Positions 1-64,000 of a stretch of 64,000 nt of DNA are shown here, one piece after another. How positions within the stretch are numbered: position 1 is the stretch's first letter; the number at the start of each line of letters is the position of its first letter. A program made the position numbers and the translations under genes. The notes beneath the pieces are model-generated. The model had not been told where the DNA came from. It saw only the letters and a program-made list of their open reading frames with translations, and did no database searches. The stretch comes from Pseudonocardiaceae bacterium (GTDB lineage Bacteria; Actinomycetota; Actinomycetes; Mycobacteriales; Pseudonocardiaceae), in assembly GCA_009379815.1 (NCBI GenBank), contig WHSY01000007.1, forward strand, positions 1 through 64,000. Reading direction: 5' to 3'.

Positions 1-478
1 AGGCGACTCCGCCGGCGGCAACCTGGCGGTCAGCGTGGTGTTGAAACTGCGTGACCTGGGCGAGCCGCTGCCGGGCGCCGTCATCGGCTTCTCCCCCTGG
101 CTGGATATGGAACACCTCGGCAAGACGTTGGACACCAACGCCGCCACGGACGCCCTGGTGCAGCGCGCTGTGATCGAGCAGATGTCGGCGATGTTCCTGG
201 GCGAGAGCGGCTCGCCGGCCGACCCGCTGGCCAATCCGCTGCGCGCCGACGCGACCGGCCTGCCGCCGATGTACCTCGCGGCCGGCGATCACGAGACGCT
301 GCAGGACAACGCCGAGCGATTCGCGGACCAGGCGACCGCGTCCGGGGTCGAGGTCAAGCTGGAGATCGCGCCGGGACAGCAGCACGTGTACCCCTTCATG
401 GCTGGACGTGCTCCGGAGGCCGACGCCACGATCGCCAACGCCGCGGCCTGGGCCCGGCCGAAACTCGGCCTGAGCTAG
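1..478 (+). CDS. alpha/beta-hydrolase, HSL-type esterase (3' part only)
   Basis: The reading frame is open from the first bases (codons start at base 2) and begins at the nucleophile elbow GDSAGGN, so the start, oxyanion-hole HGG motif and N-terminal cap lie outside the window. The remaining triad residues are visible: Asp in AAGDHETL (codon 287-289) and His in QQHVYPF (codon 383-385). This order, the spacing and the C-terminal length fit the hormone-sensitive-lipase (alpha/beta-hydrolase fold-3) family of carboxylesterases. It probably hydrolyses short-chain or alicyclic esters in the cytoplasm, which would supply acids to the CoA ligases around it. The substrate is unknown. Confidence 0.9.
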   Translation, partial: GDSAGGNLAVSVVLKLRDLGEPLPGAVIGFSPWLDMEHLGKTLDTNAATDALVQRAVIEQMSAMFLGESGSPADPLANPLRADATGLPPMYLAAGDHETLQDNAERFADQATASGVEVKLEIAPGQQHVYPFMAGRAPEADATIANAAAWARPKLGLS

Positions 479-515
479 CAGCCGGAAGTTCATCGGGGTC
501 GGCTACGGGCCCCGA

Positions 516-541
516 ACCCCGTTCCGGTTCCGAAACGGGGT
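516..541. terminator. hairpin downstream of the esterase; part of a dispersed repeat
   Basis: ACCCCGTT (516-523) pairs with AACGGGGT (534-541) across a 10-nt loop, in the 228-bp gap after the esterase gene. No good U-tract follows, so terminator activity is uncertain. Bases 526-542 recur as an exact reverse complement at 14909-14925. The rest of 479-706 shows only the ribosome-binding site of the next gene (GGAAGGGGCGAG). Confidence 0.35.
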
Positions 542-706
542 CTGTTTCCGCAGCCGCGCGTTCCCGGCTGCCGAGTCCGACCCCGCCTGATCGACGCGCT
601 CGGCTGATCAGCCGGCCGCCGGTGGTGGCGCCCCACGCGTCAGCCGCCGTCGACGACCGGACCCCTACGGTGACCGGGGACGGCGGACAGATCGGAAGGG
701 GCGAGG

Positions 707-1831
707 GTGGATTTCGAGCTGACCCAGGACCAGCACGACATCCAGCGTGCGGTGCGCGAGCTGGCCGCATCGTTCGGCAACGACTACTGGGCCGAGCACG
801 ACCACGACCACCGCTTCCCGTGGGAGTTCTACGACGCCTTCGCCCACGGCGGCTGGCTGGGCATCCAGGAGGCGTCCATCCTGCTCGAGGAGGTCGCCGC
901 CTCCGGGGCGGCCATGAACGGGTGCAGCGCGATGCACCTGACGATCTTCGGCATCAACGTGCTGGTCAAGCACGGCAGCGAGGCGCTTCGCGCCGAGATC
1001 CTGCCCGGCGTCGTCGACGGGAGCCTGCACGTGTGCTTCGGCGTCACGGAACCGGACGCGGGCACCGACACCAGCCGGATCACCACGACCGCGCGACGCG
1101 ACGGCGACTCCTACGTCGTGCACGGCCGGAAGGTGTGGACCACCAAGGCCGGCGACTCGCAGAAGATCGTGCTGCTGGCCCGCACCAGCCCCCGCGACGA
1201 CGCGAGCCCGACCGACGGGATGAGCCTGTTCCTGGCCGACGTGGACCGCTCGGCGATGGAGATCACTCCGATCGCGAAGATGGGCCGCAACGCGGTGGCC
1301 TCCCACGAGGTTCGCATCGACGGGCTGCGGGTGCCGGCCGCCGCGCGCATCGGCGAGGAGGGCGACGGGTTCCGGTACCTGCTCGACGGCCTCAATCCCG
1401 AACGCATCCTGCTCGCGCACGAGGCACTGGGTATCGGGCGGGTCGCGATCGAGCACGCCACCGAGTACGCCACGCAGCGGGAGGTCTTCGGCAGGCCCAT
1501 CGGGCAGAACCAGGGGCTGGCGTTCCCGCTCGCGGAGGCGCAGACCAGGCTCGACGCTGCCCGCCTGATGGCGCGCAACGCCGCGTGGCGCTACGACAAC
1601 GGGCTGCGCTGCGGCCGCGAGGCGAACATGGCGAAGTTCCTCTGCGCGGACGCGGGTTTCGAGGCGGCCGACCGCGCGGTGCAGACGTTGGGCGGGATGG
1701 GGTATGCGCGGGAGTACCACGTCGAGCGGTACTTCCGGGAGGCCCGGTTGATCCGGCTGGCGCCGATCAGCCAGGAGATGGTGCTCAACTACGTCTCGCA
1801 GCACGTCCTCGGCCTGCCGCGCTCCTACTGA
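707..1831 (+). CDS. acyl-CoA dehydrogenase (IVD-like catalytic position)
   Basis: FAD-dependent alpha,beta-dehydrogenation of an acyl-CoA in the cytoplasm; 374 aa, the normal ACAD length. GTG start at 707 follows GGAAGGGGCGAG. The FAD signature FGVTEPDAGTDTSRI lies near residue 110 and the C-terminal domain carries GGMGYAREYHVERYFREARL. At the usual catalytic position (MCAD Glu376, YEGTSQ) this protein reads APISQ, with no Glu. A Glu is present in GLNPERI (residue 232), aligning with the catalytic Glu254 of isovaleryl-CoA dehydrogenase, which suggests branched substrates (inference). It is a close relative of the ACAD at 8366 (same NYVxQHxLGLPRSY tail). It heads an operon with the crotonase at 1870 and the ligase at 2788. 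Confidence 0.95.
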   Translation: MDFELTQDQHDIQRAVRELAASFGNDYWAEHDHDHRFPWEFYDAFAHGGWLGIQEASILLEEVAASGAAMNGCSAMHLTIFGINVLVKHGSEALRAEILPGVVDGSLHVCFGVTEPDAGTDTSRITTTARRDGDSYVVHGRKVWTTKAGDSQKIVLLARTSPRDDASPTDGMSLFLADVDRSAMEITPIAKMGRNAVASHEVRIDGLRVPAAARIGEEGDGFRYLLDGLNPERILLAHEALGIGRVAIEHATEYATQREVFGRPIGQNQGLAFPLAEAQTRLDAARLMARNAAWRYDNGLRCGREANMAKFLCADAGFEAADRAVQTLGGMGYAREYHVERYFREARLIRLAPISQEMVLNYVSQHVLGLPRSY

Positions 1832-1869
1832 GCCGACCTCGCCGACGACGCGACGACAAGGAGGTGGGC

Positions 1870-2757
1870 GTGTTCGACACGCTGCGCTACGAGGTCCGCG
1901 GCCGGCGTGCCTACGTCACGTTGAACCGTCCCGAGCGGCTCAACGCGATCAACGACGAGATGCCCGGCGAGATCCGCGCCGCGGTGGATCGGGCCAACGA
2001 CGACGCCGAGGTTCACGTGATCGTGGTGTCCGGGGCCGGTCGGGCCTTCTGCGCGGGTTATGACCTGAAGGCGTACGCGGAGTCCGAGCTCGACGCGCGG
2101 TGGAGCCAGAACGCGGTGTGGGACCCGATCAAGGACTACCGGGAGATGAAGCGCAACACCGACGACTTCGCCACGCTCTGGCACTCGCTCAAGCCGACGA
2201 TCTGCCAGGTGCACGGTCACGCCGTGGCCGGTGGCAGCGATATCGCGCTGTCCTGCGACCTGGTGGTGATGGCCGACGACGCCAGGATCGGCTACCCGCC
2301 GGCCCGGGTGTGGGGCTGTCCCACCACGGGGATGTGGGTCTACCGGCTCGGTGCCGAGCGGGCCAAGCGCCTGCTGCTCACCGGCGACACGATCGACGGT
2401 GCCGCCGCGGCGCGGTGGGGGCTGGTGCACGAGGCGGTGCCCGCCGAGGAGCTGGAGCACACCGTCGAGACGCTCGCCGACCGGATCGCCTCGGTACCGG
2501 TCAACCAGCTCGTGATGCAGAAGATGATGGTCAACCAGGCGCTGGACAACATGGGCTTGCACGGCACCCAGATCCTCGCAACCCTGTTCGACGGCATCAC
2601 CCGGCACTCGCCGGAGGGTCGGTGGTTCAAGGACTTCGCCGAGCAGCACGGCTTCAAGGCAGCCGTGGCGTGGCGTGACTCCGGCCGGCCGATCCCCGAT
2701 GGGGGCGGCCCGCTGCCGGACCCCGCCGAGTTCCCCGACACCGACCCGTCTGCGTAG
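1870..2757 (+). CDS. crotonase / enoyl-CoA hydratase family protein
   Basis: Crotonase-fold enzyme acting on an enoyl-CoA, 295 aa. The N-terminal beta strand VTLNRPERLNAIN and the oxyanion-hole segments GAGRAFCAGYDLK and HAVAGGSDIALSCDL are intact. Neither canonical catalytic Glu is present: Asp/Ile occupy the first position and YPPARVWG the second. Hydration is therefore not assured; isomerase, hydrolase or another crotonase chemistry is possible. GTG at 1870 is chosen because AAGGAGG (1858-1864) sits 5 nt before it. The frame stays open far upstream without coding character. Co-directional with the ACAD (38-bp gap) and ligase. Confidence 0.9.
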   Translation: MFDTLRYEVRGRRAYVTLNRPERLNAINDEMPGEIRAAVDRANDDAEVHVIVVSGAGRAFCAGYDLKAYAESELDARWSQNAVWDPIKDYREMKRNTDDFATLWHSLKPTICQVHGHAVAGGSDIALSCDLVVMADDARIGYPPARVWGCPTTGMWVYRLGAERAKRLLLTGDTIDGAAAARWGLVHEAVPAEELEHTVETLADRIASVPVNQLVMQKMMVNQALDNMGLHGTQILATLFDGITRHSPEGRWFKDFAEQHGFKAAVAWRDSGRPIPDGGGPLPDPAEFPDTDPSA

Positions 2758-2787
2758 GACTCGTAGGACTCGCACCAGGAGAGCCGA

Positions 2788-4452
2788 ATGGACACCGAGA
2801 GCGCACTACTGACCCGCTCCTACCTGCCCGCCGACACCAGCGAGCCGGTCCCCGAGCTGACCACGGGCGGGCTGTTGCGCCAAGCCGCGTTCGACTCCCC
2901 GGCTGCCACCGCGCTGATCGAGGTGGCGCCGCCGGGCAGCCCGTCGCTGACCGGTGCCTCCCGCACCGACCGCAGCTGGACCTACCGCGAGCTACTCGAC
3001 GAGGCCCAGCACTGCGCGCAGTGGCTGCTGACCCGCTTCGAACCCGGTGACCGGGTGACCGTCTGGGCACCGAACATCCCGGAGTGGGTCGTGCTGCAGT
3101 ACGGGCTCGCGCTGGCGGGGATGGTGCTGGTGACGGCGAACCCCGCGCTGCGGTCGGGCGAGCTGCGCTACGTGCTCGAGCAGTCCCGTTCGGCCGGGCT
3201 GGTGCACGCCGACGCGTTCCGCGGCAGCGACATGGCCGCGATCGCGGCTGAGGCAGTGTCCGACCCGGCCGGGCTGCCCGAGCTGCACAGCCGGATCAGC
3301 TTCGCCGACTGGCAGGCCGAGGTCGGTGACTTCCGCGGCCCGGAGCGGTCACTGCCCGAGGTGCGCCCGGAGGACCCCGCGCAGATCCAATACACCTCGG
3401 GTACCACCGGGTTCCCCAAGGGCGCGCTGCTGCACCACCGCGGCCTGGTCGGCAACGCCTACTTCATGATCCGCCGCACCCAGCTGCCCACCGGGGGGAC
3501 GCTGGGCAGCGCGATGCCACTGTTCCACACGTCCGGATGCGCCATGAGCGTGCTCGGCTGCGCGCACCAGCGTGCCCGCTACGCCATGTGCCAGCTCTTC
3601 GACCCCGAGCTGCTGCTGCGCACCGCGCAGGACCAGCAGGCCGACCTGATCGCCGGCGTGCCCACCATGCTCGTCGCGATGCTCGATCATCCCGGCTTCG
3701 AGCGCTTCGACCTGCGGCGCTGCTCGGCCGTGCTGTCCGGGGGCAGCTCGGTGCCGCCGGAGCTGGTGCGACGTGTCGAGCAGCGGCTCGGCGCCTGCGT
3801 CACGACCGTCTTCGGGCAGACCGAGCTGTCCCCGGTCATCACCCAGACCCGGCTCGACGACGATCTCGAGGACCGCGCGAACACGGTCGGGCTGCCGCTG
3901 CCGCAGGTCGAGGTCGCCGTCCTCGACCCCGCCACCGGGCAGCCTGCTGCGATCGGAGAGCAGGGCGAGGTCTGCGCCCGCGGCTACCAGGCCATGCTCG
4001 GCTACTTCGACATGCTCGAGCGCACCGCCGAGACCGTCGACACCGGCGGCTGGGTGCACACCGGCGATCTGGGGATCATGGACGAGCGCGGGTACCTGCG
4101 CATCACCGGCCGGCTCAAGGACATGATCATCCGCGGCGGGGAGAACATCTACCCCGTCGAGATCGAGGAGGAGCTGTTCACCCACCCGCAGGTCAGCGGC
4201 ATCGCCGTGCTGGGTCTGCCCGATCCCACCTGGGGTGAGATCGTGGCGGCGGTCGTCGTCCCGGCCGGCTCGGGTCCCCCGCCCACCTCGGCCGACCTGC
4301 ACCGCCACTGCCGCGAGCGGCTCGCGCCCCACAAGACCCCGGTGCGCTGGTTCCGGGCCGAGGAGCTGCCGCTCACCGGCTCCGGCAAGATCCAGAAGTT
4401 TCGGATCCGGGAGCAGATCGACGCCGCCACCTTGCCCGAACTCGACGCGTGA
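2788..4452 (+). CDS. acyl-CoA ligase (AMP-forming), FadD-like
   Basis: Activates a carboxylic acid to its CoA thioester through an acyl-adenylate; 554 aa. Phosphate-binding motif YTSGTTGFPKGA is near residue 200, adenine-binding VFGQTELSPV near 340, hinge motif TGRLKDMIIRGGENIYP in the C-terminal third, and catalytic Lys in GSGKIQKFR near the C-terminus. There are no carrier or condensation domains, so this is a stand-alone ligase and not an NRPS piece. ATG at 2788 follows CAGGAGAG. Third gene of the first operon; it probably loads the substrate for the upstream ACAD and crotonase. The substrate cannot be read from the sequence. Confidence 0.95.
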   Translation: MDTESALLTRSYLPADTSEPVPELTTGGLLRQAAFDSPAATALIEVAPPGSPSLTGASRTDRSWTYRELLDEAQHCAQWLLTRFEPGDRVTVWAPNIPEWVVLQYGLALAGMVLVTANPALRSGELRYVLEQSRSAGLVHADAFRGSDMAAIAAEAVSDPAGLPELHSRISFADWQAEVGDFRGPERSLPEVRPEDPAQIQYTSGTTGFPKGALLHHRGLVGNAYFMIRRTQLPTGGTLGSAMPLFHTSGCAMSVLGCAHQRARYAMCQLFDPELLLRTAQDQQADLIAGVPTMLVAMLDHPGFERFDLRRCSAVLSGGSSVPPELVRRVEQRLGACVTTVFGQTELSPVITQTRLDDDLEDRANTVGLPLPQVEVAVLDPATGQPAAIGEQGEVCARGYQAMLGYFDMLERTAETVDTGGWVHTGDLGIMDERGYLRITGRLKDMIIRGGENIYPVEIEEELFTHPQVSGIAVLGLPDPTWGEIVAAVVVPAGSGPPPTSADLHRHCRERLAPHKTPVRWFRAEELPLTGSGKIQKFRIREQIDAATLPELDA

Positions 4453-4473
4453 GACGTCCACGGGCCGCGGGTA

Positions 4474-4539
4474 GTCCGTGAACTCGACAGGGTGGGGCTG
4501 GCAGAGCCGATAGACCCCGACCGCGTCGAGTTCATGGAC
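4474..4539. repeat. 66-bp inverted-repeat element, copy 1
   Basis: GTCCGTGAACTCGAC (4474-4488) faces GTCGAGTTCATGGAC (4525-4539), a 15-bp stem with one mismatch around a 36-nt loop. A second copy with the same overall length lies at 50505-50570. Both follow the stop codon of an acyl-CoA ligase gene by about 10-20 bp, so a 3'-end processing or termination role is possible. Confidence 0.7.
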
Positions 4540-4554
4540 GGCAGCAGGACGGTA

Positions 4555-4618
4555 TTCAACTGAGTGGTTTACAAGCTGTCGAGTAGTCTGTAGCCTCATG
4601 TTCAACCGAGCGGTTGAA
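4555..4618 (+). promoter_or_regulatory. promoter of the ArsR/AHSA1 operon with two operator copies
   Basis: A perfect 18-bp palindrome, TTCAACCGAGCGGTTGAA, lies at 4601-4618. A related sequence, TTCAACTGAGTGGTTTAC, lies at 4555-4572. Between them is a plausible promoter: TTTACA (4568-4573), 17-bp spacer, TAGCCT (4591-4596). The first operator overlaps the -35 box and the second covers the likely transcription start, directly before the ArsR gene. This is the expected layout for autorepression by the ArsR protein, which is inferred and not shown. Confidence 0.7.
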
Positions 4619-4629
4619 TAGAGGAGACG

Positions 4630-4998
4630 GTGGTGGACGACGAGCTCTCGCGGGTGTTCGCGGCACTGGCCGATCCCACCCGGCGCGACATGGTGGCGCG
4701 GCTGGCCGTCCGCGACGCGACGGTGAACGAGCTCGCCGAGCCCTACGCCGTGTCCCTGCAGGCGATCTCGAAGCATCTCAGGGTGCTCGAGGACGCCGGG
4801 CTCGTCAGCCGCACCCGGCAGGCCCAGCAGCGGCCCGTCCACCTCGAGGCGGAGGTGTTCGACCTGATGACGAAGTGGATCGAGCGCTACCGGCGCGAGG
4901 CCGAGGAGCGCTACCGGCGCCTCGACGCGGTGCTCGCCGCGATGGACGCCAACACACCCACCGAGACAGCGACCGACCAGGAAAGGGGAGCATCATGA
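4630..4998 (+). CDS. ArsR-family transcriptional regulator
   Basis: Winged-helix repressor of 122 aa. The start FAALADPTRRDMVARL, the recognition helix SLQAISKHLRVLEDAGLVSR and the long C-terminal helix are typical of the ArsR subgroup paired with AHSA1/SRPBCC proteins. No cysteine metal site of the ArsR/SmtB type is visible, so metal sensing is unlikely. GTG at 4630 or GTG at 4633 could start it; GAGGAG (4621-4626) is better spaced for 4633. The stop overlaps the ATG of the next gene (ATGA), giving translational coupling. It probably binds the palindromes just upstream. Confidence 0.92.
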   Translation: MVDDELSRVFAALADPTRRDMVARLAVRDATVNELAEPYAVSLQAISKHLRVLEDAGLVSRTRQAQQRPVHLEAEVFDLMTKWIERYRREAEERYRRLDAVLAAMDANTPTETATDQERGAS

Positions 4999-5495
4999 CC
5001 GAGACCGCACACCCCGAGACCACACACCCCGAGACCACCATCACCGCCGACCCGGACCTGCCGACGATCCACATCGTCCGCGAGTTCGAGGCCGCTCCGG
5101 AGGCGGTCTTCCGCGCCCACACCGACCCCGAGCTGGTACGGCGGTGGCTCGGCCCGCGAATGCTGACGATGCACATCGAACGCTGGGACGCGCAGACCGG
5201 TGGCGCCTACCGTTATGTGCACACCGAAGACGACGGTACTGCGCACGGTTTCTACGGCTCCTTCCACGAGGTCCGCCCGCACGGCCGGATCGTTCAGACC
5301 TTCACCTACGCGGGCTTCCCGGACGGCGTCTGCCTGGAGACGGCGACGTTCGAGGACCTCGGCGGGCGCACCCGGCTGCACATCCTCTCCGTGTTCGAGA
5401 CGACGGAGGGCCGCGACGCGGCGATCTCCAGTGGCATGGAGTCCGGAGTGGTCGAGGGCTACGAGCAGCTCGACGAGTTGCTGGCCCGCGGCTGA
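4995..5495 (+). CDS. SRPBCC / AHSA1-like protein
   Basis: START-like hydrophobic-pocket protein of 166 aa (AHSA1, activator of Hsp90 ATPase 1-like family). The core begins at IHIVREFEAAPEAVFRAHTDPELVRRWLGP and ends with SGMESGVVEGYEQLDELLA, both characteristic. The first 20 residues hold a small repeat (HPETTHPETT) and look unstructured. Its gene overlaps the ArsR gene by 4 bp. Such pairs are common in actinobacteria, where the SRPBCC protein is thought to bind a small ligand. The link to the neighbouring catabolic genes is only by position. Confidence 0.9.
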   Translation: MTETAHPETTHPETTITADPDLPTIHIVREFEAAPEAVFRAHTDPELVRRWLGPRMLTMHIERWDAQTGGAYRYVHTEDDGTAHGFYGSFHEVRPHGRIVQTFTYAGFPDGVCLETATFEDLGGRTRLHILSVFETTEGRDAAISSGMESGVVEGYEQLDELLARG

Positions 5496-5517
5496 TCCGA
5501 TTCACGACCCGCGCGGC

Positions 5518-6321
5518 TCACCCGCTGATCTTGGCCCACATCCGGCGCATCCCGGTCAGCCAGCGGTCCCGATCGACTGCCCGACGCCGCTCGTACTCGG
5601 CGACCTCCGGATGCGGCAGGATGAGGAACCGGCTCTCGGTCAGCGCGGCCACGACGGCGTCGGCCACGTCGGGCGGCTCGAGGAACCCGCCCGCCGCGCG
5701 GGTCGCCGAACCGGAGTCGGGCCGGTCGGTCATCGGGGTGCGCACACCCTGCGGGCACAGGCAGGAGACCCCGATGCCCGCATCACCGTGCCGGATGGCG
5801 AGCCACTCCGCGAGCGCCACCGCGCCGTGCTTGGTTACAGAGTAGGGGGCACTGTCCATATTGGTCAGCAGACCGGCCGCCGACGCCGTGATCATCAAAT
5901 GGCCCCGCCCGCGGCCGGACATCCGGGGCAGCACCGAGCGCGCCACGTGGATGTGGGCCTGCACGTGCACGTGCCAGGAGCGCTCCCAGTCGTCGTCGCC
6001 GCCGAGCCCGTCGCCGAGTGCCACCCCGGCGTTGGAGCACCACAGCGTGATCGCTCCGAGCTCGGCCTCGATCCGCTCCGTTGCCGAGTCCACGGCTACA
6101 CCGTCGGTGACGTCGAGACCGATGCCCATCGCCTGCGTGCAGTCCAGACCCGCCGCGACGGTCTGCGCTGCCGCCTCGGACAGGTCGGCGACCACCACGG
6201 CACGAGCACCCTCGCGGGCGAAGCGCTCTGCCAGCGCGCGCCCGATACCGCTGGCACCGCCGGTGACCACCACGACCCCGTCCGGTACGACGTCCCACTG
6301 CGTCCGATGACTTGGGGACAT
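5518..6321 (-). CDS. short-chain dehydrogenase/reductase (SDR)
   Basis: NAD(P)-dependent oxidoreductase of the classical SDR type, 267 aa. Cofactor motif TGGASGIG is near residue 18, CSNAG near 95, catalytic Ser in TASAAG and the YSVTK pair of Tyr and Lys near 160. Start at 6321 (MSPSHR) is preferred over an in-frame ATG 60 bp upstream because AAGGGAG stands about 6 nt before it. It is convergent with the AHSA1 gene and lies 104 bp downstream of the minus-strand CoA ligase, so those two may form one transcript. The substrate is probably a hydroxyacyl-CoA or alcohol (inference). Confidence 0.92.
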   Translation of the reverse strand: MSPSHRTQWDVVPDGVVVVTGGASGIGRALAERFAREGARAVVVADLSEAAAQTVAAGLDCTQAMGIGLDVTDGVAVDSATERIEAELGAITLWCSNAGVALGDGLGGDDDWERSWHVHVQAHIHVARSVLPRMSGRGRGHLMITASAAGLLTNMDSAPYSVTKHGAVALAEWLAIRHGDAGIGVSCLCPQGVRTPMTDRPDSGSATRAAGGFLEPPDVADAVVAALTESRFLILPHPEVAEYERRRAVDRDRWLTGMRRMWAKISG

Positions 6322-6425
6322 TCCACTCCCTTGGATTGTTGGCGCTGCCACGCCAGTGTGAATGCGCCCGGGATGGTGCACCGCACGGGCACCGCCCGTC
6401 TCCTACCCCAGCAGCGGGCGAGAGG

Positions 6426-8090
6426 CTACCCGTCGAAGTGACTCGCGAGCTGCTCGCGCAACTTGTACTTCAGCACCTTGCCGCCCACCGTCTCGGGCAG
6501 CGCATCCACCGTCACCACCGACTTCGGTGTCTCGAAGCCGGCCAGCCGGGCGCGGCAGAACTCGATGACGTCGTCCTCGTCGGGCTTGTGGTCGGGCTCC
6601 GGTACCACCACCGCGGTGACGGCCTCACCCCAACGGTCGTGAGCCAGGCCGATGACCGCGGCCTTGGCCACGTCGGGATGCTGGTGCAGCACGGCCTCCA
6701 CGCGCAGGCTCGAGACGTTCTCGCCACCGGATTTGATGATGTCCTTGAACCGGTCGACCATGATCCGCAGGCCGTCCTCGTCGTAGACGCAGCTGTCCCC
6801 GGAGTGGAACCAGCCATCGCGGAACACCTCGCGGGTCGCGGCCTCGTCCCGGTAGTAGCCTGCGGTCACCGCGGGCGAGCGATACACCGCCTCGCCGGCC
6901 ACATCGGGCTCGCCCCACAACGATCGGCCCTCGGCGTCGACCACGTTCGCTGCCAGCATCGGATTCGGGATCCCGACGTAGTTGACCTCGGGCGCGGTGC
7001 GACGGTACTTCTCGAGCCAGACGTCGGGCCAGAAGCGGTGGCACGAGATGGCCTCGGTCTGCCCGAAGATCCCCACCAGCACGAGGTCCTCACCGCAGAG
7101 CTGCTTGAGCGTCGCGGCGGTCCCTGGTTCGAGCGCACCCCAGCCGTACACGATCACCGTCAGGCTGCTCGCATCGTGGGCCATCCGATCGGACAGCAGC
7201 GTCTGTGTCACCGTCTTGACCAGCTGCGGCGAGCCGCCCCACAGCGCCGTCACCCTCTCGCGGGTGATCGCCTGGGCCACCTCCTCGGCCACCGGGCGAC
7301 GACCGATCACCAGGCTGCCCCCGCACAGCATCGGCGGCAGGCCGAAGGGGTGGTCGGCGACGTGGTAGATGAGCGGGAGGAACGAACACAGCCGTAGGTC
7401 GGCTTCGATGCGCAGCCCCCGGGTCAGCGACAGCGCGAAGCTGTAGGCGCCCATGTGCGCGTAGGTGTGCGACAGCATCACACCCTTGGGCATGGCGGTG
7501 GTCCCGGAGGTGAACAGGATCTCCCAGATGTCGTCGCCGTGGATCTCGACGTCCGGTTCGTCGGCGGACTGGCCGTCGAGGAACTCGGTGAACGAGACGC
7601 TACCCGGTGCGGCGTCGCCACCGATCGGGATCGTCACGGACGGCTCGATTCCCGCCGCGGAGAAGGCGGGCTCGGCCCGTGGCCAGAGCTCGGCGTCGAC
7701 CACCGCGAACCTCGGCTCGACGAGGTCGATCAGGTAGGTAACGACGTCGGGCGCCAGTGCGGGGTTGACCGGGGCGGACACCAGTCCCGCCTTGGCCACG
7801 GCCATCTTGACCAGGAACGCCTCGACGGAGTTCTCGCAGTACAGCAGCACGCGGTCGCCGCGCTGCAGCCCGGCCGAGAGCAGGCCGTTCGCGACGCGGT
7901 TGGCGATGTCGTTGGCCGACCGGTACGTCAAGCGCTGGTAGGCGGGGTCGGAGTAGGCGCCGTGCCACCCGACGAGCGCCTCCTGATCCGGGCGGCTCCA
8001 GGTCAGTCGCTCCAGCATGTCGCCGACCGCGACCCGGTCCCAGCGCTGGTTGGCGCGCCGGTTGTACAGCGACGTCACGTCGATCGACAT
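6426..8090 (-). CDS. acyl-CoA ligase (AMP-forming)
   Basis: 554-aa adenylate-forming ligase. Motifs are LFTSGTTAMPKGVMLSH, GIFGQTEAISC, HSGDSCVYDEDG, VDRFKDIIKSGGENVSS and the C-terminal catalytic Lys in VGGKVLKYK. ATG at 8090 is chosen because GAGGAGG stands 5-6 nt before it, although the frame is open further upstream. Transcribed leftward with the SDR at 5518, and divergent from the ACAD at 8366. It is a FadD17/benzoate-ligase-like stand-alone enzyme; the acid substrate is unknown. Confidence 0.95.
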   Translation of the reverse strand: MSIDVTSLYNRRANQRWDRVAVGDMLERLTWSRPDQEALVGWHGAYSDPAYQRLTYRSANDIANRVANGLLSAGLQRGDRVLLYCENSVEAFLVKMAVAKAGLVSAPVNPALAPDVVTYLIDLVEPRFAVVDAELWPRAEPAFSAAGIEPSVTIPIGGDAAPGSVSFTEFLDGQSADEPDVEIHGDDIWEILFTSGTTAMPKGVMLSHTYAHMGAYSFALSLTRGLRIEADLRLCSFLPLIYHVADHPFGLPPMLCGGSLVIGRRPVAEEVAQAITRERVTALWGGSPQLVKTVTQTLLSDRMAHDASSLTVIVYGWGALEPGTAATLKQLCGEDLVLVGIFGQTEAISCHRFWPDVWLEKYRRTAPEVNYVGIPNPMLAANVVDAEGRSLWGEPDVAGEAVYRSPAVTAGYYRDEAATREVFRDGWFHSGDSCVYDEDGLRIMVDRFKDIIKSGGENVSSLRVEAVLHQHPDVAKAAVIGLAHDRWGEAVTAVVVPEPDHKPDEDDVIEFCRARLAGFETPKSVVTVDALPETVGGKVLKYKLREQLASHFDG

Positions 8091-8365
8091 CGGGCCTCCT
8101 CGTTCGTCTGGCGACCAGCCGGCTGGCGTATGCCACTGTTGTGACCACCGCTCGACTGTGTAGTGAATGATGATGCACGTATGCCGGGTGTCGTCAAGGT
8201 CACACAGCTGACCGTTCATGGCTGCGACGGGCACCCTCGCTACGCCTGACGCCGGGAGTGCCATGGGTGGCGAAAGGAGCTGGGCAGTCGCCACGGCCTT
8301 TCGCGTGGCGAGGCGAAGCGCTAGCGTGCGGAGTGAATTGCTGGTCACTAGTTGGGGAGGGCGCG
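8091..8365. promoter_or_regulatory. divergent promoter region, ligase / ACAD
   Basis: This 275-bp gap separates the minus-strand ligase from the plus-strand ACAD and must hold both promoters. GCGAAAGG (8270-8277) and CCTTTCGC (8297-8304) form an 8-bp inverted repeat. GGTCA-N6-TGACC (8198-8213) is a second dyad that resembles, with different spacing, the RGTC-N6-GACY motif found at other promoters in the window. Neither can be tied to a regulator. Confidence 0.35.
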
Positions 8366-9520
8366 GTGGACTTCCGGGAGACCACCGAGCACCGCGCGCT
8401 GCGCGAGACCGTGGCGGCGATCGCCGGCCGCTTCGGCGGTGGCTACTACGCCGAGCGGGCGCAGGCCCGGCAGCCCTGCACGGAGCTGTGGCAGGCCCTG
8501 GGGCAGGGTGGCTACATCGGGATCAACATCCCGGAGGAGTACGGCGGCGGCGGTGCCGGGTTGCTCGAGCTCACCATGGTCTGCGAGGAGGTCAGCACGC
8601 AGGGTTGCCCGCTGCTGCTGCTCCTGGTCTCCAGCGCGATCTCAGGGGAGCTCTTGGCTCGGTACGGCACCGACGAGCAGCGCAAGGAGTGGCTGCCGCG
8701 GCTGGCCACCGGGCAGAGCAAGGTCGTCTTCGCCATCACCGAGCCCGACGCCGGCTCGAACACCCACCGGCTGTCGACGACGGCGACCCGAGACGGTGCC
8801 GATTACCTGCTGCGGGGCAGCAAGCACTACATCTCCGGGGTCGACGAGGCGGAGGCGATCCTCGTGGTCACCCGTACCGGCACCGACGAGACCACCGGCG
8901 CGGCCCGGCTGTCGCTGTTCGTCGTCCCGACCGACGCGCCCGGGCTGGTGCGCACCCCGCTGCCGGTCGACGTGATGCTGCCCGAGCGCCAGTTCGTGCT
9001 GCATTTCGACGACGTGCGGGTCGGGCCCGGCGCGCTGGTCGGCATCGAGGGTGAGGGGTTCGCACAGGTCTTCCACGGCCTCAACCCGGAGCGGATCACC
9101 GGCGCCGCGCTCTGCGTCGGCGTCGCCCGCTATGCCCTGGCCAGGGCGGCGGAGTACGCCACGACCCGTGAGGTGTGGGGTGTCCCGGTCGGCAGCCACC
9201 AGGGCGTGTCCCACCCGCTGGCGCAAGCCAAGATCGAGACGGAGCTCGCCGCGCTGATGACCACCAGGGCGGCCTGGTCGCACGACGCCGGGCTGCCCGC
9301 CGGTGAGGCGTCGAACATGGCGAAGTACGCCGCCGCCGAAGCGGCGTTGGCCGCCGTGGACGCCGCGATCCAGACCCACGGTGGTAACGGCCTGGCCACC
9401 GAGTACGGGCTCGTCCCGCTGTGGGGGCTGGCCCGGCTGTTGCGCATCGCCCCGGTGAACCGGGAGATGATCCTCAACTATGTCGCCCAGCACAGCCTGG
9501 GCCTGCCCCGGTCCTACTAG
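8366..9520 (+). CDS. acyl-CoA dehydrogenase (branched-chain / AtuD-like candidate)
   Basis: 384-aa ACAD, first gene of the long run with a CoA carboxylase. GTG at 8366 is set by GGGGAGG 5 nt upstream. FAD motif FAITEPDAGSNTHRL is near residue 125; the C-terminal domain has THGGNGLATEYGLVPLW. As in the ACAD at 707, the MCAD-type Glu is absent (IAPVNREM) and a Glu sits in GLNPERI (residue 242), the isovaleryl-CoA dehydrogenase position. Preceding an MCC/GCC-type carboxylase, a role in desaturating a beta-methyl-branched acyl-CoA such as citronellyl- or isovaleryl-CoA is plausible but unproven. Confidence 0.93.
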   Translation: MDFRETTEHRALRETVAAIAGRFGGGYYAERAQARQPCTELWQALGQGGYIGINIPEEYGGGGAGLLELTMVCEEVSTQGCPLLLLLVSSAISGELLARYGTDEQRKEWLPRLATGQSKVVFAITEPDAGSNTHRLSTTATRDGADYLLRGSKHYISGVDEAEAILVVTRTGTDETTGAARLSLFVVPTDAPGLVRTPLPVDVMLPERQFVLHFDDVRVGPGALVGIEGEGFAQVFHGLNPERITGAALCVGVARYALARAAEYATTREVWGVPVGSHQGVSHPLAQAKIETELAALMTTRAAWSHDAGLPAGEASNMAKYAAAEAALAAVDAAIQTHGGNGLATEYGLVPLWGLARLLRIAPVNREMILNYVAQHSLGLPRSY

Positions 9521-9533
9521 CCCAGCCCTATCA

Positions 9534-9625
9534 GCCGTGAAGGGCACCTTCACTGCCTCCGACGCACTGAAGGTGCCCTTCACGGCAACTGAACCGACGC
9601 GAACTGCAGTGAAGGTGCCCTTCAC
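9534..9625. repeat. GTGAAGGGCACCTTCAC hairpin cluster
   Basis: GTGAAGGGCACCTTCAC at 9537-9553 is followed by two reverse-complement copies, at 9567-9583 (first base differs) and 9609-9625. The first two form a perfect 19-bp stem: GCCGTGAAGGGCACCTTCA (9534-9552) with its complement at 9568-9586, 15-nt loop. It sits between the ACAD and ligase genes. Related sequence recurs at 24781-24975 and, more decayed, near 21464 and 35271. It may attenuate or end transcription; no U-tract is present. Confidence 0.75.
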
Positions 9626-9651
9626 GGCAACCGAACGGAAGGGAGCCGGCG

Positions 9652-11238
9652 ATGACGTCCTCGGAGCTGGCCGACAACCTCATCCACCGGGTCAACGTGG
9701 GTGACTCGCTGACCCGCACGGCCGCGCGCCACCCGGATCGCATCGCGGTGGTCGACGACGGCCGCCGGTTGCGCTACCGGGAGCTCAACGGCTGGGTCAA
9801 CCGGGTGGCACACGGTCTGGCACAGCGCGGCTACGGCCGCGCGGACGCGCTTGCGCTCGCCTCGGGAAACAGCGTCGAGTTCCTGGTCGTCTACTACGCC
9901 TGCGCCAAGCTCGGCGTGGTGTGCGTCCCGATCAACCTCGGCTGGCGGCCCGACGAGGTCCGCTACGTTCTCGAGCACTCCGGGGCGCGCGGCATCGTCA
10001 TCGAGACCCAGCTGCTCGACACCTTCGGTGACGCGGTGGCGGCCGTGCCCGGGGTGCGCGAGGTTATCGTCGCGCCCGGCACCGGTGGCGACCCCGGCGG
10101 CCACACCACTCTCGACGAGATCCCCACCGGCGACCCGGACGGCGAGCCCGAGTACCTCGTGCAGGACCGCGACCCGATCAGCTACCTCTACACCAGCGGC
10201 ACCACCTCGGCCCCCAAGGCAGTGGTCGGCAACCACACCGCGATCTACCTCGAGTCGATGACGATGGCGCTCGAGGCCAAGTTCGACTCCGACGACCGGT
10301 TCGTCGCGATGCTGCCGATGTTCCACACCGCGCAGCTCAACTGCCACTGCACACCGGCGATCATGGTCGGGGCCACGATCCACGTGGTGCGCGCCTTCGA
10401 TCCCGGGCAGCTGCTCGAGCTGATCGAAACGGAGTCCATCACCCAGATCTTCGGGCTGCCGATGATGTACCGGGCGATGCTCGACCACCCCGACCTGGCC
10501 CGCTGCGACGTCTCCTCGCTGCGCCGCGCCTGCTATGCGATGGCTCCGATGCCCGACAAGCAGCTCCGCGAGGCGATCGAGCGCTTCGACTGTGACTTCT
10601 ACCTGCTGTTCGGCCAGACCGAGATGAGCCCGACCACGACGATGTTCCGTCCCGAGCACCAACTGTCGCACTCCGGGGCGGTGGGCACCCCGGTGGTCAA
10701 CATCGCGCTCGGGATCATGAGTCAGGACGGGACGCTGCTGGGCCAGGGCGAGCAGGGCGAGATCGTCTACCGCGGCCCGCACACGATGACCGAGTACCTG
10801 CGCGATCCCGAGGCCACCGAGACCGTCTTCGCCCACGGCTGGTTCCACTCCGGCGATGCCGGCTACGTCGATGCCGACGGCGTGCTGTGGTTCACCGACC
10901 GGTTCAAGGACGTGATCAAGACCGGCGGCGAGAACGTCGCCTCGATCGAGGTCGAGAAGGCGGTCTACGCCGCGGACTCCCGGGTCGCCGAGGCCGTCGT
11001 CATCGGCTTGCGACACGAGCGGTGGAGCGAGGCGATCACCGCGGTCGTCGTGCCGCAGCCCGGCGAGACGATCGACGAGGCCGGATTGCTGGCCGCCGTC
11101 AAGCGCCACCTCGATCCCTACAAGGTGCCCAAGGCCGTCATCGTCGCCGACGAGCTGCCCAAGACGTCCACCGGGAAGATCCAGAAGAACAAGCTGCGCA
11201 GCCGATTCGAGCACCATTACGCACCGGAGGCCCGGTGA
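9652..11238 (+). CDS. acyl-CoA ligase (AMP-forming), AtuH-like candidate
   Basis: 528-aa ligase. Motifs: YTSGTTSAPKAVVGNH (near residue 180), LFGQTEMSPTT, HSGDAGYVDADG, TDRFKDVIKTGGENVAS and STGKIQKNK at the C-terminus. ATG at 9652 follows GAAGGGAG. The stop overlaps the GTG of the carboxyltransferase gene (GTGA), so the ligase and the carboxylase beta subunit are translationally coupled. By context it should activate the acid whose CoA ester is dehydrogenated by the ACAD at 8366 and then carboxylated. Confidence 0.95.
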   Translation: MTSSELADNLIHRVNVGDSLTRTAARHPDRIAVVDDGRRLRYRELNGWVNRVAHGLAQRGYGRADALALASGNSVEFLVVYYACAKLGVVCVPINLGWRPDEVRYVLEHSGARGIVIETQLLDTFGDAVAAVPGVREVIVAPGTGGDPGGHTTLDEIPTGDPDGEPEYLVQDRDPISYLYTSGTTSAPKAVVGNHTAIYLESMTMALEAKFDSDDRFVAMLPMFHTAQLNCHCTPAIMVGATIHVVRAFDPGQLLELIETESITQIFGLPMMYRAMLDHPDLARCDVSSLRRACYAMAPMPDKQLREAIERFDCDFYLLFGQTEMSPTTTMFRPEHQLSHSGAVGTPVVNIALGIMSQDGTLLGQGEQGEIVYRGPHTMTEYLRDPEATETVFAHGWFHSGDAGYVDADGVLWFTDRFKDVIKTGGENVASIEVEKAVYAADSRVAEAVVIGLRHERWSEAITAVVVPQPGETIDEAGLLAAVKRHLDPYKVPKAVIVADELPKTSTGKIQKNKLRSRFEHHYAPEAR

Positions 11239-12833
11239 GCACGATCAAGTCCACACTGGACACCACCGGCGAGATCTACCAAACCAATCGCGCGGCGTCG
11301 CTGGCCGTGCTCGACGACCTCGCCGAGCAGCTCGCGGCCGCCCGCGCCGGCGGCGGGCAGCGTTACGTCGACCGGCACCGGCAGCGCGGCCGGCTGCCGG
11401 TCCGCGAGCGCATCGAGCTGCTGCTCGACCGCGACGCCCCGTTCCTCGAGCTGTCCACATTGGCGGCATGGGGCAGCGAGTTCACCGTGGGCGCGAGCCT
11501 GGTCACGGGCATCGGCGTGGTGTCCGGTGTGGAGTGCGTGCTCATCGCCCACGACCCCACGGTCCGCGGCGGTGCGATGAACCCGTACTCGCTACGCAAG
11601 ACGCTGCGGGCTCTGGAGATCGCCCGCACCAACCGGCTCCCGGTGATCAACCTGGTGGAGTCCGGCGGCGCGGACCTGCCCACGCAGTCCGAGCTGTTCG
11701 TGCACGCCGGCAAGATCTTCCACGACCTCACCGAGCTGTCCGCGATGGGCATCCCGACCGTCGCGCTGGTGTTCGGAAACTCCACCGCGGGCGGGGCCTA
11801 CGTGCCCGGGATGTGCGACTACTCGGTGCTCGTCGACCAGCAGGCCAAGGTCTTCCTGGGGGGACCGCCGCTGGTGAAGATGGCCACCGGGGAGGACGCC
11901 GACGACGAGGCGCTCGGCGGCGCCGACATGCATTCGCGCGTGTCGGGCCTGTCGGACCACTTCGCCGTCGACGAGCGCGACTGCATCCGGATCGGGCGGC
12001 GGATCGTCGCCGAGACGCACTGGCGCAAGCTCGGGCCCGGCCCGACCCTGCCGGCCGACGAGCCGCGCTACGACCCCGACGAGCTGCTCGGCATCGCCCC
12101 TGCCGACATCCGGGTGCCCTTCGACCCCCGCGACGTGCTGGCCCGGGTGGTGGACGGGTCGCGGTTCGGGGAGTACAAGCCGGGCTACGGCACGAGCCTG
12201 GTCACCGGCTGGGCCTCGGTGCACGGCTTCCCGGTCGGAGTGCTGGCCAACGCACGCGGGGTGCTGTTCTCGGAGGAGTCGCGCAAGGCCAGCGAGTTCA
12301 TCCTGCTGGCCAACCAGACCGACACACCACTGGTGTTCCTGCAGAACACCACCGGCTACATGGTCGGCGCGGCCTACGAGCAGGGCGGGATCATCAAGGA
12401 CGGTGCCAAGATGATCAACGCGGTCACCAACAGCACCGTGCCACATATCACGATCAACACCGCGGCCTCGTTCGGAGCGGGGAACTACGGCATGTCCGGG
12501 CGGGCCTACGAGCCGCGGCTGATGTTCGCCTGGCCGGGTGCCAAGCTCGCGGTGATGGGCGCGCAGCAGCTCGCCGGGGTGATGTCCATCGTGGGCAAGG
12601 CGGCAGCGGAGTCGGCCGGGCGGGAGTTCGACCAGGCGGCCGACGACGAACGGCGCCGGGGGATCGAGGAGCAGATCGAGCGGGAGTCACACTCGTTCTT
12701 CGTCACCGCCCGGCTCTACGACGACGGGATCATCGATCCGCGCGATACCCGGACGGTGCTCGGCATGGCGCTGTCCGCCGCGCACTCGGGCCGGGTCGAG
12801 GGGCGCCGCGGCTTCGGCGTCTTCCGGATGTGA
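11235..12833 (+). CDS. acyl-CoA carboxylase, carboxyltransferase (beta) subunit, MCC/GCC type
   Basis: 532 aa. Transfers CO2 from carboxybiotin to an enoyl-CoA. Motifs place it in the methylcrotonyl-/geranyl-CoA carboxylase branch, not the propionyl/acetyl branch: NSTAGGAYVPGM, FLGGPPLVKMATGE, LGGADMHSRVSGLSDH and SFGAGNYGMSGRAYEPR match MCC-type beta subunits, whereas PCC-type subunits read ITGPDVVKSVT in the equivalent place. GTG at 11235 overlaps the ligase stop. The biotin carboxylase follows after 49 bp. MCC versus GCC cannot be decided by eye; a Phe/Gly difference at the acyl pocket (PaMCC-beta Phe191) would tell. Confidence 0.93.
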   Translation: MSTIKSTLDTTGEIYQTNRAASLAVLDDLAEQLAAARAGGGQRYVDRHRQRGRLPVRERIELLLDRDAPFLELSTLAAWGSEFTVGASLVTGIGVVSGVECVLIAHDPTVRGGAMNPYSLRKTLRALEIARTNRLPVINLVESGGADLPTQSELFVHAGKIFHDLTELSAMGIPTVALVFGNSTAGGAYVPGMCDYSVLVDQQAKVFLGGPPLVKMATGEDADDEALGGADMHSRVSGLSDHFAVDERDCIRIGRRIVAETHWRKLGPGPTLPADEPRYDPDELLGIAPADIRVPFDPRDVLARVVDGSRFGEYKPGYGTSLVTGWASVHGFPVGVLANARGVLFSEESRKASEFILLANQTDTPLVFLQNTTGYMVGAAYEQGGIIKDGAKMINAVTNSTVPHITINTAASFGAGNYGMSGRAYEPRLMFAWPGAKLAVMGAQQLAGVMSIVGKAAAESAGREFDQAADDERRRGIEEQIERESHSFFVTARLYDDGIIDPRDTRTVLGMALSAAHSGRVEGRRGFGVFRM

Positions 12834-12882
12834 ACTCACGGGGGCTTCGCCCCCGTGTACCCCCGAACTGCGAGGGACACAG

Positions 12883-14895
12883 GTGATCAGAAAGCTGCTC
12901 GTTGCGAATCGTGGCGAGATCGCGTCGCGGGTCATCCGCACCGCCCGGGAGTGTGACATCGCCACCGTCGCGATGTTCTCCGATCCGGACGCCGACGCCC
13001 CGTTCGTGACCGAGGCCGACGAGGCGGTCGCACTGCCCGGCGCCGGCCCGGCCGACACCTACCTGCGCGCCGACCTGCTCGTCGCGGCCGCGCTGGCCAC
13101 CGGCGCCGACGCGGTACACCCTGGTTACGGGTTCCTCGCCGAGAACGCCGGCTTCGCCCGCGCCTGCGCCGAGGCGGGGCTGGTGTTCGTCGGGCCACCG
13201 GCAGCGGCGATCGAGTCGATGGGCTCGAAGATCACCGCCAAGGAGCTGATGTCGCGCGCCGGGGTGCCGGTGCTGCCCGGGGTCACCGTCGAGCCGTCCG
13301 ACGACCTGGCCGCCGCGGCCGCGTCGGTGGGCTTCCCGTTGCTGGTCAAGGCCTCTTTCGGCGGCGGCGGGCGCGGGATGCGGATCGTGCGGGCACCTGA
13401 CGAGCTGGCCGAGGCGGTGGCTGCTGCCCGGCGCGAGGCGGCGTCGGCGTTCGGTGACGGCACCGTCTTCCTGGAGCGCTACCTCACCGACCCGCGGCAC
13501 GTCGAGGTGCAGATCTTCGGTGACACCCACGGCACCGTGGTGCACCTGCACGAGCGGGAGTGCTCCATCCAGCGGCGGTACCAGAAGATCATCGAAGAGG
13601 CGCCGTCTCCTGCGGTCGACGGGTCACTGCGGGCCGAACTGGGCGCCGCGGCGGTCGCCGCAGGCAAGGCCATCGGCTACGTCGGCGCCGGCACCGTGGA
13701 GTTCGTGCTCGACGAGGCGTCCGGGTCCTTCTTCTTCCTCGAGGTCAACACCCGGCTGCAGGTCGAACACCCCGTCACCGAGCTCGTCACCGGGCTGGAC
13801 CTGGTGGCACTGCAGCTGCGCCTCGCCGACGGACAGCCGCTGCCGGAGCAGGCGACCACCGCAACGATCAATGGCCATGCCGTCGAGGCCCGGCTCTACG
13901 CCGAGGACGTGGCCGCCGGGTTCCTGCCGGCCAGCGGCACCCTCGCGCGGTTCTCGATCCCCGGGATTCCCGGTGTCCGGGTCGATGCGGGCGTCATGGA
14001 CGGCTCGGTGGTCAGCCCGCACTACGACCCGATGCTCGCCAAGGTCATCGCGCACGGCGCCACCCGCGACGAGGCCTGCCGCCGGCTGGCCCGTGCACTG
14101 GCCGAGGCGCAGCTGCACGGCGTGACCACCAACCGCGACCTGCTCGTCGGGGTGCTGCGCGAGCCCGGGTTCCGGGCCGGCCACACCGACACCGGCTACC
14201 TGACCCGCCACGACCCGGTGGCGCTCGGTGCGCCGCCTGCCGGCTCCGCGGTGGTCGGGCTGCACGCCGTCGCGGCCGCGTTGGCCGACCAGGCGGCCCG
14301 CCGCGCGCACGCCCCGGTGCTGGCGACGCTGCCCTCGGGCTGGCGCAACGTGCCCAGCGAGCACCAGCACGCCGTCTTCGCCCACGGTGACGAGCACATC
14401 GAGGTCCGCTACGCGCTCGTGAGTGGCGATGCGAGCCATGGCTCGCATCGCCACTCACGAGCTGTCCGGGCCGAGATCGACGGTGTCGCCCTGGACGGTG
14501 TGGCGGCGCGGCAACTGACCCCGGAGCGGGTGGACCTCGATGTGGCCGGGGTGCGGCGATCGATCCGGGTGCACCGTGTCGACGAGGTGGCCTATGTGGA
14601 CAGCGCGCTCGGCGCGACGACGCTGGTCGAGCTGCCCCGGTTCCCCGAACCCGGGACGTCGACACCGCCGGGGTCGCTGCTGGCCCCGATGCCCGGGACG
14701 GTGGTACGGGTCGCGGTCAGCGCGGGCGAGCACGTCGCCGCCGGTGCGGCGGTGGTCGTGCTCGAGGCGATGAAGATGGAGCACACCGTGTCTGCCCCGC
14801 ACGACGGGGTCGTCAGCGAGGTCAACACCGAGGTGGGCCGCACGGTCGACACCGGCACCGTGCTGGCCGTCGTCGATGAAGAGGAGGGGGAGTGA
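12883..14895 (+). CDS. acyl-CoA carboxylase, biotin carboxylase + BCCP (alpha) subunit
   Basis: 670-aa alpha subunit. The biotin carboxylase part covers about residues 1-450 (start LLVANRGEIASRVIRTA, ATP-grasp loop GGGGRGM near 160, EVNTRLQVEHPVTE at 287). A linking BT-type region follows, then a C-terminal biotinyl domain with EAMKMEHT, biotinylated Lys631. GTG at 12883 begins MIRKLLVANRGE. Residues 511-527 are encoded by a perfect 48-bp palindrome (14415-14462) that looks like an inserted repeat, read in frame. Partner of the beta subunit at 11235; together they carboxylate an enoyl-CoA such as methylcrotonyl- or geranyl-CoA. Confidence 0.95.
   Translation: MIRKLLVANRGEIASRVIRTARECDIATVAMFSDPDADAPFVTEADEAVALPGAGPADTYLRADLLVAAALATGADAVHPGYGFLAENAGFARACAEAGLVFVGPPAAAIESMGSKITAKELMSRAGVPVLPGVTVEPSDDLAAAAASVGFPLLVKASFGGGGRGMRIVRAPDELAEAVAAARREAASAFGDGTVFLERYLTDPRHVEVQIFGDTHGTVVHLHERECSIQRRYQKIIEEAPSPAVDGSLRAELGAAAVAAGKAIGYVGAGTVEFVLDEASGSFFFLEVNTRLQVEHPVTELVTGLDLVALQLRLADGQPLPEQATTATINGHAVEARLYAEDVAAGFLPASGTLARFSIPGIPGVRVDAGVMDGSVVSPHYDPMLAKVIAHGATRDEACRRLARALAEAQLHGVTTNRDLLVGVLREPGFRAGHTDTGYLTRHDPVALGAPPAGSAVVGLHAVAAALADQAARRAHAPVLATLPSGWRNVPSEHQHAVFAHGDEHIEVRYALVSGDASHGSHRHSRAVRAEIDGVALDGVAARQLTPERVDLDVAGVRRSIRVHRVDEVAYVDSALGATTLVELPRFPEPGTSTPPGSLLAPMPGTVVRVAVSAGEHVAAGAAVVVLEAMKMEHTVSAPHDGVVSEVNTEVGRTVDTGTVLAVVDEEEGE
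14415..14462. repeat. perfect 48-bp palindrome inside the biotin carboxylase gene
   Basis: Every base from 14415 pairs with its mirror up to 14462, with the centre at CCATGG (14436-14441); each arm is 24 nt and there is no spacer. Outer arm begins GCTCGTGAGTGGCGATGCGA. Its length is 16 codons, so it does not break the frame and adds a Ser/His/Gly-rich segment. A degenerate copy lies between genes at 54394-54446, so this is a dispersed repeat that entered, or was born in, a coding region. Confidence 0.9.
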
Positions 14896-14908
14896 CCGAG
14901 TCGGTCGT

Positions 14909-14925
14909 GACCCCGTTTCGGAACC
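14909..14925. repeat. dispersed repeat, reverse complement of 526-542
   Basis: GACCCCGTTTCGGAACC is the exact reverse complement of 526-542, and weaker similarity (GGGGTTC-rich) extends about 20 bp further. It lies in the 94-bp gap after the biotin carboxylase gene. Both places follow gene ends. Confidence 0.5.
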
Positions 14926-14989
14926 AGATGGGGGTTCAGGGGTCGGCTGCGATGCCGTTTCGCTACGCATCTGAGAGGAGGGACGCGCC

Positions 14990-15751
14990 GTGACCGCGGT
15001 GCGCTACGAGATCGACAACGGGGTGGCCTGGCTGACCATCGACCGGCCGGAGGCGCGCAACGCCCTCAACCAGGCGGTCCGCGACGGGCTGCACGACGGC
15101 GTGGCGCGGTTCAACGGCGACGACGAGGCGAAGGTCCTGGTGCTCACCGGCGCGGGGGACAGGGCCTTCTGCGCCGGCGGTGACCTCAAGGAGATGGCCG
15201 ACACCACATTGCGGGTGCCGCCGCCGGACTTCGTGCCGCAGTTCGGCCGCACCGTCGAGGTCCCGAAGCCGACGATCGCGGCCGTCAACGGTGTCGCCTA
15301 CGCCGGGGGGTTCCTGCTCGCGCAGATGTGCGACCTGTGCATCGCGGCCGACACCGCGCGGTTCGCGATCACCGAGGTGAAGGTGGGGCGCGGGGCGCCC
15401 TGGGCCGCGCCGCTGCCGTGGCTGATCCCGCCCCGCATCGCCATGCAGATCCTGCTCACCGGCGACCCGATCATGGCGCACCGCGCGTACGAGGTCGGGC
15501 TGATCAACGAGGTGGTGGCGCCCGGCGAGCTGGCGGCGACGGCGCAGGCGCTGGGCGAGCGGATCGCCGCGAACGCGCCGCTGTCGGTGCGCGCGGCGAA
15601 GCGCACCGCCTACCTCGCCGCGCACCACCCGCTGTCCGATGCCTACGAGCAGGCCGAACGGATCTGGGAACCCGTCTACCTCAGCGAGGACGCCCAGGAG
15701 GGCCCTGCGGCGTTCCGGGACAAGCGCACCCCCCGATGGAAAGCACGCTAG
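14990..15751 (+). CDS. crotonase / enoyl-CoA hydratase family protein (AtuE-like candidate)
   Basis: 253 aa, GTG start behind GAGAGGAGGGA. Crotonase landmarks: LTIDRPEARNALN, GAGDRAFCAGGDLKEM, NGVAYAGGFLLAQMCDL. The first catalytic Glu position is Leu, but a Glu is kept at the second (ITEVKVGRGAPWA). Standing directly behind the MCC/GCC-type carboxylase, it is the natural candidate to hydrate the glutaconyl-CoA product, as MCC is followed by methylglutaconyl-CoA hydratase and AtuF/AtuC by AtuE. No HMG-CoA lyase homologue is seen nearby. Single-Glu crotonases can be hydratases or isomerases, so the role is inferred. Confidence 0.9.
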   Translation: MTAVRYEIDNGVAWLTIDRPEARNALNQAVRDGLHDGVARFNGDDEAKVLVLTGAGDRAFCAGGDLKEMADTTLRVPPPDFVPQFGRTVEVPKPTIAAVNGVAYAGGFLLAQMCDLCIAADTARFAITEVKVGRGAPWAAPLPWLIPPRIAMQILLTGDPIMAHRAYEVGLINEVVAPGELAATAQALGERIAANAPLSVRAAKRTAYLAAHHPLSDAYEQAERIWEPVYLSEDAQEGPAAFRDKRTPRWKAR

Positions 15752-15781
15752 CCAATGGAAGCACGCTGGAAGGGCCGTGAG

Positions 15782-16591
15782 ATGGCGCCGACGATGTCCG
15801 AGCTGCTGACCGACCTGGTCGACGAGACACTGGTGGTCGACGAGATGCTCACCCCACTCGACGACGCTGCCTGGGAGCGGCCGACCCCTGCCGAGGGGTG
15901 GCGGATCCGTGACCAGGTCAGCCACCTGGCCTACTTCGACGAGACCGCGGCGCTGTCCGCGACCGACCCCGACCGGTTCCGGGCGGGGGCCGAGGCGCTG
16001 GCCGGCCGGGGCGACCGGTTCACCGACGAGATCGCCGACGAGTACCGCGCGCTGCCCCCGGCGCAGCTGCGGGAGTGGTTCCGCACCGCGCGGCGTTCGT
16101 TGGTCGAGACCTTCGCCGCCGTGGACCCCGCTACGCGGCTGCCGTGGTACGGGCCGCCGATGAGCGCGGCGTCGTCGATCACGGCGCGGTTGATGGAGAC
16201 CTGGGCGCACGGCCAGGACATCGCCGACGCGCTCGGCGTCGAGCGCGAGCCGACGGCCCGGCTGCGCCACGTCGCCCACATCGGGGTCCGGACCTTCTCG
16301 TTCGCCTTCGGGTTGCACGGCCGACCGGTGCCGGAGACACCGGTGCGGGTGGAGCTGTCCGCGCCCGACGGTACGACCTGGACCTGGGGATCCGAGGACG
16401 ACACGGCCACCGCCGACACCGTCCGTGGCCCGGCGCTCGACTTCTGCCTCGTGGTGACCCAGCGCCGCCACCTGCTCGACACCGGGCTGCAGGTCACCGG
16501 GGACGTCGCAGCGGAGTGGATGTCGCTGGCGCAAGCCTTCGCCGGCCCACCCGGGCCGGGCCGGGCACCCAGCAGGGAGGTGACGAGATGA
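15782..16591 (+). CDS. TIGR03084-family DinB/mycothiol-type metal-binding protein
   Basis: 269 aa. The four-helix N-terminal domain has WERPTPAEGWRIRDQVSHLAYFDE and WAHGQDIADALG, with the His residues expected for divalent metal in the DinB/mycothiol maleylpyruvate isomerase superfamily. It is followed by an SCP2-like tail. ATG at 15782 is chosen because GGAAGGG stands before it; an in-frame ATG at 15755 has no ribosome-binding site. Its stop overlaps the ATG of the AtuA-like gene (ATGA). The pairing suggests a joint function; reaction unknown, thiol-dependent isomerisation or transfer possible. Confidence 0.88.
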   Translation: MAPTMSELLTDLVDETLVVDEMLTPLDDAAWERPTPAEGWRIRDQVSHLAYFDETAALSATDPDRFRAGAEALAGRGDRFTDEIADEYRALPPAQLREWFRTARRSLVETFAAVDPATRLPWYGPPMSAASSITARLMETWAHGQDIADALGVEREPTARLRHVAHIGVRTFSFAFGLHGRPVPETPVRVELSAPDGTTWTWGSEDDTATADTVRGPALDFCLVVTQRRHLLDTGLQVTGDVAAEWMSLAQAFAGPPGPGRAPSREVTR

Positions 16592-18360
16592 CCGCACGTC
16601 CGGTACGGATCGGCAACTGCTCGGGGTTCTACGGCGACCGGGTCGCCGCGGCCCGCGAGATGGTCGAGGGCGGCCCGATCGACGTCCTGACCGGCGACTA
16701 CCTCGCCGAGCTGACCATGCTGATCCTGTGGAAGGCCCGGCAGAAGGACCCTTCGACCGGGTATGCCAGGACGTTCCTGCAGCAGCTCGAGGAGGTGCTG
16801 GGCAGCTGCCTGGAGCGGGGCGTCAAGGTGGTCAGCAACGCCGGCGGGCTCAACCCGTCCGGGCTGGTCGAGCAGATCCAGCAGCTGGCCGACCGGCTCG
16901 GGCTCGCCCCCCGGATCGCCTGCGTGACCGGCGACGACCTGGTCGATCGGCTCGACGAGCTGCAGGCCGCGGGCATCGACCTGGCCAATCTCGACACCGG
17001 GCAGCCGCTGGCCGAGGCCGGGCACAAGCCGGTCTCGGCCAACGCCTACCTCGGCGGGTGGGGCATCGCCGAGGCGCTGGGCGCGGGCGCCGACATCGTG
17101 GTGTGCGGTCGGGTGACCGATGCGTCGCTGGTGGTCGGCCCGGCCGCCTGGTGGCACGGCTGGCAGCGCGCGGACTGGGACGCGCTGGCCGGCGCGGTCG
17201 TCGCCGGGCACGTCATCGAGTGCGGCCCGCAGGCCACCGGCGGCAACTACTCGCACCTGTCGGAGATCACCGACCGCCGCTACCCGGGCTTCCCGATCGC
17301 CGAGGTCGACGCCGGCGGCAGCACCGTGATCACCAAGCACCCCGAGACCGGCGGGCTGGTCTCGCCCGGCACCGTGACCGCGCAGCTGCTCTACGAGATC
17401 GACCGCCCCGCCTACGCCAACCCCGACGTGGTGGCCCGGTTCGACACCGTGCAGCTGACCCAGGACGCCCCGGACCGGGTGCGGATCTCCGGGACCCGCG
17501 GCGCGCCACCGCCCGACGCCCTCAAGGTCGCGCTCAACCACCTCGGTGGCTACCGCAACACGATGACGCTGGTGCTCACCGGCCTGGACATCGAGGCCAA
17601 GGCCGCCTGGGCCGAGCAGCAGCTGTTCGACATCCTCGGCGGCAAGGACCGCTTCGCCGAGACCGACGTGCGGCTGCTGCGCTTCGACCAGCCCGACGCG
17701 CCCAGCAACGAGCAGGCCACCGCCCACCTGCGGATCACGGTGAAGGACGCCGACCCGCGCACAGTGGGCCGGGCGTTCTCCAACGCGACGATGGAGCTCG
17801 CGCTCGGCGGCTACCCGGGCTTTCACACCACCACTCCGCCGACGCCGGAGAGCGCCTACGGCGTGTACTGGCCCGCGCTGGTTCCGGCCGGCGTGGTCGA
17901 GCACGTGGTGACGCTGCCGGACGGCTCCCACCGGACCGTCCCGCACAGCCCCACCGGGCCCGCACCGGACATCGAACCTCCGCCGGTCGAAGCCGTGACG
18001 CCGGAGGGCTCGACCGAGCGGATTCCGCTGGGTCGGGTATGCGGCGCGCGGTCCGGGGACAAGGGCGGCAACGCCAACGTCGGGCTGTGGGCGGACTCGG
18101 CGGCCGGGTTCGCCTGGCTGCGCGAGTACCTCACCGCCGAGCGGCTCCGGGAGCTGCTGCCCGAGGCTGCGCAGCTGCCCGTGCACCGCTACGAGCTGCC
18201 CAACCTGAACGCGCTGAACTTCGTGGTCGCCGGGCTGCTCGGTGACGGGGTCGCCTCGGCGACCCGGCCCGATCCGCAAGCCAAGGGGCTCGGGGAGTAC
18301 CTGCGCTCCCGCCACGTCGACGTCCCCACGGCACTGCTCGAGGAGGAGGAGGGATCGTGA
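16588..18360 (+). CDS. acyclic terpene utilisation AtuA-like protein (DUF1446)
   Basis: 590 aa. The DUF1446/AtuA core begins RIGNCSGFYGDRVAAAREMVEGGPIDV-like with LTGDYLAELTM and VVSNAGGLNPSG, and ends with a separate C-terminal domain (VCGARSGDKGGNANVGLW ... LPNLNALNFVVAGLL) typical of full-length AtuA proteins. AtuA is required for citronellol and geraniol use in Pseudomonas, but its reaction is not established; a part in the step after carboxylation and hydration has been proposed. Overlaps both neighbours by 4 bp (TIGR03084 gene upstream, ligase downstream), so it is embedded in one operon with the MCC/GCC-type carboxylase. Confidence 0.93.
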   Translation: MTARPVRIGNCSGFYGDRVAAAREMVEGGPIDVLTGDYLAELTMLILWKARQKDPSTGYARTFLQQLEEVLGSCLERGVKVVSNAGGLNPSGLVEQIQQLADRLGLAPRIACVTGDDLVDRLDELQAAGIDLANLDTGQPLAEAGHKPVSANAYLGGWGIAEALGAGADIVVCGRVTDASLVVGPAAWWHGWQRADWDALAGAVVAGHVIECGPQATGGNYSHLSEITDRRYPGFPIAEVDAGGSTVITKHPETGGLVSPGTVTAQLLYEIDRPAYANPDVVARFDTVQLTQDAPDRVRISGTRGAPPPDALKVALNHLGGYRNTMTLVLTGLDIEAKAAWAEQQLFDILGGKDRFAETDVRLLRFDQPDAPSNEQATAHLRITVKDADPRTVGRAFSNATMELALGGYPGFHTTTPPTPESAYGVYWPALVPAGVVEHVVTLPDGSHRTVPHSPTGPAPDIEPPPVEAVTPEGSTERIPLGRVCGARSGDKGGNANVGLWADSAAGFAWLREYLTAERLRELLPEAAQLPVHRYELPNLNALNFVVAGLLGDGVASATRPDPQAKGLGEYLRSRHVDVPTALLEEEEGS

Positions 18361-19913
18361 CCGCCGACCTGGTGGCGGGGGCGTCCGGCGCCACGATCGG
18401 CGAGGTGTTCGGACGGGCTTTCCGGTTGTACGCCGATCGGGTCGCGGTGACGTCGGAACACGGCCGGTGGACCTACCGCGAGCTGGGGCAGCGGGTGGAC
18501 TCGCTGGCCACGGCCGTCACCGAGCTGGGCCTGACCAGGGGTGATCGGGTCGCGGTCCTCAGTGAGACCCGGCCGGAGTACGTCGAGACCTACGCCGCGC
18601 TGGCCCGCCTCGGCGTGACGGTGGTCGCGCTGAACATCCGGCTGCACACCGATGAGCTCGCCTACTGCGTCGAGCGCGCGAAGCCCATCGCCTTGTTGGT
18701 CTCGGGCGGGCTCGCCGGGCAGGCCACCTCGTTGCGCGACCGGGCGCCCTCGATCGAGCACTGGGTGTGCTTCGACCCCGCCGAGGGCTTCGCCGACTAC
18801 TCCGCCCTGCTGGCGTCGGCCACGGGGCCACCGCCCGTGGTCGACGTGCAGCCAGGCGACCTGCACAACGTGCTCTACACCAGCGGTACCACCGGCCGCC
18901 CCAAGGGGGCGATGATCACCCAGGGCGCCGCGGCCGTCCGCGGGCTGCGGCTGGCACAATGGTTCCGGCTCACCGAGGATGACGGGTTCATCGGGTGGCT
19001 GCCGCTGTTCCACTGCGGCGGTGACGAGTCGCTCTACGCCACCATGCTCACCGGCGGCACCTACGCCACGTTGCGCAAGGCCGACGCCGAGACCATGTTC
19101 CGGATGATCGAACGGGACCGGCTCAGCTGGACGCTGCTGCTGCCTGGCGTCCTCACCGACTTCCTGCACCACCCGCGCCGGGCCGACCACGACCTGTCCA
19201 CGCTGCGGTTCGCGATCGGGTACGCGAACATGATGCCGGGCGTCGTCGAGCAGCTGACCACCAGCTGCGGCATCGACTTCTCCGACGCCTTCGGCCAGAC
19301 CGAGACCAGCTACCTGCTCGCGCACGGCTGGTGCCACCCCGGTGAGACCCCGAGCCTGCGTAAGATGCCGACACCGCTGCTGGACGTCCGGCTGGTTGAC
19401 GGCAACGGCGACGAGGTCGGCGTCGGGCGGCCCGGGGAGTGCGTGGTGCGTGGCCCGAGCGTGATGTCCGGCTACCTCGACGACCCCGAGGCCACCGCCG
19501 AGGTGTTCGCCGGTGGCTGGCTGCACACCGGTGACGTGCTGGCACGCGGCGAGGACGGCACGCTGACCTTCGTCGATCGGGCGAAGTACCTGATCAAGAC
19601 CGGTGGCGAGAACGTCTACCCGGCCGAGGTGGAGCTCGCCATCGCCGGCCACGACGCCGTGCAGGAGGCCTGCGTGTTCGGGGTGCCCGACGAGCACTGG
19701 GGTGAGGCGGTCAAGGCGGTCGTCGTCCGTCGCCCGGACCGGCAGGTCACCGGGGAGGAGATCGTCTCGTGGTGCCGCGAGCGGCTTGCCGGCTACAAGC
19801 GGCCCCGCTACGTGCAGTTCCTCACCGAGGAGGAGCTGCCGCGCAGCGCGACCGGTAAGCTGCAGCGCCACGAGCTGGCCGCTCGCGGGGTGACCGACGG
19901 CGAGCGGGTGTGA
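18357..19913 (+). CDS. acyl-CoA ligase (AMP-forming)
   Basis: 518 aa. Motifs: YTSGTTGRPKGAMIT, AFGQTETSYLLAHG, HTGDVLARGEDG, VDRAKYLIKTGGENVYPAEVE and ATGKLQRHE. GTG at 18357 overlaps the AtuA-like stop and is preceded by GAGGAGGAGGG. Second ligase in the carboxylase operon; it may activate a different chain length or a pathway intermediate released as free acid. Confidence 0.95.
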   Translation: MTADLVAGASGATIGEVFGRAFRLYADRVAVTSEHGRWTYRELGQRVDSLATAVTELGLTRGDRVAVLSETRPEYVETYAALARLGVTVVALNIRLHTDELAYCVERAKPIALLVSGGLAGQATSLRDRAPSIEHWVCFDPAEGFADYSALLASATGPPPVVDVQPGDLHNVLYTSGTTGRPKGAMITQGAAAVRGLRLAQWFRLTEDDGFIGWLPLFHCGGDESLYATMLTGGTYATLRKADAETMFRMIERDRLSWTLLLPGVLTDFLHHPRRADHDLSTLRFAIGYANMMPGVVEQLTTSCGIDFSDAFGQTETSYLLAHGWCHPGETPSLRKMPTPLLDVRLVDGNGDEVGVGRPGECVVRGPSVMSGYLDDPEATAEVFAGGWLHTGDVLARGEDGTLTFVDRAKYLIKTGGENVYPAEVELAIAGHDAVQEACVFGVPDEHWGEAVKAVVVRRPDRQVTGEEIVSWCRERLAGYKRPRYVQFLTEEELPRSATGKLQRHELAARGVTDGERV

Positions 19914-19919
19914 GCGGCG

Positions 19920-20729
19920 ATGAGCGAGATCGCCAGCCGGGACGAGGGACCGGTCCGCATCCTGGCCCTCGACCGGCCGGACCGGCTCAACGCCATGACG
20001 CCGTCGACGGTGGCCGCGCTCGAGGATCAGCTCCGGGCCGCTGAGGCCGAGTCCGGGGTCGGCGCGGTGGTCCTCACCGGTGTCGGGCAGCACTTCTCGG
20101 CAGGCGGGGACGCGCACGCCATCCTCGACGTCGTCGCGGACACCGACGAGGGCGCGCCACTGCGCCTGATGCGGGCGTTTCACCGCCTGATCGAGGCGGT
20201 GTGGGACTCGGAACTGCCCGTCATCGCCGCCGTGAGCGGGGTGGCCTACGGCGGCGGGTTCAACCTCGCCCTGGCCTGTGACCTGGTGGCGTGCTCGGCC
20301 GACACGCGGCTGTGCCAGGTGTTCCTGCGTCGCGGCCTGGTGCCCGACGTCGGCGGCGCGTACCTGCTGCCCCGGCTGGTGGGCATGCAGCGGGCCAAGG
20401 AGCTGATGCTGCTGACCCCCGAGATCGACGGGCAGCGTGCCTACGACCTGGGGCTGGTCAACGCCGTGGTCGCCGACGCCGAGACGGCCCGTGCCCGCGC
20501 CGTGGAGTGGGCGACGCAGCTCGCCGACGGCCCCCGGTTCGCGGTGTCGCTGACCAAGAAGCTGGTCAACGGGAGCGCCACCGGCGACCTGCACTCCTCG
20601 CTGGAGCTGGAGGCCGTGTCCCAGACCGCCGCGTTGCGCGGCCGCGCCGCCCGGGAGGGTTTCGAGCAGTTCCTCCATCGGGATGCCTCGGGATCGGAAA
20701 CCACCTCCGGGACGGGCACGCCGCCGTGA
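19920..20729 (+). CDS. crotonase / enoyl-CoA hydratase family protein
   Basis: 269 aa, starting 6 bp after the ligase stop. Landmarks LALDRPDRLNAM, GVGQHFSAGGDAHAI and SGVAYGGGFNLALACDL are intact. The positions of both canonical catalytic Glu residues hold other residues (Asn, and Phe/Leu in VFLRRGLVPDVGG), so hydration by the textbook mechanism is unlikely; the LRRGLVPD segment resembles enoyl-CoA isomerase or 2-(1,2-epoxy)acyl-CoA isomerase-type proteins. The stop overlaps the TetR GTG. Confidence 0.9.
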   Translation: MSEIASRDEGPVRILALDRPDRLNAMTPSTVAALEDQLRAAEAESGVGAVVLTGVGQHFSAGGDAHAILDVVADTDEGAPLRLMRAFHRLIEAVWDSELPVIAAVSGVAYGGGFNLALACDLVACSADTRLCQVFLRRGLVPDVGGAYLLPRLVGMQRAKELMLLTPEIDGQRAYDLGLVNAVVADAETARARAVEWATQLADGPRFAVSLTKKLVNGSATGDLHSSLELEAVSQTAALRGRAAREGFEQFLHRDASGSETTSGTGTPP

Positions 20730-21349
20730 GCGGACCAGCGCGCCATCGTGACCCCGCCCGCAAGGAGCGGATCCTGGCGGCGGCCGCCGAGCTGGTCGCC
20801 CGGCGGGGCTTCCACGCGGTGAGCATGGCCGAGATCGGTGCGGCGGCCGGCATCGTCGGGTCGGGAATCTACCGGCACTTCGACAGCAAGGTCGCGATCC
20901 TGGCCGCCCTGCTGGATCGTGTGATGGAGCGGCTGCTGCGCAACGCCACGCGCCTCGTGCAGGAGCTGCCGGGTGACCGGTCCGCACTGGCTGCCCTGAT
21001 CAGCGACCAGATCGTTTTCGTGATCGACGACCGGCGGCTGGTCCAGGTCTACCAGCGGGAGATCCACAACCTGCCGGACGAGGATCGGCGGCGGCTGCGT
21101 CGGAAGCAGCGCCACTACATCGAGGAGTGGGTGCACGTGGTGGTCGGGCTGCGGCCGGACCTCTCCGACGTCGAAGCACGCACCGCCGTGCACGCCGCGA
21201 TCGGCGCGATCCAGTCAGTGGCCTACTTCCACAGCGGACTTCCCAGGGAGCGGCTCGTCGTCCTGCTCGCCGATGCGGCGCATGCCTGTCTGGGACTGCC
21301 TGCGTCGCCCCCGAGCAGGTCGGAGCTGTCCAGCGCACCCGGGGCGTGA
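20726..21349 (+). CDS. TetR-family regulator
   Basis: 207 aa. N-terminal helix-turn-helix: RKERILAAAAELVARRGF, then SMAEIGAAAGIVGSGIYRHFDSK (about residues 12-60); the C-terminal domain is the variable ligand-binding part. GTG at 20726 overlaps the crotonase stop (GTGA). As the last gene of the run that starts at 8366, it probably controls this operon with an acyl-CoA as inducer (inference). No operator can be assigned from the sequence. Confidence 0.92.
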   Translation: MSGPARHRDPARKERILAAAAELVARRGFHAVSMAEIGAAAGIVGSGIYRHFDSKVAILAALLDRVMERLLRNATRLVQELPGDRSALAALISDQIVFVIDDRRLVQVYQREIHNLPDEDRRRLRRKQRHYIEEWVHVVVGLRPDLSDVEARTAVHAAIGAIQSVAYFHSGLPRERLVVLLADAAHACLGLPASPPSRSELSSAPGA

Positions 21350-21463
21350 CGCGACACTCACGCCCCGAGCAGGACAGCCGATCGAACAGCTCCCCCCGCC
21401 GCGATGGGGGCCTTGGTGGCGCCCCCTGCCATGACAGCGGGGCCTCGGTGGTGCCCCCCTGCC

Positions 21464-21527
21464 ACGAAGGGGCCCTTCGCGACACGCCGGAGCCACCCCC
21501 GACGCCACGAAGGGCCCTTCGCGGCAA
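21464..21527. repeat. CGAAGGGCCCTTCG palindromes between convergent genes
   Basis: CGAAGGGgCCCTTCG (starting at about 21466) and the perfect palindrome CGAAGGGCCCTTCG (about 21511) stand 45 bp apart in the 219-bp gap between the convergent TetR and MetE-like genes. Nearby GGGGCC-rich copies (about 21404-21460) look like further decayed units. They resemble the half-sites of the hairpins at 9534 and 24781. A bidirectional terminator role is plausible. Confidence 0.6.
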
Positions 21528-21568
21528 CACCGGCGCCGCGCGGTGCAGTGCCCGGGCGGCGCCAAGGC

Positions 21569-22732
21569 TCACCTGCCCCAGAGTTCGCGACTGGCCAGGT
21601 CGGCACCCTCGCGCATCGCGCGCAGCTTCGCCCAGGCCACGGTCGGCGCCACCATCGTCCAGCCCGCGAACGTGCCGAAGCCGCAATCCGTACCGGCGAT
21701 CACCCGGCTCCGGTCGCCGACGGCCGCCACGGCACGCAGGATGCGCTCCGAGACCACCTCGGGATGCTCGACGATGTTCGTCTTCGAATCGATCACGCCG
21801 GGAATGAGCACCATCGAGTCCGGGAGCGGGTGTTGCTCGAACGCCTTGTACTCGTGGTAATGGCGCGGATTGGCGAGCTCGAGCGAGAGGGCTCCGACGT
21901 TGGCCTGATACAGAATCGGGAGGAGATCCGCCAGCTCGACGTCGCTGTCGTGGGGACCGTCCCAGTTTCCCCAGCACACGTGCAGCCGAATGGACTCGGG
22001 CGGGACGTTCTCGACCGCCTGGTTGATCGCGTCGATATGAGTTTCGACCACCTCGAGGAAGCGGGAGGTGGGGTCGTCCTTGAAGAGCCCGACGCGCTCC
22101 ATGGCGAGATCCGGACAATCGAGCTGGAGCAGGAAACCCTGGGAGTGGATGAGTTCGTACTCCTTGCGCAACTCCCGTGCCACCGCCCGCACGTAACTCT
22201 CGTGCGAGTCGTAGTAGGCGTTGAGCATGGTCGTCGCGACGATGCCGGGCGCCGCTGACGTCATGAAGCGGTCACGGTAGCGCCCCTGCTCTCCGTCGCT
22301 GGCGCGACGGAACAGCGCGCACTCCGCTTCGGCTTCACTGAGATCGGCGTACTCGACCTCGGCCACGGCCTCCGGGGCGTCGAACACCTTCGAGGTGGTC
22401 CAGCCCCGGCTGAACCACAACTCGGCATAGTCGGGGTAGCGCACGAAATCCGCGAAGGCCGGGCGCGAGCTGGCCCCGCCGAAGCCTTTCATCCGCATCG
22501 GCACGTAGGTCTGGAAGCCGACCCGCGGCTGCTCCCCGTCGTTGATGACGTCCACGCCGGACGCGATCTGCTGGTCGATCACGTGCTCGACGCCGGCACT
22601 CACGACCCGGTCGAGCTCACCCTCGGCGACCTGCTCGCCGCGTTCCTTGCGGATCATCAGGTCTTCGAGCTCGGCGCTGCGTGGCAGGCTGCCGGTGTGG
22701 GTGGTGAGGATGCGGTCCTCGCTGCGTTCCAT
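21569..22732 (-). CDS. cobalamin-independent methionine synthase (MetE C-terminal)-like protein
   Basis: 387 aa, the catalytic barrel only; a full MetE is about 750 aa. The zinc ligands of MetE are matched: His251 and Cys253 (LHVCWGN), Glu285 (SLELANPRH) and Cys350 (GTDCGFGTF), as in E. coli His641, Cys643, Glu665 and Cys726. Such short proteins include methyl- or alkyl-transferases to thiols, among them epoxyalkane:CoM transferases. ATG at 22732 is chosen with GGAG before it. It stands 28 bp after the SCO6745-like gene, in one operon. Either B12-independent methyl transfer or thiol addition to an electrophile is possible. Confidence 0.88.
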   Translation of the reverse strand: MERSEDRILTTHTGSLPRSAELEDLMIRKERGEQVAEGELDRVVSAGVEHVIDQQIASGVDVINDGEQPRVGFQTYVPMRMKGFGGASSRPAFADFVRYPDYAELWFSRGWTTSKVFDAPEAVAEVEYADLSEAEAECALFRRASDGEQGRYRDRFMTSAAPGIVATTMLNAYYDSHESYVRAVARELRKEYELIHSQGFLLQLDCPDLAMERVGLFKDDPTSRFLEVVETHIDAINQAVENVPPESIRLHVCWGNWDGPHDSDVELADLLPILYQANVGALSLELANPRHYHEYKAFEQHPLPDSMVLIPGVIDSKTNIVEHPEVVSERILRAVAAVGDRSRVIAGTDCGFGTFAGWTMVAPTVAWAKLRAMREGADLASRELWGR

Positions 22733-22760
22733 CGCGCGCTCCGATCTGCGGCACTCGGGT

Positions 22761-23648
22761 TCACCCGGCCAGGTCGTGCGGCCCTGACGCGGGGTAACCG
22801 CCAGCCTGCCGGATCGCGGCCCCCCACGGGGAGAGGATGCTGAGGAGTTCGTCGAGATCGTCGCCGAGTGCGTCGACGATCGGACGGCATTGCCGGTCGG
22901 TGGCCCGCTCGACCTCTTCCCGCGCGGTCCGTCCCTGCTCGGTGAGGGCACCGTCGGCGAGCAGCCCGCAGTCGGTCAGCCGTGCCTCGGCGGCGTCGAG
23001 GTCCGCGTCGCTCCACGCCCGGGTGCGCACGTAGCTGCGCAGCGCTAGCCCCCAGTACAGCTCGGTCAGCAGCCCGATCTCGACACCGTCGAAGCCGGCG
23101 GCCGTCCAGGACGCGGTGTGCGCATCGCCGCGGTACTCGCGCAGCCGGTCGGCCAGCCGCCAGACGGTCCCGATGGGGTCATCGGGCGGTTCGAGCCCGA
23201 GCAGGCCGGCGTAGAGCGACCGCCCCTCGGGACGCAGCTCGCTGCCGGCGCGTTCGAGCAGCCTCGCGGCCCGGTCGGCTCCCTCGGGTTGGGGCCCGAG
23301 GATGCGGGTGAGCTGGGCGATCGCGCCGGCGTCGCGGGCGGCGCAGATGGTGGCGGCGTCGGTCAGCGTCCAGCCATGGGTGACCGCGGACACCACGACC
23401 GCCGGATTGAACACGGCGAACGCGGCCGCCACGACCTGGCCCGGCACCTGCCCGAGCAGCGATCCCCGGCTGCAGAAGTAGGCGGGCCCGTCCGGGAGTG
23501 CGACCGAGCGGGCGGTCTTCGGGCTCGGCGCGAAGCCGAGTTCCTGGTACGCGTCGTGGCACTCGGGCGCGAAGTACACCTGTGCGGCGAGGGGTTCGAC
23601 GGCTGCGGCCACCGCCCTGGCCCGGGAACCGTTCTTGGCGTCGGTCAT
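22761..23648 (-). CDS. SCO6745-family protein
   Basis: 295 aa, soluble, no signal peptide. It matches from memory the actinobacterial SCO6745 family: an N-terminal VYFAPECHDAYQELGF segment, the mid segment YFCSRGSLLGQVPGQVVAAAFAVFNPAVV, then a helical half ending in a winged-helix-like region (LTDCGLLADGALTEQGR). Function is not known. ATG at 23648 follows AAGGAGAC. A reading frame that stops at ATGA on this start codon (23645-23842) lies upstream, and the MetE-like gene follows, so this is the middle of a minus-strand transcript. Confidence 0.8.
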   Translation of the reverse strand: MTDAKNGSRARAVAAAVEPLAAQVYFAPECHDAYQELGFAPSPKTARSVALPDGPAYFCSRGSLLGQVPGQVVAAAFAVFNPAVVVSAVTHGWTLTDAATICAARDAGAIAQLTRILGPQPEGADRAARLLERAGSELRPEGRSLYAGLLGLEPPDDPIGTVWRLADRLREYRGDAHTASWTAAGFDGVEIGLLTELYWGLALRSYVRTRAWSDADLDAAEARLTDCGLLADGALTEQGRTAREEVERATDRQCRPIVDALGDDLDELLSILSPWGAAIRQAGGYPASGPHDLAG

Positions 23649-23842
23649 CGGCTGTCTCCTTGCGTAGCGGGGGTGGAGGTGATGGCTACCGAGCTGTCCC
23701 GGCCGACCCGGGCGAGCACCTCGTCATCCGATGTGAAGTCGAACGTGAACCGGTGCCTACCCTCGACCGTGAACCACTCGTAGGAGTCGCGACAGCCGGA
23801 CTCGAGGCCAAACCGGGGCGTCCTCAGCTGCGCGACCTCCGC
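23645..23842 (-). pseudogene. 3' remnant of a coding gene, no start codon
   Basis: An open frame of 65 codons has strongly GC-rich third positions and reads like a real protein (GLESGCRDSYEWFTVEG, then HRFTFDFTSDDEVLARVGRD). It ends in TGA overlapping the ATG of the SCO6745-like gene (ATGA), the usual sign of an operon partner. Its upstream limit is a stop at 23843-23845, and no ATG, GTG or TTG occurs before the middle of the frame. So it is either the 3' end of a gene that lost its start, possibly by frameshift, or a small gene with a CTG start (23827). The family is not recognised. It lies in the 352-bp gap 23649-24000, whose other half holds regulatory motifs. Confidence 0.45.
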
Positions 23843-23873
23843 TCACTCGTTTCCAGCACACGGACACCGTAAA

Positions 23874-23887
23874 TGAACAGGCGTTCA
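23874..23887. promoter_or_regulatory. TGAAC-N4-GTTCA motif, copy 1
   Basis: TGAACAGGCGTTCA is a perfect 5-bp dyad with 4-bp spacer, 114 bp upstream of the crotonase at 24001. Near-identical sites lie at 48871-48884 and 51455-51468, always in promoter gaps of fatty-acid-type genes. The shape suits a TetR-family operator. Confidence 0.55.
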
Positions 23888-23913
23888 GGAGATAGTCGAT
23901 GCGGTCGCTCATT

Positions 23914-23933
23914 AACGGTCGACCTTGACCGTT
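23914..23933. promoter_or_regulatory. RGTC-N6-GACY dyad, copy 1
   Basis: AACGGTCGACCTTGACCGTT: 7-bp perfect arms (AACGGTC / GACCGTT) and a 6-bp spacer, 68 bp before the crotonase start at 24001. Best-formed of five such sites (others at 26655, 26748, 31428, 47991). It includes TTGACC, which may also be a -35 box. Confidence 0.6.
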
Positions 23934-24000
23934 TTTCTGCCGGCGGCAGAGACTGAGGCGCCGGGCCGACGGGCGGCGCGGCGGAAAGGGGACGACAACC

Positions 24001-24765
24001 GTGAGCGACAGCGTGCTGACCGAGTTCGACGACGGCGTCATGGTGATCACGATCAACCGGCCGGAGGCCCGCAACGCCGTCGATCGCGCGGTGGCAGAGG
24101 CGATCGCCGCCGCCGTCGACGAACTCGAGGCGCGGCAGGACGCGGTGCTCGGCATCCTGACGGGTGCGGGCGGCACCTTCTGCGCGGGCATGGACCTCAA
24201 GGCCTTCGCCCGCGGCGAGGTGCCGAGCATCGAGGGGCGCGGCTTCGCCGGTCTCACCGAACGCCCGGCGACGAAGCCGCTGCTGGCTGCGGTCGAGGGT
24301 TGGGCTCTGGCCGGTGGGTGCGAGCTCGCGCTCAGTGCCGACCTCATCGTGGCCGCCCGCGACGCCAAGTTCGGCCTGCCGGAGGTCAAGCGCGGCTTGG
24401 TGGCGGCCGCCGGTGGCCTGCTGCGGCTGCCCAAGACGTTGCCCTACCAGCTGGCCATGGAGGCCGCGCTCACCGGTGACCCGCTGACCGCCGAGATCGC
24501 CCACCAGCACGGGCTCGTCAACACGCTGACCGAGCCGGGTGGCGCGCTGGACGGTGCCCGGGCGCTGGCCGCCCGCATCGCGGTGAACGGCCCGCTCGCG
24601 GTCCGGGTCACCAAGCAGATCGTCGCCGCGGCCGTCGGGTGGACCGACGCCGAGGCCTACACCTCCCAGTCCGCGCTGGCCGCCCCGGTGTTCCGCTCCG
24701 CCGATGCCCAGGAGGGCGCGCGAGCCTTCGCCGAGAAGCGCGCTCCAGTCTGGCGGGGGGAGTGA
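24001..24765 (+). CDS. enoyl-CoA hydratase (both catalytic Glu present)
   Basis: 254 aa. The only crotonase in the window with both hydratase glutamates: Glu108 in GGCELALSAD and Glu128 in LPEVKRG, 20 residues apart like Glu144 and Glu164 of rat enoyl-CoA hydratase. It should therefore hydrate trans-2-enoyl-CoA. GTG at 24001 follows AAAGGGGACGAC. It stands alone on the plus strand, with two regulatory dyads in its promoter and a repeat cluster after its stop, so it is probably a single-gene transcript that serves several pathways. Confidence 0.93.
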   Translation: MSDSVLTEFDDGVMVITINRPEARNAVDRAVAEAIAAAVDELEARQDAVLGILTGAGGTFCAGMDLKAFARGEVPSIEGRGFAGLTERPATKPLLAAVEGWALAGGCELALSADLIVAARDAKFGLPEVKRGLVAAAGGLLRLPKTLPYQLAMEAALTGDPLTAEIAHQHGLVNTLTEPGGALDGARALAARIAVNGPLAVRVTKQIVAAAVGWTDAEAYTSQSALAAPVFRSADAQEGARAFAEKRAPVWRGE

Positions 24766-24780
24766 GGACGGGCCAGCCGG

Positions 24781-24975
24781 CTCCCCAGTCGCCGTGAAGG
24801 GCCCCGTCGCTGCGACTACCCGCTCCCCAGTCGCCGTGAAGGGCCCCGTCGCTGCGACTACCCGCTCCCCAGTCGCCGTGAAGGGCCCCGTCGCTGCGAC
24901 TACCCGCTCCCCAGTCGCCGTGAAGGGCACCGTCACTGCGTCGGAGGCCGTGAGAGGGCCCTTCGCGGCGTTCCC
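24781..24975. repeat. 42-bp tandem repeat and GTGAAGGGCACC-type hairpins
   Basis: A 42-bp unit starting CTCCCCAGTCGCCGTGAAGG is repeated exactly at 24781, 24823 and 24865, with a fourth partial unit from 24907 that diverges into GTGAAGGGCACCGTCACTGC. An AGGGCCCTT-centred half-site follows (about 24953-24963). It fills the gap between two convergent genes (crotonase and CoA ligase). The unit belongs to the same repeat family as 9534-9625. Confidence 0.85.
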
Positions 24976-24989
24976 GGTAGACACCGGGC

Positions 24990-26588
24990 TCAGGCCGTGC
25001 TCCGCTCGGGGGCGTCGGCCGAGTGCTCGGCGCGCAACTGCGTCTTGAGCACCTTGCCGCTGGGGTTGCGCGGCAGCGCGGACACGATCGACACCTCACG
25101 GGGGCACTTGTAGCCGGCGAGGTGCTCGCGGCAGAACGACTCGATCTCGGCAGCCGTCGGCGGGTCGGCGGGGTCGCGCGGGGCGATGACGGCCAGCGGT
25201 GCCTCGCCCCACTTGGGGTGGCCGACGCCGATCAGCGCCACCTCGGCCACCTTCGGGTGGCCGCCGAGCACGTTCTCCACCTCGGCGCAGTAGATGTTCT
25301 CACCGCCAGAGATGACCATGTCCTTCTTGCGGTCGACGACGTAGTAGTAGCCGTCGGGGTCCTGGCGCACCATGTCGCCGGAGTGAAACCAGCCGCCAGC
25401 GAACGCCTCGGCCGTCTCGGCCGGTTTGCCCCAGTACTCCTTCATCACCAACGGGCCGCGGTAGACGATCTCGCCGACCTCGCCCTGCTCGACGTCGTTG
25501 CCCTCGTCGTCGACCACCCGCGCCTCGACGTTGAGCATCGGGGTGCCCACCGAGCCGATCTTGCGGATCGAGTCCTCGCCCCGCAGCACGCAGGTGACGG
25601 GGCTGCACTCGGTCTGCCCGAACGAGGTCACCACGTCCGCCTGCGGGAACGTGTCGATCATCGTGCGGAGCAGTGTTGTCGAGGCAGGGGCGGCGCCCCA
25701 GGAGATCCGGCGCAGCGCGGACAGGTCTCGTTGCGCGATGTCGGGCACGGCGCAGATCGCCTGCCATTGCGACGGCACGAAGAAGCACGACGACACCCGC
25801 TCGCGCTCGAGGAGCTCGACGGTCTCGACCGGGTCGAACCGGCCGGATCTGGTGATCACGGTTCGGCCACCGAGCAGCAGGTTGGGAAGCATCCCCGCCA
25901 GCCCGGCGATGTGGAACAGCGGCGCGCCGGACAGCCAGACCCGGTCGTCACTGGGAGTACCGAGGTGGGCCATCGTGCTGAACGCGTGCAACAGCAGGTT
26001 GGCGTGAGTCAGGACGGCACCCTTAGGGTGACCTGTGGTGCCGGAGGTGTACATGATGAACGCCGGCGCGTGGTCGTCGACCGCGACCTCGACGTAGTCG
26101 CCCGAGGCTGCCCGCAGCGCCGCCTCGTAGTCCTCGCCGCCGGACCCGGCCGCCGGTTCCCCGTCACCGATGACCAGGCAGGTGCCGACCGAGCTGACCT
26201 GCTCGCGTGCCTTCGCCACGGTGTCCGCCAGCGGGGCGTCGACCACCACCGCCGTGGCGCCGCTGTCGGACAGCGCGTAGGCGACCTCGTCGGCGACCAG
26301 CCGGAAGTTGATCGGCACGCCCACCGCGCCGAGCCGCACGGCCGCGAGGTAGCCCTCCACCACCTCCAGGCAGTTGAGGCCGGCGATCGCGACGCGGTCG
26401 CCGAGACGCACACCGCGCTCGCGCAGCGCGTTCGCGAGCAGGGTCACGCGCTCGTCCAGTTGCCGGTAGGTGCGCCCGGCTGTCTCGAAGCGCAGCGCGA
26501 CGGTGTCGGGGATCTTGCGGGCGTGCCGCGCGAGCTGATCGCTCATGGTCATGCCGCGGCCGGACAGGGCGTGCTCGGTGATGTGCAT
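24990..26588 (-). CDS. acyl-CoA ligase (AMP-forming)
   Basis: 532 aa. Motifs: YTSGTTGHPKGAVLTH, SFGQTECSPVTCVLRGE, HSGDMVRQDPDG, VDRKKDMVISGGENIYCAEVE and SGKVLKTQ. Paralogue of the ligase at 48910: both share the GQTE(C/M)S-VTC-LRGED segment followed by RK(I/M)GSVG. ATG at 26588 (MHITEHALSG) follows GAGGAAG; the frame extends 75 bp further upstream, into the dyad at 26655. Divergent from the SDR at 26818, and both may be under one regulator through the dyads between them. Confidence 0.95.
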   Translation of the reverse strand: MHITEHALSGRGMTMSDQLARHARKIPDTVALRFETAGRTYRQLDERVTLLANALRERGVRLGDRVAIAGLNCLEVVEGYLAAVRLGAVGVPINFRLVADEVAYALSDSGATAVVVDAPLADTVAKAREQVSSVGTCLVIGDGEPAAGSGGEDYEAALRAASGDYVEVAVDDHAPAFIMYTSGTTGHPKGAVLTHANLLLHAFSTMAHLGTPSDDRVWLSGAPLFHIAGLAGMLPNLLLGGRTVITRSGRFDPVETVELLERERVSSCFFVPSQWQAICAVPDIAQRDLSALRRISWGAAPASTTLLRTMIDTFPQADVVTSFGQTECSPVTCVLRGEDSIRKIGSVGTPMLNVEARVVDDEGNDVEQGEVGEIVYRGPLVMKEYWGKPAETAEAFAGGWFHSGDMVRQDPDGYYYVVDRKKDMVISGGENIYCAEVENVLGGHPKVAEVALIGVGHPKWGEAPLAVIAPRDPADPPTAAEIESFCREHLAGYKCPREVSIVSALPRNPSGKVLKTQLRAEHSADAPERSTA

Positions 26589-26654
26589 GGGCTTCCTCGA
26601 ACGGGTGAGACGGCGGCGAGTGTGATGCGTTTCATGCTGGCGCTGCGTGACTTC

Positions 26655-26674
26655 TCCGGTCAACCTTGACTGTC
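26655..26674. promoter_or_regulatory. RGTC-N6-GACY dyad, copy 2
   Basis: TCCGGTCAACCTTGACTGTC matches copy 1 at 15 of 20 positions, including CGGTC, ACCTTGAC and the GT after it. It is 67 bp upstream of the minus-strand ligase start, in the divergent gap 26589-26817. Confidence 0.55.
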
Positions 26675-26747
26675 AGGCAGGGCGCCGTTGACGAGGGCCG
26701 ACACGGTGCCGGACCGACCTTGCGGCAGGTCGATCCGGTGGCGTAAA

Positions 26748-26767
26748 AACGGTCACCGTTGACTGCC
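26748..26767. promoter_or_regulatory. RGTC-N6-GACY dyad, copy 3
   Basis: AACGGTCACCGTTGACTGCC shares AACGGTC and TTGACYG with copy 1, in the same spacing, and is preceded by the same run of A that flanks copy 1 on the other strand. It is 51 bp upstream of the SDR start at 26818. It also provides a possible -35 box (TTGACT). Confidence 0.55.
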
Positions 26768-26817
26768 GGGCTGTCAACCCACAGCGAGGTTGTCGCAGCC
26801 ACGACGAGGAGGAACGG

Positions 26818-27579
26818 ATGAAGATCGCAGGAACGGTCGCACTGATCACCGGCGGTGCCTCGGGGCTCGGGTTGGCGACGGCCCGGCGACTGGTCGACGC
26901 CGGCGGGTCGGTCGTGCTGGCCGACCTGTCGAGCTCGGCCGGGGAGGGGGTGGCCAAGGAGCTGGGCGACTCCGCCCGGTTCGCGCCCGCCGACGTGACC
27001 GACGAGGCAGCGGTCGCCGAGGCGCTCGACGTCGCGGACGAGCTGGGCACGCTGCGGATCGTGGTCAACTGCGCCGGTACCGGTAACGCGTTCCGCGTGG
27101 TGGGCAAGAAGGGGCCGTTCCCGCTGGACGAGTTCAGCCGGATCCTCAACATCAACCTGGTGGGCACGTTCAACGTGATCCGACTCGGCGCGGAACGGAT
27201 GATGCGGCACGAGCCGGTCGACGGCGAGCGCGGCGTCATCGTCAACACCGCCTCGGTGGCGGCGTTCGACGGCCAGGTCGGGCAAGCGGCCTACGCCGCG
27301 TCCAAGGGCGGCATCGTCGGCATGACACTGCCCATCGCGCGGGACCTGGCCGACCACGCGATCCGGGTGGTCACCATCGCGCCGGGACTGTTCGACACGC
27401 CGCTGCTAGCGGGGACCTTGGATGAGGTCAAGGCGTCGCTGGGCAAGCAGGTGCCGCACCCGGCCCGGCTCGGCGACCCCGACGAGTACGGCGCGCTGGC
27501 CGAGCACATCGTCGCCAACCCCATGATCAATGGTGAGGTGATCAGGCTGGACGGCGCGATCCGGATGACCCCCCGCTGA
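26818..27579 (+). CDS. SDR, type-2 3-hydroxyacyl-CoA dehydrogenase-like
   Basis: 253 aa. Cofactor motif ITGGASGLG near residue 10, [18 protein letters not shown] (the long insert typical of HSD10/type-2 hydroxyacyl-CoA dehydrogenases), Ser in [21 protein letters not shown] and [11 protein letters not shown]. It is most likely NAD-dependent and oxidises 3-hydroxyacyl-CoA, completing the beta-oxidation set with the hydratase at 24001 and the thiolase at 33140. RBS GAGGAGGAA precedes ATG. Convergent with the TetR gene that ends 12 bp away. Confidence 0.94.
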
Positions 27580-27591
27580 CCCGAGCACTCG

Positions 27592-28218
27592 CTACTCGTC
27601 GAACAGCAGCCGGCGGGCGGTGGCCTTCCAGATCTCCAGGTGCGGGTCGGTCGCCGCGGGCCGGTCCTCGAACGCGTAGGCCAGCGCGGTGCCGCGCATG
27701 CTGGTGAACAGCAGCTCACGCAGCTGCGGGTACCGAGGATGGGCGCAGACCTCCGGTCCCCAGATGCGGTCGGAGACCGAGCGGATCGCGGTGCGCAGCC
27801 GGCGCTCCTCGGGCCGCAGGGCGGCGCGCAGCGCCGGGTTGCTCCGCGACGCCGTCCACAGTTCCATCGCCGCCCAGAAGTGGGGCTCCTGGAAGGTCGA
27901 CCAGAGCAGCTCGATGCAGCGGTCCACCCGCTGCCGGGTGTCGGGCTCGCCTCCCAGCAACCTCGCCGCGCGCTCCTCGGTCTGCTGCAGCCGGGTTGTG
28001 GCCAGGTGCTGTGCCGCCGCGACCAGCAAGCCGTCACGGGACGGGAAGTGGTGCAGCAGGCGACCGCGCGATACGCCCGCCTTGGCCTGGATCACCAGTG
28101 TCGACGCGCCCGCGTACCCGTGTTCGACCAGGCACGCGACGGCCGCATCGAGGATCAGCGCACGGCTGTCGGCGGTGCGCTCCTGGCGGCTGCGGGGCGC
28201 CGTCTCGGGCTGGACCAC
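27592..28218 (-). CDS. TetR-family regulator
   Basis: 208 aa. Helix-turn-helix near residues 20-65: ILDAAVACLVEHGYAGAST, VIQAKAGVSRGRLLHHFPSRDGLL. GTG at 28218 gives a typical TetR N-terminus, but no clear ribosome-binding site is present and the frame is open upstream, so the start is uncertain. Just upstream (28230-28249) is a weak relative of the RGTC-N6-GACY dyad (ACCGGTCGACGCTCCCCGTC). This makes it one candidate for the factor that binds these sites; evidence is thin. Divergent from the hydrolase at 28487. Confidence 0.88.
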   Translation of the reverse strand: MVQPETAPRSRQERTADSRALILDAAVACLVEHGYAGASTLVIQAKAGVSRGRLLHHFPSRDGLLVAAAQHLATTRLQQTEERAARLLGGEPDTRQRVDRCIELLWSTFQEPHFWAAMELWTASRSNPALRAALRPEERRLRTAIRSVSDRIWGPEVCAHPRYPQLRELLFTSMRGTALAYAFEDRPAATDPHLEIWKATARRLLFDE

Positions 28219-28486
28219 CGGCCAAGCGTACCGGTCGACGCTCCCCGTCGAGGTCACCGAGCGGTCAGCATCGACTGCACTGGGACGGCCCTGCCCGGCT
28301 GCCGGGTGGGGCGCTGCACATGTCACAGCCGCAGGGGTGGACACCTGAACCTTGTCGCGCCGTCGCGGCGAGCACAACACTGGCCGCAGGGCCGGCCGCA
28401 GCGTCGCGGAGCAACGGGCGGATGCGGCCGATCGGTGGTCTCGCGCCGACCCCCCACGATTCCCGTCGCACGCTAGGAGAGAGCTG

Positions 28487-29260
28487 ATGCCCACGCTGGC
28501 GATCCCGAACATCGGGGCCTTCGAGATCGAGCTGTGGACCCAGGGCAGCGGGGCGCCCCTGCTGTTCCTGCACGGCTACGAGCGCCACCCCGGGGGCGCG
28601 GGTTTCCTGCAACGCCTGGCGGACAACCGCCGGGTGCTGGCGCCGGAGCATCCCGGCTACGGCTCGAGCACCGGGTTCGAGCAGTTCCACGACGTGCTCG
28701 ACGTGGCGCTGTACTATCGCGAGCTCATCGAGTCTTGGGACATCGGCGAGATCGACGTCCTGGGCCACTGCCTCGGCGGCATGTTCGCCGCCGAGCTGGC
28801 CGCGATCTCCCCCCAGCTGGTGCGCCGGCTCGTGCTGGTCAACGCCTACGGCCTGTGGCTCGACGAGCAGCCGACCCTCGACCCGTTCGGCCGTGCCGAC
28901 GATGTGAAGGCGGCCAAGTGGCACGCCGGTCCGCCCGAGACCGAACCGACGAACTTCGTGCCGGACCCGGCCGACCCGCAGGCCGCGATCCTGTTCCAGG
29001 CCCGCAATCTGGGGTCGGCCACGAAGTTCATGTGGCCCATCGCCGACCGCGGGCTGCGCCGCCGGCTGCCGCTCGTCGACGCCCCGACCCTGGTGGTGCA
29101 CGGCACCTCCGACGGCCTGCTGCCGGAGTCCTACGCCCAGGAGTTCGTGCGGCTGATCCCCGACGCCGAACTCGGGCTCATCGAGCGGGCCGGGCACTAC
29201 CCGATGGTCGAGCAGGAGGACGAGTTCGTCTCGGTCGTGGAGAAGTTCCTGGCCGCCTGA
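28487..29260 (+). CDS. alpha/beta-hydrolase with Cys nucleophile
   Basis: 257 aa. Fold markers: LLFLHGYERHPGG (oxyanion HG), nucleophile elbow GHCLGG with Cys95 where most relatives have Ser, Asp209 (HGTSDGLLPE) and His237 (RAGHYPMVEQ). Cys-His-Asp triads occur in dienelactone hydrolases, though overall this is closer to C-C bond or ester hydrolases of the MhpC type. ATG at 28487 is preceded by TAGGAGAGAG. First gene of a plus-strand series with SDR and luciferase-like enzyme, so it may open a lactone or cleave an oxidised ring intermediate (inference). Confidence 0.9.
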   Translation: MPTLAIPNIGAFEIELWTQGSGAPLLFLHGYERHPGGAGFLQRLADNRRVLAPEHPGYGSSTGFEQFHDVLDVALYYRELIESWDIGEIDVLGHCLGGMFAAELAAISPQLVRRLVLVNAYGLWLDEQPTLDPFGRADDVKAAKWHAGPPETEPTNFVPDPADPQAAILFQARNLGSATKFMWPIADRGLRRRLPLVDAPTLVVHGTSDGLLPESYAQEFVRLIPDAELGLIERAGHYPMVEQEDEFVSVVEKFLAA

Positions 29261-29305
29261 TTACGCACCGCACGTAGGACACCCGACGCTGAAGGAGCGA
29301 GCAGG

Positions 29306-30079
29306 ATGGGCAGGGTCGAAGGCAAGGTCGCACTGGTCACCGGCGGCGCGGCGGGTATCGGGCGCGAGACCGCGCACACACTGGCTCGCGAGGGCGCGCA
29401 GGTCGTCGTGGCGGACCTGCACCTCGACGGGGCCAAGGAGACGGCCGAGGGCATCGGTGATGCGGCGTCGGCCGTCTTCTTCGACGCCACCCGCCAGGAG
29501 ACGATCGAAGACCTCGTCAGGTTCGTGATCGACCGGCACGGTCGGGTCGACATCATCCACAACAACGCCGCGCTGGTCGGTCCGGACGCCTGGACGCTCG
29601 ACGGCTCGGTCATGGACACGACGATCGAGATGTGGGACCGGGCCTTCGCGACCAACGTCCGCAGCATCTTCCTGATGTGCAAGTCGGCCCTGCCGCACAT
29701 GGTCGCCGGCGGCGGCGGATCGATCATCAACATGGCCTCGATCGGCGGGCTTCGCGGCGGCTCCGCGCTGACCGCCTACGGCACGACCAAGGCCGCGGTC
29801 GTCGGCCTCACCCGCTACGTCGCCGCGCAGCACGGCAAGCAGTGGGTGCGGTGCAATGCGGTCGCGCCGGGGGTGATCCGAACTCAGCAGCTGCTCGACG
29901 CCGTGCCCGACCTGCCGACCGCAACGCTGCCCGGCGTGGCAACGCCGCGGGTCGGGCTGCCCAGCGACATCGCCCACATGGTGCTCTACCTCGCCTCGGA
30001 CGAATCGGCCTTCGTGACCGGCGAGACGTTCCGCGTCGACGGCGGTGGGATGACCGCGGGAACCGGCCGTGCCCGCTGA
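29306..30079 (+). CDS. SDR-family oxidoreductase
   Basis: 257 aa. Motifs: VTGGAAGIG (residues 11-19), NNAAL, NMASIGG and YGTTKAAVVG, then CNAVAPGVIRT and a C-terminal VTGETFRVDGGG typical of FabG-like SDRs. RBS GAAGGAGCGAG. It lies 45 bp after the Cys-hydrolase and 51 bp before the luciferase-like enzyme and is likely co-transcribed with them. It probably oxidises a secondary alcohol on the pathway intermediate. Confidence 0.93.
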   Translation: MGRVEGKVALVTGGAAGIGRETAHTLAREGAQVVVADLHLDGAKETAEGIGDAASAVFFDATRQETIEDLVRFVIDRHGRVDIIHNNAALVGPDAWTLDGSVMDTTIEMWDRAFATNVRSIFLMCKSALPHMVAGGGGSIINMASIGGLRGGSALTAYGTTKAAVVGLTRYVAAQHGKQWVRCNAVAPGVIRTQQLLDAVPDLPTATLPGVATPRVGLPSDIAHMVLYLASDESAFVTGETFRVDGGGMTAGTGRAR

Positions 30080-30130
30080 TCCCGGCGCCCGCTGACACCT
30101 GTTCGCGCCCTGAAGGAGAGGAGCACTGCG

Positions 30131-31381
30131 GTGAGGTTCCACTGGTTCGCCCAGCAGTACTACACGAAGTTGCCGTCGGACTACGGGGATACGGTGCGCA
30201 GCGGGTCGGTCACACCGCCGGTCTCGGTCGCCGATCCGGCGCAGGTCGGTGCCGACTATCACACCTACATCCGGCTCATGCAGCAGGCCGACGGGCTCGG
30301 CTGGGACTCGTTGCTGCTCAACGAGCACCATCAGATGTCGCTGGCCATGACGCCGTCACCGAACCTCATCGCCGCCATCCTCGCGGCGACCACGGAGAAC
30401 GCCGCGATCGCGTTGTGCGGCAACTCGCTGGCGCTGTACAACCCGCCGGTCCGCGTCGCCGAGGAGATCGCGATGCTGGACTGCCTGTCCGGCGGCCGAG
30501 TGATCTCGGGCATCGTGTTCGGCACCCCGATGGACACCGCCTTCTCCTACGGGGTACCGCCGATCGAGCTGCGCGAGCGCTTCCACGAGGCCCGTGAGCT
30601 GATCCTGCGGTCCTGGAAGGCGACCGAGCCGTTCGCCTTCAACGGCAAGTACACCAAGCTGCGCTATGTCAACCCCTGGCCCCGGCCCGTCCAGCAGGAG
30701 ATTCCGATGTGGATCCCGGGCACCGGCAGCGTCGAGACCTGGGACGTGGTCAACGAGTTCGACTACTGCTACGGCTACCTCTCGTTCTCCGGCAAGCAGA
30801 GCGCCGAGCCGATCGTCAAGGGCTTCTGGGACTACACCGCGGGTCAGGGCGCGAACATGAACCCGAACCGGATGGCCTTCACCCAGGTCATCTGCTGCGC
30901 CGACACCGACGAGGAAGCCGAACGCGAGTACGCCGACGCGGTCAAGTACTTCTACCGGCAGAACCCGACCGCGATCGAGTTCGCCACCCCGCCCGGTTAC
31001 GTCTCGCAGCAGTCGATCCGCGCCAACCTGGAGCGCGGCAAGACCATCTCCGCGGCGGAGCGGGAGCAGGCGACCCGCGGCGAGCTCGACTTCTGGGAGT
31101 ACGACAGGCTCGGCTACATCATCGCGGGCACGCCCGAGCGGGTCGAGCAGCGCGTCCGCGAGCTCGTCACCGAGTTGCGCATCGGGCAGCTCATCACCTG
31201 CATGCACGTCGGCAATCTGCCCGAGGAGGTCGCCGCGAAGAACAACCACCTGTTCGCCACCCAGGTCATCCCGAAGCTGCGTGACATCTGGTCCGACCAG
31301 GAGGACCGCTGGACCCCGAAAGTCAGCCAGGAACGGATCGCGGCGAAGTTCGGAGCCGACGCAGCGGCGCTGTCCGCCTGA
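30131..31381 (+). CDS. LLM-class (luciferase-like) flavin-dependent monooxygenase
   Basis: 416 aa TIM-barrel enzyme. Typical parts: QQADGLGWDSLLLNEHHQ, AEEIAMLDCLSGGRVISGIVFGT, ELILRSWKATEPFAFNGKY, IPMWIPGTGSVETW. The length and the NEHH segment fit FMN-dependent two-component monooxygenases (bacterial luciferase alkanal-type, e.g. Baeyer-Villiger oxidation) rather than F420 reductases. No reductase partner is encoded nearby. GTG at 30131 follows AAGGAGAGGAG. Together with the hydrolase at 28487 it could form a monooxygenase-lactonase pair that opens a ring; this is inference. Confidence 0.9.
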   Translation: MRFHWFAQQYYTKLPSDYGDTVRSGSVTPPVSVADPAQVGADYHTYIRLMQQADGLGWDSLLLNEHHQMSLAMTPSPNLIAAILAATTENAAIALCGNSLALYNPPVRVAEEIAMLDCLSGGRVISGIVFGTPMDTAFSYGVPPIELRERFHEARELILRSWKATEPFAFNGKYTKLRYVNPWPRPVQQEIPMWIPGTGSVETWDVVNEFDYCYGYLSFSGKQSAEPIVKGFWDYTAGQGANMNPNRMAFTQVICCADTDEEAEREYADAVKYFYRQNPTAIEFATPPGYVSQQSIRANLERGKTISAAEREQATRGELDFWEYDRLGYIIAGTPERVEQRVRELVTELRIGQLITCMHVGNLPEEVAAKNNHLFATQVIPKLRDIWSDQEDRWTPKVSQERIAAKFGADAAALSA

Positions 31382-31427
31382 TCCACCGGCGGCTGCGGCG
31401 AGAGTCACAGGCCCCGCCCTCAAGAGA

Positions 31428-31447
31428 AACAGTCGGCATTGACCGTC
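31428..31447. promoter_or_regulatory. RGTC-N6-GACY dyad, copy 4
   Basis: AACAGTCGGCATTGACCGTC agrees with copy 1 at 16 of 20 positions, the best match after copy 1 itself. It lies 61 bp upstream of the CoA ligase ATG at 31508. TTGACC could double as a -35 box. Confidence 0.6.
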
Positions 31448-31507
31448 ACGATGGCGGGTGTCAGGCTCGAGGGTGATTGCCGGGGTCCAGATCCGAGGAG
31501 GAGGCGC

Positions 31508-33061
31508 ATGTACCCGGGCGCGCACGCCGCCGCCGCCCCGCATCATCCTGCCGTGATCATGGCGGGGTCCGGCCAGCGGCGCAGCTACGGCGAGCTCGAG
31601 GAGCGGTCCGTCCGGCTGGCGGACGCGCTGCGGGCTGCCGGCCTGCGCCGGGGCGACACCGTGGCGTTGCTCACCGACAACTCGGTCCACAGCTACGAGG
31701 TGTACTGGGCGGCCGTGCGGTCCGGCATGTACCTGACGGCGGTCAACAGCCACCTCACCGCCCCGGAGGTCGCCTACATCGTCGACGACTCCGGTGCGAC
31801 GGCCCTCGTCGTGTCGGCGGCACTGGCGGGGCTGGCGCGGGAGGTTGCCGGGTCCGTCCCCGGAGTACGGACGCGGCTGGCATACGGCGGCGCCGTCGAC
31901 GGTTACGGCGACTACGAGGCGGCGCTGGCCGCCGCGTCACCACGACCCCCGGCCGACCAGCCCCGCGGCTCGGATCTGCTGTACTCCTCGGGCACGACCG
32001 GGCGTCCCAAGGGGATCCGCAGGCCACTGCCGCAGTGCCAGGTGCACGAGTCCGGTGACAACCTCATCGACCTGGTCCAGGGCCTGTACGGGTTCGGTAC
32101 CGCCGCCGTCTACCTCTCGCCTGCGCCGGTCTATCACTCCGCGCCGCTGCGGTTCGGCGCGGCGGTGCACGCCCTCGGTGGGACCGTCGTGATGATGGAA
32201 CGCTTCGATCCGGAAGACGCGCTGGCGGCCATCGAGCACTACCGGGTCACGCACAGCCAGTGGGTGCCGACCATGTTCGTCCGGATGCTCAAGCTGCCCG
32301 AGCCGGTCCGGTCGCGCCACGACCTGTCCAGCCACCGGGTGGCCGTGCACGCCGCCGCGCCCTGCCCGGTCGATGTCAAGCACGCGATGATCGAGTGGTG
32401 GGGTCCGGTGCTCTACGAGTACTACTCGTCCACCGAGAGCAACGGCATGACGTTGATCGACTCGACGCAGTGGCTGGCCAAGCCGGGATCGGTCGGCCTG
32501 CCCGTGGTCGGCGTGCTCCGGATCTGCGGCGAGGACGGCGAGGAGCTGGGCGCGGGGCAGATCGGCACCGTCTACTTCGAGCGCGACGAGCTGCCGTTCG
32601 AGTACCTGGGAGATCCGGACAAGACCCGGTCGGCGCAGCACCCCGACCACCCGACCTGGACCACGACGGGCGACATCGGCTACGTCGATGACGACGGCTA
32701 CCTGTTCCTCACCGACCGCAAGGCATTCATGATCATATCCGGCGGGGTGAACATCTACCCGCAGGAGGTCGAGGATGTGCTCGTCGGACACTCGGCCATC
32801 ACCGACGTCGCCGTCATCGGCGTACCGGACGCGGAGATGGGCGAGGCGGTCAAGGCGGTGGTGCAGCCCGCGCCCGGCATCCAGCCGGGAGCCGATCTGG
32901 AGCGCGAGCTGCTCGACTACGTGCGGCAGCGGCTGGCGCACTACAAGGCGCCCCGCAGCGTGGACTTCGTCGAGACGCTGCCCCGCACCCCGACCGGCAA
33001 GCTGGTCAAGGGCGCACTCAAGGCCGGGTATGCGGGAGACCGTGCCCTGCGGCCCGGCTGA
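31508..33061 (+). CDS. acyl-CoA ligase (AMP-forming), GGVN-type
   Basis: 517 aa. Motifs: YSSGTTGRPKGIRRPL, YEYYSSTESNGMT, TTGDIGYVDDDG and RKAFMIISGGVNIYPQEVE, where GGVN replaces the usual GGEN, then PTGKLVKG. This variant is seen in a subgroup of actinobacterial ligases that act on bulky acids such as steroid or cyclic side-chain acids (recalled family trend, not shown here). ATG at 31508 is chosen with AGGAGGAGG directly before it. An upstream in-frame start at 31439 would overlap the dyad. Followed by thiolase. Confidence 0.93.
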   Translation: MYPGAHAAAAPHHPAVIMAGSGQRRSYGELEERSVRLADALRAAGLRRGDTVALLTDNSVHSYEVYWAAVRSGMYLTAVNSHLTAPEVAYIVDDSGATALVVSAALAGLAREVAGSVPGVRTRLAYGGAVDGYGDYEAALAAASPRPPADQPRGSDLLYSSGTTGRPKGIRRPLPQCQVHESGDNLIDLVQGLYGFGTAAVYLSPAPVYHSAPLRFGAAVHALGGTVVMMERFDPEDALAAIEHYRVTHSQWVPTMFVRMLKLPEPVRSRHDLSSHRVAVHAAAPCPVDVKHAMIEWWGPVLYEYYSSTESNGMTLIDSTQWLAKPGSVGLPVVGVLRICGEDGEELGAGQIGTVYFERDELPFEYLGDPDKTRSAQHPDHPTWTTTGDIGYVDDDGYLFLTDRKAFMIISGGVNIYPQEVEDVLVGHSAITDVAVIGVPDAEMGEAVKAVVQPAPGIQPGADLERELLDYVRQRLAHYKAPRSVDFVETLPRTPTGKLVKGALKAGYAGDRALRPG

Positions 33062-33139
33062 GCGGGACCAGAGGAGTCGGGAACGAGACCGGCGACCGGC
33101 CGGCTGATCGTCCGGCTACGAACCAGTGGAGGAGGAACC

Positions 33140-34285
33140 GTGCGCGATGCGGTGATCGTGGAGGCTGTCCGTAGCCCGGTCGGCAAGCGCAACGGCGCGC
33201 TGTCGGGCATCCACCCTGCCGAGCTGTCGGCCCAGGTGCTCAACGCGGTCGTGGAGCGGGCCGGCGCCGAGCCGGCGGCGGTCGAGGACGTGGTCTGGGG
33301 CTGCGTCAGCCAGGTCGGCGAGCAGACGATGGACATCGGGCGTACCGCCGTGCTGGCCGCGGGCTGGCCGGAGAGCGTGACCGGGGTGACCGTCGACCGG
33401 CAGTGCGGGTCGTCGCAGCAGGCGGTGCACTTCGCCGCCGCGGGTCTGGTCGCGGGCCACTACGACGTGGTGGTGGCCGGCGGTGTCGAGTCGATGACCC
33501 GGGTCCCGATGGGCAGCTCGTCGCAGGGCGCCGACCCGTTCGGCGAGCAGATGCTGGCCCGCTACGACGGCACCGTGCCCAACCAGGGCGTCGGCGCGGA
33601 GATGATCGCGCAGCGCTGGGGTTTCAGCCGCACCCAGCTCGACGAGTTCAGCCTCGCCTCGCACGAGAAGGCGGCTGCCGCGCAGGATGCCGGGGCGTTC
33701 GACGACCAGATCGCGCCCGTGACGCTGCCCGATGGAACCACGGTCGGCGCCGACGAGGGCGTGCGCCGTGGCGGAACCGTCGAGAAGCTGGCAGGCCTGG
33801 CGCCCGCGTTCCGCGAGGACGGGGTGATCACCGCCGCGAACAGCTCGCAGATCAGCGACGGGGCGGCCGCGCTGCTCATGATGACCAGCGAGAAGGCCGC
33901 ACAGCTGGGCCTGCGGCCGGTGGCCCGGGTGCACACCGCGGCGCTGGCAGGCGACGACCCGATCATCATGCTCACCGCGCCGATCCCCGCCACCCGCAAG
34001 GCGCTGACGCGCAGCGGGCTGTCGCTCGACGAGATCGGTGCCTTCGAGGTCAACGAGGCGTTCGCCCCGGTGCCGCTGGCCTGGCTTGCCGAGATCGGGG
34101 CCGATGCCAAGGTGCTCAACCCGCACGGCGGCGCGATCGCGCTGGGTCACCCGCTGGGCGGCAGCGGGGCGCGGATCATGACCACCCTGGTGCATCACAT
34201 GCGGGCCGCGGGCGTGCGCTACGGCCTGCAGACGATGTGCGAGGGCGGTGGACAGGCCAACGCGACGATCATCGAGCTGCTGTGA
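33140..34285 (+). CDS. thiolase (acetyl-CoA acyltransferase)
   Basis: 381 aa. All three thiolase active-site groups are seen: nucleophile Cys89 (DRQCGSSQQAVHFAAAG), His337 (GHPLGGSGARIM) and Cys367 (MCEGGGQANATI), plus NEAFAPVPLAW. Performs CoA-dependent cleavage of a 3-ketoacyl-CoA, the last beta-oxidation step. This is the only thiolase in the window. GTG at 33140 follows GGAGGAGG. The stop overlaps the next gene (GTGA), a luciferase-like oxidoreductase. Confidence 0.95.
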   Translation: MRDAVIVEAVRSPVGKRNGALSGIHPAELSAQVLNAVVERAGAEPAAVEDVVWGCVSQVGEQTMDIGRTAVLAAGWPESVTGVTVDRQCGSSQQAVHFAAAGLVAGHYDVVVAGGVESMTRVPMGSSSQGADPFGEQMLARYDGTVPNQGVGAEMIAQRWGFSRTQLDEFSLASHEKAAAAQDAGAFDDQIAPVTLPDGTTVGADEGVRRGGTVEKLAGLAPAFREDGVITAANSSQISDGAAALLMMTSEKAAQLGLRPVARVHTAALAGDDPIIMLTAPIPATRKALTRSGLSLDEIGAFEVNEAFAPVPLAWLAEIGADAKVLNPHGGAIALGHPLGGSGARIMTTLVHHMRAAGVRYGLQTMCEGGGQANATIIELL

Positions 34286-35247
34286 CCCGGCGCTGGGGGC
34301 TCACGATCCCGCTGGACGGGATCCCGCTGGCGCAGCAGCGCGACGTCGTCGCGGCGCTGCCCGACATGGGTTACACCGATGTCTGGTCGTCCGAGGCAGG
34401 CGGGGCGGACGCGTTCACCCCGCTGGCGTTGGCCAGCGTCTGGGCACCGTCGTTGCGGCTGGGCACCGCGATCGTGCCGGTGTTCACCCGCGGGCCGGCC
34501 ACCCTGGCGATGTCGGCGGCGTCGCTGGCGTCGGCGGCGCCCGGCCGGTTCGTGCTGGGCGTCGGCACGTCCTCCGAGCCCATCGTGGCGCGGTGGAACG
34601 GCATCCCGTTCGAGGCGCCCTACCAACGGGTCCGCGACACGCTGCGGTTCCTGGCCGAGGCGATGGGCGGGGGCAAGGTCACCGCGTCCTACGACACCTT
34701 CGCGGTGCAGGGTTTCACCCTCGGGCTCGTTCCGGAGGCGCCCCCGCCGGTGCTGGTCGCGGCGCTGCGGCCGGGCATGCTGCGGCTGGCGGGTCGCGAA
34801 GCCGACGGCGCCATCATCAACTGGCTGTCCGCCGACGACGTCGCCACGGTGGTTCCGTACGTGCACGCGGGCGGGCCCGGCAAGGAAGTCGTCGCGCGGA
34901 TCTTCGTACTTCCCGGCGTGGACGCCGAGACCGCGCGCGGCATCGGTCGCCGGGCGATCGCCGCCTACCTGAACGTCCCGGTGTACCGGGCGTTTCACGA
35001 GTGGCTCGGCCGCACCGAGGAGCTTGGTCCGATGTGGAAGGCGTGGGAGGCCGGTGACCGCAAGGGTGCACTGGCCGCCATCCCGGACGCGGTGGTCGAT
35101 GCGCTGGTGCTGCACGGCCCACCGGAGTACTGCCGCGAGCAGGTCGAGCGCTACGTCGATGCCGGGGTGACCACGCCGGTCCTCGCCCTGATGGGAACCG
35201 GCGGGGCGGATCCTGGGCCGCTGCTGCGGTCGCTGGCGCCCGCCTGA
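34282..35247 (+). CDS. LLM-class F420-type oxidoreductase
   Basis: 321 aa luciferase-like TIM-barrel protein. Features: GYTDVWSSEAGGADAFTPLALA near residue 30, LRLGTAIVPVFTRGPATLAMSAASLA, GRFVLGVGTSS and a C-terminal CREQVERYVDAGVTTPVLA, as in coenzyme-F420-dependent family members of actinobacteria. GTG at 34282 overlaps the thiolase stop by 4 bp, so the two are translated together. Possibly reduces or oxidises a double bond or carbonyl of the acyl chain. Confidence 0.9.
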   Translation: MTRRWGLTIPLDGIPLAQQRDVVAALPDMGYTDVWSSEAGGADAFTPLALASVWAPSLRLGTAIVPVFTRGPATLAMSAASLASAAPGRFVLGVGTSSEPIVARWNGIPFEAPYQRVRDTLRFLAEAMGGGKVTASYDTFAVQGFTLGLVPEAPPPVLVAALRPGMLRLAGREADGAIINWLSADDVATVVPYVHAGGPGKEVVARIFVLPGVDAETARGIGRRAIAAYLNVPVYRAFHEWLGRTEELGPMWKAWEAGDRKGALAAIPDAVVDALVLHGPPEYCREQVERYVDAGVTTPVLALMGTGGADPGPLLRSLAPA

Positions 35248-35270
35248 CTCGGGTCGGTTGCGCGGTGGGG

Positions 35271-35305
35271 GGCACCGTGACGGCGTCCGGTGCAGTCAGG
35301 GTGCC
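35271..35305. repeat. decayed GGGCACC-type hairpin
   Basis: GGCACC (35271-35276) and GGTGCC (35300-35305) enclose GTGACGGCGTCCGGTGCAGT-like sequence that resembles the repeats at 9534 and 24907. It is located between convergent genes (luciferase-like and TetR), a likely termination zone. Confidence 0.45.
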
Positions 35306-35363
35306 GTTGGCGGCGCGGGTGACGGTGCCCGGTTGTCGTGGAGGGCGGTGGTGTGGTGGTGGG

Positions 35364-36005
35364 TCAGCCTTGGTGGTCGACGATGCGCAGTGCGATGGTG
35401 ACGTAGCGGTCGGCGAGTTCGACGGGGCCGACGTCGCCGGTGGGGTCGTACCATTGTGCGATCGCGTTGCAGGCGGCTTGGATGGCGCGGCGGGCGTCGA
35501 TGGGGTGCTGGCAGCCGAAGATGCGCTGGGTGACGCCGTCGTCGACGATCGTGTCCCATTGTGCGGTGGCGGCGTGGCGGAGGTGGTCGAGTCGTTCGGC
35601 GTGGGGGGGTTCGAGGTTGCGGGCCTCGCGGGCGGCGATGTTGCTTTCGATGCGTCGGCGCACTCGGTAGTCGACGGTGGCGCGCACGATCGCGGTGAGC
35701 CGGTCGGTGGGGTCGGGTCCGGCGGCGCGCAGTGCGGCGTCGCAGGTCTGGAAGTAGTCGTTGATGCTGTCTTCGATCAGGGCGGCGAGCAGGTCTTGTT
35801 TGCTGGAGTGCCAGTAGTACAGCGCCGAGAGGCTGAGCCCGGCTCGTTTGGCGATGTCGCGGATGGAGGCGCCGTGGTAGCCACGCTCGGCGAAGGTCTC
35901 GCGGGCGGCCGCGGTGAGGGCCGCGCCGCCCATGCCCCGTGGGATGGTCGTCACGGGGCGCTCCGCGGAGCCCGCACCCGGCGGTCGATCGGAAGCAGCC
36001 GTCAC
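35364..36005 (-). CDS. TetR-family regulator
   Basis: 213 aa. The DNA-binding region follows a 25-residue tail: AARETFAERGYHGAS, RDIAKRAGLSLSALYYWHSSKQDLL. The C-terminal part resembles KstR2-like/TetR_C_33-type domains near VRRRIESNIAAREARNLEPPH. GTG at 36005 has no good ribosome-binding site. An inner ATG (MGGAALTAAARETF) is an alternative. The protein resembles the TetR at 53750 in the WYDPTG/WYHPEG region. Divergent from the ACAD pair at 36153, which it probably represses; CTTAACGATTGATCATTAG (36075-36093) in the gap is a possible operator. Confidence 0.9.
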   Translation of the reverse strand: MTAASDRPPGAGSAERPVTTIPRGMGGAALTAAARETFAERGYHGASIRDIAKRAGLSLSALYYWHSSKQDLLAALIEDSINDYFQTCDAALRAAGPDPTDRLTAIVRATVDYRVRRRIESNIAAREARNLEPPHAERLDHLRHAATAQWDTIVDDGVTQRIFGCQHPIDARRAIQAACNAIAQWYDPTGDVGPVELADRYVTIALRIVDHQG

Positions 36006-36074
36006 CGGCGAAGTGTACGAGAGCCGGTCAGAGTGCTCGCCGGCGCCATTGGACGCACGGCCACGGAGTGCTAT

Positions 36075-36116
36075 CTTAACGATTGATCATTAGACAGACG
36101 GTCCAGTTGACGGACG
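36075..36116. promoter_or_regulatory. divergent TetR / ACAD promoter region
   Basis: The 147-bp gap holds an AT-richer, imperfect dyad CTTAACGATTGATCATTAG (36075-36093) and, next to it, GACGGTCCAGTTGACGGACG (36097-36116). The latter is similar to the RGTC-N6-GACY motif but has a spacer one base shorter. Both are candidates for binding by the adjacent TetR. Confidence 0.4.
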
Positions 36117-36152
36117 GCCACACGGCAGACGACCTGGGCGGAGGGAGCCGGT

Positions 36153-37367
36153 ATGACGCTCGTCGGGCAATCGATCGAGGAGTTCCGCGGCACGGTGCGT
36201 GCCTGGTTGGAGGCCAACGTTCCGACCTCGACCGACGGCCTCGCTCCCGGTGAGCTGCTCGATGTGGCCAAGCGCTTCCAGGCCGGGCTCTACGATGCGG
36301 GCCTTGCCGGCATCACCTGGCCTGCCGAGTTCGGTGGCCAGGGACACACCGCCGCCGAGCAGCAGGCCCTCGATGAGCAGGCGGCCCGCTTCGACCTGCC
36401 GACGTCGCCGTTTCGGATCGGCATGGGGATGTGCGGCCCGACGCTGCTCGACCTCGGGACACCCGAGCAGAAGGCGCGTCACATCCGGCCGCTGCTGCGC
36501 GGCGAGGAGATCTGGTGCCAGCTGTTCTCCGAGCCCGGAGCCGGATCCGACGTCGCGAGCCTGCAGGCGCGGGCGTCCCGTGACGGCGACGCGTGGGTGG
36601 TCAACGGTCAGAAGGTGTGGACCTCGGGTGCGCAGTGGTCGGACTTCGGTGCGTTGCTGGCCCGCACCGACCCGGACGTGCCCAAGCACCGCGGCCTGAC
36701 GATGTTCATCGTCGACATGCACTCTCCCGGGGTCACGGTCCGGCCGCTGCGCGACATGACCGGTCGGGCCCCGTTCAACGAGGTCTACTTCGACGACGTA
36801 CGCCTCCCGGCCGATGCGGTCATCGGAGAGGTCGATGCGGGGTGGCAGGCCGCGGTCACCATGCTCGGCCACGAGCGCGTCTCGATCGGTGGCTCGGTAC
36901 GGCAGCGGACGGACCCGCTCGGGTTCGCCGGCCTGGTCGAGCTCGCCCGGGACAAGGGCTGCGCCTCCGACCCGGTCGTGCGGGGCGAGCTGGCCCAGCT
37001 CTACGCCGCCGAGCGGGCGCTGTCGTTGTTCAACACGCGGTTGCAGCAGGAGGCCGCCGCCGGCTCGCCCCCCGGAGCGCGGGGGTCGGTCGCCAAGCTC
37101 GCCGGCGCGATGGTGCTGTGGCGCGCCGTACAGACCGCGGGCCAGGTCGCCGGACCGGAAACCGTGGCATGGGAGACCGATGACGCGCGGGCCGGCGAGC
37201 TCGCGACCGCCATCAACGCGACGCCGGCCTCGAGCATCGCCGGCGGCACCAACCAGGTCCAGCGCAACATCATCGGCGAGCGCATCCTCGGGCTGCCGAA
37301 GGAGCCGGGCAGCGACCGCGACATCCCGTTCCGGGAACTGAAGGTCGGCACCCAACGCCGGTCGTGA
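36153..37367 (+). CDS. acyl-CoA dehydrogenase, FadE type (pair member 1)
   Basis: 404 aa. Starts FRGTVRAWLEANVPT and contains GITWPAEFGGQGHTAAEQQ, FAD motif LFSEPGAGSDVASLQARASRDG (about residues 125-150), GQKVWTSGAQ and C-terminal AGGTNQVQRNIIGERILGLP. The residue before GGTN, where many relatives have Tyr, is Ala, and the catalytic Glu position is not evident. RBS GGAGGGAG. Followed 35 bp later by a second, different ACAD. Such side-by-side pairs form alpha2beta2 heterotetramers in actinobacterial steroid side-chain catabolism (ChsE type). Confidence 0.93.
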   Translation: MTLVGQSIEEFRGTVRAWLEANVPTSTDGLAPGELLDVAKRFQAGLYDAGLAGITWPAEFGGQGHTAAEQQALDEQAARFDLPTSPFRIGMGMCGPTLLDLGTPEQKARHIRPLLRGEEIWCQLFSEPGAGSDVASLQARASRDGDAWVVNGQKVWTSGAQWSDFGALLARTDPDVPKHRGLTMFIVDMHSPGVTVRPLRDMTGRAPFNEVYFDDVRLPADAVIGEVDAGWQAAVTMLGHERVSIGGSVRQRTDPLGFAGLVELARDKGCASDPVVRGELAQLYAAERALSLFNTRLQQEAAAGSPPGARGSVAKLAGAMVLWRAVQTAGQVAGPETVAWETDDARAGELATAINATPASSIAGGTNQVQRNIIGERILGLPKEPGSDRDIPFRELKVGTQRRS

Positions 37368-37402
37368 ACCCGGGGCCGCGACGACCTCTACAGGAGCATC
37401 TC

Positions 37403-38521
37403 ATGCAACTGGTGCTGGACCAGCAGCAGCAGGAGCTGCGAACCGCCGTTCGCAAGTTCCTGGCCGACCACTCCCCGCCGGAGCGCGTCCGGGCGGTGAT
37501 GGACGGCAGTGACGTCACCGACGGCTACGACCGCGAGCTGTGGCGGCGGCTGGCGACCGAGCTGGGGCTGGTGGGGCTGGTGGTGCCCGAGCAGCACGGC
37601 GGCTCGGGAGCCGGCCACGTCGAACGCTGCGTGGTGGCAGAGGAGCTGGGACGGGTGCTGACGCCGGTGCCGTTCCTCGCCTCCGCCGTGCTCGCGGTCG
37701 ACACCCTGCTCGCCCTCGACGACGTGGCGGCGCAGGCGGAACTGCTGCCGCAGCTGGCTTCGGGTGACCTCGTCGGTGCGGTGGCCGTCGCCGAGCCCGG
37801 CGGGTCCTGGTACACCGCCGCGACCGGCACGACGGCATCGATGCGGGACGGCACGTGGGTGCTCGACGGGTGCAAGACGCACGTGGTGTCCGGTGACGTC
37901 GCCGAGTTCGTCCTGGTGCATGCGCGTACCCCGGAGGGCACCGGTTGGTTCCTGGCCTCCGGCGACGCGCCGGGCCTGCGCCGTACCCCGCTGCGCACCC
38001 TGGACCCCACCCGACAGCTGTCCCGGCTCGACTTCGCCGCCACCCCGGTCCGGCCACTGGCGGGCGACGCCGCCGCCGTGCTCGCCGCGGTGACCGATCG
38101 CGCCGTGGTCGCGCTCGCCGCGGAGCAGGTCGGCGGCATGGAGCGGGTGCTGGAGATGACCACGGAGTACGCCAAGGTGCGGGTGCAGTTCGGTCGCACC
38201 ATCGGCTCCTACCAGGCGGTCAAGCACGGCTGCGCCGACATGTACAGCGCGGTGGAGCAGGCCTGCTCCGCGCTGCGTTACGCCGCATGGACGGCAGATC
38301 ACGACACCGCGCAACTGCCGCTCGCGGCCGCGTTGGCGCAGGTGGTCGTCTCGCCGGCCTACTTCCAGGCGACGGCGGATACCGTCGTGCTGCACGGCGG
38401 GATCGGGTACACGTGGGAGCACGATGCGCACCTGTACTACAAGCGGGCCAAGACGTCGGAGCTGCTGTTCGGCAGCGGCGAGCAGCAGCGGCAGCGGCTG
38501 GCCGACCGGCTCGGCATCTGA
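37403..38521 (+). CDS. acyl-CoA dehydrogenase (pair member 2)
   Basis: 372 aa. ATG at 37403 is set by CAGGAG 6 nt upstream; the open frame reaches back to overlap the previous gene. Parts: LRTAVRKFLADHSPPERVRAVMDG, LGLVGLVVPEQHGGSGAGHVE, and C-terminal HGGIGYTWEHDAHLYYKRAKT. The middle domain is degenerate: the FAD loop reads AVAEPGGSWYTAATG in place of the usual TEPxAGSD. This is the pattern of the second subunit in heteromeric ACADs. It is expected to work together with the product at 36153. Confidence 0.92.
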   Translation: MQLVLDQQQQELRTAVRKFLADHSPPERVRAVMDGSDVTDGYDRELWRRLATELGLVGLVVPEQHGGSGAGHVERCVVAEELGRVLTPVPFLASAVLAVDTLLALDDVAAQAELLPQLASGDLVGAVAVAEPGGSWYTAATGTTASMRDGTWVLDGCKTHVVSGDVAEFVLVHARTPEGTGWFLASGDAPGLRRTPLRTLDPTRQLSRLDFAATPVRPLAGDAAAVLAAVTDRAVVALAAEQVGGMERVLEMTTEYAKVRVQFGRTIGSYQAVKHGCADMYSAVEQACSALRYAAWTADHDTAQLPLAAALAQVVVSPAYFQATADTVVLHGGIGYTWEHDAHLYYKRAKTSELLFGSGEQQRQRLADRLGI

Positions 38522-38568
38522 GGTCCGAGCCCGAGCAGCCTGCGTGGACACGTGACAAGGAGACCTGA

Positions 38569-39363
38569 GTGACTGCTGTGGATGAGCGGGTGGTGTTGCT
38601 GTCCCGCGAGGACGCCGTGTCGACGGTGACGTTGAACCGCCCGCACCGCAAGAATGCCATCGACGGGCAGACGTGGGCGGCGCTGCACGAGGCACTGCGG
38701 GCCGCGGAGGGCGACGACGAGACGCGGGCCGTGGTGATCACCGGTGCGGGTGGCGCGTTCTGTGCCGGTGCCGATCTGGGCGGCGACCGAGGCGACGCGC
38801 ACCCGCTGCGCCGGATGCACGGGGTCAACGAGGTCGCGCTGACGCTGTACGAGATGTCGAAGCCGACCGTCGCGAAGGTCGGCGGGGTGGCCGTCGGTGC
38901 CGGCTGGAACCTCGCGCTCGGCTGCGATCTGGTGGTCGCCTCCACCGAGGCCCGCTTCTCGCAGATCTTCGCCCGCCGCGGCCTGTCGCTCGACTTCGGC
39001 GGCTCCTGGCTGCTGCCTCGCATGGTCGGGTTGCAGCAGGCCAAGCGGCTCGCGCTGCTCGCCGACTTCGTCGGCGCCGAAGAGGCACGCGAGCTCGGGC
39101 TGGTCACCTGGGTCACCGCGCCCGACGAGCTCGACGCCTTCGTCGACGACGTGGCGCAGCGGCTGGCGGCGGGCCCGCCGGTCGCGCTGGCGCAGAGCAA
39201 GGCGCTGCTCGACCAGGGCGTGGACCAGACCTTCCGGGAGGCGCTGGAGAACGAGGCTCGCGCGCAGACGATCAACTTCGCCACCGAGGACGCACCGGCC
39301 GCGTTCCAGGCGTTCCTGGACCGCGTCGAGCCGACGTTCACCGGCCGGTGGGCGGTGCGATGA
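38569..39363 (+). CDS. crotonase / enoyl-CoA hydratase family protein
   Basis: 264 aa, GTG start behind AAGGAGAC. Landmarks: VTLNRPHRKNAID, GAGGAFCAGADLGGDRGD, GVAVGAGWNLALGCDL, FARRGLSLDFGG. Both hydratase Glu positions are replaced (Asn and Phe/Ala), as in several paralogues here. Overlaps the next crotonase gene by 4 bp (ATGA) and follows the ACAD pair by 47 bp, so it handles the product of that dehydrogenase or a later intermediate. Confidence 0.9.
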   Translation: MTAVDERVVLLSREDAVSTVTLNRPHRKNAIDGQTWAALHEALRAAEGDDETRAVVITGAGGAFCAGADLGGDRGDAHPLRRMHGVNEVALTLYEMSKPTVAKVGGVAVGAGWNLALGCDLVVASTEARFSQIFARRGLSLDFGGSWLLPRMVGLQQAKRLALLADFVGAEEARELGLVTWVTAPDELDAFVDDVAQRLAAGPPVALAQSKALLDQGVDQTFREALENEARAQTINFATEDAPAAFQAFLDRVEPTFTGRWAVR

Positions 39364-40268
39364 CTTCCATGACCGGCGCGACGTACACCCAGATCCGCTA
39401 CGAGGTCGCCGACGGCATCGCGACGATCACGCTCGACCGGCCGGACAAACTGAACGCCTTCACCTCGACGATGGCCGACGAGCTGATCAACGCCTGCGAC
39501 GAGGCCGACGCCGACGACGAGGTCCGGGTCGTGATCGTCACCGGGGCCGGGAGGGGATTCTGCGCCGGCGCGGACCTCAGCCGTGGTGCCGACACTTTCG
39601 ATGCCGGCGCGGCCGACGAGGCGCGCCGGGCGCTGCGGGACCGGGGCGGCGAGATCGACGGGGTGCCGCGCGACGGCGGCGGGATGGTCTCGCTGCGGAT
39701 CGCGGCGCTGCGCAAACCGGTGATCGCGGCGATCAACGGGCCCGCCGTCGGGATCGGTGTGACGATGACGCTGCCGATGGACATCCGGCTGGCCGCCGAG
39801 TCCGCACGGTTCGGCTTCGTGTTCGCCCGCCGTGGCATCGTTCCCGAAGCCGCCTCGACCTGGTTCCTGCCGCGGGTGGTGGGCATCTCCCGGGCGATGG
39901 AATGGGTGGCCACCGGCCGGGTCTTCGACGCCACCGAGGCGCGCGAAGGCGGTCTGGTCTCGCGGGTGGTCGCCGACGACGAGCTGCTCGCCACGGCCAC
40001 CGCGATGGCGCGCGAGATCGCCGACAACACGTCCGGCATCTCGGTGGCGGTGTCGCGCCAGCTGCTGTGGAGCATGCTCGGGTCGCCCAGCCCCTGGGAG
40101 GCTCACCGGCTGGACTCCAAGGCGCTCGCCGAGCTCGGCAGGGGTGCCGATGCGGCCGAAGGGGTCACGGCATTCCTCGAAAAGCGCCCACCCCGGTTCC
40201 CGATGCAGGTCAGCAGCGATTACCCGGACTCCATGCCGTCCTGGCCATCCCGGCCCGACGGCATCTGA
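39360..40268 (+). CDS. crotonase / enoyl-CoA isomerase-like protein
   Basis: 302 aa, ATG overlapping the preceding stop. Landmarks: ITLDRPDKLNAFTSTM, GAGRGFCAGADLSRG, NGPAVGIGVTMTLPMD and FARRGIVPEAASTWFLP. The Glu in VPEAAS is at the position used by delta3-delta2-enoyl-CoA isomerases, and the first Glu is absent, so isomerisation of a double bond is more probable than hydration. Last gene of the ACAD-pair operon; a strong terminator follows about 125 bp downstream. Confidence 0.9.
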   Translation: MTSMTGATYTQIRYEVADGIATITLDRPDKLNAFTSTMADELINACDEADADDEVRVVIVTGAGRGFCAGADLSRGADTFDAGAADEARRALRDRGGEIDGVPRDGGGMVSLRIAALRKPVIAAINGPAVGIGVTMTLPMDIRLAAESARFGFVFARRGIVPEAASTWFLPRVVGISRAMEWVATGRVFDATEAREGGLVSRVVADDELLATATAMAREIADNTSGISVAVSRQLLWSMLGSPSPWEAHRLDSKALAELGRGADAAEGVTAFLEKRPPRFPMQVSSDYPDSMPSWPSRPDGI

Positions 40269-40393
40269 CGCGTTCCGCTCATTCCCCACGCCTGCGGTGC
40301 GGGCGGGTACGCCGCTGCTCGGCGAATGCGCGGGATGGGCCTTCATATCCCCTCGTGAGTTCCGTTGTCGATTCACAACGGCGTCCCGGCCGA

Positions 40394-40438
40394 GCCCGAA
40401 CCCCCGGGTGAGCCAGAACGGGGGTTCGGGCCTTTTTT
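40394..40438 (+). terminator. intrinsic terminator
   Basis: GCCCGAACCCCCG (40394-40406) and CGGGGGTTCGGGC (40419-40431) form a perfect 13-bp stem with a 12-nt loop, then CTTTTTT. It ends the ACAD-pair operon. The 336-bp gap 40269-40604 otherwise holds the promoter of the SDR at 40605, with no clear motif. Confidence 0.9.
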
Positions 40439-40604
40439 CGCTAGGTGTCGTCCGGCGTGCGGACACGCGTGGCGGCGGCGTGTGACGGTGCACACTTCGT
40501 CGCCGTCGAGCCTGGACACACGGCCATTGTCGCTGGTCGGCGCCACCCACCAGAGTGGCTGTCAGTGGCGGGTCGGGCGGTCCCGGCGGCGAGGAGAGAT
40601 GGCT

Positions 40605-41402
40605 ATGGGCGCAGCGTTGCAGGACAAGGTCGCGGTTGTCACGGGCGGCGCGAGCGGTATCGGACAGGCCACTGCGGTGCGATTCGCACAGGAGGGTGCC
40701 GATATCGTGGTGGCCGACCTGCAGCCCGGGGAGGAGACCGTCGGACTGGTCAAAGACGCCGGTCGCCGTGCCATTTCCGTTCCCGCCGACACCACGCAGG
40801 AATCCGACTGCGACGCGATGGTCGCGGCCGGTGTTTCCGAGTTCGGGCACGTCGACATCGGAATCGCCGCAGCCGGCATCGCGACCAGGGGAGGTCGCAG
40901 CAACGTGCAGACCACGCAGGTGCAGCCCGATGCCAATCACGTCGTCAACCTCGACACCGAGGTGTTCCAGCGCGTCATCGACGTCAACGTGCTCGGCGTC
41001 ATGATGACCGACCGGGCACTGGCACGGCAGATGCTCGCCCAGGGCACCGGCGGGTCGATCGTCAACATCGCGTCCTCGGCCGCGAAGATCCCGCTGGCCG
41101 GCGCCTCCCCCTACTGCGTGTCGAAGGCCGGCGTGTGGATGCTCACGAAGGTGATGGGCCTGGAACTGGCCGCTCGCGGGGTCCGGGTCAACGCGGTGGG
41201 GCCCGGCTACACCGCCACGCCGATGGTCGACGGCATCGAGGACAACAAGCCGGCATACGACTTCGCGATGAGCATCACCCCGATGCACCGGCTGGGGACC
41301 CCGGCTGAGATCGCGGCGGCCTGCCTGTTCCTCGCCGGTGAGGAGTCGTCGTTCTTCACCGGTCAGATGCTGCACCCCGCCGGTGGCCAGTTCACGGACT
41401 GA
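40605..41402 (+). CDS. SDR-family oxidoreductase
   Basis: 265 aa. Motifs: VTGGASGIG near residue 11, AAAGIATRGG in place of the NNAG motif, NIASSAAK, YCVSKAG and VNAVGPGYTATPM. ATG at 40605 is favoured by spacing from GAGGAG (40591-40596); ATG at 40599 is an alternative. First gene after the terminator, 52 bp before the ABC binding protein, so it is probably co-transcribed with the importer and oxidises the imported substrate or its first product. Confidence 0.92.
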   Translation: MGAALQDKVAVVTGGASGIGQATAVRFAQEGADIVVADLQPGEETVGLVKDAGRRAISVPADTTQESDCDAMVAAGVSEFGHVDIGIAAAGIATRGGRSNVQTTQVQPDANHVVNLDTEVFQRVIDVNVLGVMMTDRALARQMLAQGTGGSIVNIASSAAKIPLAGASPYCVSKAGVWMLTKVMGLELAARGVRVNAVGPGYTATPMVDGIEDNKPAYDFAMSITPMHRLGTPAEIAAACLFLAGEESSFFTGQMLHPAGGQFTD

Positions 41403-41454
41403 CCCGTCACCCGCACGGCGAGTCCCACCGAACGACTCTCCCACGGAGGCTGCG

Positions 41455-43065
41455 ATGAGCGTTGCGATGACGTCGGCGAGGGCGTTGGCCGGAGGCGGGG
41501 GCCGGCGCGCGCACACCCGGGCCGGGGGCCGCTGGCTGCTGGCCGTGCTGGCCGTGCTGGCGATGGCAGCGTCGGCCTGCTCGTCGGGTGCGCAGGGTGG
41601 CGCCGCGAGCGGGACCGGTGAACCCGACCCGAACGCGACGTTCCGGTACGTGTTCGTGCAGGACCCGTCGTCCTTCGACCCGCACACGTCGGCGAACCCG
41701 TGGGACATGGTCTTCCTGCGCCTGGTCTACGACCAGCTCATCCAGCAGGGGCCGAACGGTGAGCTGCGGCCCATGCTGGCCACGTCCTGGGAGTTCAGTC
41801 CGGACGGCTCGGCAGTGACGATGTCGCTGCGCGATGACGTCACCTTCCAGGACGGGACACCGTTCAACGCCGCGGCGGTCAAGGCGAACCTGGTGCGGGC
41901 GCGCGACATGGCGGAGTCGACGCTGTCCGGCAGCCTGCAGGTCATCGAGTCAATCGAGGTCGTCGACGAGTACAAGGCCCGGATCAACCTGAACGGTCCC
42001 GGCGGTAACCTGCCGGCGCTGTTCACCGGGCGCTACGGCACGATGATCAGCCCGGCGGCGATGGACAACCCGGATCTGGATCAGCAGCCGGTGGGATCGG
42101 GGATGTTCGGGCTGGTCGAGTTCGTGCCCGGCCAGGTCACCCGCTACGTGGCCAATGAGAACTACTGGGATCCGAGCGCGGTCAAGGTCGACAAGTTCGA
42201 GATCTACGTCCAGAAGTCCTCGCCGACGAGGCTGAACATGCTGCGCACCGGGCAGGCCGACATGACCTACCTGCTGCCGGCCGACACCCAGCAGGCCAAG
42301 GCGTCGGGCCTGCACGTCGCCCCGTCGAAGAGCCTGTCGATCATGTCGTTCTACATGAACACCGGCCGGCCGCCCTTCGACGACTACCGGGTGCGCCAGG
42401 CCGTGGAGCACGCCATCGACAAGAAGGCGCTGGTGCAGGGCATCTTCTTCGGCGCCGGCAAGGCGGTCGCCCAGTTCCTGCCCCCGTCGCACTGGGCCTA
42501 CCACCCCGGCATCACGCCGCAGAACCCGAAGTACGCCTACAACCCGCAGCGCGCCCGCCAGCTGCTGGCCGAGGTGGGCTATCCCAACGGCTTCGAGTTC
42601 GAGTTCCTCGTCCCCGCCCTGGACGACCACCGGGCCGTCGCCCAGGCCATCGTCCCGATGCTCGCCGAGGTCGGGATCACGGCGCACACCAGGGTCATCG
42701 AGTCGGCCTCCACGGCCGTGACGTTCTACGGCCGCGAGGAGGGCGACGCCTTCCCGGGAATGGGCGCGCCGTTCGCCGACCCCACCATCCAGTACGAGGA
42801 CAACCTGCCCGGCCAGTACGGCAACCCGTGGAACACCACCTCCCCCGAGTTCATCGCCGCGTACCAGAGCGCGCTCGAGGGCGCGACGCGCCAGCAGCGG
42901 CTGCCCGCGCTGCACACGATGATCGCGGAGGAGAAGGAGCTGCGGCGGGTGATCCCGATGTTCGCGGCCACGCCGCCGAGTGCGTGGACCGACGAGGTGA
43001 TCTTCCCCGAGGGGTACGAGCCCGCCTACGCGCCCACCTTCCGGGGCGTCGGCAAGACGAAGTAG
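41455..43065 (+). CDS. ABC transporter substrate-binding lipoprotein, family 5 (Dpp/Opp type)
   Basis: 536 aa. Signal peptide with RR-containing n-region, hydrophobic LLAVLAVLAMA and lipobox ASAC; lipid-modified Cys42. The mature part has FVQDPSSFDPHTSANPWD, LRDDVTFQDGTPFNAAAVK, FYMNTGRPPFDDYRVRQAV and a C-terminal family-5 fold. Anchored outside the membrane, it captures a peptide-like, sugar or other small ligand and delivers it to the permeases that follow. ATG at 41455 follows GGAGG. The surrounding catabolic genes suggest a non-peptide ligand, but this is open. Confidence 0.93.
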   Translation: MSVAMTSARALAGGGGRRAHTRAGGRWLLAVLAVLAMAASACSSGAQGGAASGTGEPDPNATFRYVFVQDPSSFDPHTSANPWDMVFLRLVYDQLIQQGPNGELRPMLATSWEFSPDGSAVTMSLRDDVTFQDGTPFNAAAVKANLVRARDMAESTLSGSLQVIESIEVVDEYKARINLNGPGGNLPALFTGRYGTMISPAAMDNPDLDQQPVGSGMFGLVEFVPGQVTRYVANENYWDPSAVKVDKFEIYVQKSSPTRLNMLRTGQADMTYLLPADTQQAKASGLHVAPSKSLSIMSFYMNTGRPPFDDYRVRQAVEHAIDKKALVQGIFFGAGKAVAQFLPPSHWAYHPGITPQNPKYAYNPQRARQLLAEVGYPNGFEFEFLVPALDDHRAVAQAIVPMLAEVGITAHTRVIESASTAVTFYGREEGDAFPGMGAPFADPTIQYEDNLPGQYGNPWNTTSPEFIAAYQSALEGATRQQRLPALHTMIAEEKELRRVIPMFAATPPSAWTDEVIFPEGYEPAYAPTFRGVGKTK

Positions 43066-43071
43066 GGCATC

Positions 43072-44019
43072 GTGCTGAAGTTCGTGGCGTGGCGGCTGGC
43101 GAGCCTGGTTCCTGTGATGGTCGTGGTGACCTTCATGGTGTTCGGGCTGGTACTGCTGATCCCTGGGGACCCGGCGGTCCGGATCGCCGGCCAGGACGCC
43201 ACGGTCGAGCAGATCGAAGCGGTCCGGGACCGGCTGGGCCTCGACGACCCCTTCCTCGTGCAGTACGCGGACTGGGTGGCCGGAGCGGTGCAGGGTGACC
43301 TGGGGACTTCACTGTTCACCAGCCGGCCGGTGGCCGAGTCGATCTCCGAGGCGCTGCCCGTCACGCTCGCGCTGACGCTGACGGCCATCGTCATCTCGCT
43401 GTGCATCAGCGTCCCGCTGGCGGTGCTCGCGGGATTGCGCCGGGGGACCTGGGTCGACCGGCTCGCCACGTTGGGCTCCTCGGTCGGCATCGCGCTGCCG
43501 TCGTTCTGGGTCGGGCTGATGTTCGTGCTGCTGTTCAGCGTGACGCTGGGCTGGTTGCCGGCCACCGGCTACGTCCCGCTGTCCGAGGACCCCGTCGGCT
43601 GGCTGCGGCACATCATCCTGCCGGCCACGGCGCTGGGGATCGCGGCCGCCGCCGAGAGCACCCGGCAGCTGCGCGGTTCGGTCATCGAGGTGCTGCAGCA
43701 GGACTACGTGCGCACGGCGCGAGCCAAGGGCCTCAAGACACGGATGGTGATCGGCAAGCACGTGCTGAAGAACGCCAGCGTGCCGCTGGTGACCATCATC
43801 GGGCTGCAGACCACGTTCCTGCTCGGCGGCGCCGTCGTCGTCGAGTCGGTCTTCGGTCTGCCCGGTCTGGGCCAGGTCGCCATCACCGCGGTCACGACGC
43901 GAAACATCCCCGTGGTGCAAGGAATCGTGCTGGTCGCCGTTGTGGTCGCCATGCTGGCCAACCTGCTCGTCGACCTCTCCTACGGCTACCTGAACCCGAG
44001 GGTGCGGCTGCATGACTGA
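43072..44019 (+). CDS. ABC transporter permease, DppB type
   Basis: 315 aa integral membrane protein with about six transmembrane helices, the first being LVPVMVVVTFMVFGLVLLI. The EAA-type cytoplasmic loop RTARAKGLKTRMVIGKHVLK and the family motif GDPAVRIAGQDA before the first large periplasmic loop are typical of DppB/OppB. GTG start 6 bp after the binding-protein stop. Overlaps the DppC-type gene by 8 bp. Confidence 0.93.
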   Translation: MLKFVAWRLASLVPVMVVVTFMVFGLVLLIPGDPAVRIAGQDATVEQIEAVRDRLGLDDPFLVQYADWVAGAVQGDLGTSLFTSRPVAESISEALPVTLALTLTAIVISLCISVPLAVLAGLRRGTWVDRLATLGSSVGIALPSFWVGLMFVLLFSVTLGWLPATGYVPLSEDPVGWLRHIILPATALGIAAAAESTRQLRGSVIEVLQQDYVRTARAKGLKTRMVIGKHVLKNASVPLVTIIGLQTTFLLGGAVVVESVFGLPGLGQVAITAVTTRNIPVVQGIVLVAVVVAMLANLLVDLSYGYLNPRVRLHD

Positions 44020-44950
44020 GCACGACGACTCGAGATCCGCTGCCACGGTGGCGGAGCCGGTCGCGGCAGTTCCCGGGACACCGCCCGCCGCCGTCCACGG
44101 CCGCGGCGGCTGGCGCAACTTCCGGCGCCGGGTCGGCAGCAACCGGGCTGCGGTGCTGGCGCTGGGGGTGCTGTGCGTCCTGATCCTCATCGCCGTCGTG
44201 GCACCGTGGATCACGCCGCAGGACCCCAACGCGCAGAACCTCCGGGCCGTGCTGGTGCCCCCGGGCACCGACGGCTACTGGCTCGGGTCCGATCAGCTCG
44301 GCAGGGACATCTTCAGCCGGCTGATCGTGGCCACCCGGGTGTCCCTGCTGGCGGTCCTGCTGGCGGTCGCCGTGGCCTTCGTGGCAGGGGCCCCCGTGGG
44401 ATTCCTCTCGGGCTTCGTCGGTGGTCGGTTCGACATGGTGGTCATGCGCATCAACGACGCCGTCATGAGCTTTCCCCCGCTGTTGCTGGCCATCGGCCTG
44501 GTGGCGGTGCTCGGACCGAGTCTGCGCAATGCGATGTTCGCCGTGGGGATCGTGTTCGCCCCCAGGTTCCTGCGGCTCGTGCGCGGGGTCGTGCTGGGGC
44601 TCAAGGAGGAGACCTACGTCGAGGCCTCTCGCGGCATCGGAACGTCGACCCGCATGATCCTCGTCCGCCACATCCTGCCCAACACGCTGTCCCCGCTGAC
44701 GGCGCAGCTGGCGGTGACGGTCGGCTTCGCGATGCTCGCGGAGTCCTCACTGAGCTTCCTGGGCCTCGGGGTGCAACCGCCCGACGCCAGCTGGGGATCC
44801 ATGATCCGGGAGGGGTTCCTCTACTTCTACCAATCGCCCTACCTCGGCATCTTCCCCGGAATCATGATCACGATCGCCGTTCTCACCTTCATCACCCTCG
44901 GTGACGGATTGCGCGACGCGCTGGGGCGCGAGGAACGCAAGGAGCGCTGA
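44012..44950 (+). CDS. ABC transporter permease, DppC type
   Basis: 312 aa. A 50-residue cytoplasmic N-tail rich in Ala, Pro and Arg, then a first helix AVLALGVLCVLILIAVVAPW and the DppC signature YWLGSDQLGRDIFSRLI. The EAA loop is ASRGIGTSTRMILVRHILPN. It pairs with the DppB-type permease to form the channel. The stop overlaps the next ATG by one base (TGATG). Confidence 0.93.
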   Translation: MTEHDDSRSAATVAEPVAAVPGTPPAAVHGRGGWRNFRRRVGSNRAAVLALGVLCVLILIAVVAPWITPQDPNAQNLRAVLVPPGTDGYWLGSDQLGRDIFSRLIVATRVSLLAVLLAVAVAFVAGAPVGFLSGFVGGRFDMVVMRINDAVMSFPPLLLAIGLVAVLGPSLRNAMFAVGIVFAPRFLRLVRGVVLGLKEETYVEASRGIGTSTRMILVRHILPNTLSPLTAQLAVTVGFAMLAESSLSFLGLGVQPPDASWGSMIREGFLYFYQSPYLGIFPGIMITIAVLTFITLGDGLRDALGREERKER

Positions 44951-45969
44951 TGCAGTCAATCCAGCCGGTGACTCCGGCGATCACGCTCGACGTGCAGGAC
45001 CTGGTGGTCGACGTGCTCACCGAGCACGGCTGGGCGACGGTCGTCGACGGTGTGTCGTTCACGGTGGCCACCGGCGAGACCCTGGGCATCGTCGGGGAGT
45101 CCGGCTCGGGCAAGAGCGTGACCTGCCTGGCGATCGCGGGGCTCATGCCGCCGCGGCAGAGCAGGGTCGGGGCGACGGCGCTGCGGCTGCTCGAGCACGA
45201 CCTGACGAGCCTGTCGCGCAGCGAGATGTCCGATGTGCGCGGCCGGAAGATCGCGATGATCTTCCAGGAGCCCATGACGAGCTTGAATCCGGCCTTCACC
45301 GTCGGTGACCAGATCGCGGAGGTGCTGCGGCGTCACGAAGGCTGCTCGCGCAGGGACTCCAAGCAACGCGCGACCGCCCTGCTGGACCGCGTCGGGGTGC
45401 CCGACCCGGCGCGGCGGTTCACGCAGTACCCGTTCGAGTTCTCGGGTGGGATGCGGCAGCGGGTGATGATCGCGATCGCGCTGGCGTGCCGCCCCGATGT
45501 CATCATCGCCGACGAACCCACGACCGCGCTCGACGTCACCGTCCAGGCGCAGATCGTGGAGCTGCTGCGAGAGCTGCAGCGCGAGCAGGGGATGTCGGTC
45601 ATCTTCATCACCCACGATCTCGGCGTGGTGGCCGACGTGTGCGACCGGGTGCTGGTCATGTACGCCGGTCAGATCGTCGAGGAGGCGTCGATCGACGACA
45701 TCTTCGAGTCCCCGGAGCATCCCTACACCGAGGGTCTGCTCGCCTCCGTGCCGCGCATGGACCTTCCGTCGAGTGAGCTCGTCAGCATCCCCGGGCAGCC
45801 TCCCAGGGTCGGGGCCATGCCCGCCGGGTGCCGCTTCCACCCACGGTGCTCCTACCGACGTGACGAGTGTGTGGCTGCCGGAACCTCTCCCGCGCTGGAG
45901 TGGGCCGGACCGGGGCACGTGACCAGGTGTCTGCGCCACCACGAGCTGACCCTCGAGGGGACCACATGA
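44950..45969 (+). CDS. ABC transporter ATP-binding protein, DppD type
   Basis: 339 aa. Walker A GESGSGKS (about residue 48-55), Q-loop FQEPMTSLNP, signature FSGGMRQR (about 164) and Walker B IIADEPTTALD (about 188), then the Cys-bearing C-terminal extension (GCRFHPRCSY, DECV) that holds an iron-sulfur cluster in several Dpp/Opp ATPases. Drives import together with the DppF-type protein; the genes overlap by 4 bp. Confidence 0.95.
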   Translation: MQSIQPVTPAITLDVQDLVVDVLTEHGWATVVDGVSFTVATGETLGIVGESGSGKSVTCLAIAGLMPPRQSRVGATALRLLEHDLTSLSRSEMSDVRGRKIAMIFQEPMTSLNPAFTVGDQIAEVLRRHEGCSRRDSKQRATALLDRVGVPDPARRFTQYPFEFSGGMRQRVMIAIALACRPDVIIADEPTTALDVTVQAQIVELLRELQREQGMSVIFITHDLGVVADVCDRVLVMYAGQIVEEASIDDIFESPEHPYTEGLLASVPRMDLPSSELVSIPGQPPRVGAMPAGCRFHPRCSYRRDECVAAGTSPALEWAGPGHVTRCLRHHELTLEGTT

Positions 45970-47009
45970 CCACCGCGCGAGGAGATCAGGTGACCGCCGA
46001 ACCGTTGCTCGATGTTCGGGACCTGCACGTCAGCTTCTCACCCCGCACGTCGATGTTCCGACGGCATCGCCCGGTACGCGCCGTCGACGGCGTCAGCTTC
46101 GCGCTCGACCGCGGCGAGACCCTCGGACTGGTCGGCGAGTCGGGCTGCGGGAAGTCGACCACCGCTCGCGGCATCACGCGGCTCGTCGAACCCAGCGCGG
46201 GCTCGGTCACTCTCGAGGGCGTGGACCTCCTCGGGTTATCGGGCGCCCAGCTGCGCGCTGCCCGGCGCCGGATCCAGCTGGTCTTCCAGGACCCCTACTC
46301 CTCGCTGGACCCCTCGATGCTCGTCCGCGACTCGGTGGGTGAACCCCTCGATGTCCACTACCGGCTGGGGCGCGCGGAGAAGTACGACCGGGTGGCCGAG
46401 CTGTTCCGGCGCGTCGGCCTGCCTGCCGACTACATGCTGCGCTACCCGCACGAGTTCTCCGGCGGTCAGCGTCAGCGACTGACCATCGCCCGGGCCATCG
46501 CCTGCGACCCGAAGATCCTGGTGTGTGACGAGGCGGTCAGCGCACTGGACGTCTCCACCCAGAACCAGATCATCGGGCTGCTCGAGGAGCTGTCCGAGCA
46601 GTCCGGCCTCACCTACCTGTTCATCGCCCACGACCTCTCCGTCGTGCGCCACATCTCCGACCGCGTCGCTGTCATGTATCTCGGTCAGATCGTCGAGCAC
46701 GGCGACGCCGCCCGGGTCTTCGGTGCGCCGGCACACCCGTACACCGAGGCGCTGCTCAGCGCGGTGCCCATCCCGTCCCCGGCGACCCAACGAGGGCGCG
46801 AACGGATCGTTCTCACCGGTGACCCGCCGGACCCGTCCCACATCCCGCCAGGCTGTCGCTTCCACACCCGCTGTCCCTATGTGATGGACATCTGTCGCAC
46901 CGTCGCCCCGCTGCCCAGCCCGGTCGTGGGCTCCGGCGAGGTCGCCTGCCACCTCCACACCACCGGTCCACAGCTCGACGGCGTCGCTGTCCGGGAGGTC
47001 AACGCCTGA
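45966..47009 (+). CDS. ABC transporter ATP-binding protein, DppF type
   Basis: 347 aa. Walker A GESGCGKST (about 57-65), FQDPYSSLDPSM, signature FSGGQRQR (about 164), Walker B ILVCDEAVSALD, where Ala replaces the common Pro, and the C-terminal CRFHTRCPYVMDIC cluster motif. ATG at 45966 overlaps the DppD-type stop. Last gene of the importer operon, convergent with the crotonase at 47021 with only 11 bp between stops. Confidence 0.95.
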   Translation: MTTARGDQVTAEPLLDVRDLHVSFSPRTSMFRRHRPVRAVDGVSFALDRGETLGLVGESGCGKSTTARGITRLVEPSAGSVTLEGVDLLGLSGAQLRAARRRIQLVFQDPYSSLDPSMLVRDSVGEPLDVHYRLGRAEKYDRVAELFRRVGLPADYMLRYPHEFSGGQRQRLTIARAIACDPKILVCDEAVSALDVSTQNQIIGLLEELSEQSGLTYLFIAHDLSVVRHISDRVAVMYLGQIVEHGDAARVFGAPAHPYTEALLSAVPIPSPATQRGRERIVLTGDPPDPSHIPPGCRFHTRCPYVMDICRTVAPLPSPVVGSGEVACHLHTTGPQLDGVAVREVNA

Positions 47010-47020
47010 GCGGGTGTCAG

Positions 47021-47866
47021 TCACCGGAATGGGGGTCGGTCTCCGGGCCTGGGGTCGGCGAACTGCGGTGGCCGTCGGGCGAGGTTGGCCTCAATGGCTT
47101 CGACCTGGTTCGGGGTGCCGATCAGCGCGTGGATGGCGTGCTGTTCGGCGTCGAAGCCCTCGTCCAGGCTGACTCGACCGGCCGCGTCGAGCAGCTGCTT
47201 GGAGCGCCGGATGGCATCCGGGCTCTTCGACGCGATCTCGGTGGCGAGCCGGCACGCCGCGTCGAACGGGTCGGACGCCGCCTGGGTGACGAGACCGAGT
47301 GCGGCTGCTTCCTCGCCGCTGACCTGCCGCCCGGTGAAGGTGAGCTCCTTGGCGACGTCCCGGCCGACCAGCTCCGGAAGTAGCTGGGTGCCGGTCATGT
47401 CGGGGATCAGGCCCCATCGGATCTCCATCACCGACAGCGTCGCGTCGGGAGCGGCGATACGGATGTCGGCGCCCAGCATGACCTGCAAGCCCCCGCCGAA
47501 CGCGGCGCCGTGTACGGCGGCGATCACCGGCACCGGCAGCGCCGTCCAGACGTAGGCAGCCTGCTGGCCGAGGGCACGTGCCGGGCCGAGCGCCTGCGCC
47601 GGGGCTCGCAGCTCATCCGGCAGCCGGCCGGGCTCGGCCATCGCCTGGAAGCTGGCGAAGTCGAGCCCGGAGCAGAAGCTGCGGCCGGCACCGGACAGCA
47701 CCACCGCCCGCACCCGCTGGTCCTCGCTCAGCCGCACGCCGGTGGTGACGAGGGCGTCGAACATGGCGGGATCGAGTGCGTTGTGCTTGTCGGGCCGGTT
47801 CAACCGCACATCGGCGACACCGTCGGTGACGGCACAGGTCACCCGGTGCTCGGCCGCCTCGCTCAC
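47021..47866 (-). CDS. crotonase / enoyl-CoA hydratase family protein
   Basis: 281 aa. Landmarks: VRLNRPDKHNALD, GAGRSFCSGLDF, HGAAFGGGLQVMLGADI and MEIRWGLIPDMTG. The first Glu position is Gln, the second Glu is kept (MEIRWG). This arrangement resembles dienoyl-CoA isomerase-like crotonases. GTG at 47866 follows GGGAGG. Divergent from the thioesterase at 48073, with one RGTC-N6-GACY dyad between them. Confidence 0.91.
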   Translation of the reverse strand: MSEAAEHRVTCAVTDGVADVRLNRPDKHNALDPAMFDALVTTGVRLSEDQRVRAVVLSGAGRSFCSGLDFASFQAMAEPGRLPDELRAPAQALGPARALGQQAAYVWTALPVPVIAAVHGAAFGGGLQVMLGADIRIAAPDATLSVMEIRWGLIPDMTGTQLLPELVGRDVAKELTFTGRQVSGEEAAALGLVTQAASDPFDAACRLATEIASKSPDAIRRSKQLLDAAGRVSLDEGFDAEQHAIHALIGTPNQVEAIEANLARRPPQFADPRPGDRPPFR

Positions 47867-47990
47867 GCTGCCTCCCGCATCGTTCCGGTCGCTGCGCGGC
47901 AGGGGTGGCGTCCCGCGGAACGGCCGCGGGTTCGCCCAACGCCAGGGCTGGCGCAGCGTGTCGGCCCGGACGCTAGGACTCGGCCAGTCT

Positions 47991-48010
47991 GAGAGTCAAG
48001 GCTGACTGTC
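47991..48010. promoter_or_regulatory. RGTC-N6-GACY dyad, copy 5
   Basis: GAGAGTCAAGGCTGACTGTC keeps AGTC-N6-GACTGT and, read against the reverse complement of copy 1, the GTCAAGG core. It lies 125 bp upstream of the crotonase start and 63 bp upstream of the thioesterase GTG, so it could serve both. Confidence 0.5.
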
Positions 48011-48072
48011 ACGTGTCACAGCCGCCCTGGGCACGATTGACGCGCCGTGATCGCCCGGGCGAGGATCCGGTC

Positions 48073-48777
48073 GTGGATGAGCTGCCGATCGTTCGATCAG
48101 TTGGCGCGTCGAGCGAATCCGATGCGACCGGACCGCGGGTCCGGCGGCGTGCGGTCGTCGAGCTGGCCGAGAGCCTGCGCGAGCTGCTGGACGCGGCAGT
48201 GAGCACGACGGCGCCCGCGCCGGTGCTGCGCGCGGTCGCGGCGCGGGTGCGCGACGTCGTGGCACAGCTGTCCGCCGACCGGCGAGGCCGGTTCGAGGCC
48301 CCGGACGTGGACGAGGCCGGGCGAGGGGCGCGCTTCTACAACCCGGTGGCGGGGCCCGGGAATCCGATGGCGCCCCCGTTGCGGACCCGGACCGACGGTG
48401 ACGTCGTGATCGGCACGTGCACGCTGGGACTCGGTTACGAGGGACCGCGCAGCTGGGCGCACGGCGGGGTCAGCGCCATGCTGCTGGACCACGTACTCGG
48501 CCACGCGAACTTCGCCAGTACCGGCCGAGCCGGTCTGACGGTGTCGCTGTCGCTGCGGTACCGGAGCCCCGTGCCGCTGCAGACGCCGCTGCGGCTGACC
48601 GGTCGCGTCGTCGCCGACGAGGACGGGAAGGTCACCACTGCGGGCGCGATCGCGACCGAGGCCGAACCGGAGACTGCCCTGGTCGAGGCGGAAGGCGTCT
48701 TCGTCAGTCCCCGCCCCGACCAGGCACGCCGGCTGTATGGGGCCGACGCCCCCGGCGCGGAGTCGGCTCGGGACTGA
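48073..48777 (+). CDS. PaaI-type hot-dog thioesterase
   Basis: 234 aa. The C-terminal 130 residues form the hot-dog domain: GLGYEGPRSWAHGGVSAMLLDHVLGHA, then LTVSLSLRYRSPVPLQTPLRLTGRV, as in PaaI/4HBT thioesterases. The acid-base residue is Asp in LLDHVLG. The N-terminal 90 residues are helical and variable. GTG at 48073 is chosen because GAGG stands 8 nt before it and an earlier GTG (48013) would overlap the dyad. It hydrolyses acyl-CoA and may rescue CoA from dead-end intermediates. Confidence 0.85.
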   Translation: MDELPIVRSVGASSESDATGPRVRRRAVVELAESLRELLDAAVSTTAPAPVLRAVAARVRDVVAQLSADRRGRFEAPDVDEAGRGARFYNPVAGPGNPMAPPLRTRTDGDVVIGTCTLGLGYEGPRSWAHGGVSAMLLDHVLGHANFASTGRAGLTVSLSLRYRSPVPLQTPLRLTGRVVADEDGKVTTAGAIATEAEPETALVEAEGVFVSPRPDQARRLYGADAPGAESARD

Positions 48778-48870
48778 AGCGGCACCGCGACGAAGGGCGC
48801 CTGCACGGCATGCGCCGCGATGTGCGACGGCCCGGAGCGTTGCCGATCCCGCGCCAGCGCCCTAGGCTTC

Positions 48871-48884
48871 TTAACGAGCGTTCA
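48871..48884. promoter_or_regulatory. TGAAC-N4-GTTCA motif, copy 2
   Basis: TTAACGAGCGTTCA, with one arm change relative to copy 1 (23874), sits 26 bp upstream of the CoA ligase start at 48910, where a repressor would block transcription or initiation. Confidence 0.5.
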
Positions 48885-48909
48885 GAACAATGCGACGGGA
48901 GGAAACTGC

Positions 48910-50496
48910 ATGTCGGCGATGACCGAGACGACCGATTCGACCACCGTGGCGGCGGCTCGGCGCATGTCTCATGGTGAGCAGTTGGCGCGGGCCGCCCGGC
49001 TGCACCCGGATCGGATCGCCTTCAGCTACCGCGACGAGCGGCGCAGCTACGCCGAGACCGACGAGCGGGTGACCCGGCTCGCCCGGGCATTGCAGGATCG
49101 CGGGGTGCAGCGCGGCGATCGGGTGGCGGTGCACATGTTCAACCGACTCGAGGTCGTCGAGTCCTACCTCGCGGCCTGCCGGCTGGGCGCGATCGCGGTA
49201 CCCGTCAACTTTCGGCTGGTGGCCGACGAGGTGGCCTACATCCTGTCCGACGCCGAACCGTCGGCGTTGCTGGTCGACTCCGACCTGGCCGCCACGTCGG
49301 CTACCGCGCGCCGCGGGCTGGAGGGCCTGACCGCCGTGCTCGCCACCGGTGGGGCGGTGGCCGAGGCGGGCCCGGGCGCCGAGGACTACGAGCAGGCGCT
49401 CGCCGGGGTGGACCCGGCGCCGCTGGACATCGACGTGCCGGAGACCGACCCCGCGTTCATCATGTACACCTCGGGCACCACCGGGCGGCCCAAGGGTGCC
49501 GTGCTGTCGCACCAGAACCTGGTGACCAACAGCACCAACTGCATGATCCCGCAGGGGATCTCGGGCGACGACGAGGTATGGCTGTCCGGGCTGCCGCTGT
49601 TCCACATCGGCGGGCTCAACGGGGTCCTGTTCTACCTGATGGTCGGTGGCACGTCGATCATCCTCGGTTCCGGTGGCTTCGACGCCGGTGAGGTGGTGGA
49701 TCTGCTGGAACGTGAGCAGGTCACGTCCTGCTACTTCGTGCCGACCCAGTGGCGCGACATCTGCGCCGTCCCCGGGGTGGCCGACCGCAAGCTGGCGCTG
49801 CGCAGGATCTCCTGGGGCGCGTCCGTCGCGCCACCCTCCGTGCTGCAGACGATGGCCGACACCTTCCCCGGGGTGCCCAACTACAACATGTTCGGGCAGA
49901 CCGAGATGAGTTCGGTGACCTGCGCGCTGCGCGGCGAGGACGCCGTGCGCAAGATGGGCTCGGTCGGCAAGCCGGTGGTCAACGTCGAGGCCCGGATCGT
50001 CGACAGCGAGGGCAGCGAGGTTCCCACCGGAGCGGTCGGCGAGATCGTCTATCGCGGGCCGACGGTGATGCAGGGGTACTGGCGCAAGCCGGAGGCCACC
50101 GAGGAGTCCTTCGCCGGCGGCTGGTTCCACTCCGGTGATCTGTGCGTGGCCGACGACGAGGGCTTCATCCGCGTCGTCGACCGGACCAAGGACATGATCG
50201 TCTCTGGTGGGGAGAACATCTACTGCGCCGAGGTGGAGGCCGCGATCGACTCCCACCCCAAGGTCGCCGAGATCGCGGTGATCGGCGTGCCGCACCCCAA
50301 ATGGGTCGAGACGCCGTGCGCCGTCGTAGTGCCCGCCGACGCGGCGGCTCCGCCGACCGAGCAGGAGGTCATCGAGCACTGCAGGCAGCGGCTGGCGTCC
50401 TACAAGAAGCCGACGTCGCTGGTCGTGGTGGACTCGCTGCCCCGCAACGCCTCGGGCAAGGTCCAGAAGTTCAGGCTCCGCGAGCAGGTGGCATAG
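48910..50496 (+). CDS. acyl-CoA ligase (AMP-forming)
   Basis: 528 aa. Motifs: YTSGTTGRPKGAVLSH, MFGQTEMSSVTCALRGED, HSGDLCVADDEG, VDRTKDMIVSGGENIYCAEVE and SGKVQKFR. Paralogue of the ligase at 24990 along its whole length, with the same ENIYCAEVE hinge. ATG at 48910 follows GGGAGGAA. The promoter gap holds a TGAAC-N4-GTTCA-type site. It is alone on the plus strand; a crotonase on the opposite strand ends just after the repeats downstream. Confidence 0.95.
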   Translation: MSAMTETTDSTTVAAARRMSHGEQLARAARLHPDRIAFSYRDERRSYAETDERVTRLARALQDRGVQRGDRVAVHMFNRLEVVESYLAACRLGAIAVPVNFRLVADEVAYILSDAEPSALLVDSDLAATSATARRGLEGLTAVLATGGAVAEAGPGAEDYEQALAGVDPAPLDIDVPETDPAFIMYTSGTTGRPKGAVLSHQNLVTNSTNCMIPQGISGDDEVWLSGLPLFHIGGLNGVLFYLMVGGTSIILGSGGFDAGEVVDLLEREQVTSCYFVPTQWRDICAVPGVADRKLALRRISWGASVAPPSVLQTMADTFPGVPNYNMFGQTEMSSVTCALRGEDAVRKMGSVGKPVVNVEARIVDSEGSEVPTGAVGEIVYRGPTVMQGYWRKPEATEESFAGGWFHSGDLCVADDEGFIRVVDRTKDMIVSGGENIYCAEVEAAIDSHPKVAEIAVIGVPHPKWVETPCAVVVPADAAAPPTEQEVIEHCRQRLASYKKPTSLVVVDSLPRNASGKVQKFRLREQVA

Positions 50497-50504
50497 CCGG
50501 CGGT

Positions 50505-50570
50505 GTCCGTGAACTGGACGCGGTGGGGCTCCGCCGCGTCGACAACCCCTGCGGCGTCGAGCTCATGGAC
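50505..50570. repeat. 66-bp inverted-repeat element, copy 2
   Basis: GTCCGTGAACTGGAC (50505-50519) and GTCGAGCTCATGGAC (50556-50570) match the arms of the element at 4474-4539, with the same 66-bp length and the shared inner GGTGGGGCT. It again lies just after an acyl-CoA ligase stop codon (9 bp). Confidence 0.7.
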
Positions 50571-50609
50571 CGGGCGGGCCCGCGGCTCATGGACCGGGCG
50601 GGCCCGCGG
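50562..50609. repeat. 24-bp tandem duplication
   Basis: The 24-bp unit starting CTCATGGACCGGGCGGGCCC is present twice without gap (50562-50585 and 50586-50609). The unit includes the right arm of the 66-bp element, so part of that element was duplicated. It separates two convergent genes. Confidence 0.85.
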
Positions 50610-50618
50610 CAGCGCCCA

Positions 50619-51404
50619 TCACCGGCCGGTGAACACCGCCGGACGGCGTTCGAGGAACGAGGCGACGCCCTCGGCGTGGTCCTCGGAGGCGAAACACTCC
50701 GCCATCGCCTGCCGGGTCGCCTCGAGGTGTGGGTCGAGGTCCAGCGCGGCTGCGTCGTAGACGAGCTGCTTGGTGCGGCGGGCGGCGAACGGCGACCCGG
50801 CGGCGATCCGCTCCGCGAGCCCGGTGGCGGCGGCGGTCAGCTCGTCGGGCGACACCACCTCGATGACGTAGCCCAGCGACAGCGCCTCGGAGGCGTCCAG
50901 GCTGTCCCCGGTGTAGAGCAACCGCAGCGCCGCGGGCAGCCCGACCTGGCGCGGGAGCAGCCACGACCCGGCGCCCGTGTCGGGCACCAACCCGCGCTGG
51001 CCGAAGTTCCAGCAGAACCGGGCTCTGGTCGACGCGATGCGCAGGTCGGCCTGGGTGGCGAACTCGGCTCCCATCCCGACCGCAGGCCCGTCGACGGCGG
51101 CGACGACCGGCTTGGGGCAGCTGTGCAGCAGCATGCCCCGTGGCTGCTGCCCGGTCGCCGCGTCGCCGGTCCGGCCGCGCTGGCCCGGGTCCCACCCGGC
51201 GAGGTCGGCGAGGTCGATGCCGGCGCAGAAGCTGCCGCCGCTGCCGGTCACGAGCAGGACCCGGACGTCGTCGTCCTCGCTCGCCCGGCGGATCCCGTCG
51301 GAGAAGGCATCGAGCATCGCGTAGGTCATCGCGCCCCGCTTGTCCGGGCGGTCGATCGTCAGCGTCGCGATGCCGCCCGCCACCTCGTAGTGGATCTCGC
51401 GCAT
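50619..51404 (-). CDS. crotonase / enoyl-CoA hydratase family protein
   Basis: 261 aa, ATG at 51404 (MREIHYEVAGG) with GGGAGG upstream; the frame stays open further but without a better start. Landmarks: LTIDRPDKRGAMT, GSGGSFCAGIDLADLAGW, DGPAVGMGAEFATQADL and FGQRGLVPDTGAGSWLLP. A Glu remains at the first position (GAEFA), and the second is Phe/Gly. Divergent from the ACAD at 51496, with a TGAAC-type operator between them. Confidence 0.92.
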   Translation of the reverse strand: MREIHYEVAGGIATLTIDRPDKRGAMTYAMLDAFSDGIRRASEDDDVRVLLVTGSGGSFCAGIDLADLAGWDPGQRGRTGDAATGQQPRGMLLHSCPKPVVAAVDGPAVGMGAEFATQADLRIASTRARFCWNFGQRGLVPDTGAGSWLLPRQVGLPAALRLLYTGDSLDASEALSLGYVIEVVSPDELTAAATGLAERIAAGSPFAARRTKQLVYDAAALDLDPHLEATRQAMAECFASEDHAEGVASFLERRPAVFTGR

Positions 51405-51454
51405 CTGCGTCCTCCCTCTTGTGCTCGGCACTCCGGTCGTGCTGTCATCGTAGC

Positions 51455-51468
51455 TGAACAAGCGTTTA
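51455..51468. promoter_or_regulatory. TGAAC-N4-GTTCA motif, copy 3
   Basis: TGAACAAGCGTTTA in the 91-bp divergent gap between crotonase (51404) and ACAD (51496). It shares TGAAC, GCGTT and the following AGG with copy 1 at 23874. Placed to control both genes at once. Confidence 0.55.
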
Positions 51469-51495
51469 GGCCGAAGCGATGTCATTGGGGAGCGT

Positions 51496-52761
51496 ATGGA
51501 CTTCGAGTTGCCGATGGAGTTGGTGCAGCGCCTCTCGGAGCTGGACACCTTCATCGAGAAGGAGATCCGACCGCTGCAGGAGCAGGACGACAACGAGCGT
51601 TTCTTCGACCATCGACGTGAGTTCGCGCGCACCGATTTCGAGGCGGGCGGCACCCCGCGGCCGGAGTGGGAGGCGCTGCTGCGCGAGATGTTCTCCCGAG
51701 CCGATCGCGCGGGTTGGTTGCGCTATGGATTGCCGAAAGAGGTCGGCGGCTCGGACGGCTCCAATCTCGACATGGCGGTCATTCGCGAGCACCTGGCGAC
51801 CAAGGGCCTGGGGCTGCACAACGACCTGCAGAACGAGGCGTCGATCGTCGGCAACTTCCCGATCGTCCACATGCTCCTCGCGTCCGGTAGCCGCAGCCAG
51901 CAAGAGGAGTTCCTCGAGGGCGTGATCACTCACACGAAGCGGCTGGCGTTCGGGCTGACCGAGCCCGACCACGGCAGCGACGCGACCTGGATGCAGACCA
52001 CCGCGGTCCCCGACGGTGACGACTGGATCATCAACGGGAACAAGCGGTTCAACTCCGGGCTGCACTCCGCCACCCACGACGTGATCTTCGCGCGGACGTC
52101 GGGCAGCGGTGGTGACGGTCGGGGCATCACGGCGTTCATCGTGCCCACCGACAGCCCGGGCTTCTCGGTCGACTTCCACTGGTGGACGTTCAACATGCCG
52201 ACCGACCACGCCGAGGTGAGCCTGCACGACGTGCGTGTCCCCGGCTCGGCGGTGTTCGGCGAGGTCGGTGGCGGGTTGGTGCTGGCCCAGCAGTTCGTGC
52301 ACGAGAACCGGATCCGGCAGGCGGCCTCCGGTGTCGGCGCCGCGCAGTTCTGCATCGACCGCAGCGTCGAGTACGCCCGCGACCGCGTCACCTTCGGCGA
52401 GCCGCTGGCCGGCAGGCAGGCGATCCAGTGGCCGCTGGTCGAGCTGGCGACCGATGCCGAGCTGCTGCGCAACCTGGTGCGCAAGACGGCATGGGAGCTC
52501 GACCGGACCGACCACATGGCGATCAGCGACAAGGTGTCGATGTGCAACTACCGCGCCAACCGCCTGGTGTGCGAGGCGGCCGACCGCGCGATGCAGGTGC
52601 ACGGCGGGCTCGGCTACAGCAGGCACATGCCGTTCGAGCACATCTACCGCCACCACCGCCGCTACCGGATCACCGAGGGCTCGGAGGAGATCCAGATGCG
52701 CAAGGTGGCGGGCTACCTGTTCGGCTTCGCCGGCCCGCGCCGCGCCACCGCAACGGAGTGA
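51496..52761 (+). CDS. acyl-CoA dehydrogenase, ACAD11-like
   Basis: 421 aa. The long N-terminal helix bundle (LVQRLSELDTFIEKEIRPLQEQDD) and LTEPDHGSDATWM are those of the ACAD10/11-like group. Glu394 in RITEGSEEIQ sits at the MCAD-type catalytic position, so this ACAD, unlike those at 707 and 8366, keeps the classic base. ATG at 51496 gives MDFELPMELVQ. It may act on hydroxyacyl-CoA phosphates made by the APH-like kinases at 54470 or 62550 (inference). Confidence 0.93.
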   Translation: MDFELPMELVQRLSELDTFIEKEIRPLQEQDDNERFFDHRREFARTDFEAGGTPRPEWEALLREMFSRADRAGWLRYGLPKEVGGSDGSNLDMAVIREHLATKGLGLHNDLQNEASIVGNFPIVHMLLASGSRSQQEEFLEGVITHTKRLAFGLTEPDHGSDATWMQTTAVPDGDDWIINGNKRFNSGLHSATHDVIFARTSGSGGDGRGITAFIVPTDSPGFSVDFHWWTFNMPTDHAEVSLHDVRVPGSAVFGEVGGGLVLAQQFVHENRIRQAASGVGAAQFCIDRSVEYARDRVTFGEPLAGRQAIQWPLVELATDAELLRNLVRKTAWELDRTDHMAISDKVSMCNYRANRLVCEAADRAMQVHGGLGYSRHMPFEHIYRHHRRYRITEGSEEIQMRKVAGYLFGFAGPRRATATE

Positions 52762-52819
52762 GCCACCCCGACACCGCGGCACCGACACACCAGAGAGCAG
52801 ATTTCGTCCGGGAGACGCC

Positions 52820-53743
52820 ATGGAAGATTTCCGCGCAATCGGGAGACGGCTCAGCAATTGGGGCCGATGGGATAACGGCGACGAGCGCGACGAGCGGGGA
52901 ACCACCAACCTGCTCACCGCCGAGCGCATCGTCGCGGCCGCCGGCTGCATCAGCACGGGCAAGGTCTTCGATCTCGGGATACCGTTCGGCGCCGACGGCC
53001 CGCAGCCCGGCGGGGGCCGTATCAATCCGGTCCTGCTGATGTCGGAGACCGGGGGTGACCAGGAACATTTCCCCGGCGCCTTCCACTACGCCGACTACGT
53101 GTTCATGCCGCTGCAGAGCGCGTCGCAATGGGACGGGCTGGCACACGTCTACTACGACGATCACCTCTACAACGGCTTCCCGGCTTCGGCGGTGGGCCCG
53201 CACGGCGCCAAGCACTGCGCCATCGACGCGCAGGCCAAGGGCGTGACCGGCCGCGGCGTCCTCATCGACGTGGCCCGGTACCGGGGCGTCGACTGGTTGG
53301 AGATGGGCGATGTCATCACGCCCGACGACCTCGACGGCGCGCTGGCGCGACAGGGGATGCGGGTGCAGCCGGGCGACATCGTCGCGGTCCGCACCGGGTG
53401 GCGTCGCAAGTTCCTCACCGACTCCGACGCGGCCGGCTTCATGGCGGGAGAGCCGGGTCTCGGCCTCGCCTGCTGCGAGTGGCTGTCGGCGCACGAGGTG
53501 GCCGCCGTCTGCTCGGACAACTGGGCGATCGAGGTGCTGCCGGGCGAGGTCGACGGCGAGCTGCTGCCGGTACACATGGTGCTGATCCGCGACATGGGGA
53601 TGACGCTGGGCGAGATCCTCGACTTCGAGGAACTCAGCGAGGACTGCGCCGCGGACGGTCGGTACGACTTCTTCTGCTGCGCCCCGCCCATCAAGTTCCG
53701 CCGCGCGGTCGGGTCGCCGATCAATCCGCTGGCGATAAAGTGA
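52820..53743 (+). CDS. cyclase-family protein (PF04199 type)
   Basis: 307 aa metal-dependent hydrolase of the kynurenine formamidase/cyclase superfamily. The metal site region QSASQWDGLAHVYYDDHLYNG and the later VLIDVARYRG, GDIVAVRTGW and NWAIEVLP are typical of the longer actinobacterial subgroup. Probable reaction: hydrolysis of an amide, lactone or formyl group. ATG at 52820 follows GGGAGACGCC. Ends 6 bp before the TetR gene, so it is co-transcribed with it. Confidence 0.88.
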   Translation: MEDFRAIGRRLSNWGRWDNGDERDERGTTNLLTAERIVAAAGCISTGKVFDLGIPFGADGPQPGGGRINPVLLMSETGGDQEHFPGAFHYADYVFMPLQSASQWDGLAHVYYDDHLYNGFPASAVGPHGAKHCAIDAQAKGVTGRGVLIDVARYRGVDWLEMGDVITPDDLDGALARQGMRVQPGDIVAVRTGWRRKFLTDSDAAGFMAGEPGLGLACCEWLSAHEVAAVCSDNWAIEVLPGEVDGELLPVHMVLIRDMGMTLGEILDFEELSEDCAADGRYDFFCCAPPIKFRRAVGSPINPLAIK

Positions 53744-53749
53744 CGTGTC

Positions 53750-54388
53750 GTGATGATACCGACGCACTCCGGGCGCCCCGTCCGGCGGACCGGGCCGATC
53801 CCGATCGCCGGTCGGCGGGCGACCGGCGAGGAGATCATCCTCGCCGCATCCATCGAGGTCATGTCCGAGCACGGTTACCACGGGACCTCGGTGCGCGACA
53901 TCGCGGAGCGGGCGGGCCTGAGCCCGGCGGCGCTGTATCACCACTTCTCGTCCAAGCACGACGTGCTGGCGACGATCATGGACCGGGGCATCGAGGAGCT
54001 GCTGAGCCGGACCCGCACGGCGTTGCAGTCGGCGGGGGACGACCCCCCCGACCGGCTGCGGGCTCTCGTCGCGGTCCACGTGCTGTTTCACCTGGAGGAC
54101 CAGCGCGGGACCCTGCTCGGCACCAGCGAGGTGCGCGGGTTGGAGGAACCGGTCCGCAGCGAGCACCTCGCCAAGCGCCAGCAGCAGCAACGGATGTTCG
54201 ACGGTGTGGTCAGCGACGGGACGCAGCGACGTGCCTTCCGGACCGAGTACCCGCAAGAGGCGTCCAGGGCGGTGGTCGTGATGTGCACCGGAGTCGCCAG
54301 CTGGTACCACCCGGAGGGTCCGCTGACCCGCGAGGAGATCGCGCAGCGCTACCAGGTGCTGGCTCTCGACCTGGTCGGTGCGGCCTAG
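53750..54388 (+). CDS. TetR-family regulator
   Basis: 212 aa. Helix-turn-helix at about residues 25-75: EEIILAASIEVMSEHGYHGTS, RDIAERAGLSPAALYHHFSSKHDVL. The C-terminal part contains WYHPEGPLTREEIAQRY, like the TetR at 35364. ATG or GTG in the first bases after the cyclase stop (GTGATGATACCG) starts it. It probably senses an acyl-CoA and controls the ACAD-cyclase-TetR group or the following operon. Confidence 0.92.
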   Translation: MMIPTHSGRPVRRTGPIPIAGRRATGEEIILAASIEVMSEHGYHGTSVRDIAERAGLSPAALYHHFSSKHDVLATIMDRGIEELLSRTRTALQSAGDDPPDRLRALVAVHVLFHLEDQRGTLLGTSEVRGLEEPVRSEHLAKRQQQQRMFDGVVSDGTQRRAFRTEYPQEASRAVVVMCTGVASWYHPEGPLTREEIAQRYQVLALDLVGAA

Positions 54389-54393
54389 CTGCC

Positions 54394-54446
54394 CGTGAGT
54401 GGCCGTGCTGGCCGGCGGCGAGCCAGGGCTCGCATCGCCACTCACG
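54394..54446. repeat. degenerate copy of the 48-bp palindrome
   Basis: Outer arms CGTGAGTGGC (54394-54403) and GCCACTCACG (54437-54446) and inner arms GCGAGCC (54418-54424) and GGCTCGC (54427-54433) match the palindrome at 14415-14462. The right half is nearly identical; the left half has diverged. It lies between TetR and kinase genes. Confidence 0.8.
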
Positions 54447-54469
54447 ACCCTCAACCGGGGGTGGCGCTG

Positions 54470-55873
<1,404 letters not shown>

Positions 55874-55899
55874 CCCGAAGCGGGGAGGAGTGATCGACC

Positions 55900-57474
55900 A
55901 TGCTGCTCGGCGACGTCATCGACTACGGGGCGCGGCAGTTCCCCGACTCCGACGCGCTGCTGTTCGAGGGCAGCACCACGACCTACACCCAGCTGCGCCG
56001 TCGGGCGGGCAGGCTCGCCGCCGCGCTGAGCACGATGGCCGGGCCGGGGGACCGGGTGGCGGTGCTCGCCGAGAACCGCCCCGAGTTCGTCGAGGCCTAC
56101 TACGGCGTCCCCATGGCGGGCATGGCGCTGACCTTCATCAACTACCGGCTGCACCCGGAGGAGATCGCCTACATCCTGGTCGACTCCGGTGCCCGGGTGC
56201 TGATCACCGAGCCGCGCTACCTCGTGCCGATGCTCGAGCTGCGCGACCGGCTTCCCGAACTGGCCACGGTGATCTGCACCGAGGACGGCGAACCGGTGGC
56301 GGGCGACCTCGGCTACGAGCAGGCGCTGGCGCAGGCACCGCCGGACGAACCCCCGCGCGGCTCCGAGGACGACCTCGCGTGGCTGATCTACACCTCGGGT
56401 ACGACGGGCAGGCCCAAGGGCGCCATGCTCACCCACCGCAACCTGCTGACGTCGCTGACCAGCTGGATGATCGAATCCGCGCCGGGCATCGGGGACACCT
56501 GCTTGATGCCGTTCCCGCTGTGCCACGTCTCCGGCTACGGCGTGCTCGGCTATGCGCTGCGCGGGTCCACGCTGGTGCTGCGGCGGTCCTTCGACCCCGA
56601 GGACTTCCTGGCCTGCGTCGAGCGGCACCGGGTCTCGCACACGCCGCTGGCTCCGACGATGCTGAGCATGGTGCTGGCGCACCCGGCCGCCGACCGCTAC
56701 GACACCTCCAGCTTGCAGGTCATCGCCTACGGCGGGTCGTCGATGCCCGTCGAGATCCTGCGGCGCGGTATGGCCCGGTTCCCCTCCGCGCGGTTCAACC
56801 AGGGGTTCGGCATGACCGAGCTCGGCGGCAACGTGCTGTTCCTCGACGGGCCGACTCACGAACGGGCCGCGGAGTCGGCGCCCGAGCTGCTCGGCGCCGC
56901 GGGCCGTCCGATGCCGCTGGCCGTGGTGCGCGTGGTCGACGACGCGATGGCCGACGTGGCCGTGGGCGAGGTCGGGGAGATCGTGGTGCGGGGCGACCAG
57001 GTCACGGCCGGCTACTGGCGCAACGAGCAGGCCACCGCGGAGGTCTTCGCCGGCGGGTGGTTCCACACCGGCGACATGGGCACCGTCGACGGGGAGGGCT
57101 TCGTCAGCGTCGTCGACCGGAAGAAGGACATGATCGTCACCGGCGGCGAGAACGTCTACAGCCGCGAGGTCGAGGAGGTGCTCTACCGCCACCCCGGCGT
57201 CGCCGAGGTGGCCGTGGTGGGCCTGCCCGACGAGAAGTGGGGCGAGAACGTCTGCGCGGTCGTGGTGGCGGCAACCGATGCGCCACCCCTCCCCGAGGAG
57301 CTGACCGAGCTGTGCAGCCGCCACCTCGCCTCGTACAAGAAGCCGAAGGTCTACCGCTTCATCGCCGAACTTCCCAAGAACGCCTCCGGCAAGATCCTCA
57401 AGCGGCAGCTGCGGGAGGCGGCGCAGCCGGCTGCCGCCGGTAACCGCACGACACCGAGGACGGTGATCACATGA
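55900..57474 (+). CDS. acyl-CoA ligase (AMP-forming), tandem paralogue 1
   Basis: 524 aa. Motifs: YTSGTTGRPKGAMLTHRN, GFGMTELGGNVLF, HTGDMGTVDGEG, VDRKKDMIVTGGENVYSREVEE and SGKILKRQ. ATG at 55900, 26 bp after the kinase gene. The stop overlaps the ATG of the next ligase (57471). The pair arose by local duplication: both have G-MTELGGNV and GGENVYSREVEEVL. Two similar ligases in one operon may differ in chain length or stereochemistry. Confidence 0.95.
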   Translation: MLLGDVIDYGARQFPDSDALLFEGSTTTYTQLRRRAGRLAAALSTMAGPGDRVAVLAENRPEFVEAYYGVPMAGMALTFINYRLHPEEIAYILVDSGARVLITEPRYLVPMLELRDRLPELATVICTEDGEPVAGDLGYEQALAQAPPDEPPRGSEDDLAWLIYTSGTTGRPKGAMLTHRNLLTSLTSWMIESAPGIGDTCLMPFPLCHVSGYGVLGYALRGSTLVLRRSFDPEDFLACVERHRVSHTPLAPTMLSMVLAHPAADRYDTSSLQVIAYGGSSMPVEILRRGMARFPSARFNQGFGMTELGGNVLFLDGPTHERAAESAPELLGAAGRPMPLAVVRVVDDAMADVAVGEVGEIVVRGDQVTAGYWRNEQATAEVFAGGWFHTGDMGTVDGEGFVSVVDRKKDMIVTGGENVYSREVEEVLYRHPGVAEVAVVGLPDEKWGENVCAVVVAATDAPPLPEELTELCSRHLASYKKPKVYRFIAELPKNASGKILKRQLREAAQPAAAGNRTTPRTVIT

Positions 57475-59069
57475 AGATCAGCGACCTGCTGCAGTTCTCG
57501 GCCAGCCGCGAGCCCGGCGCCACGGCACTGGTCTTCGACGACCGGCAGCTGTCCTACCAGCAGCTCTACGAGCAGGTCTGCCGGCTGGCGAACGGGTTGC
57601 GCCGGATCGCCGAACCCGGGGACCGGGTGGCGATCCTGAGCGAGAACTGCATCGAGTACGTGCTGGCCTACTACGGAGTGCCGCTGGCCGGCATGGGCCT
57701 GGTGTTCCTGAACTACCGGCTCTCCGCTCGCGAGGTGGCCGACATCCTGGACGACTCGCGACCCACCGTGCTGATCACCGAGCAGGCCTATCTCGAGACC
57801 AGCAGGACCGCGAGCGCCGGCGTCGAGTCGATCCACACGATGGTGTGCGTCGACGGCAGCGATGGCGGGGCCGCCGGGACGGTGCCGTTCGCGAGCCTGT
57901 TCGAGGGCTCGCCGACGACCGAGCCGGACACCTCGGACGAGTCGCTGGCCTGGCTGCTCTACACCTCCGGCACCACCGGTAAGGCGAAGGGCGCGGCGCT
58001 GAGCCACCGCAACGTCACCACCGCGGTCTGCAACTCGGCGATCAGCTGGGACTCCTCCGAACCGGGCCCGGTGCGCTCGCTGTTCCCCTGGCCGCTGTGT
58101 CACATCGCCGGCTACGCGGTGCTGGTCTCGCACCTGCAGGCGCAGACCCTCGTGCTGATGCGGCGCTACGACCCGGAGGCCTTCCTGGCCCTGGTGCAGG
58201 ACAAGCGGATCACGTCGATCACGGGGGCCCCGACGATGCTGGCGATGTTGCTGCGCCATCCGGCGATCGACCGCTACGACACCTCGAGCATCACCCGGAT
58301 CGGATACGGCTCGGCGCCGATGCCCGCACAGGTGCTGCGGGAGGCGATGCAGCGGTTCCCCTCGGCCGGCTTCCAGACCGGCTTCGGGATGACCGAGCTG
58401 GGCGGCAACGTCATGATCCACTCCATGGCCGACCACGTCGCCGCGGCACAGGGACGCACCGAGCTGCTGGAGTCGATCGGCAAGCCGATGGCGCTGTCGG
58501 CGGTACGGATCGTCGACGACGACGGCAACGACGTGGCCCGCAACGAGGTGGGCGAGCTCGTCGTCCGCGGCGAGCAGGTGCTCACCCACTACTGGAACCG
58601 GCCGGACGCGACCGAGGAGGCGCTGCGGGACGGCTGGTTGCACACCGGCGACATGGCCCGCTGCGACGACGCCGGCTATTTCTACATCGTCGACCGCAAG
58701 AAGGACATGGTCCTGTCCGGCGGGGAGAACGTCTACTCCCGGGAGGTGGAGGAGGTGCTGCACCAGCACTCCGCGGTGGGGGCCGCGGCGGTCGTCGGCC
58801 AACCCGACGAGCTGTGGGGCGAGCTGGTGGTCGCGGTCGTCGAGCCGCGGGCGGGGGAGGAGCCCGCGGAGCGCGACATCATCGAGTTCTGTACCGGGCG
58901 GCTGGCCCGGTACAAGTGCCCGCGGCGGGTGATGCTGGTCGACGAGCTGCCCCGCAACACCGTCGGGAAGGTGCTCAAGCGGGAGCTGCGGGCACAGCTC
59001 GGTGCCGGGGCCGCACCGGCGCCGACCCCGGCCGCACCGAGCGTTGACAGCGGGTCGGCCCAGTCCTAG
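57471..59069 (+). CDS. acyl-CoA ligase (AMP-forming), tandem paralogue 2
   Basis: 532 aa. Motifs: YTSGTTGKAKGAALSHRN, GFGMTELGGNVMI, HTGDMARCDDAG, VDRKKDMVLSGGENVYSREVEE and VGKVLKRE. ATGA overlap with paralogue 1. The C-terminus carries an extra Ala/Pro-rich tail of about 25 residues (GAGAAPAPTPAAP). Both paralogues lack the FGQTE form of the adenine motif seen in six of the other ligases and use FGMTE. Confidence 0.95.
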   Translation: MKISDLLQFSASREPGATALVFDDRQLSYQQLYEQVCRLANGLRRIAEPGDRVAILSENCIEYVLAYYGVPLAGMGLVFLNYRLSAREVADILDDSRPTVLITEQAYLETSRTASAGVESIHTMVCVDGSDGGAAGTVPFASLFEGSPTTEPDTSDESLAWLLYTSGTTGKAKGAALSHRNVTTAVCNSAISWDSSEPGPVRSLFPWPLCHIAGYAVLVSHLQAQTLVLMRRYDPEAFLALVQDKRITSITGAPTMLAMLLRHPAIDRYDTSSITRIGYGSAPMPAQVLREAMQRFPSAGFQTGFGMTELGGNVMIHSMADHVAAAQGRTELLESIGKPMALSAVRIVDDDGNDVARNEVGELVVRGEQVLTHYWNRPDATEEALRDGWLHTGDMARCDDAGYFYIVDRKKDMVLSGGENVYSREVEEVLHQHSAVGAAAVVGQPDELWGELVVAVVEPRAGEEPAERDIIEFCTGRLARYKCPRRVMLVDELPRNTVGKVLKRELRAQLGAGAAPAPTPAAPSVDSGSAQS

Positions 59070-59107
59070 TTTTCGAACGAACGATCGACCAGAAGGGAGC
59101 GAAACGG

Positions 59108-60046
59108 ATGGCCGAGGACGGCGGGGCGTTCCGCGAGGTCAGCAGCGGGTTGCAGTTCCCGGAGGGTCCGATCGCGCTCGACGACGGATCGGTGCTGCTG
59201 GTGGAGATCCAACGGGGCACGCTGTCCCGGGTCGGCACCGACGGGACCGTCTCGGTGGTGGCCGACTGCGGCGGGGGACCCAACGGCGCGGCCGTCGGTC
59301 CGGACGGCGCGGTCTACGTGTGCAACAACGGCGGGTTCGAGTGGCACGAGCGCGACGGGATGACCGCCCCCGGCCACCAGCCTGCGGACTACCTCGGGGG
59401 ACGGATCCAGCGCGTCACCCTCGACGGCGCGGTGACCGACCTCTACACGTCGGTCGACGGACGGCCGCTGCGCGGCCCGAACGACATCGTGTTCGACGCC
59501 GAGGGTGGCTTCTACTTCACCGACCTCGGCAAGAGCCGCGACCGCGAGTCCGACACCGGCGGACTGTACTACGCCACGGTCGACGGTTCGCGGATCGAGG
59601 AGCTCGTGCACCCGCTGACCCAGCCCAACGGCGTGGGCCTGTCGCCGGACGGATCCCGGGTCTACGTGGCCGAGACCGGCCCCGGGCGGGTGTGGTGGTG
59701 GGACATCGACGCACCGGGCCGGCTCCGGCAGGCGGCCGGCGCACTCGGACCGGGCGGAGCCACGCTGCTGCACGGCTTCGAGGGCTTCCAGCTGCTGGAC
59801 TCGCTCGCGGTCGACTCCGAGGGCGATGTCTGCGTGGCGACGCTGGTCACCGGCGGGATCAGCATCCTCGGCCCCGACGGCGGGCTCAAGGACGTGGTCC
59901 AGACCCCGGAGTACGACGTGTTCGTCACCAACATCTGCTTCGGCGGTCCGGACCTGCGGACCGCGTTCATCACCTCCTCGGGCCGGGGCAAGCTCTACGC
60001 CACCAGGTGGCACTGCCCGGGCCTGCGACTGAACTTCCCGGTGTGA
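59108..60046 (+). CDS. SMP-30/gluconolactonase-family protein
   Basis: 312 aa six-bladed propeller of the SMP-30/LRE family. Metal ligands are seen: Glu19 (FPEGPIALDDG), Asn125 (GPNDIVFD) and Asp236 (SLAVDSEGD). Calcium- or zinc-dependent lactone hydrolysis, here possibly of a lactone formed from a hydroxy acid that is then activated by the ligase at 60061. ATG at 59108 follows AAGGGAGCG. The 38-bp gap before it contains TTCGAACGAACGATCGA, a possible operator or weak promoter. Confidence 0.9.
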   Translation: MAEDGGAFREVSSGLQFPEGPIALDDGSVLLVEIQRGTLSRVGTDGTVSVVADCGGGPNGAAVGPDGAVYVCNNGGFEWHERDGMTAPGHQPADYLGGRIQRVTLDGAVTDLYTSVDGRPLRGPNDIVFDAEGGFYFTDLGKSRDRESDTGGLYYATVDGSRIEELVHPLTQPNGVGLSPDGSRVYVAETGPGRVWWWDIDAPGRLRQAAGALGPGGATLLHGFEGFQLLDSLAVDSEGDVCVATLVTGGISILGPDGGLKDVVQTPEYDVFVTNICFGGPDLRTAFITSSGRGKLYATRWHCPGLRLNFPV

Positions 60047-60060
60047 GAGACGAGGTACCA

Positions 60061-61785
60061 GTGGTGAGCACTCTGGACGAGAGCCCGCGAGCGCCGTTCA
60101 TCGCGCAGCTGACCGCTCCGGGCGGCGACTTCGAGGTCGCCGAGCGCACCGTGAACGGCATCCCGATGCGCGTCTACACCGGGCAGCCCCGGACGCTGCG
60201 CGACATCCTGGAGGCCAGCCGCCAGTTCGGCGACCGGGACTACCTGGTCTACGGTGACGACCGGCTGACGTTCGCCGACCACTACCGGCTGGTGGCCGGG
60301 CTCGCCCGGTGCCTGCGGCAGGAGTACGGGCTGGTCGGAGGCGACCGGGTGGCGATCACCATGCGCAACTACCCGGAATGGGGGCCGCTGTTCTGGGCGA
60401 TCCAGGCAGCCGGCTTGATCGCGGTGCCGCTCAACGCCTGGTGGACGGGCCCCGAGCTGCGCTACGCCGTGGCCGACTCCGGTGCCACGCTGGTCTTCGC
60501 CGACGCCGAGCGGGTGGCGATCCTGCAGCCGCACCTCGCCGAGCTCGCCGCGCCGGTCGTCGAGGTGCGCGGCGGGTCGCAGCCTCCCGACGGGGTGCGC
60601 AGCTGGCGCGACCTGGTGGACTCGCTGGGCCCGGACGCGGAACTGCCCGAGGTCACCGTCGCGCCCGAGGACGACGCCACGATCCTCTACACCTCGGGCA
60701 CCACCGGCAGGCCGAAGGGCGCGATCGGCAGCCACCGCAACCACTGCACCAACATGCACAACACCCTGCTGGGCGCGACCGTCAGCGCGATCGTGGCCAA
60801 CGGGGGCGTCGCACCCGACCCGCCCGGGCCGGACGAGCCGCAGCCGGGCGTGCTGCTGACCTTCCCGATGTTCCACATCGCCGGCATCACGATGCTGTGC
60901 TTCGCCGCCCTGACGGGCACCAAGATGGTCACCATGTACCGGTGGGACGCCGACGAGGCGCGGCGGTTGATCGCGCGGGAGCAGCTGGCGAGCGCGGCCG
61001 GCGTGCCGACGCTGATGCGCCAGCTCGTCGAGGCTGCCACCGAGCATCCCGACGACCTGACGACCCTCGCCGGGCTGAGCATGGGCGGCGCGCCGATCCC
61101 GCCCGAGCTGGTGTCCCGGGTCGACACCACCTTCGCCTCCGCCGTGGCGCCGTCCAACGGCTACGGGCTGACCGAGACGACGTCCGCGGTCGTCAGCAAC
61201 ACCGGATCGGACTACGTGACCCACCCGGACAGCGTCGGCCGCTGTCAGCCCGGTGCAGACCTGCGGATCGTCGACCCGGGCACGGGAGCGGACACGGCCG
61301 AGGGCGAGATCGGCGAGCTGTGGTTCCGTGGCCCCAACGTCGTGCGCGGGTACTGGAACAACCCGGATGCCACCGCGGCCGCGTTCACCGACGGCTGGTT
61401 TCACACCGGCGACCTCGGCCATGTCCGCAACGGTTGGGTCTACGTGGTCGACCGACGCAAGGACGTCGTGATCCGAGGCGGTGAGAACGTCTACTGCGTG
61501 GAGGTGGAGGGTGCGCTGTTCGAGCATCCCGACGTCGCCGACGCGGCCGTCGTCGGCCTGCCGCACGCAGCACTCGGCGAGGAGGTCGCGGCGGTGCTCC
61601 GGCTGCACGACGGTGCCACCACCGGCGCCGAGGACCTGCGCGAGCACGTCGCGACGCGGCTGGCGTCGTTCAAGGTGCCGTCACACGTCGTGTTCTGGCA
61701 CGAGCCGCTGCCCCGGACCACGACCGGCAAGGTGCTCAAGCGCGACCTGCGCGACCAGATCGCGTCGACCGTCGCCGCAGGTTAG
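60061..61785 (+). CDS. acyl-CoA ligase (AMP-forming)
   Basis: 574 aa, the longest ligase here. Motifs: YTSGTTGRPKGAIGSHRN, GYGLTETTSAVVSN, HTGDLGHVRNG, VDRRKDVVIRGGENVYCVEVE and TGKVLKRD. An N-terminal extension of about 55 residues precedes the first ligase motif. GTG at 60061 or 60064; GAGG at 60052-60055 suits either. It stands 14 bp after the lactonase gene and 7 bp before a crotonase gene, so lactone opening, activation and beta-oxidation steps are co-expressed. Confidence 0.95.
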   Translation: MVSTLDESPRAPFIAQLTAPGGDFEVAERTVNGIPMRVYTGQPRTLRDILEASRQFGDRDYLVYGDDRLTFADHYRLVAGLARCLRQEYGLVGGDRVAITMRNYPEWGPLFWAIQAAGLIAVPLNAWWTGPELRYAVADSGATLVFADAERVAILQPHLAELAAPVVEVRGGSQPPDGVRSWRDLVDSLGPDAELPEVTVAPEDDATILYTSGTTGRPKGAIGSHRNHCTNMHNTLLGATVSAIVANGGVAPDPPGPDEPQPGVLLTFPMFHIAGITMLCFAALTGTKMVTMYRWDADEARRLIAREQLASAAGVPTLMRQLVEAATEHPDDLTTLAGLSMGGAPIPPELVSRVDTTFASAVAPSNGYGLTETTSAVVSNTGSDYVTHPDSVGRCQPGADLRIVDPGTGADTAEGEIGELWFRGPNVVRGYWNNPDATAAAFTDGWFHTGDLGHVRNGWVYVVDRRKDVVIRGGENVYCVEVEGALFEHPDVADAAVVGLPHAALGEEVAAVLRLHDGATTGAEDLREHVATRLASFKVPSHVVFWHEPLPRTTTGKVLKRDLRDQIASTVAAG

Positions 61786-61792
61786 GAGATCG

Positions 61793-62563
61793 ATGTACAC
61801 CGACATCAGCTACGACAGCCATGGCCACGTGGGTGTCGTGACGCTGAACCGGCCCGACGTGCGCAACGCGCTGCGCCGCCAGACCTACCGCGAGCTCGAG
61901 GACGCGGTACGCGGTACCACCGCACGGGTGCTGGTGATCACCGGTGCGGGCGGCTCGTTCTGCTCCGGCGACGACGTGCGGGAGGTGTTCGGCGGTGACG
62001 ACGCGGGCTCGGCGCCCCCGAGACCGCAGCCGCGTCTCACCCCGGCGGCGGAGGCGCTGCTGCACACCAACGTCCCGGTGATCGCGGCCGTCAACGGGCC
62101 CGCGGTCGGCTGGGGCATGGAGCTGGCGCTGTTCGCCGACCTGCGCATCGCCGGCAGCAGCGCCCGCTTCGGCGAGCTGTTCGTCAAGCGCGGGCTGTGC
62201 AGCGACGTCGCAGGCATCGGGCGGCTGGCGCAGCTGGTCGGCCGGGAGCGGGCGGCCGAGCTGCTGTTCACCGGCGACGTGATCGACGCCGAGCAGGCGC
62301 AGCGCATCGGGCTGGTCGGGCGGACCGTCGACGACGCCGAACTGCTGGGCGCTGCCCTGGAGCTGGCCGGCCGGATCGCGGCCAACCCGCCACTGGCCGT
62401 CGCCGCGCTCAAGGAGGGGCTGCGTCGCGCCCTGGACCCGGACTGGTCGGGGCTGGGCAGCTGGGTATCGGCCACGCTCGGCGAGCTGTTCACCACCGAG
62501 GACCACCGGGAGGGTGTGCGCTCGTTCCTGGAGAAGCGGGAGCCCCGTTATGTCGGCCGCTGA
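61793..62563 (+). CDS. crotonase / enoyl-CoA hydratase family protein
   Basis: 256 aa, ATG behind TTAGGAG. Landmarks: VTLNRPDVRNALR, GAGGSFCSGDDVREV, NGPAVGWGMELALFADL and FVKRGLCSDVAGIGRLAQLVG. A Glu is kept at the first position (GMELAL), and the second is Phe/Val. Overlaps the kinase gene by 14 bp. It handles the CoA ester made by the ligase upstream or the unsaturated product of the ACAD at 63630. Confidence 0.92.
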   Translation: MYTDISYDSHGHVGVVTLNRPDVRNALRRQTYRELEDAVRGTTARVLVITGAGGSFCSGDDVREVFGGDDAGSAPPRPQPRLTPAAEALLHTNVPVIAAVNGPAVGWGMELALFADLRIAGSSARFGELFVKRGLCSDVAGIGRLAQLVGRERAAELLFTGDVIDAEQAQRIGLVGRTVDDAELLGAALELAGRIAANPPLAVAALKEGLRRALDPDWSGLGSWVSATLGELFTTEDHREGVRSFLEKREPRYVGR

Positions 62564-63596
62564 GGTCCGGCTGCCGGGCATCGAGCCCGCCGGGGTGACC
62601 CCGTGGCTCGTCGAGCACGTCGACGGGCTCCGCGCGCCGGTGACCTTCTCGCTCGTCTCCGGTGGCCGCTCCAACCTCACCTACCGTGTCACCGACGCCG
62701 CGGGGGTGGCCCGCGCGCTGCGACGTCCGCCCACCGGCGGGGTGCTCAGTACCGCGCACGACATGGGCCGGGAGTGGCGCTTCCTCGTCGCGCTGGCGCC
62801 GACCGCCGTGCCGGTGGCACAGCCGCTCGCGTTCTGCGACGACCGCGACGTCGCCGACGCCGACTTCTACGTGATGGGCTTCGTCGACGGGGTCGTCCTC
62901 GCCGACCAGCAGGCGGCCCGGCGGCTGTCCGCACCGGCGCGCCGGCGCGCCGGGGAGGCCGTCGTCGAGGTGATGGCCGCGCTGCACGGAGTCGACCCGG
63001 ACGAGGTCGGGCTGGGCGACGTGGCTCGCCGGGATGGCTACATCGAGCGCCAGCTGCGCCGCTGGAAGCGGCAGGTGCACCAGTCCGGCGCGCCCGATCT
63101 GGATACCCTGGACCGGGTTCACAACGCGCTGGCCGCGCACGTGCCCCCGCAGGCCAACGGGATCGCGCACGGCGACTGCCGGCCGGGCAACATGGCATTC
63201 GACGACGACGGCGAGGTGCTCGCCGTCTTCGACTGGGAGCTGGCGACCCTGGGCGACCCGTTGGCGGACCTGGGGTGGCTGATCGCCTCGTGGCAGCAGC
63301 CCGGCGACGACGTCGAGGCCACCACCGCGGGGCCGAGCCTGGAGCCGGGCTTCCCGACCCGCGACGAGATGGTCGACCGCTACGCTCGGCTCTCCGGCCG
63401 CGATGTCTCGAACCTGCCCTACTACGTGGCCTTCTCGCGCTGGCGATCGGCCTGCATCGGCGCCGGGGTGCGGGCGCGGTACCTGGCCGGGGTGATGGGC
63501 GACGACGGCTACGCGGCCGAGGTCCGTGGCCAGGAGGGCGCCCGCCAGGGTGAGGCCGCCCTCGATGCGGTCCGGGAACTGGGATTGCTGCGGTGA
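62550..63596 (+). CDS. APH-like phosphotransferase (ACAD10/11 or LvaA-like kinase)
   Basis: 348 aa. Motifs: SGGRSNLTYRVT (ATP loop), EWRFLVAL, catalytic HGDCRPGN (His207, Asp209) and metal site FDWELATLGDP (Asp228). This is the phosphotransferase family that forms the N-terminal half of human ACAD10 and ACAD11, and LvaA of levulinate catabolism, where it phosphorylates 4-hydroxyacyl-CoA. Directly followed (33 bp) by an ACAD of the matching type. ATG at 62550 overlaps the crotonase gene. No resistance function is suggested by the context. Confidence 0.9.
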   Translation: MSAAEVRLPGIEPAGVTPWLVEHVDGLRAPVTFSLVSGGRSNLTYRVTDAAGVARALRRPPTGGVLSTAHDMGREWRFLVALAPTAVPVAQPLAFCDDRDVADADFYVMGFVDGVVLADQQAARRLSAPARRRAGEAVVEVMAALHGVDPDEVGLGDVARRDGYIERQLRRWKRQVHQSGAPDLDTLDRVHNALAAHVPPQANGIAHGDCRPGNMAFDDDGEVLAVFDWELATLGDPLADLGWLIASWQQPGDDVEATTAGPSLEPGFPTRDEMVDRYARLSGRDVSNLPYYVAFSRWRSACIGAGVRARYLAGVMGDDGYAAEVRGQEGARQGEAALDAVRELGLLR

Positions 63597-63629
63597 CTTG
63601 GGTTCGTTGACCTAGCGAAGGGACACGAC

Positions 63630-64000
63630 ATGGCCTGGGATTTCTCGACCGAACCGGAGTTCGAAGCCAAGCTGGAGTGGATGCGGGAGTTCGTCCGCAC
63701 CGAGATCCTCCCGCTGGAGACGCTCGATCTGGCTGCGGCCGCGCTGGCGCGAGCCACCGAGCCACTCAAGGAGGAGGTCAAGCGCCGCGGGCTGTGGGCG
63801 GCGCATCTGCCTCCCGAGCTGGGCGGGGGCGGGTTCGGGCAGGTCAAGCTCGGGCTGATGCACGAGATCCTCGGCCGCTGCGCCTACGCGCCCGCCGTCT
63901 TCGGCAACAACGCCCCGGACTCCGGCAACGCCGAGCTGCTCGCACTGGGTGCCACCGAGGAGCAGCAGCAGCGGTGGATGTACCCGCTACTCGACGGCAA
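63630..64000 (+). CDS. acyl-CoA dehydrogenase, ACAD10/11-like (5' part only)
   Basis: The frame is open to the window end (123 complete codons visible). N-terminus MAWDFSTEPEFEAKLEWMREFVRTEILPLE, the core HLPPELGGGGFGQVKL and EILGRCAYAPAVFGNNAPDSGN are typical of the ACAD10/11-like group, as in the ACAD at 51496. The FAD and catalytic parts are outside the window. ATG at 63630 follows GAAGGGA. Placed right after the APH-like kinase, it is the expected partner that eliminates phosphate from a phosphorylated hydroxyacyl-CoA. Confidence 0.9.
   Translation, partial: MAWDFSTEPEFEAKLEWMREFVRTEILPLETLDLAAAALARATEPLKEEVKRRGLWAAHLPPELGGGGFGQVKLGLMHEILGRCAYAPAVFGNNAPDSGNAELLALGATEEQQQRWMYPLLDG

Follow-up and report, generated by a model that had tools for sequence, protein, structure and literature searches.

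The window analysed here is a stretch of 64,000 nucleotides from a Pseudonocardiaceae bacterium (contig WHSY01000007.1). Between positions 8366 and 21349 it carries an operon of ten + strand genes, and all ten families listed in a preliminary description of this DNA were found in their places. The first gene (8366..9520) encodes an acyl-CoA dehydrogenase (ACAD; PF00441, PF02771, PF02770) with a predicted AtuD-like role in making a 2-enoyl-CoA, and is followed by an AMP-forming acyl-CoA ligase, FadDa (9652..11238; PF00501, PF13193), with a putative AtuH-like role. The carboxyltransferase (CT) beta subunit (11235..12833), which matches MCC 3u9r and GCC 5ikl, precedes an alpha subunit (12883..14895) that unites biotin carboxylase (BC), BT and biotin carrier regions (PF00289, PF02786, PF02785, PF21139 BT_MCC_alpha, PF00364) and has an AMKM biotin site at residue 629. 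An alternative frame for the CT, 11468-12886, proved to be a shadow ORF with no family match. Crotonase 1 (14990..15751; PF00378), a predicted 3-alkylglutaconyl-CoA hydratase with an AtuE-like role, is followed by a TIGR03084 protein of MDMPI_N/DinB fold (15755..16591; 348.2 bits against a cut-off of 247.95) and by AtuA (16588..18360; PF07287, 577.7 bits, plus PF23544, with a fused C-terminal ferredoxin-like domain). The series ends with two accessory genes, for the AMP-forming acyl-CoA ligase FadDb (18357..19913; PF00501) and crotonase 2 (ECH2, 19920..20729; PF00378), and a TetR-family regulator (20726..21349; PF00440, PF17932), which is SACE_7040-like yet falls below the NF050111 cut-off (169.5 vs 250).

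The many 4-bp overlaps described earlier amount to four junctions, and the remaining gaps are 3, 6, 49, 94 and 131 bp. A near-palindrome found by repeat search, GTGAAGGGCACCTTCAC, lies in three alternating copies between the ACAD and FadDa genes (9534..9628). By chance, 0 copies are expected in the window; there are 5 exact copies genome-wide, 2 of them here, and these repeats are a possible attenuator or regulator site. An Rfam search of positions 5000-26000 gave no match. No short-chain dehydrogenase (SDR) and no other alcohol or aldehyde dehydrogenase of the AtuB/AtuG type is encoded within 8366-21349, the nearest SDRs lying at 5518-6273 (-) and 26818-27579 (+), and the operon is also free of HMG-CoA lyase, as had been claimed. 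A further AMP-forming acyl-CoA ligase, FadDc (6426..8090, - strand; PF00501, PF13193), diverges from the operon. It was overlooked in the preliminary description and is part of the conserved neighbourhood: 31 of 74 related loci have a member of its family in divergent orientation or close by.

The carboxylase had been assigned to an MCC/GCC type on the strength of motifs in the beta subunit. The motif GGPPLVKMATGE is indeed present, but the CT belongs to a third clade, AccD2, and its sisterhood to GCC is not significant. By published criteria, GCCs are told from MCCs by the lack of a 3-residue insert and by a small residue replacing MCC Phe191. In the pocket alignment the window CT has Ala158 at the position of PaMCC Phe191 and lacks the insert, so that the Phe is absent as anticipated, though Ala stands there instead of the Gly that favours geranyl-CoA. 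Ala is found in the window and in type A operons, whereas a sister operon type (type B) has Gly. The count in 80 named loci (77 Ala, 3 Gly) is partly circular since HAGKIFHD, one of the scan patterns, covers this residue, and the unbiased evidence is the CT set reached through AtuA.

In the CT tree the AccD2 clade (43 rows) is separate from MCC with support of 100/98, and the same values are obtained for all AtuA-associated CTs and for types A and B together, including mycobacterial type B. The window CT falls outside the GCC clade. AccD2 is sister to GCC at 96/86, but an AU test does not decide between GCC and MCC as its sister (p=0.127), and we therefore do not call the window CT a GCC ortholog. 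In overall similarity its scores are better against MCC structures (524 bits to 3u9r) than against those of GCC, and it is 48% identical to the genome's own MCC. As judged from its sequence, the window CT is nonetheless not an MCC, because it lacks the insert, has Ala at the Phe191 position and sits in a supported clade outside the MCCs. Nesting among leucine-pathway MCCs, the outcome that would have spoken against the original proposal, was not seen.

Far from being confined to this genome, the operon is widespread, and was found again in Pseudonocardia, Amycolatopsis, Actinomycetospora, Klenkia, Frankia, Mycobacterium, Nocardia, Nocardioides and Rhodococcus. Among 59 full-length related loci, orthologs were present for TIGR03084 in 54, ACAD in 49, crotonase 1 in 46, TetR in 35 and FadDa in 28, with crotonase 2 in 9 and FadDb in only 6. 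The ten-gene set is not a chance assembly, as the E-values and its repeated occurrence at numerous independent loci show. Mycobacterial loci without AtuA and crotonase 1 still pair TIGR03084 with CT-BC, and AtuA and TIGR03084 genes are already named side by side in public annotation. Streptomyces SCO4380-4386, considered as a possible relative, could not be linked to the window operon by sequence.

The Pseudomonas atuABCDEFGH cluster for acyclic terpene utilization shares with the window operon AtuA, both carboxylase subunits and the ACAD, crotonase, ligase and TetR families, and it too lacks an HMG-CoA lyase gene. The same five core families are common to the window operon, Pseudomonas Atu and an Achromobacter operon with a GCC-like CT. 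In contrast to Pseudomonas atu, the window operon has its CT in the separate AccD2 clade with Ala in the pocket, adds TIGR03084, further ligases and a second crotonase, and lacks the AtuB/AtuG-type SDRs. Type B operons, for example in M. aurum (locus L221) and Tsukamurella (L120), have their genes in the same order as the accD2-accA2 operon (Rv0971c-Rv0976c) of M. tuberculosis. They share with the window operon the CT/BC clade, AtuA, ACAD and crotonase, and their CTs are about 63-69% identical to that of the window. Their order, AtuA-ACAD-CT-BC-ACAD-ECH, differs from the ACAD-ligase-CT-BC-ECH-TIGR03084-AtuA of the window, and they have no ligase in the operon whereas the window has extra ones. 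Many type B relatives outside Mycobacterium proper carry TIGR03084 directly upstream of AtuA, and several genomes (M. aurum, Amycolatopsis sp. 2-2 and G041) contain both type A and type B.

TIGR03084 had been put forward as a new component of such a route. The association stands, with the gene directly upstream of AtuA in 46 of 107 AtuA loci, but it is not exclusive to AtuA operons: 64 of 121 copies lie elsewhere, and ten switches between operon and non-operon contexts are needed on the TIGR03084 tree. The metal triad H57, E148 and H152 is invariant in 28 proteins, and the AF2 model matches the mycothiol-dependent maleylpyruvate isomerase (2nsg, E 2.5e-7; 2nsf), which shares the MDMPI_N fold and the His plus Glu-x3-His triad. 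Identity to that enzyme is only about 16%, TIGR03084 has its own NCBIfam model, and its genomic context, unlike that of maleylpyruvate isomerase, is acyl-CoA carboxylation. GCC is believed to act on the cis isomer of its substrate only, and for this reason we propose from the modelled fold that TIGR03084 may be a mycothiol-dependent cis/trans isomerase of 3-alkyl-enoyl-CoA. The Achromobacter operon has a GCC-type CT and no TIGR03084, hence such an isomerase is not universally required. A literature search for TIGR03084 returned nothing usable.

The AF2 model of AtuA (pLDDT 93) matches citramalate lyase 9evf_A (E 1.3e-18, TM 0.73 on the target) and also 9evf_B, including the C-terminal domain (TM 0.75), while the sequence profile matches 9erq_A (E 6.7e-5). 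The large domain and the C-terminal ferredoxin-like domain thus share the folds of both citramalate lyase subunits, CmlA and CmlB, and for this reason we predict that AtuA is probably an acetate-releasing lyase; the label 'of unknown function' was replaced after these matches. The likeness, at about 16% identity, is one of fold. CmlA and CmlB are two separate subunits whereas AtuA is one fused chain, and a CoA ester is the predicted substrate of AtuA. Because ADP is present in the citramalate lyase complex, the reaction of AtuA might depend on a nucleotide. The deposited citramalate lyase chain is itself named an AtuA family protein. A literature search for the CmlA paper gave nothing usable.

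Ordinary beta-oxidation stops at a beta carbon that bears an alkyl branch. We consider it likely that the operon gives actinobacteria a dedicated route around this block for beta-alkyl-branched acids, and we infer its catalytic steps, the third the most tentatively, from the observed gene content, conservation, pocket residue, clade and predicted folds. FadDa, and FadDb and FadDc, would form the CoA ester, which the ACAD would convert to a 3-alkyl-2-enoyl-CoA. Using mycothiol and a metal ion, TIGR03084 may then set the cis geometry needed by the carboxylase. The AccD2-type carboxylase would place CO2 on the gamma carbon of the branch, and crotonase 1 would hydrate the resulting 3-alkylglutaconyl-CoA. 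Finally AtuA, as a fused CmlA-CmlB-like lyase, would release the added carboxymethyl group as a free acid, which is acetate when the branch is methyl, and the remaining 3-oxoacyl-CoA would undergo thiolysis. The TetR protein would regulate the operon. A substrate bulkier than 3-methylcrotonyl-CoA is probable, and an acyclic isoprenoid acid is our first guess.

Other substrates can be envisaged. That the operon is a second leucine/isovalerate (MCC) pathway would fit the closeness of the CT to 3u9r and the BT_MCC_alpha domain of the alpha subunit. Leucine MCC (liu; AccD1-AccA1) belongs to the same holoenzyme family with a BT domain. However, the CT has neither the pocket Phe nor the insert and lies in another clade, no HMG-CoA lyase is encoded in the operon, and a genome search of the kind suggested earlier located both a true MCC elsewhere, with PRQDEVFPDREHFGRIF, and an HMG-CoA lyase on another contig (C8:8859-9674). 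In M. smegmatis, moreover, deletion of accD1-accA1 abolishes growth on isovalerate whereas deletion of the related accD2-accA2 leaves it normal (PMC4347857). We regard this explanation as highly improbable and set it aside by the pocket, the clade and the separate MCC and HMG-CoA lyase, which bears out the earlier view of an Atu-type module and not leucine degradation. Atu-pathway chemistry might instead act on a far bulkier substrate, a C-24-branched sterol side chain such as that of sitosterol, in which a 24-alkyl-26-oyl-CoA would be oxidized to the 24(25)-ene, carboxylated at its gamma carbon C-28, hydrated and relieved of its branch. Mycobacteria are described in the older literature as carboxylating 24-ethyl sterols at C-28, and a pocket without the blocking Phe is in keeping with this. 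So are certain relatives: Rhodococcus copies adjoin an mce/YrbE operon, an SCP2 sterol-binding protein and ketosteroid-isomerase-like genes, a M. chubuense plasmid copy is accompanied by P450, ferredoxin, thiolase with a Zn-ribbon OB-fold partner and MaoC hydratases, and mycobacterial copies carry SnoaL genes and an aldehyde dehydrogenase. We nevertheless think a sterol substrate unlikely, as SnoaL-like and Mce genes are not sterol-specific, Pseudonocardia copies lack the mce/SnoaL block, no steroid genes surround the window operon among the families scanned, and no sitosterol carboxylase came up in a full-text literature search.

Two of the steps also admit other readings. It is possible, though on balance we doubt it, that TIGR03084 is a mycothiol S-transferase or conjugate-handling enzyme that shields CoA, or the cell, against reactive intermediates of the pathway (enoyl-CoA or aldehyde); mycothiol S-transferase 8f5v of M. 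tuberculosis likewise matches its fold, and many TIGR03084 genes are found in contexts other than AtuA operons. The isomerase structures nevertheless match the fold most closely (E 2.5e-7 vs 3.3e-3), and the tight placement just upstream of AtuA at 46 loci argues in the same direction. Cleavage in the last step could fall to the HMG-CoA lyase encoded elsewhere, were it bifunctional as reported for P. aeruginosa LiuE in work cited by PMC9636800, and AtuA would then have another role. The fold of AtuA, citramalate lyase A plus B, and its conservation in the operons make this improbable. Returning to the branched-acid route, its fullest form would combine a TIGR03084 cis/trans isomerase feeding a cis-only gamma-carboxylase with AtuA as a fused, possibly nucleotide-dependent, citramalate-lyase-type enzyme, in an actinobacterial pathway distinct from Atu whose logic would also assign M. 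tuberculosis Rv0971c-Rv0976c; taken as a whole, we hold this combination to be somewhat unlikely and offer it tentatively.

The AccD2-type carboxylase of the M. tuberculosis Rv0971c-Rv0976c type, whose role has been published as unknown, is now set beside a GCC-like pocket and an AtuA of predicted citramalate lyase fold, and in many relatives outside Mycobacterium it is also accompanied by a mycothiol-isomerase-like protein. The fold match of AtuA gives a concrete structural reason for the old supposition that terpene degradation uses AtuA as its acetate-releasing lyase. Collectively, the comparison provides a few testable candidates, both substrates and reactions, for the M. tuberculosis accD2-accA2 operon.

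Ten genes in head-to-tail arrangement occupy 8366-21349 of the + strand and encode, in order, an acyl-CoA dehydrogenase (ACAD, 8366-9520), an AMP-forming ligase (FadDa, 9652-11238), the carboxyltransferase (CT, 11235-12833) and biotin carboxylase (BC, 12883-14895) subunits, a crotonase (ECH1, 14990-15751), a TIGR03084 protein, AtuA, a second ligase (FadDb, 18357-19913), a second crotonase (ECH2, 19920-20729) and a TetR. Four junctions (FadDa/CT, TIGR03084/AtuA, AtuA/FadDb and ECH2/TetR) show 4-bp overlaps and the remaining gaps are 3, 6, 49, 94 and 131 bp. The one-strand operon of the preliminary description, with all its gene families, was correctly read. The BC protein has a BT_MCC_alpha domain and an AMKM biotin site. 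AtuA carries a fused C-terminal ferredoxin-like domain and is single-copy in this genome (5.44 Mb, 733 contigs, 97% complete). A divergent ligase gene (6426-8090, - strand), beyond the original call, recurs in 31 of 74 loci. The ACAD-ligase gap contains three alternating copies of the near-palindrome GTGAAGGGCACCTTCAC (9534-9628), one mismatched; only five exact copies exist genome-wide, two of them here, and the repeats could form an attenuator or serve as a regulator-binding site. Directly downstream, on the opposite strand (21569-23648), are a Meth_synt_2/PRK04326-like methionine-synthase-like protein and an HTH_67 protein. The whole window (1-64000) is rich in acyl-CoA metabolism genes, with further ligases at 2788, 24990, 31508, 48910, 55900, 57471 and 60061, several ACADs and crotonases, APH/DUF6285 proteins, LLM oxidoreductases and an Opp-type ABC transporter (41467-47009).

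AtuA occurs in 91 of 150 genomes of the order. The neighbourhoods of 60 AtuA loci of the order were sorted together with those of several named plasmids, and most are of one of two types. The window's operon is of type A, which comprises ACAD, FadDa, CT, BC, (FadDb, ECH2), ECH1, TIGR03084, AtuA and TetR in varying order, whereas type B reads (TIGR03084)-AtuA-ACAD-CT-BC-ACAD-ECH. Scanning named genomes turned up 80 type A loci; their hosts include Pseudonocardia, Actinomycetospora, Amycolatopsis, Labedaea, Saccharopolyspora, Klenkia, Frankia, Streptomyces, Embleya, Nocardioides, Nocardia and Mycobacterium. Of the 59 whose flanks are complete, 54 have TIGR03084, 51 AtuA, 49 the ACAD ortholog, 46 crotonase 1, 35 TetR and 28 FadDa. 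The emphasis that the preliminary description put on TIGR03084 was justified. FadDb (6) and ECH2 (9) are therefore accessory. Instead of the divergent ligase of the window, mycobacterial type A loci have two SnoaL-like proteins and a different ligase, along with an aldehyde dehydrogenase, a flavin reductase, LuxR regulators and a protein resembling nitronate monooxygenase. The operon is real and widely conserved, with lineage-specific additions. Two contigs labelled Melainabacteria and Acidobacteria (L142 and L187) have CTs 82-83% identical to that of the window and are probably mis-binned.

By a published criterion, geranyl-CoA carboxylases (GCC) differ from 3-methylcrotonyl-CoA carboxylases (MCC) in having Gly where PaMCC has Phe191 and in lacking a three-residue insert just ahead of it (PMC4673880); in the Pseudomonas aeruginosa enzymes the segments read IFVE---GARGF (PaGCC) and VFPDREHFGRIF (PaMCC). 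The window CT (LFVH---AGKIF) lacks the insert and has Ala158 at the Phe position, which speaks against an MCC but departs from the strict GCC rule. Ala is found in all type A CTs reached via AtuA and Gly in all clear type B CTs. A maximum-likelihood tree built on 54 CTs groups the AtuA-associated CTs with their kin in a single clade of 43 rows (100/98), which falls outside the MCC clade (89/99) and adjoins PaGCC and an Achromobacter GCC-like CT (96/86). An AU test did not reject the alternative joining this clade with MCC (p=0.127), and therefore the sequences only suggest kinship with GCC. The genome has its own MCC, whose CT (C199:43830, the third of this genome) shows a perfect MCC motif, and an HMG-CoA lyase above cut-off; the preliminary description had called for this check. 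Pocket, clade and this separate pathway bear out the earlier exclusion of leucine degradation: the carboxylase is not an MCC. The operon is Atu-like in logic, as had been proposed, but by descent its carboxylase belongs to a third clade.

A type B CT/BC pair without AtuA (C199:37934-39523; L017 9932-11509, - strand) lies a few kb from the leucine-type MCC of this genome. Between the two are a 4-hydroxybutyrate-CoA-ligase-like gene and a TetR gene that scores above the cut-off of the SACE_7040 family. A third group of AtuA-associated CTs (L089, L091 and L101; 52-54% to the window's, TIGR03084 adjoining) carries an additional loop precisely in the pocket segment and may differ again in substrate.

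Type B occurs in the named genomes of M. aurum and M. palustre as AtuA-ACAD-CT-BC-ACAD-ECH, with the pocket IFIPGGRMF. The M. tuberculosis operon Rv0971c-Rv0976c has the same gene order, in which Rv0976c, by its position, is the putative AtuA gene. This operon comprises echA7, fadE12, accA2, accD2, fadE13 and Rv0976c, and is induced 20-300 fold in hypoxia and stationary phase (PMC9283954). Ehebauer et al. found that AccD2 diverges exactly at the RQDEVFPDREHFGRIF segment, and that deletion of accD2-accA2 in M. smegmatis affected neither growth on isovalerate nor the lipids examined, leaving its role open (PMC4347857). The open pocket across the whole AtuA-associated clade fits this divergence.

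A single-sequence search gave no PDB homolog of AtuA. An AlphaFold2 model built from 43 window and locus sequences (mean pLDDT 93.4) best matched chain A of 9evf, a citramalate lyase structure containing ADP and pyruvate (E 1.3e-18; TM 0.73 on target). The 105-residue small subunit, chain B, matched likewise (TM 0.75 on target), presumably via the modelled C-terminal domain. A profile search reached the same chain as 9erq_A (E 6.7e-5), named by its depositors 'Acyclic terpene utilization AtuA family protein | Citramalate lyase, subunit A (cmlA)'. An archaeal AtuA, that of Natrinema, is split into ~448 and ~112 residues, as in the two-subunit lyase, whereas that of the window is fused. Since citramalate lyase catalyses a similar reaction, splitting citramalate into acetate and pyruvate, the fold predicts that AtuA is a lyase that would release the added carboxymethyl group as the free acid, which would explain why the operon lacks an HMG-CoA lyase. 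At L112 (Pseudonocardia plasmid pBCI1-2) and L113 (Microvirga), AtuA has genes for a crotonase, a CoA-transferase and a transporter (TRAP or tripartite tricarboxylate) nearby and no biotin carboxylase; such a setting would be in keeping with a role like that of citramalate lyase.

TIGR03084 is directly upstream of AtuA on the same strand at 46 of 107 AtuA loci of the order (within 6 kb at 57), and 64 of 121 TIGR03084 loci lie away from AtuA; its tree shows several switches between these contexts. Four mycobacterial type A loci (L186, L188, L206 and L207) keep CT-BC-TIGR03084-ACAD but lack AtuA and crotonase 1; their genomes each encode a single AtuA at another site, which in M. palustre and strain M26 is a type B operon. 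Hence TIGR03084 seems linked to the carboxylase no less than to AtuA. Its AlphaFold2 model (pLDDT 91.9) first matched the maleylpyruvate isomerase 2nsg (E 2.5e-7), an H52A mutant of that enzyme, with M. tuberculosis mycothiol S-transferase ranked lower. His57, Glu148 and His152, invariant in 28 sequences, follow the metal-triad pattern of mycothiol-dependent maleylpyruvate isomerase. According to the GCC structure paper, trans-geranyl-CoA is unlikely to fit GCC (PMC4673880). We therefore propose, as our most speculative step, that TIGR03084 may interconvert trans and cis 3-alkyl-2-enoyl-CoA.

By homology to Atu, acyclic isoprenoid acids are the favoured candidate substrates. C-24-branched sterol side chains require the same gamma-carboxylation and may be used instead: Rhodococcus plasmid copies adjoin an mce operon, an SCP2 protein and ketosteroid-isomerase-like genes, and the M. 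chubuense copy adjoins P450, thiolase (with OB-fold partner) and MaoC genes, but among the families scanned no steroid genes are recognisable within the 64-kb window. Several genomes carry both operon types with different pocket residues, and the two therefore probably differ in substrate.

Beyond the preliminary description, this analysis adds a third carboxylase clade with a GCC-like pocket, its connection to the unexplained accD2-accA2 operon, a predicted citramalate-lyase fold for AtuA and a concrete, testable proposed role for TIGR03084.

Follow-up and report, generated by a model that had tools for sequence, protein, structure and literature searches.

A perfect palindrome in a carboxylase gene as a probable stray copy of a REP-like family of gene-end hairpins in Pseudonocardiaceae

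The gene at 12883–14895 on the + strand of the analysed stretch of Pseudonocardiaceae DNA (64,000 nucleotides, referred to below as the window) is an open reading frame of 670 codons coding for the alpha subunit of an acyl-CoA carboxylase, with the ORF of the beta subunit lying upstream. The product, assigned from the ORF, its homologues and a PDB match, comprises a biotin carboxylase and a biotinyl domain, and its nearest solved relative is the methylcrotonyl-CoA carboxylase alpha subunit (3u9s). The gene hosts a palindrome at 14415–14462 (no strand assigned), characterised by sequence inspection and RNA folding, which has two 24-nt arms and no spacer. The segment is its own reverse complement over all 48 bases, the next outward pair being mismatched, and base composition alone (GC 0.709) would give ~1e-8 perfect palindromes with 24-bp arms per 64 kb. 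The first-pass annotation had described exactly this, a perfect 48-bp palindrome read in frame within the biotin carboxylase gene, and the description holds. The palindrome is out of codon register: its first base is the third of codon 511 and its last base the second of codon 527. Its inner 40 bp (14419–14458, no strand assigned, GTGAGTGGC...GCCACTCAC) form the core shared with the dispersed copies considered below; together with the next bases this core codes for V-S-G-D-A-S-H-G-S-H-R-H-S-R (residues 513–526). The predicted fold of the palindrome as RNA has an energy of -63.4 kcal/mol as compared with -33.3 (sd 3.75) in 200 shuffles (z -8.0).

The window protein was aligned with 29 homologues, that is with every locus found in 41 genomes except the window's own. 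None of the 29 carries the residues VSGDASHGSHRHS. A gap of exactly 11 columns is located at the insertion in 23 of them (L027–L049), and gaps of other lengths are found in the remaining six. The first-pass annotation had proposed to check whether the insert is missing from orthologues. It is missing from these homologues, and the opposite outcome, the same residues in all orthologues, is not observed. As the homologues are only ~48–66% identical to the window protein and none of them is a close orthologue, the boundaries and the age of the insertion are not readable from the alignment. If translated, the element would add ~11 net residues. It is located in a variable linker and read in the only frame of the element that commonly lacks stop codons, which suggests that the protein tolerates it. 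The first-pass annotation had supposed that the mRNA hairpin could alter the alpha-to-beta subunit ratio. Since the beta-subunit ORF is upstream of alpha, a putative effect of the hairpin would fall most directly on the alpha subunit and the downstream genes.

The repeat is dispersed over the source genome. A 19-mer proposed in the first-pass annotation for a genome search gave 24 matches, against none for the reversed control. The pattern GTGAGTGNC...GNCACTCAC has 80 matches in the 5.44 Mb of this genome, 73 of them exactly 40 bp long. From the flanks fetched around the listed matches 74 distinct copies were recovered by a script: 65 of 40 bp and 9 of 50–57 bp, the longer ones mostly with ~10–12 additional central bases. 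The script allowed one mismatch per end, and the copies examined in the source genome and in genomes G325 and G097 (74, 28 and 29, respectively) are not identical to the sets of pattern matches (80, 179 and 95); hits with core arm symmetry below 0.6 were removed before the recovered copies and their gene-end positions were counted. The ends of the core are near-invariant across genera (GTGAGTG...CACTCAC) and its length is usually 40 bp, while the interior is genome-specific. In 378 of the tallied flanks the triplet adjoining the core is GTC, CTC, CCT or CCC, so that the full unit measures ~46–48 bp. The listed flanks of family copies showed, on inspection by eye, no direct repeats of the kind that a MITE would leave as target-site duplication. 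One 40-bp palindrome of the source genome (L092:3259–3298) has the same GTGAGTG ends and a wholly different interior.

A second copy of the family in the window, identified by sequence comparison, occupies 51 bp at 54395–54445 (no strand assigned). The degenerate intergenic copy that had been reported at 54394–54446 is thus real, with slightly shifted borders. It is asymmetric (arm symmetry 64%) and has the usual gene-end position, beginning 6 nt past the TAG stop codon at 54386–54388. Asymmetric forms of 50–51 bp, with one arm like that of the 40-bp form, are present in both species of the genus (L113 and L116 in G001, as well as 54395–54445). Such forms could be the ancestral state that gave rise to the perfect 40-bp copies.

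Assemblies can yield perfect palindromes, and the source genome is in 733 contigs. Nevertheless, an assembly artefact or a chance palindrome is hardly conceivable as an explanation, given the chance expectation stated above, the many independent copies with different flanks and the presence of the family in named genomes, two of which are titled complete. For the family as a whole this explanation is refuted.

The surroundings of the copies were examined with genes called by a home-made codon-usage caller, for which the window served as training set. One or more genes end at 58 of the 74 copies in the source genome, 23 of 28 in G325 and 25 of 29 in G097, whereas random positions in the same loci fall at 3' ends in 62, 65 and 90 cases per 1000 (6–9%). 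When the 40-bp copies of four sets (the source genome, G325, G097 and 80 named loci) are taken together, 172 of the 212 scorable ones are at gene 3' ends, called genes contain 7, and the other 33 have neither position; 5 of the 217 copies, near locus ends, were left unscored. The copies often lie between convergent genes. In 76 of the 241 gene ends adjoining copies (32%) the stop codon is the TGA within the element's own GTGAGTG, and the next commonest distance from the stop codon is 3–8 nt. The palindrome had been taken for a dispersed repeat that inhabits coding sequence: its dispersion is confirmed, but coding sequence is not its habitat. Rickettsia palindromic elements are known for their in-gene habit, with in-frame insertion into genes for unrelated proteins, and the element studied here is likewise met in the carboxylase and in other genes. 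However, with most copies being gene-end hairpins and only the above few inside genes, the analogy with Rickettsia drawn in the first-pass annotation fits a side effect and not the family. RPE-1 is, moreover, a longer insertion (PMC3733652).

Nine candidates for copies within genes or in C-terminal tails were read, and all of them use the same frame beginning with V-S. Besides the carboxylase alpha subunit (14415–14462), in-gene candidates are located in genes for an acetoacetyl-CoA ligase (L013) and an Emb-like arabinosyltransferase (L007) and in the linker of a CobI-CobJ fusion (L175). C-terminal tails are formed by copies in a flavin monooxygenase-like protein (L010), cytidine deaminase (L063), CydD (L129) and a dihydroorotate dehydrogenase-like protein (L211). 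The last candidate (L107), a degenerate 52-bp match followed in the ORF by an energy-coupling-factor ATPase domain, may not be a true copy. Comparison of the acetoacetyl-CoA ligase with PDB entries gives, by our count, a net gain of ~6 residues at the element site, and the PDB relatives of the arabinosyltransferase-like protein are too distant to place its insertion. Among 434 arm readings the V-S frame is open in 358, the third frame in 179 and the TGA frame in one. Stop codons thus explain most of the bias, the V-S frame alone being free of them as a rule; the frame shared by the in-gene copies needs no special selection, and frame selection as a separate signal was discarded. The palindrome at 14415–14462 is best explained as a rare in-gene copy of a gene-end hairpin family.

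The position of the copies resembles that of canonical intrinsic terminators, in which a stable hairpin also stands just 3' of the stop codon. The canonical U-tract after the stem is lacking here: five or more T in the following seven positions occur after only 4 of the 241 gene-sense ends, and the canonical U-tract terminator was therefore ruled out. In Streptomyces clavuligerus, stem-loops without a U-tract form a large group among the transcript ends that have been mapped, structured ends lacking a U-rich tract amounting to 353 of 535 (PMC8269248). These I-shaped (HS-U-lack) ends and the present copies are alike in that a strong GC-rich 3' stem-loop without a U-tract is found in a high-GC actinobacterium; the passages of PMC8269248 considered do not present the Streptomyces ends as a single family of repeats, while the present ones belong to a single family with ends common across genera. 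The element, transcribed from either side, would form a long hairpin in the RNA, and this hairpin would end the mRNA or protect its 3' end without a U-tract, either as an I-shaped terminator or as a Rho-linked end.

An I-shaped hairpin of this type is expected to take the terminator slot of genes, and this is observed at one gene, purL. The first 90 nt past the purL stop codon were surveyed in 80 Amycolatopsis genomes, of which 79 were assessable (G142 was left out because of a contig end). A hairpin score of at least 9 was obtained in 69 of the 79 slots and in 32 of 400 windows placed at random in these loci. The GTGAGTG family palindrome accounts for 15 of the 69 hairpins, 14 by rule and one, mislabelled by the rule, by eye (G128). 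By rule, three slots hold a GTGAAGG palindrome, four a hairpin with a U-tract and the remainder other hairpins; CCTGTCCACA-like arms were recognised by eye in eight of these other hairpins (G091, G093, G110, G114, G137, G153, G163 and G164). Four of the 10 slots without a scored hairpin retain a GTGAGTG or CACTCAC motif, which in three of the four (G160, G092 and G087) resembles a single surviving arm. In G109 a GTGAAGG palindrome is visible by eye, with a loop over the limit of the finder, and this slot was kept among those without a hairpin. That the palindrome is exchanged with unrelated hairpins at purL, the one gene surveyed, is the strongest argument for its acting as a terminator or otherwise at transcript 3' ends, and such a role of the gene-end hairpin is probable from these sequence comparisons.

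The same data bear on two other explanations. A selfish repeat devoid of function, for which gene ends are the sole harmless place, would account for the rare in-gene copies, for the patchy copy number within genera and for the lack of one G325 copy (L136:7248) at the orthologous position in its relative G276. Neutrality, though, predicts neither other strong hairpins in the same slot of other species nor the element's own stop codon in about a third of the ends, and we regard this explanation as unlikely. Another possibility is that the palindrome is bound as DNA by a sequence-specific nucleoid, segregation or recombination protein that reads the GTGAGTG ends. The almost invariant ends, the prevailing length and mispairs devoid of an RNA-strand bias (see below) agree with this, but a protein reading only the ends would not need co-varying interiors, many relatives are without any copy, and the palindrome is replaced by unrelated hairpins at purL. 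It is improbable that the family is such a site.

The two arms of the element change together. Pairing at variable positions exceeds that in all of 1000 right-arm shuffles in each of the four sets. In the source genome the effect is modest, with a pairing of 0.838 against a shuffle mean of 0.783; likewise, 15 of the 52 distinct copies are perfect, which is a modest excess over the shuffle mean of 8.3 (maximum 17). Changes from the consensus arm affect one arm only in 62 cases and both arms in 33. In 324 stem-pair comparisons, which share sequences and hence do not count independent events, there are 35 double changes that are still paired, 34 one-sided changes and 3 unpaired double changes, and 9.3 double changes would be expected if the arms were independent. 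At four G325 junctions most copies are shared by the relatives G276, G299 and G304; the copy L136:4735 is only a remnant in G304. Within the source genus the junction L093:2001 has a copy in G001 as well (L119), with a different interior. L119 could be aligned with L093, and the G001 locus L110, seemingly orthologous to L010, gave no alignment at the element and was dropped.

The first-pass annotation had read the perfection of the palindrome as a sign of recent insertion or active maintenance, and the coordinated changes of the arms support the latter. Selection on RNA through G-U intermediates was considered as the force behind it. The gene-sense mispairs of the 40-bp copies comprise 42 G-U, 36 A-C and 35 others; with no strand asymmetry (42 vs 36) and hence no G-U excess, RNA selection is not favoured as the force that keeps the symmetry. 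Template switching, which is documented to create and keep hairpins and can fix stems (PMC8794818), would copy one arm onto the other during replication within the palindrome and so keep near-perfect pairing. The quasipalindrome correction described in PMC8794818 (see also PMC7202029) likewise accounts for two-arm changes without G-U intermediates; it is a mutational mechanism, whereas the present subject is an element family for which the switching is deduced. We infer that template switching fits the upkeep of symmetry better than RNA selection does and that the palindromy is kept partly in this way.

Relatives of the repeat (at least one match) were found in 155 of 390 Pseudonocardiaceae genomes, the copy number being patchy within genera and ranging from 0 to 179. 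In an even sample of the order a 40-bp match is present in 17 of 397 genomes, only three of them outside the source family and all three from one other family. A scan of named genomes gave at least 80 loci, mostly from Pseudonocardia and Amycolatopsis among the matches listed, which also include Rhodococcus koreensis, R. opacus, R. wratislaviensis, Saccharopolyspora, Qaidamihabitans, an Actinophytocola MAG, MAGs labelled Pseudonocardiales and one Planctomycetota MAG. The family thus consists of dispersed gene-end hairpins of Pseudonocardiaceae and some Rhodococcus. The palindrome in the Planctomycetota MAG (L228:7355–7394) has the same ends followed by a T run; it may be due to chance, misbinning or transfer. 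No report of a GTGAGTG...CACTCAC family was found in the open-access PMC literature, which most subscription papers lie outside of.

Being a small high-copy palindrome that is mainly intergenic and close to 3' ends, the element corresponds in this to what is called a REP. The GTAG/CGTC REPs have much in common with the present family, being short high-copy palindromes, mostly located between convergent or tandem genes and near stop codons, which supply TAG stops from their GTAG ends and have some copies in frame within ORFs (PMC3733652). The distribution of the present family is, besides, patchy between species of one genus. It could therefore be supposed that the family is a classic REP mobilised by RAYT, a Y1 tyrosine transposase, with gene ends as the places where insertions survive and termination as an incidental property. 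However, the Y1_Tnp domain (PF01797) is absent from the source genome and from its genus mate, and it occurs in 2 of the 57 genomes with at least 10 matches (one of them a weak fragment) as compared with 61 of the 333 others. There is no GTAG or CGTC tag either; the family differs from GTAG/CGTC REPs by GTGAGTG/CACTCAC ends, a TGA stop, a near-perfect 40-bp palindrome and an interior that turns over between genomes. RAYT-driven membership was rejected on the PF01797 counts, and mobilisation by RAYT has little probability in our estimation. Rhodococcus, Amycolatopsis and Pseudonocardia are not mentioned in the main text of PMC3733652. With no tag and Y1_Tnp nearly absent, the family is termed REP-like, without a RAYT transposase, and not REP.

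Probably, we are dealing with a REP-like family of bidirectional terminator hairpins without U-tracts, the symmetry of which would be kept partly by template switching, and the carboxylase copy would be a tolerated in-gene stray. The family would give a sequence handle on U-tract-less transcription ends in high-GC actinobacteria, antibiotic producers included. Its REP-like habits (gene ends, stop supply and in-frame strays) in the absence of RAYT are relevant to the question of whether a transposase is required for repeats of this kind. The numerous copies within a genome and the orthologous slots can be compared, so that the family lends itself to testing template switching as a force that keeps hairpins paired. 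A broader and quite tentative proposal is that gene ends of Pseudonocardiaceae may be served by exchangeable palindromic terminator cassettes of the GTGAGTG, GTGAAGG and CCTGTCCACAG types, which would need no dedicated transposase for their spread and would restore their symmetry through template switching during replication. If this were true, terminators would be a self-copying and self-correcting class of repeats, occasionally landing in frame and lengthening proteins.

Several minor observations concern the neighbourhood of the family. A search of eight loci against Rfam gave three matches, all to microRNA families and far under the gathering scores, which are taken as chance. A near match to TGTCCACAG is located within 20 nt on one side of 25 of the 74 source-genome copies (e.g. 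L010, L064, L086 and L102). This motif resembles an actinobacterial DnaA box, and in some Amycolatopsis it builds gene-end hairpins of its own. Another palindrome family of fixed length in the source genome, GCCGTGAAGG...CCTTCACGGC, has 10 copies of 53 bp, one of them in the window at 9534–9586, and a related GTGAAGG palindrome occupies the purL slot in some Amycolatopsis. At 24735–24940 the window contains a tandem array with a 42-bp period, which includes GCCGTGAAGGGCCCCGTCGCTGCG, i.e. half of the GTGAAGG palindrome.
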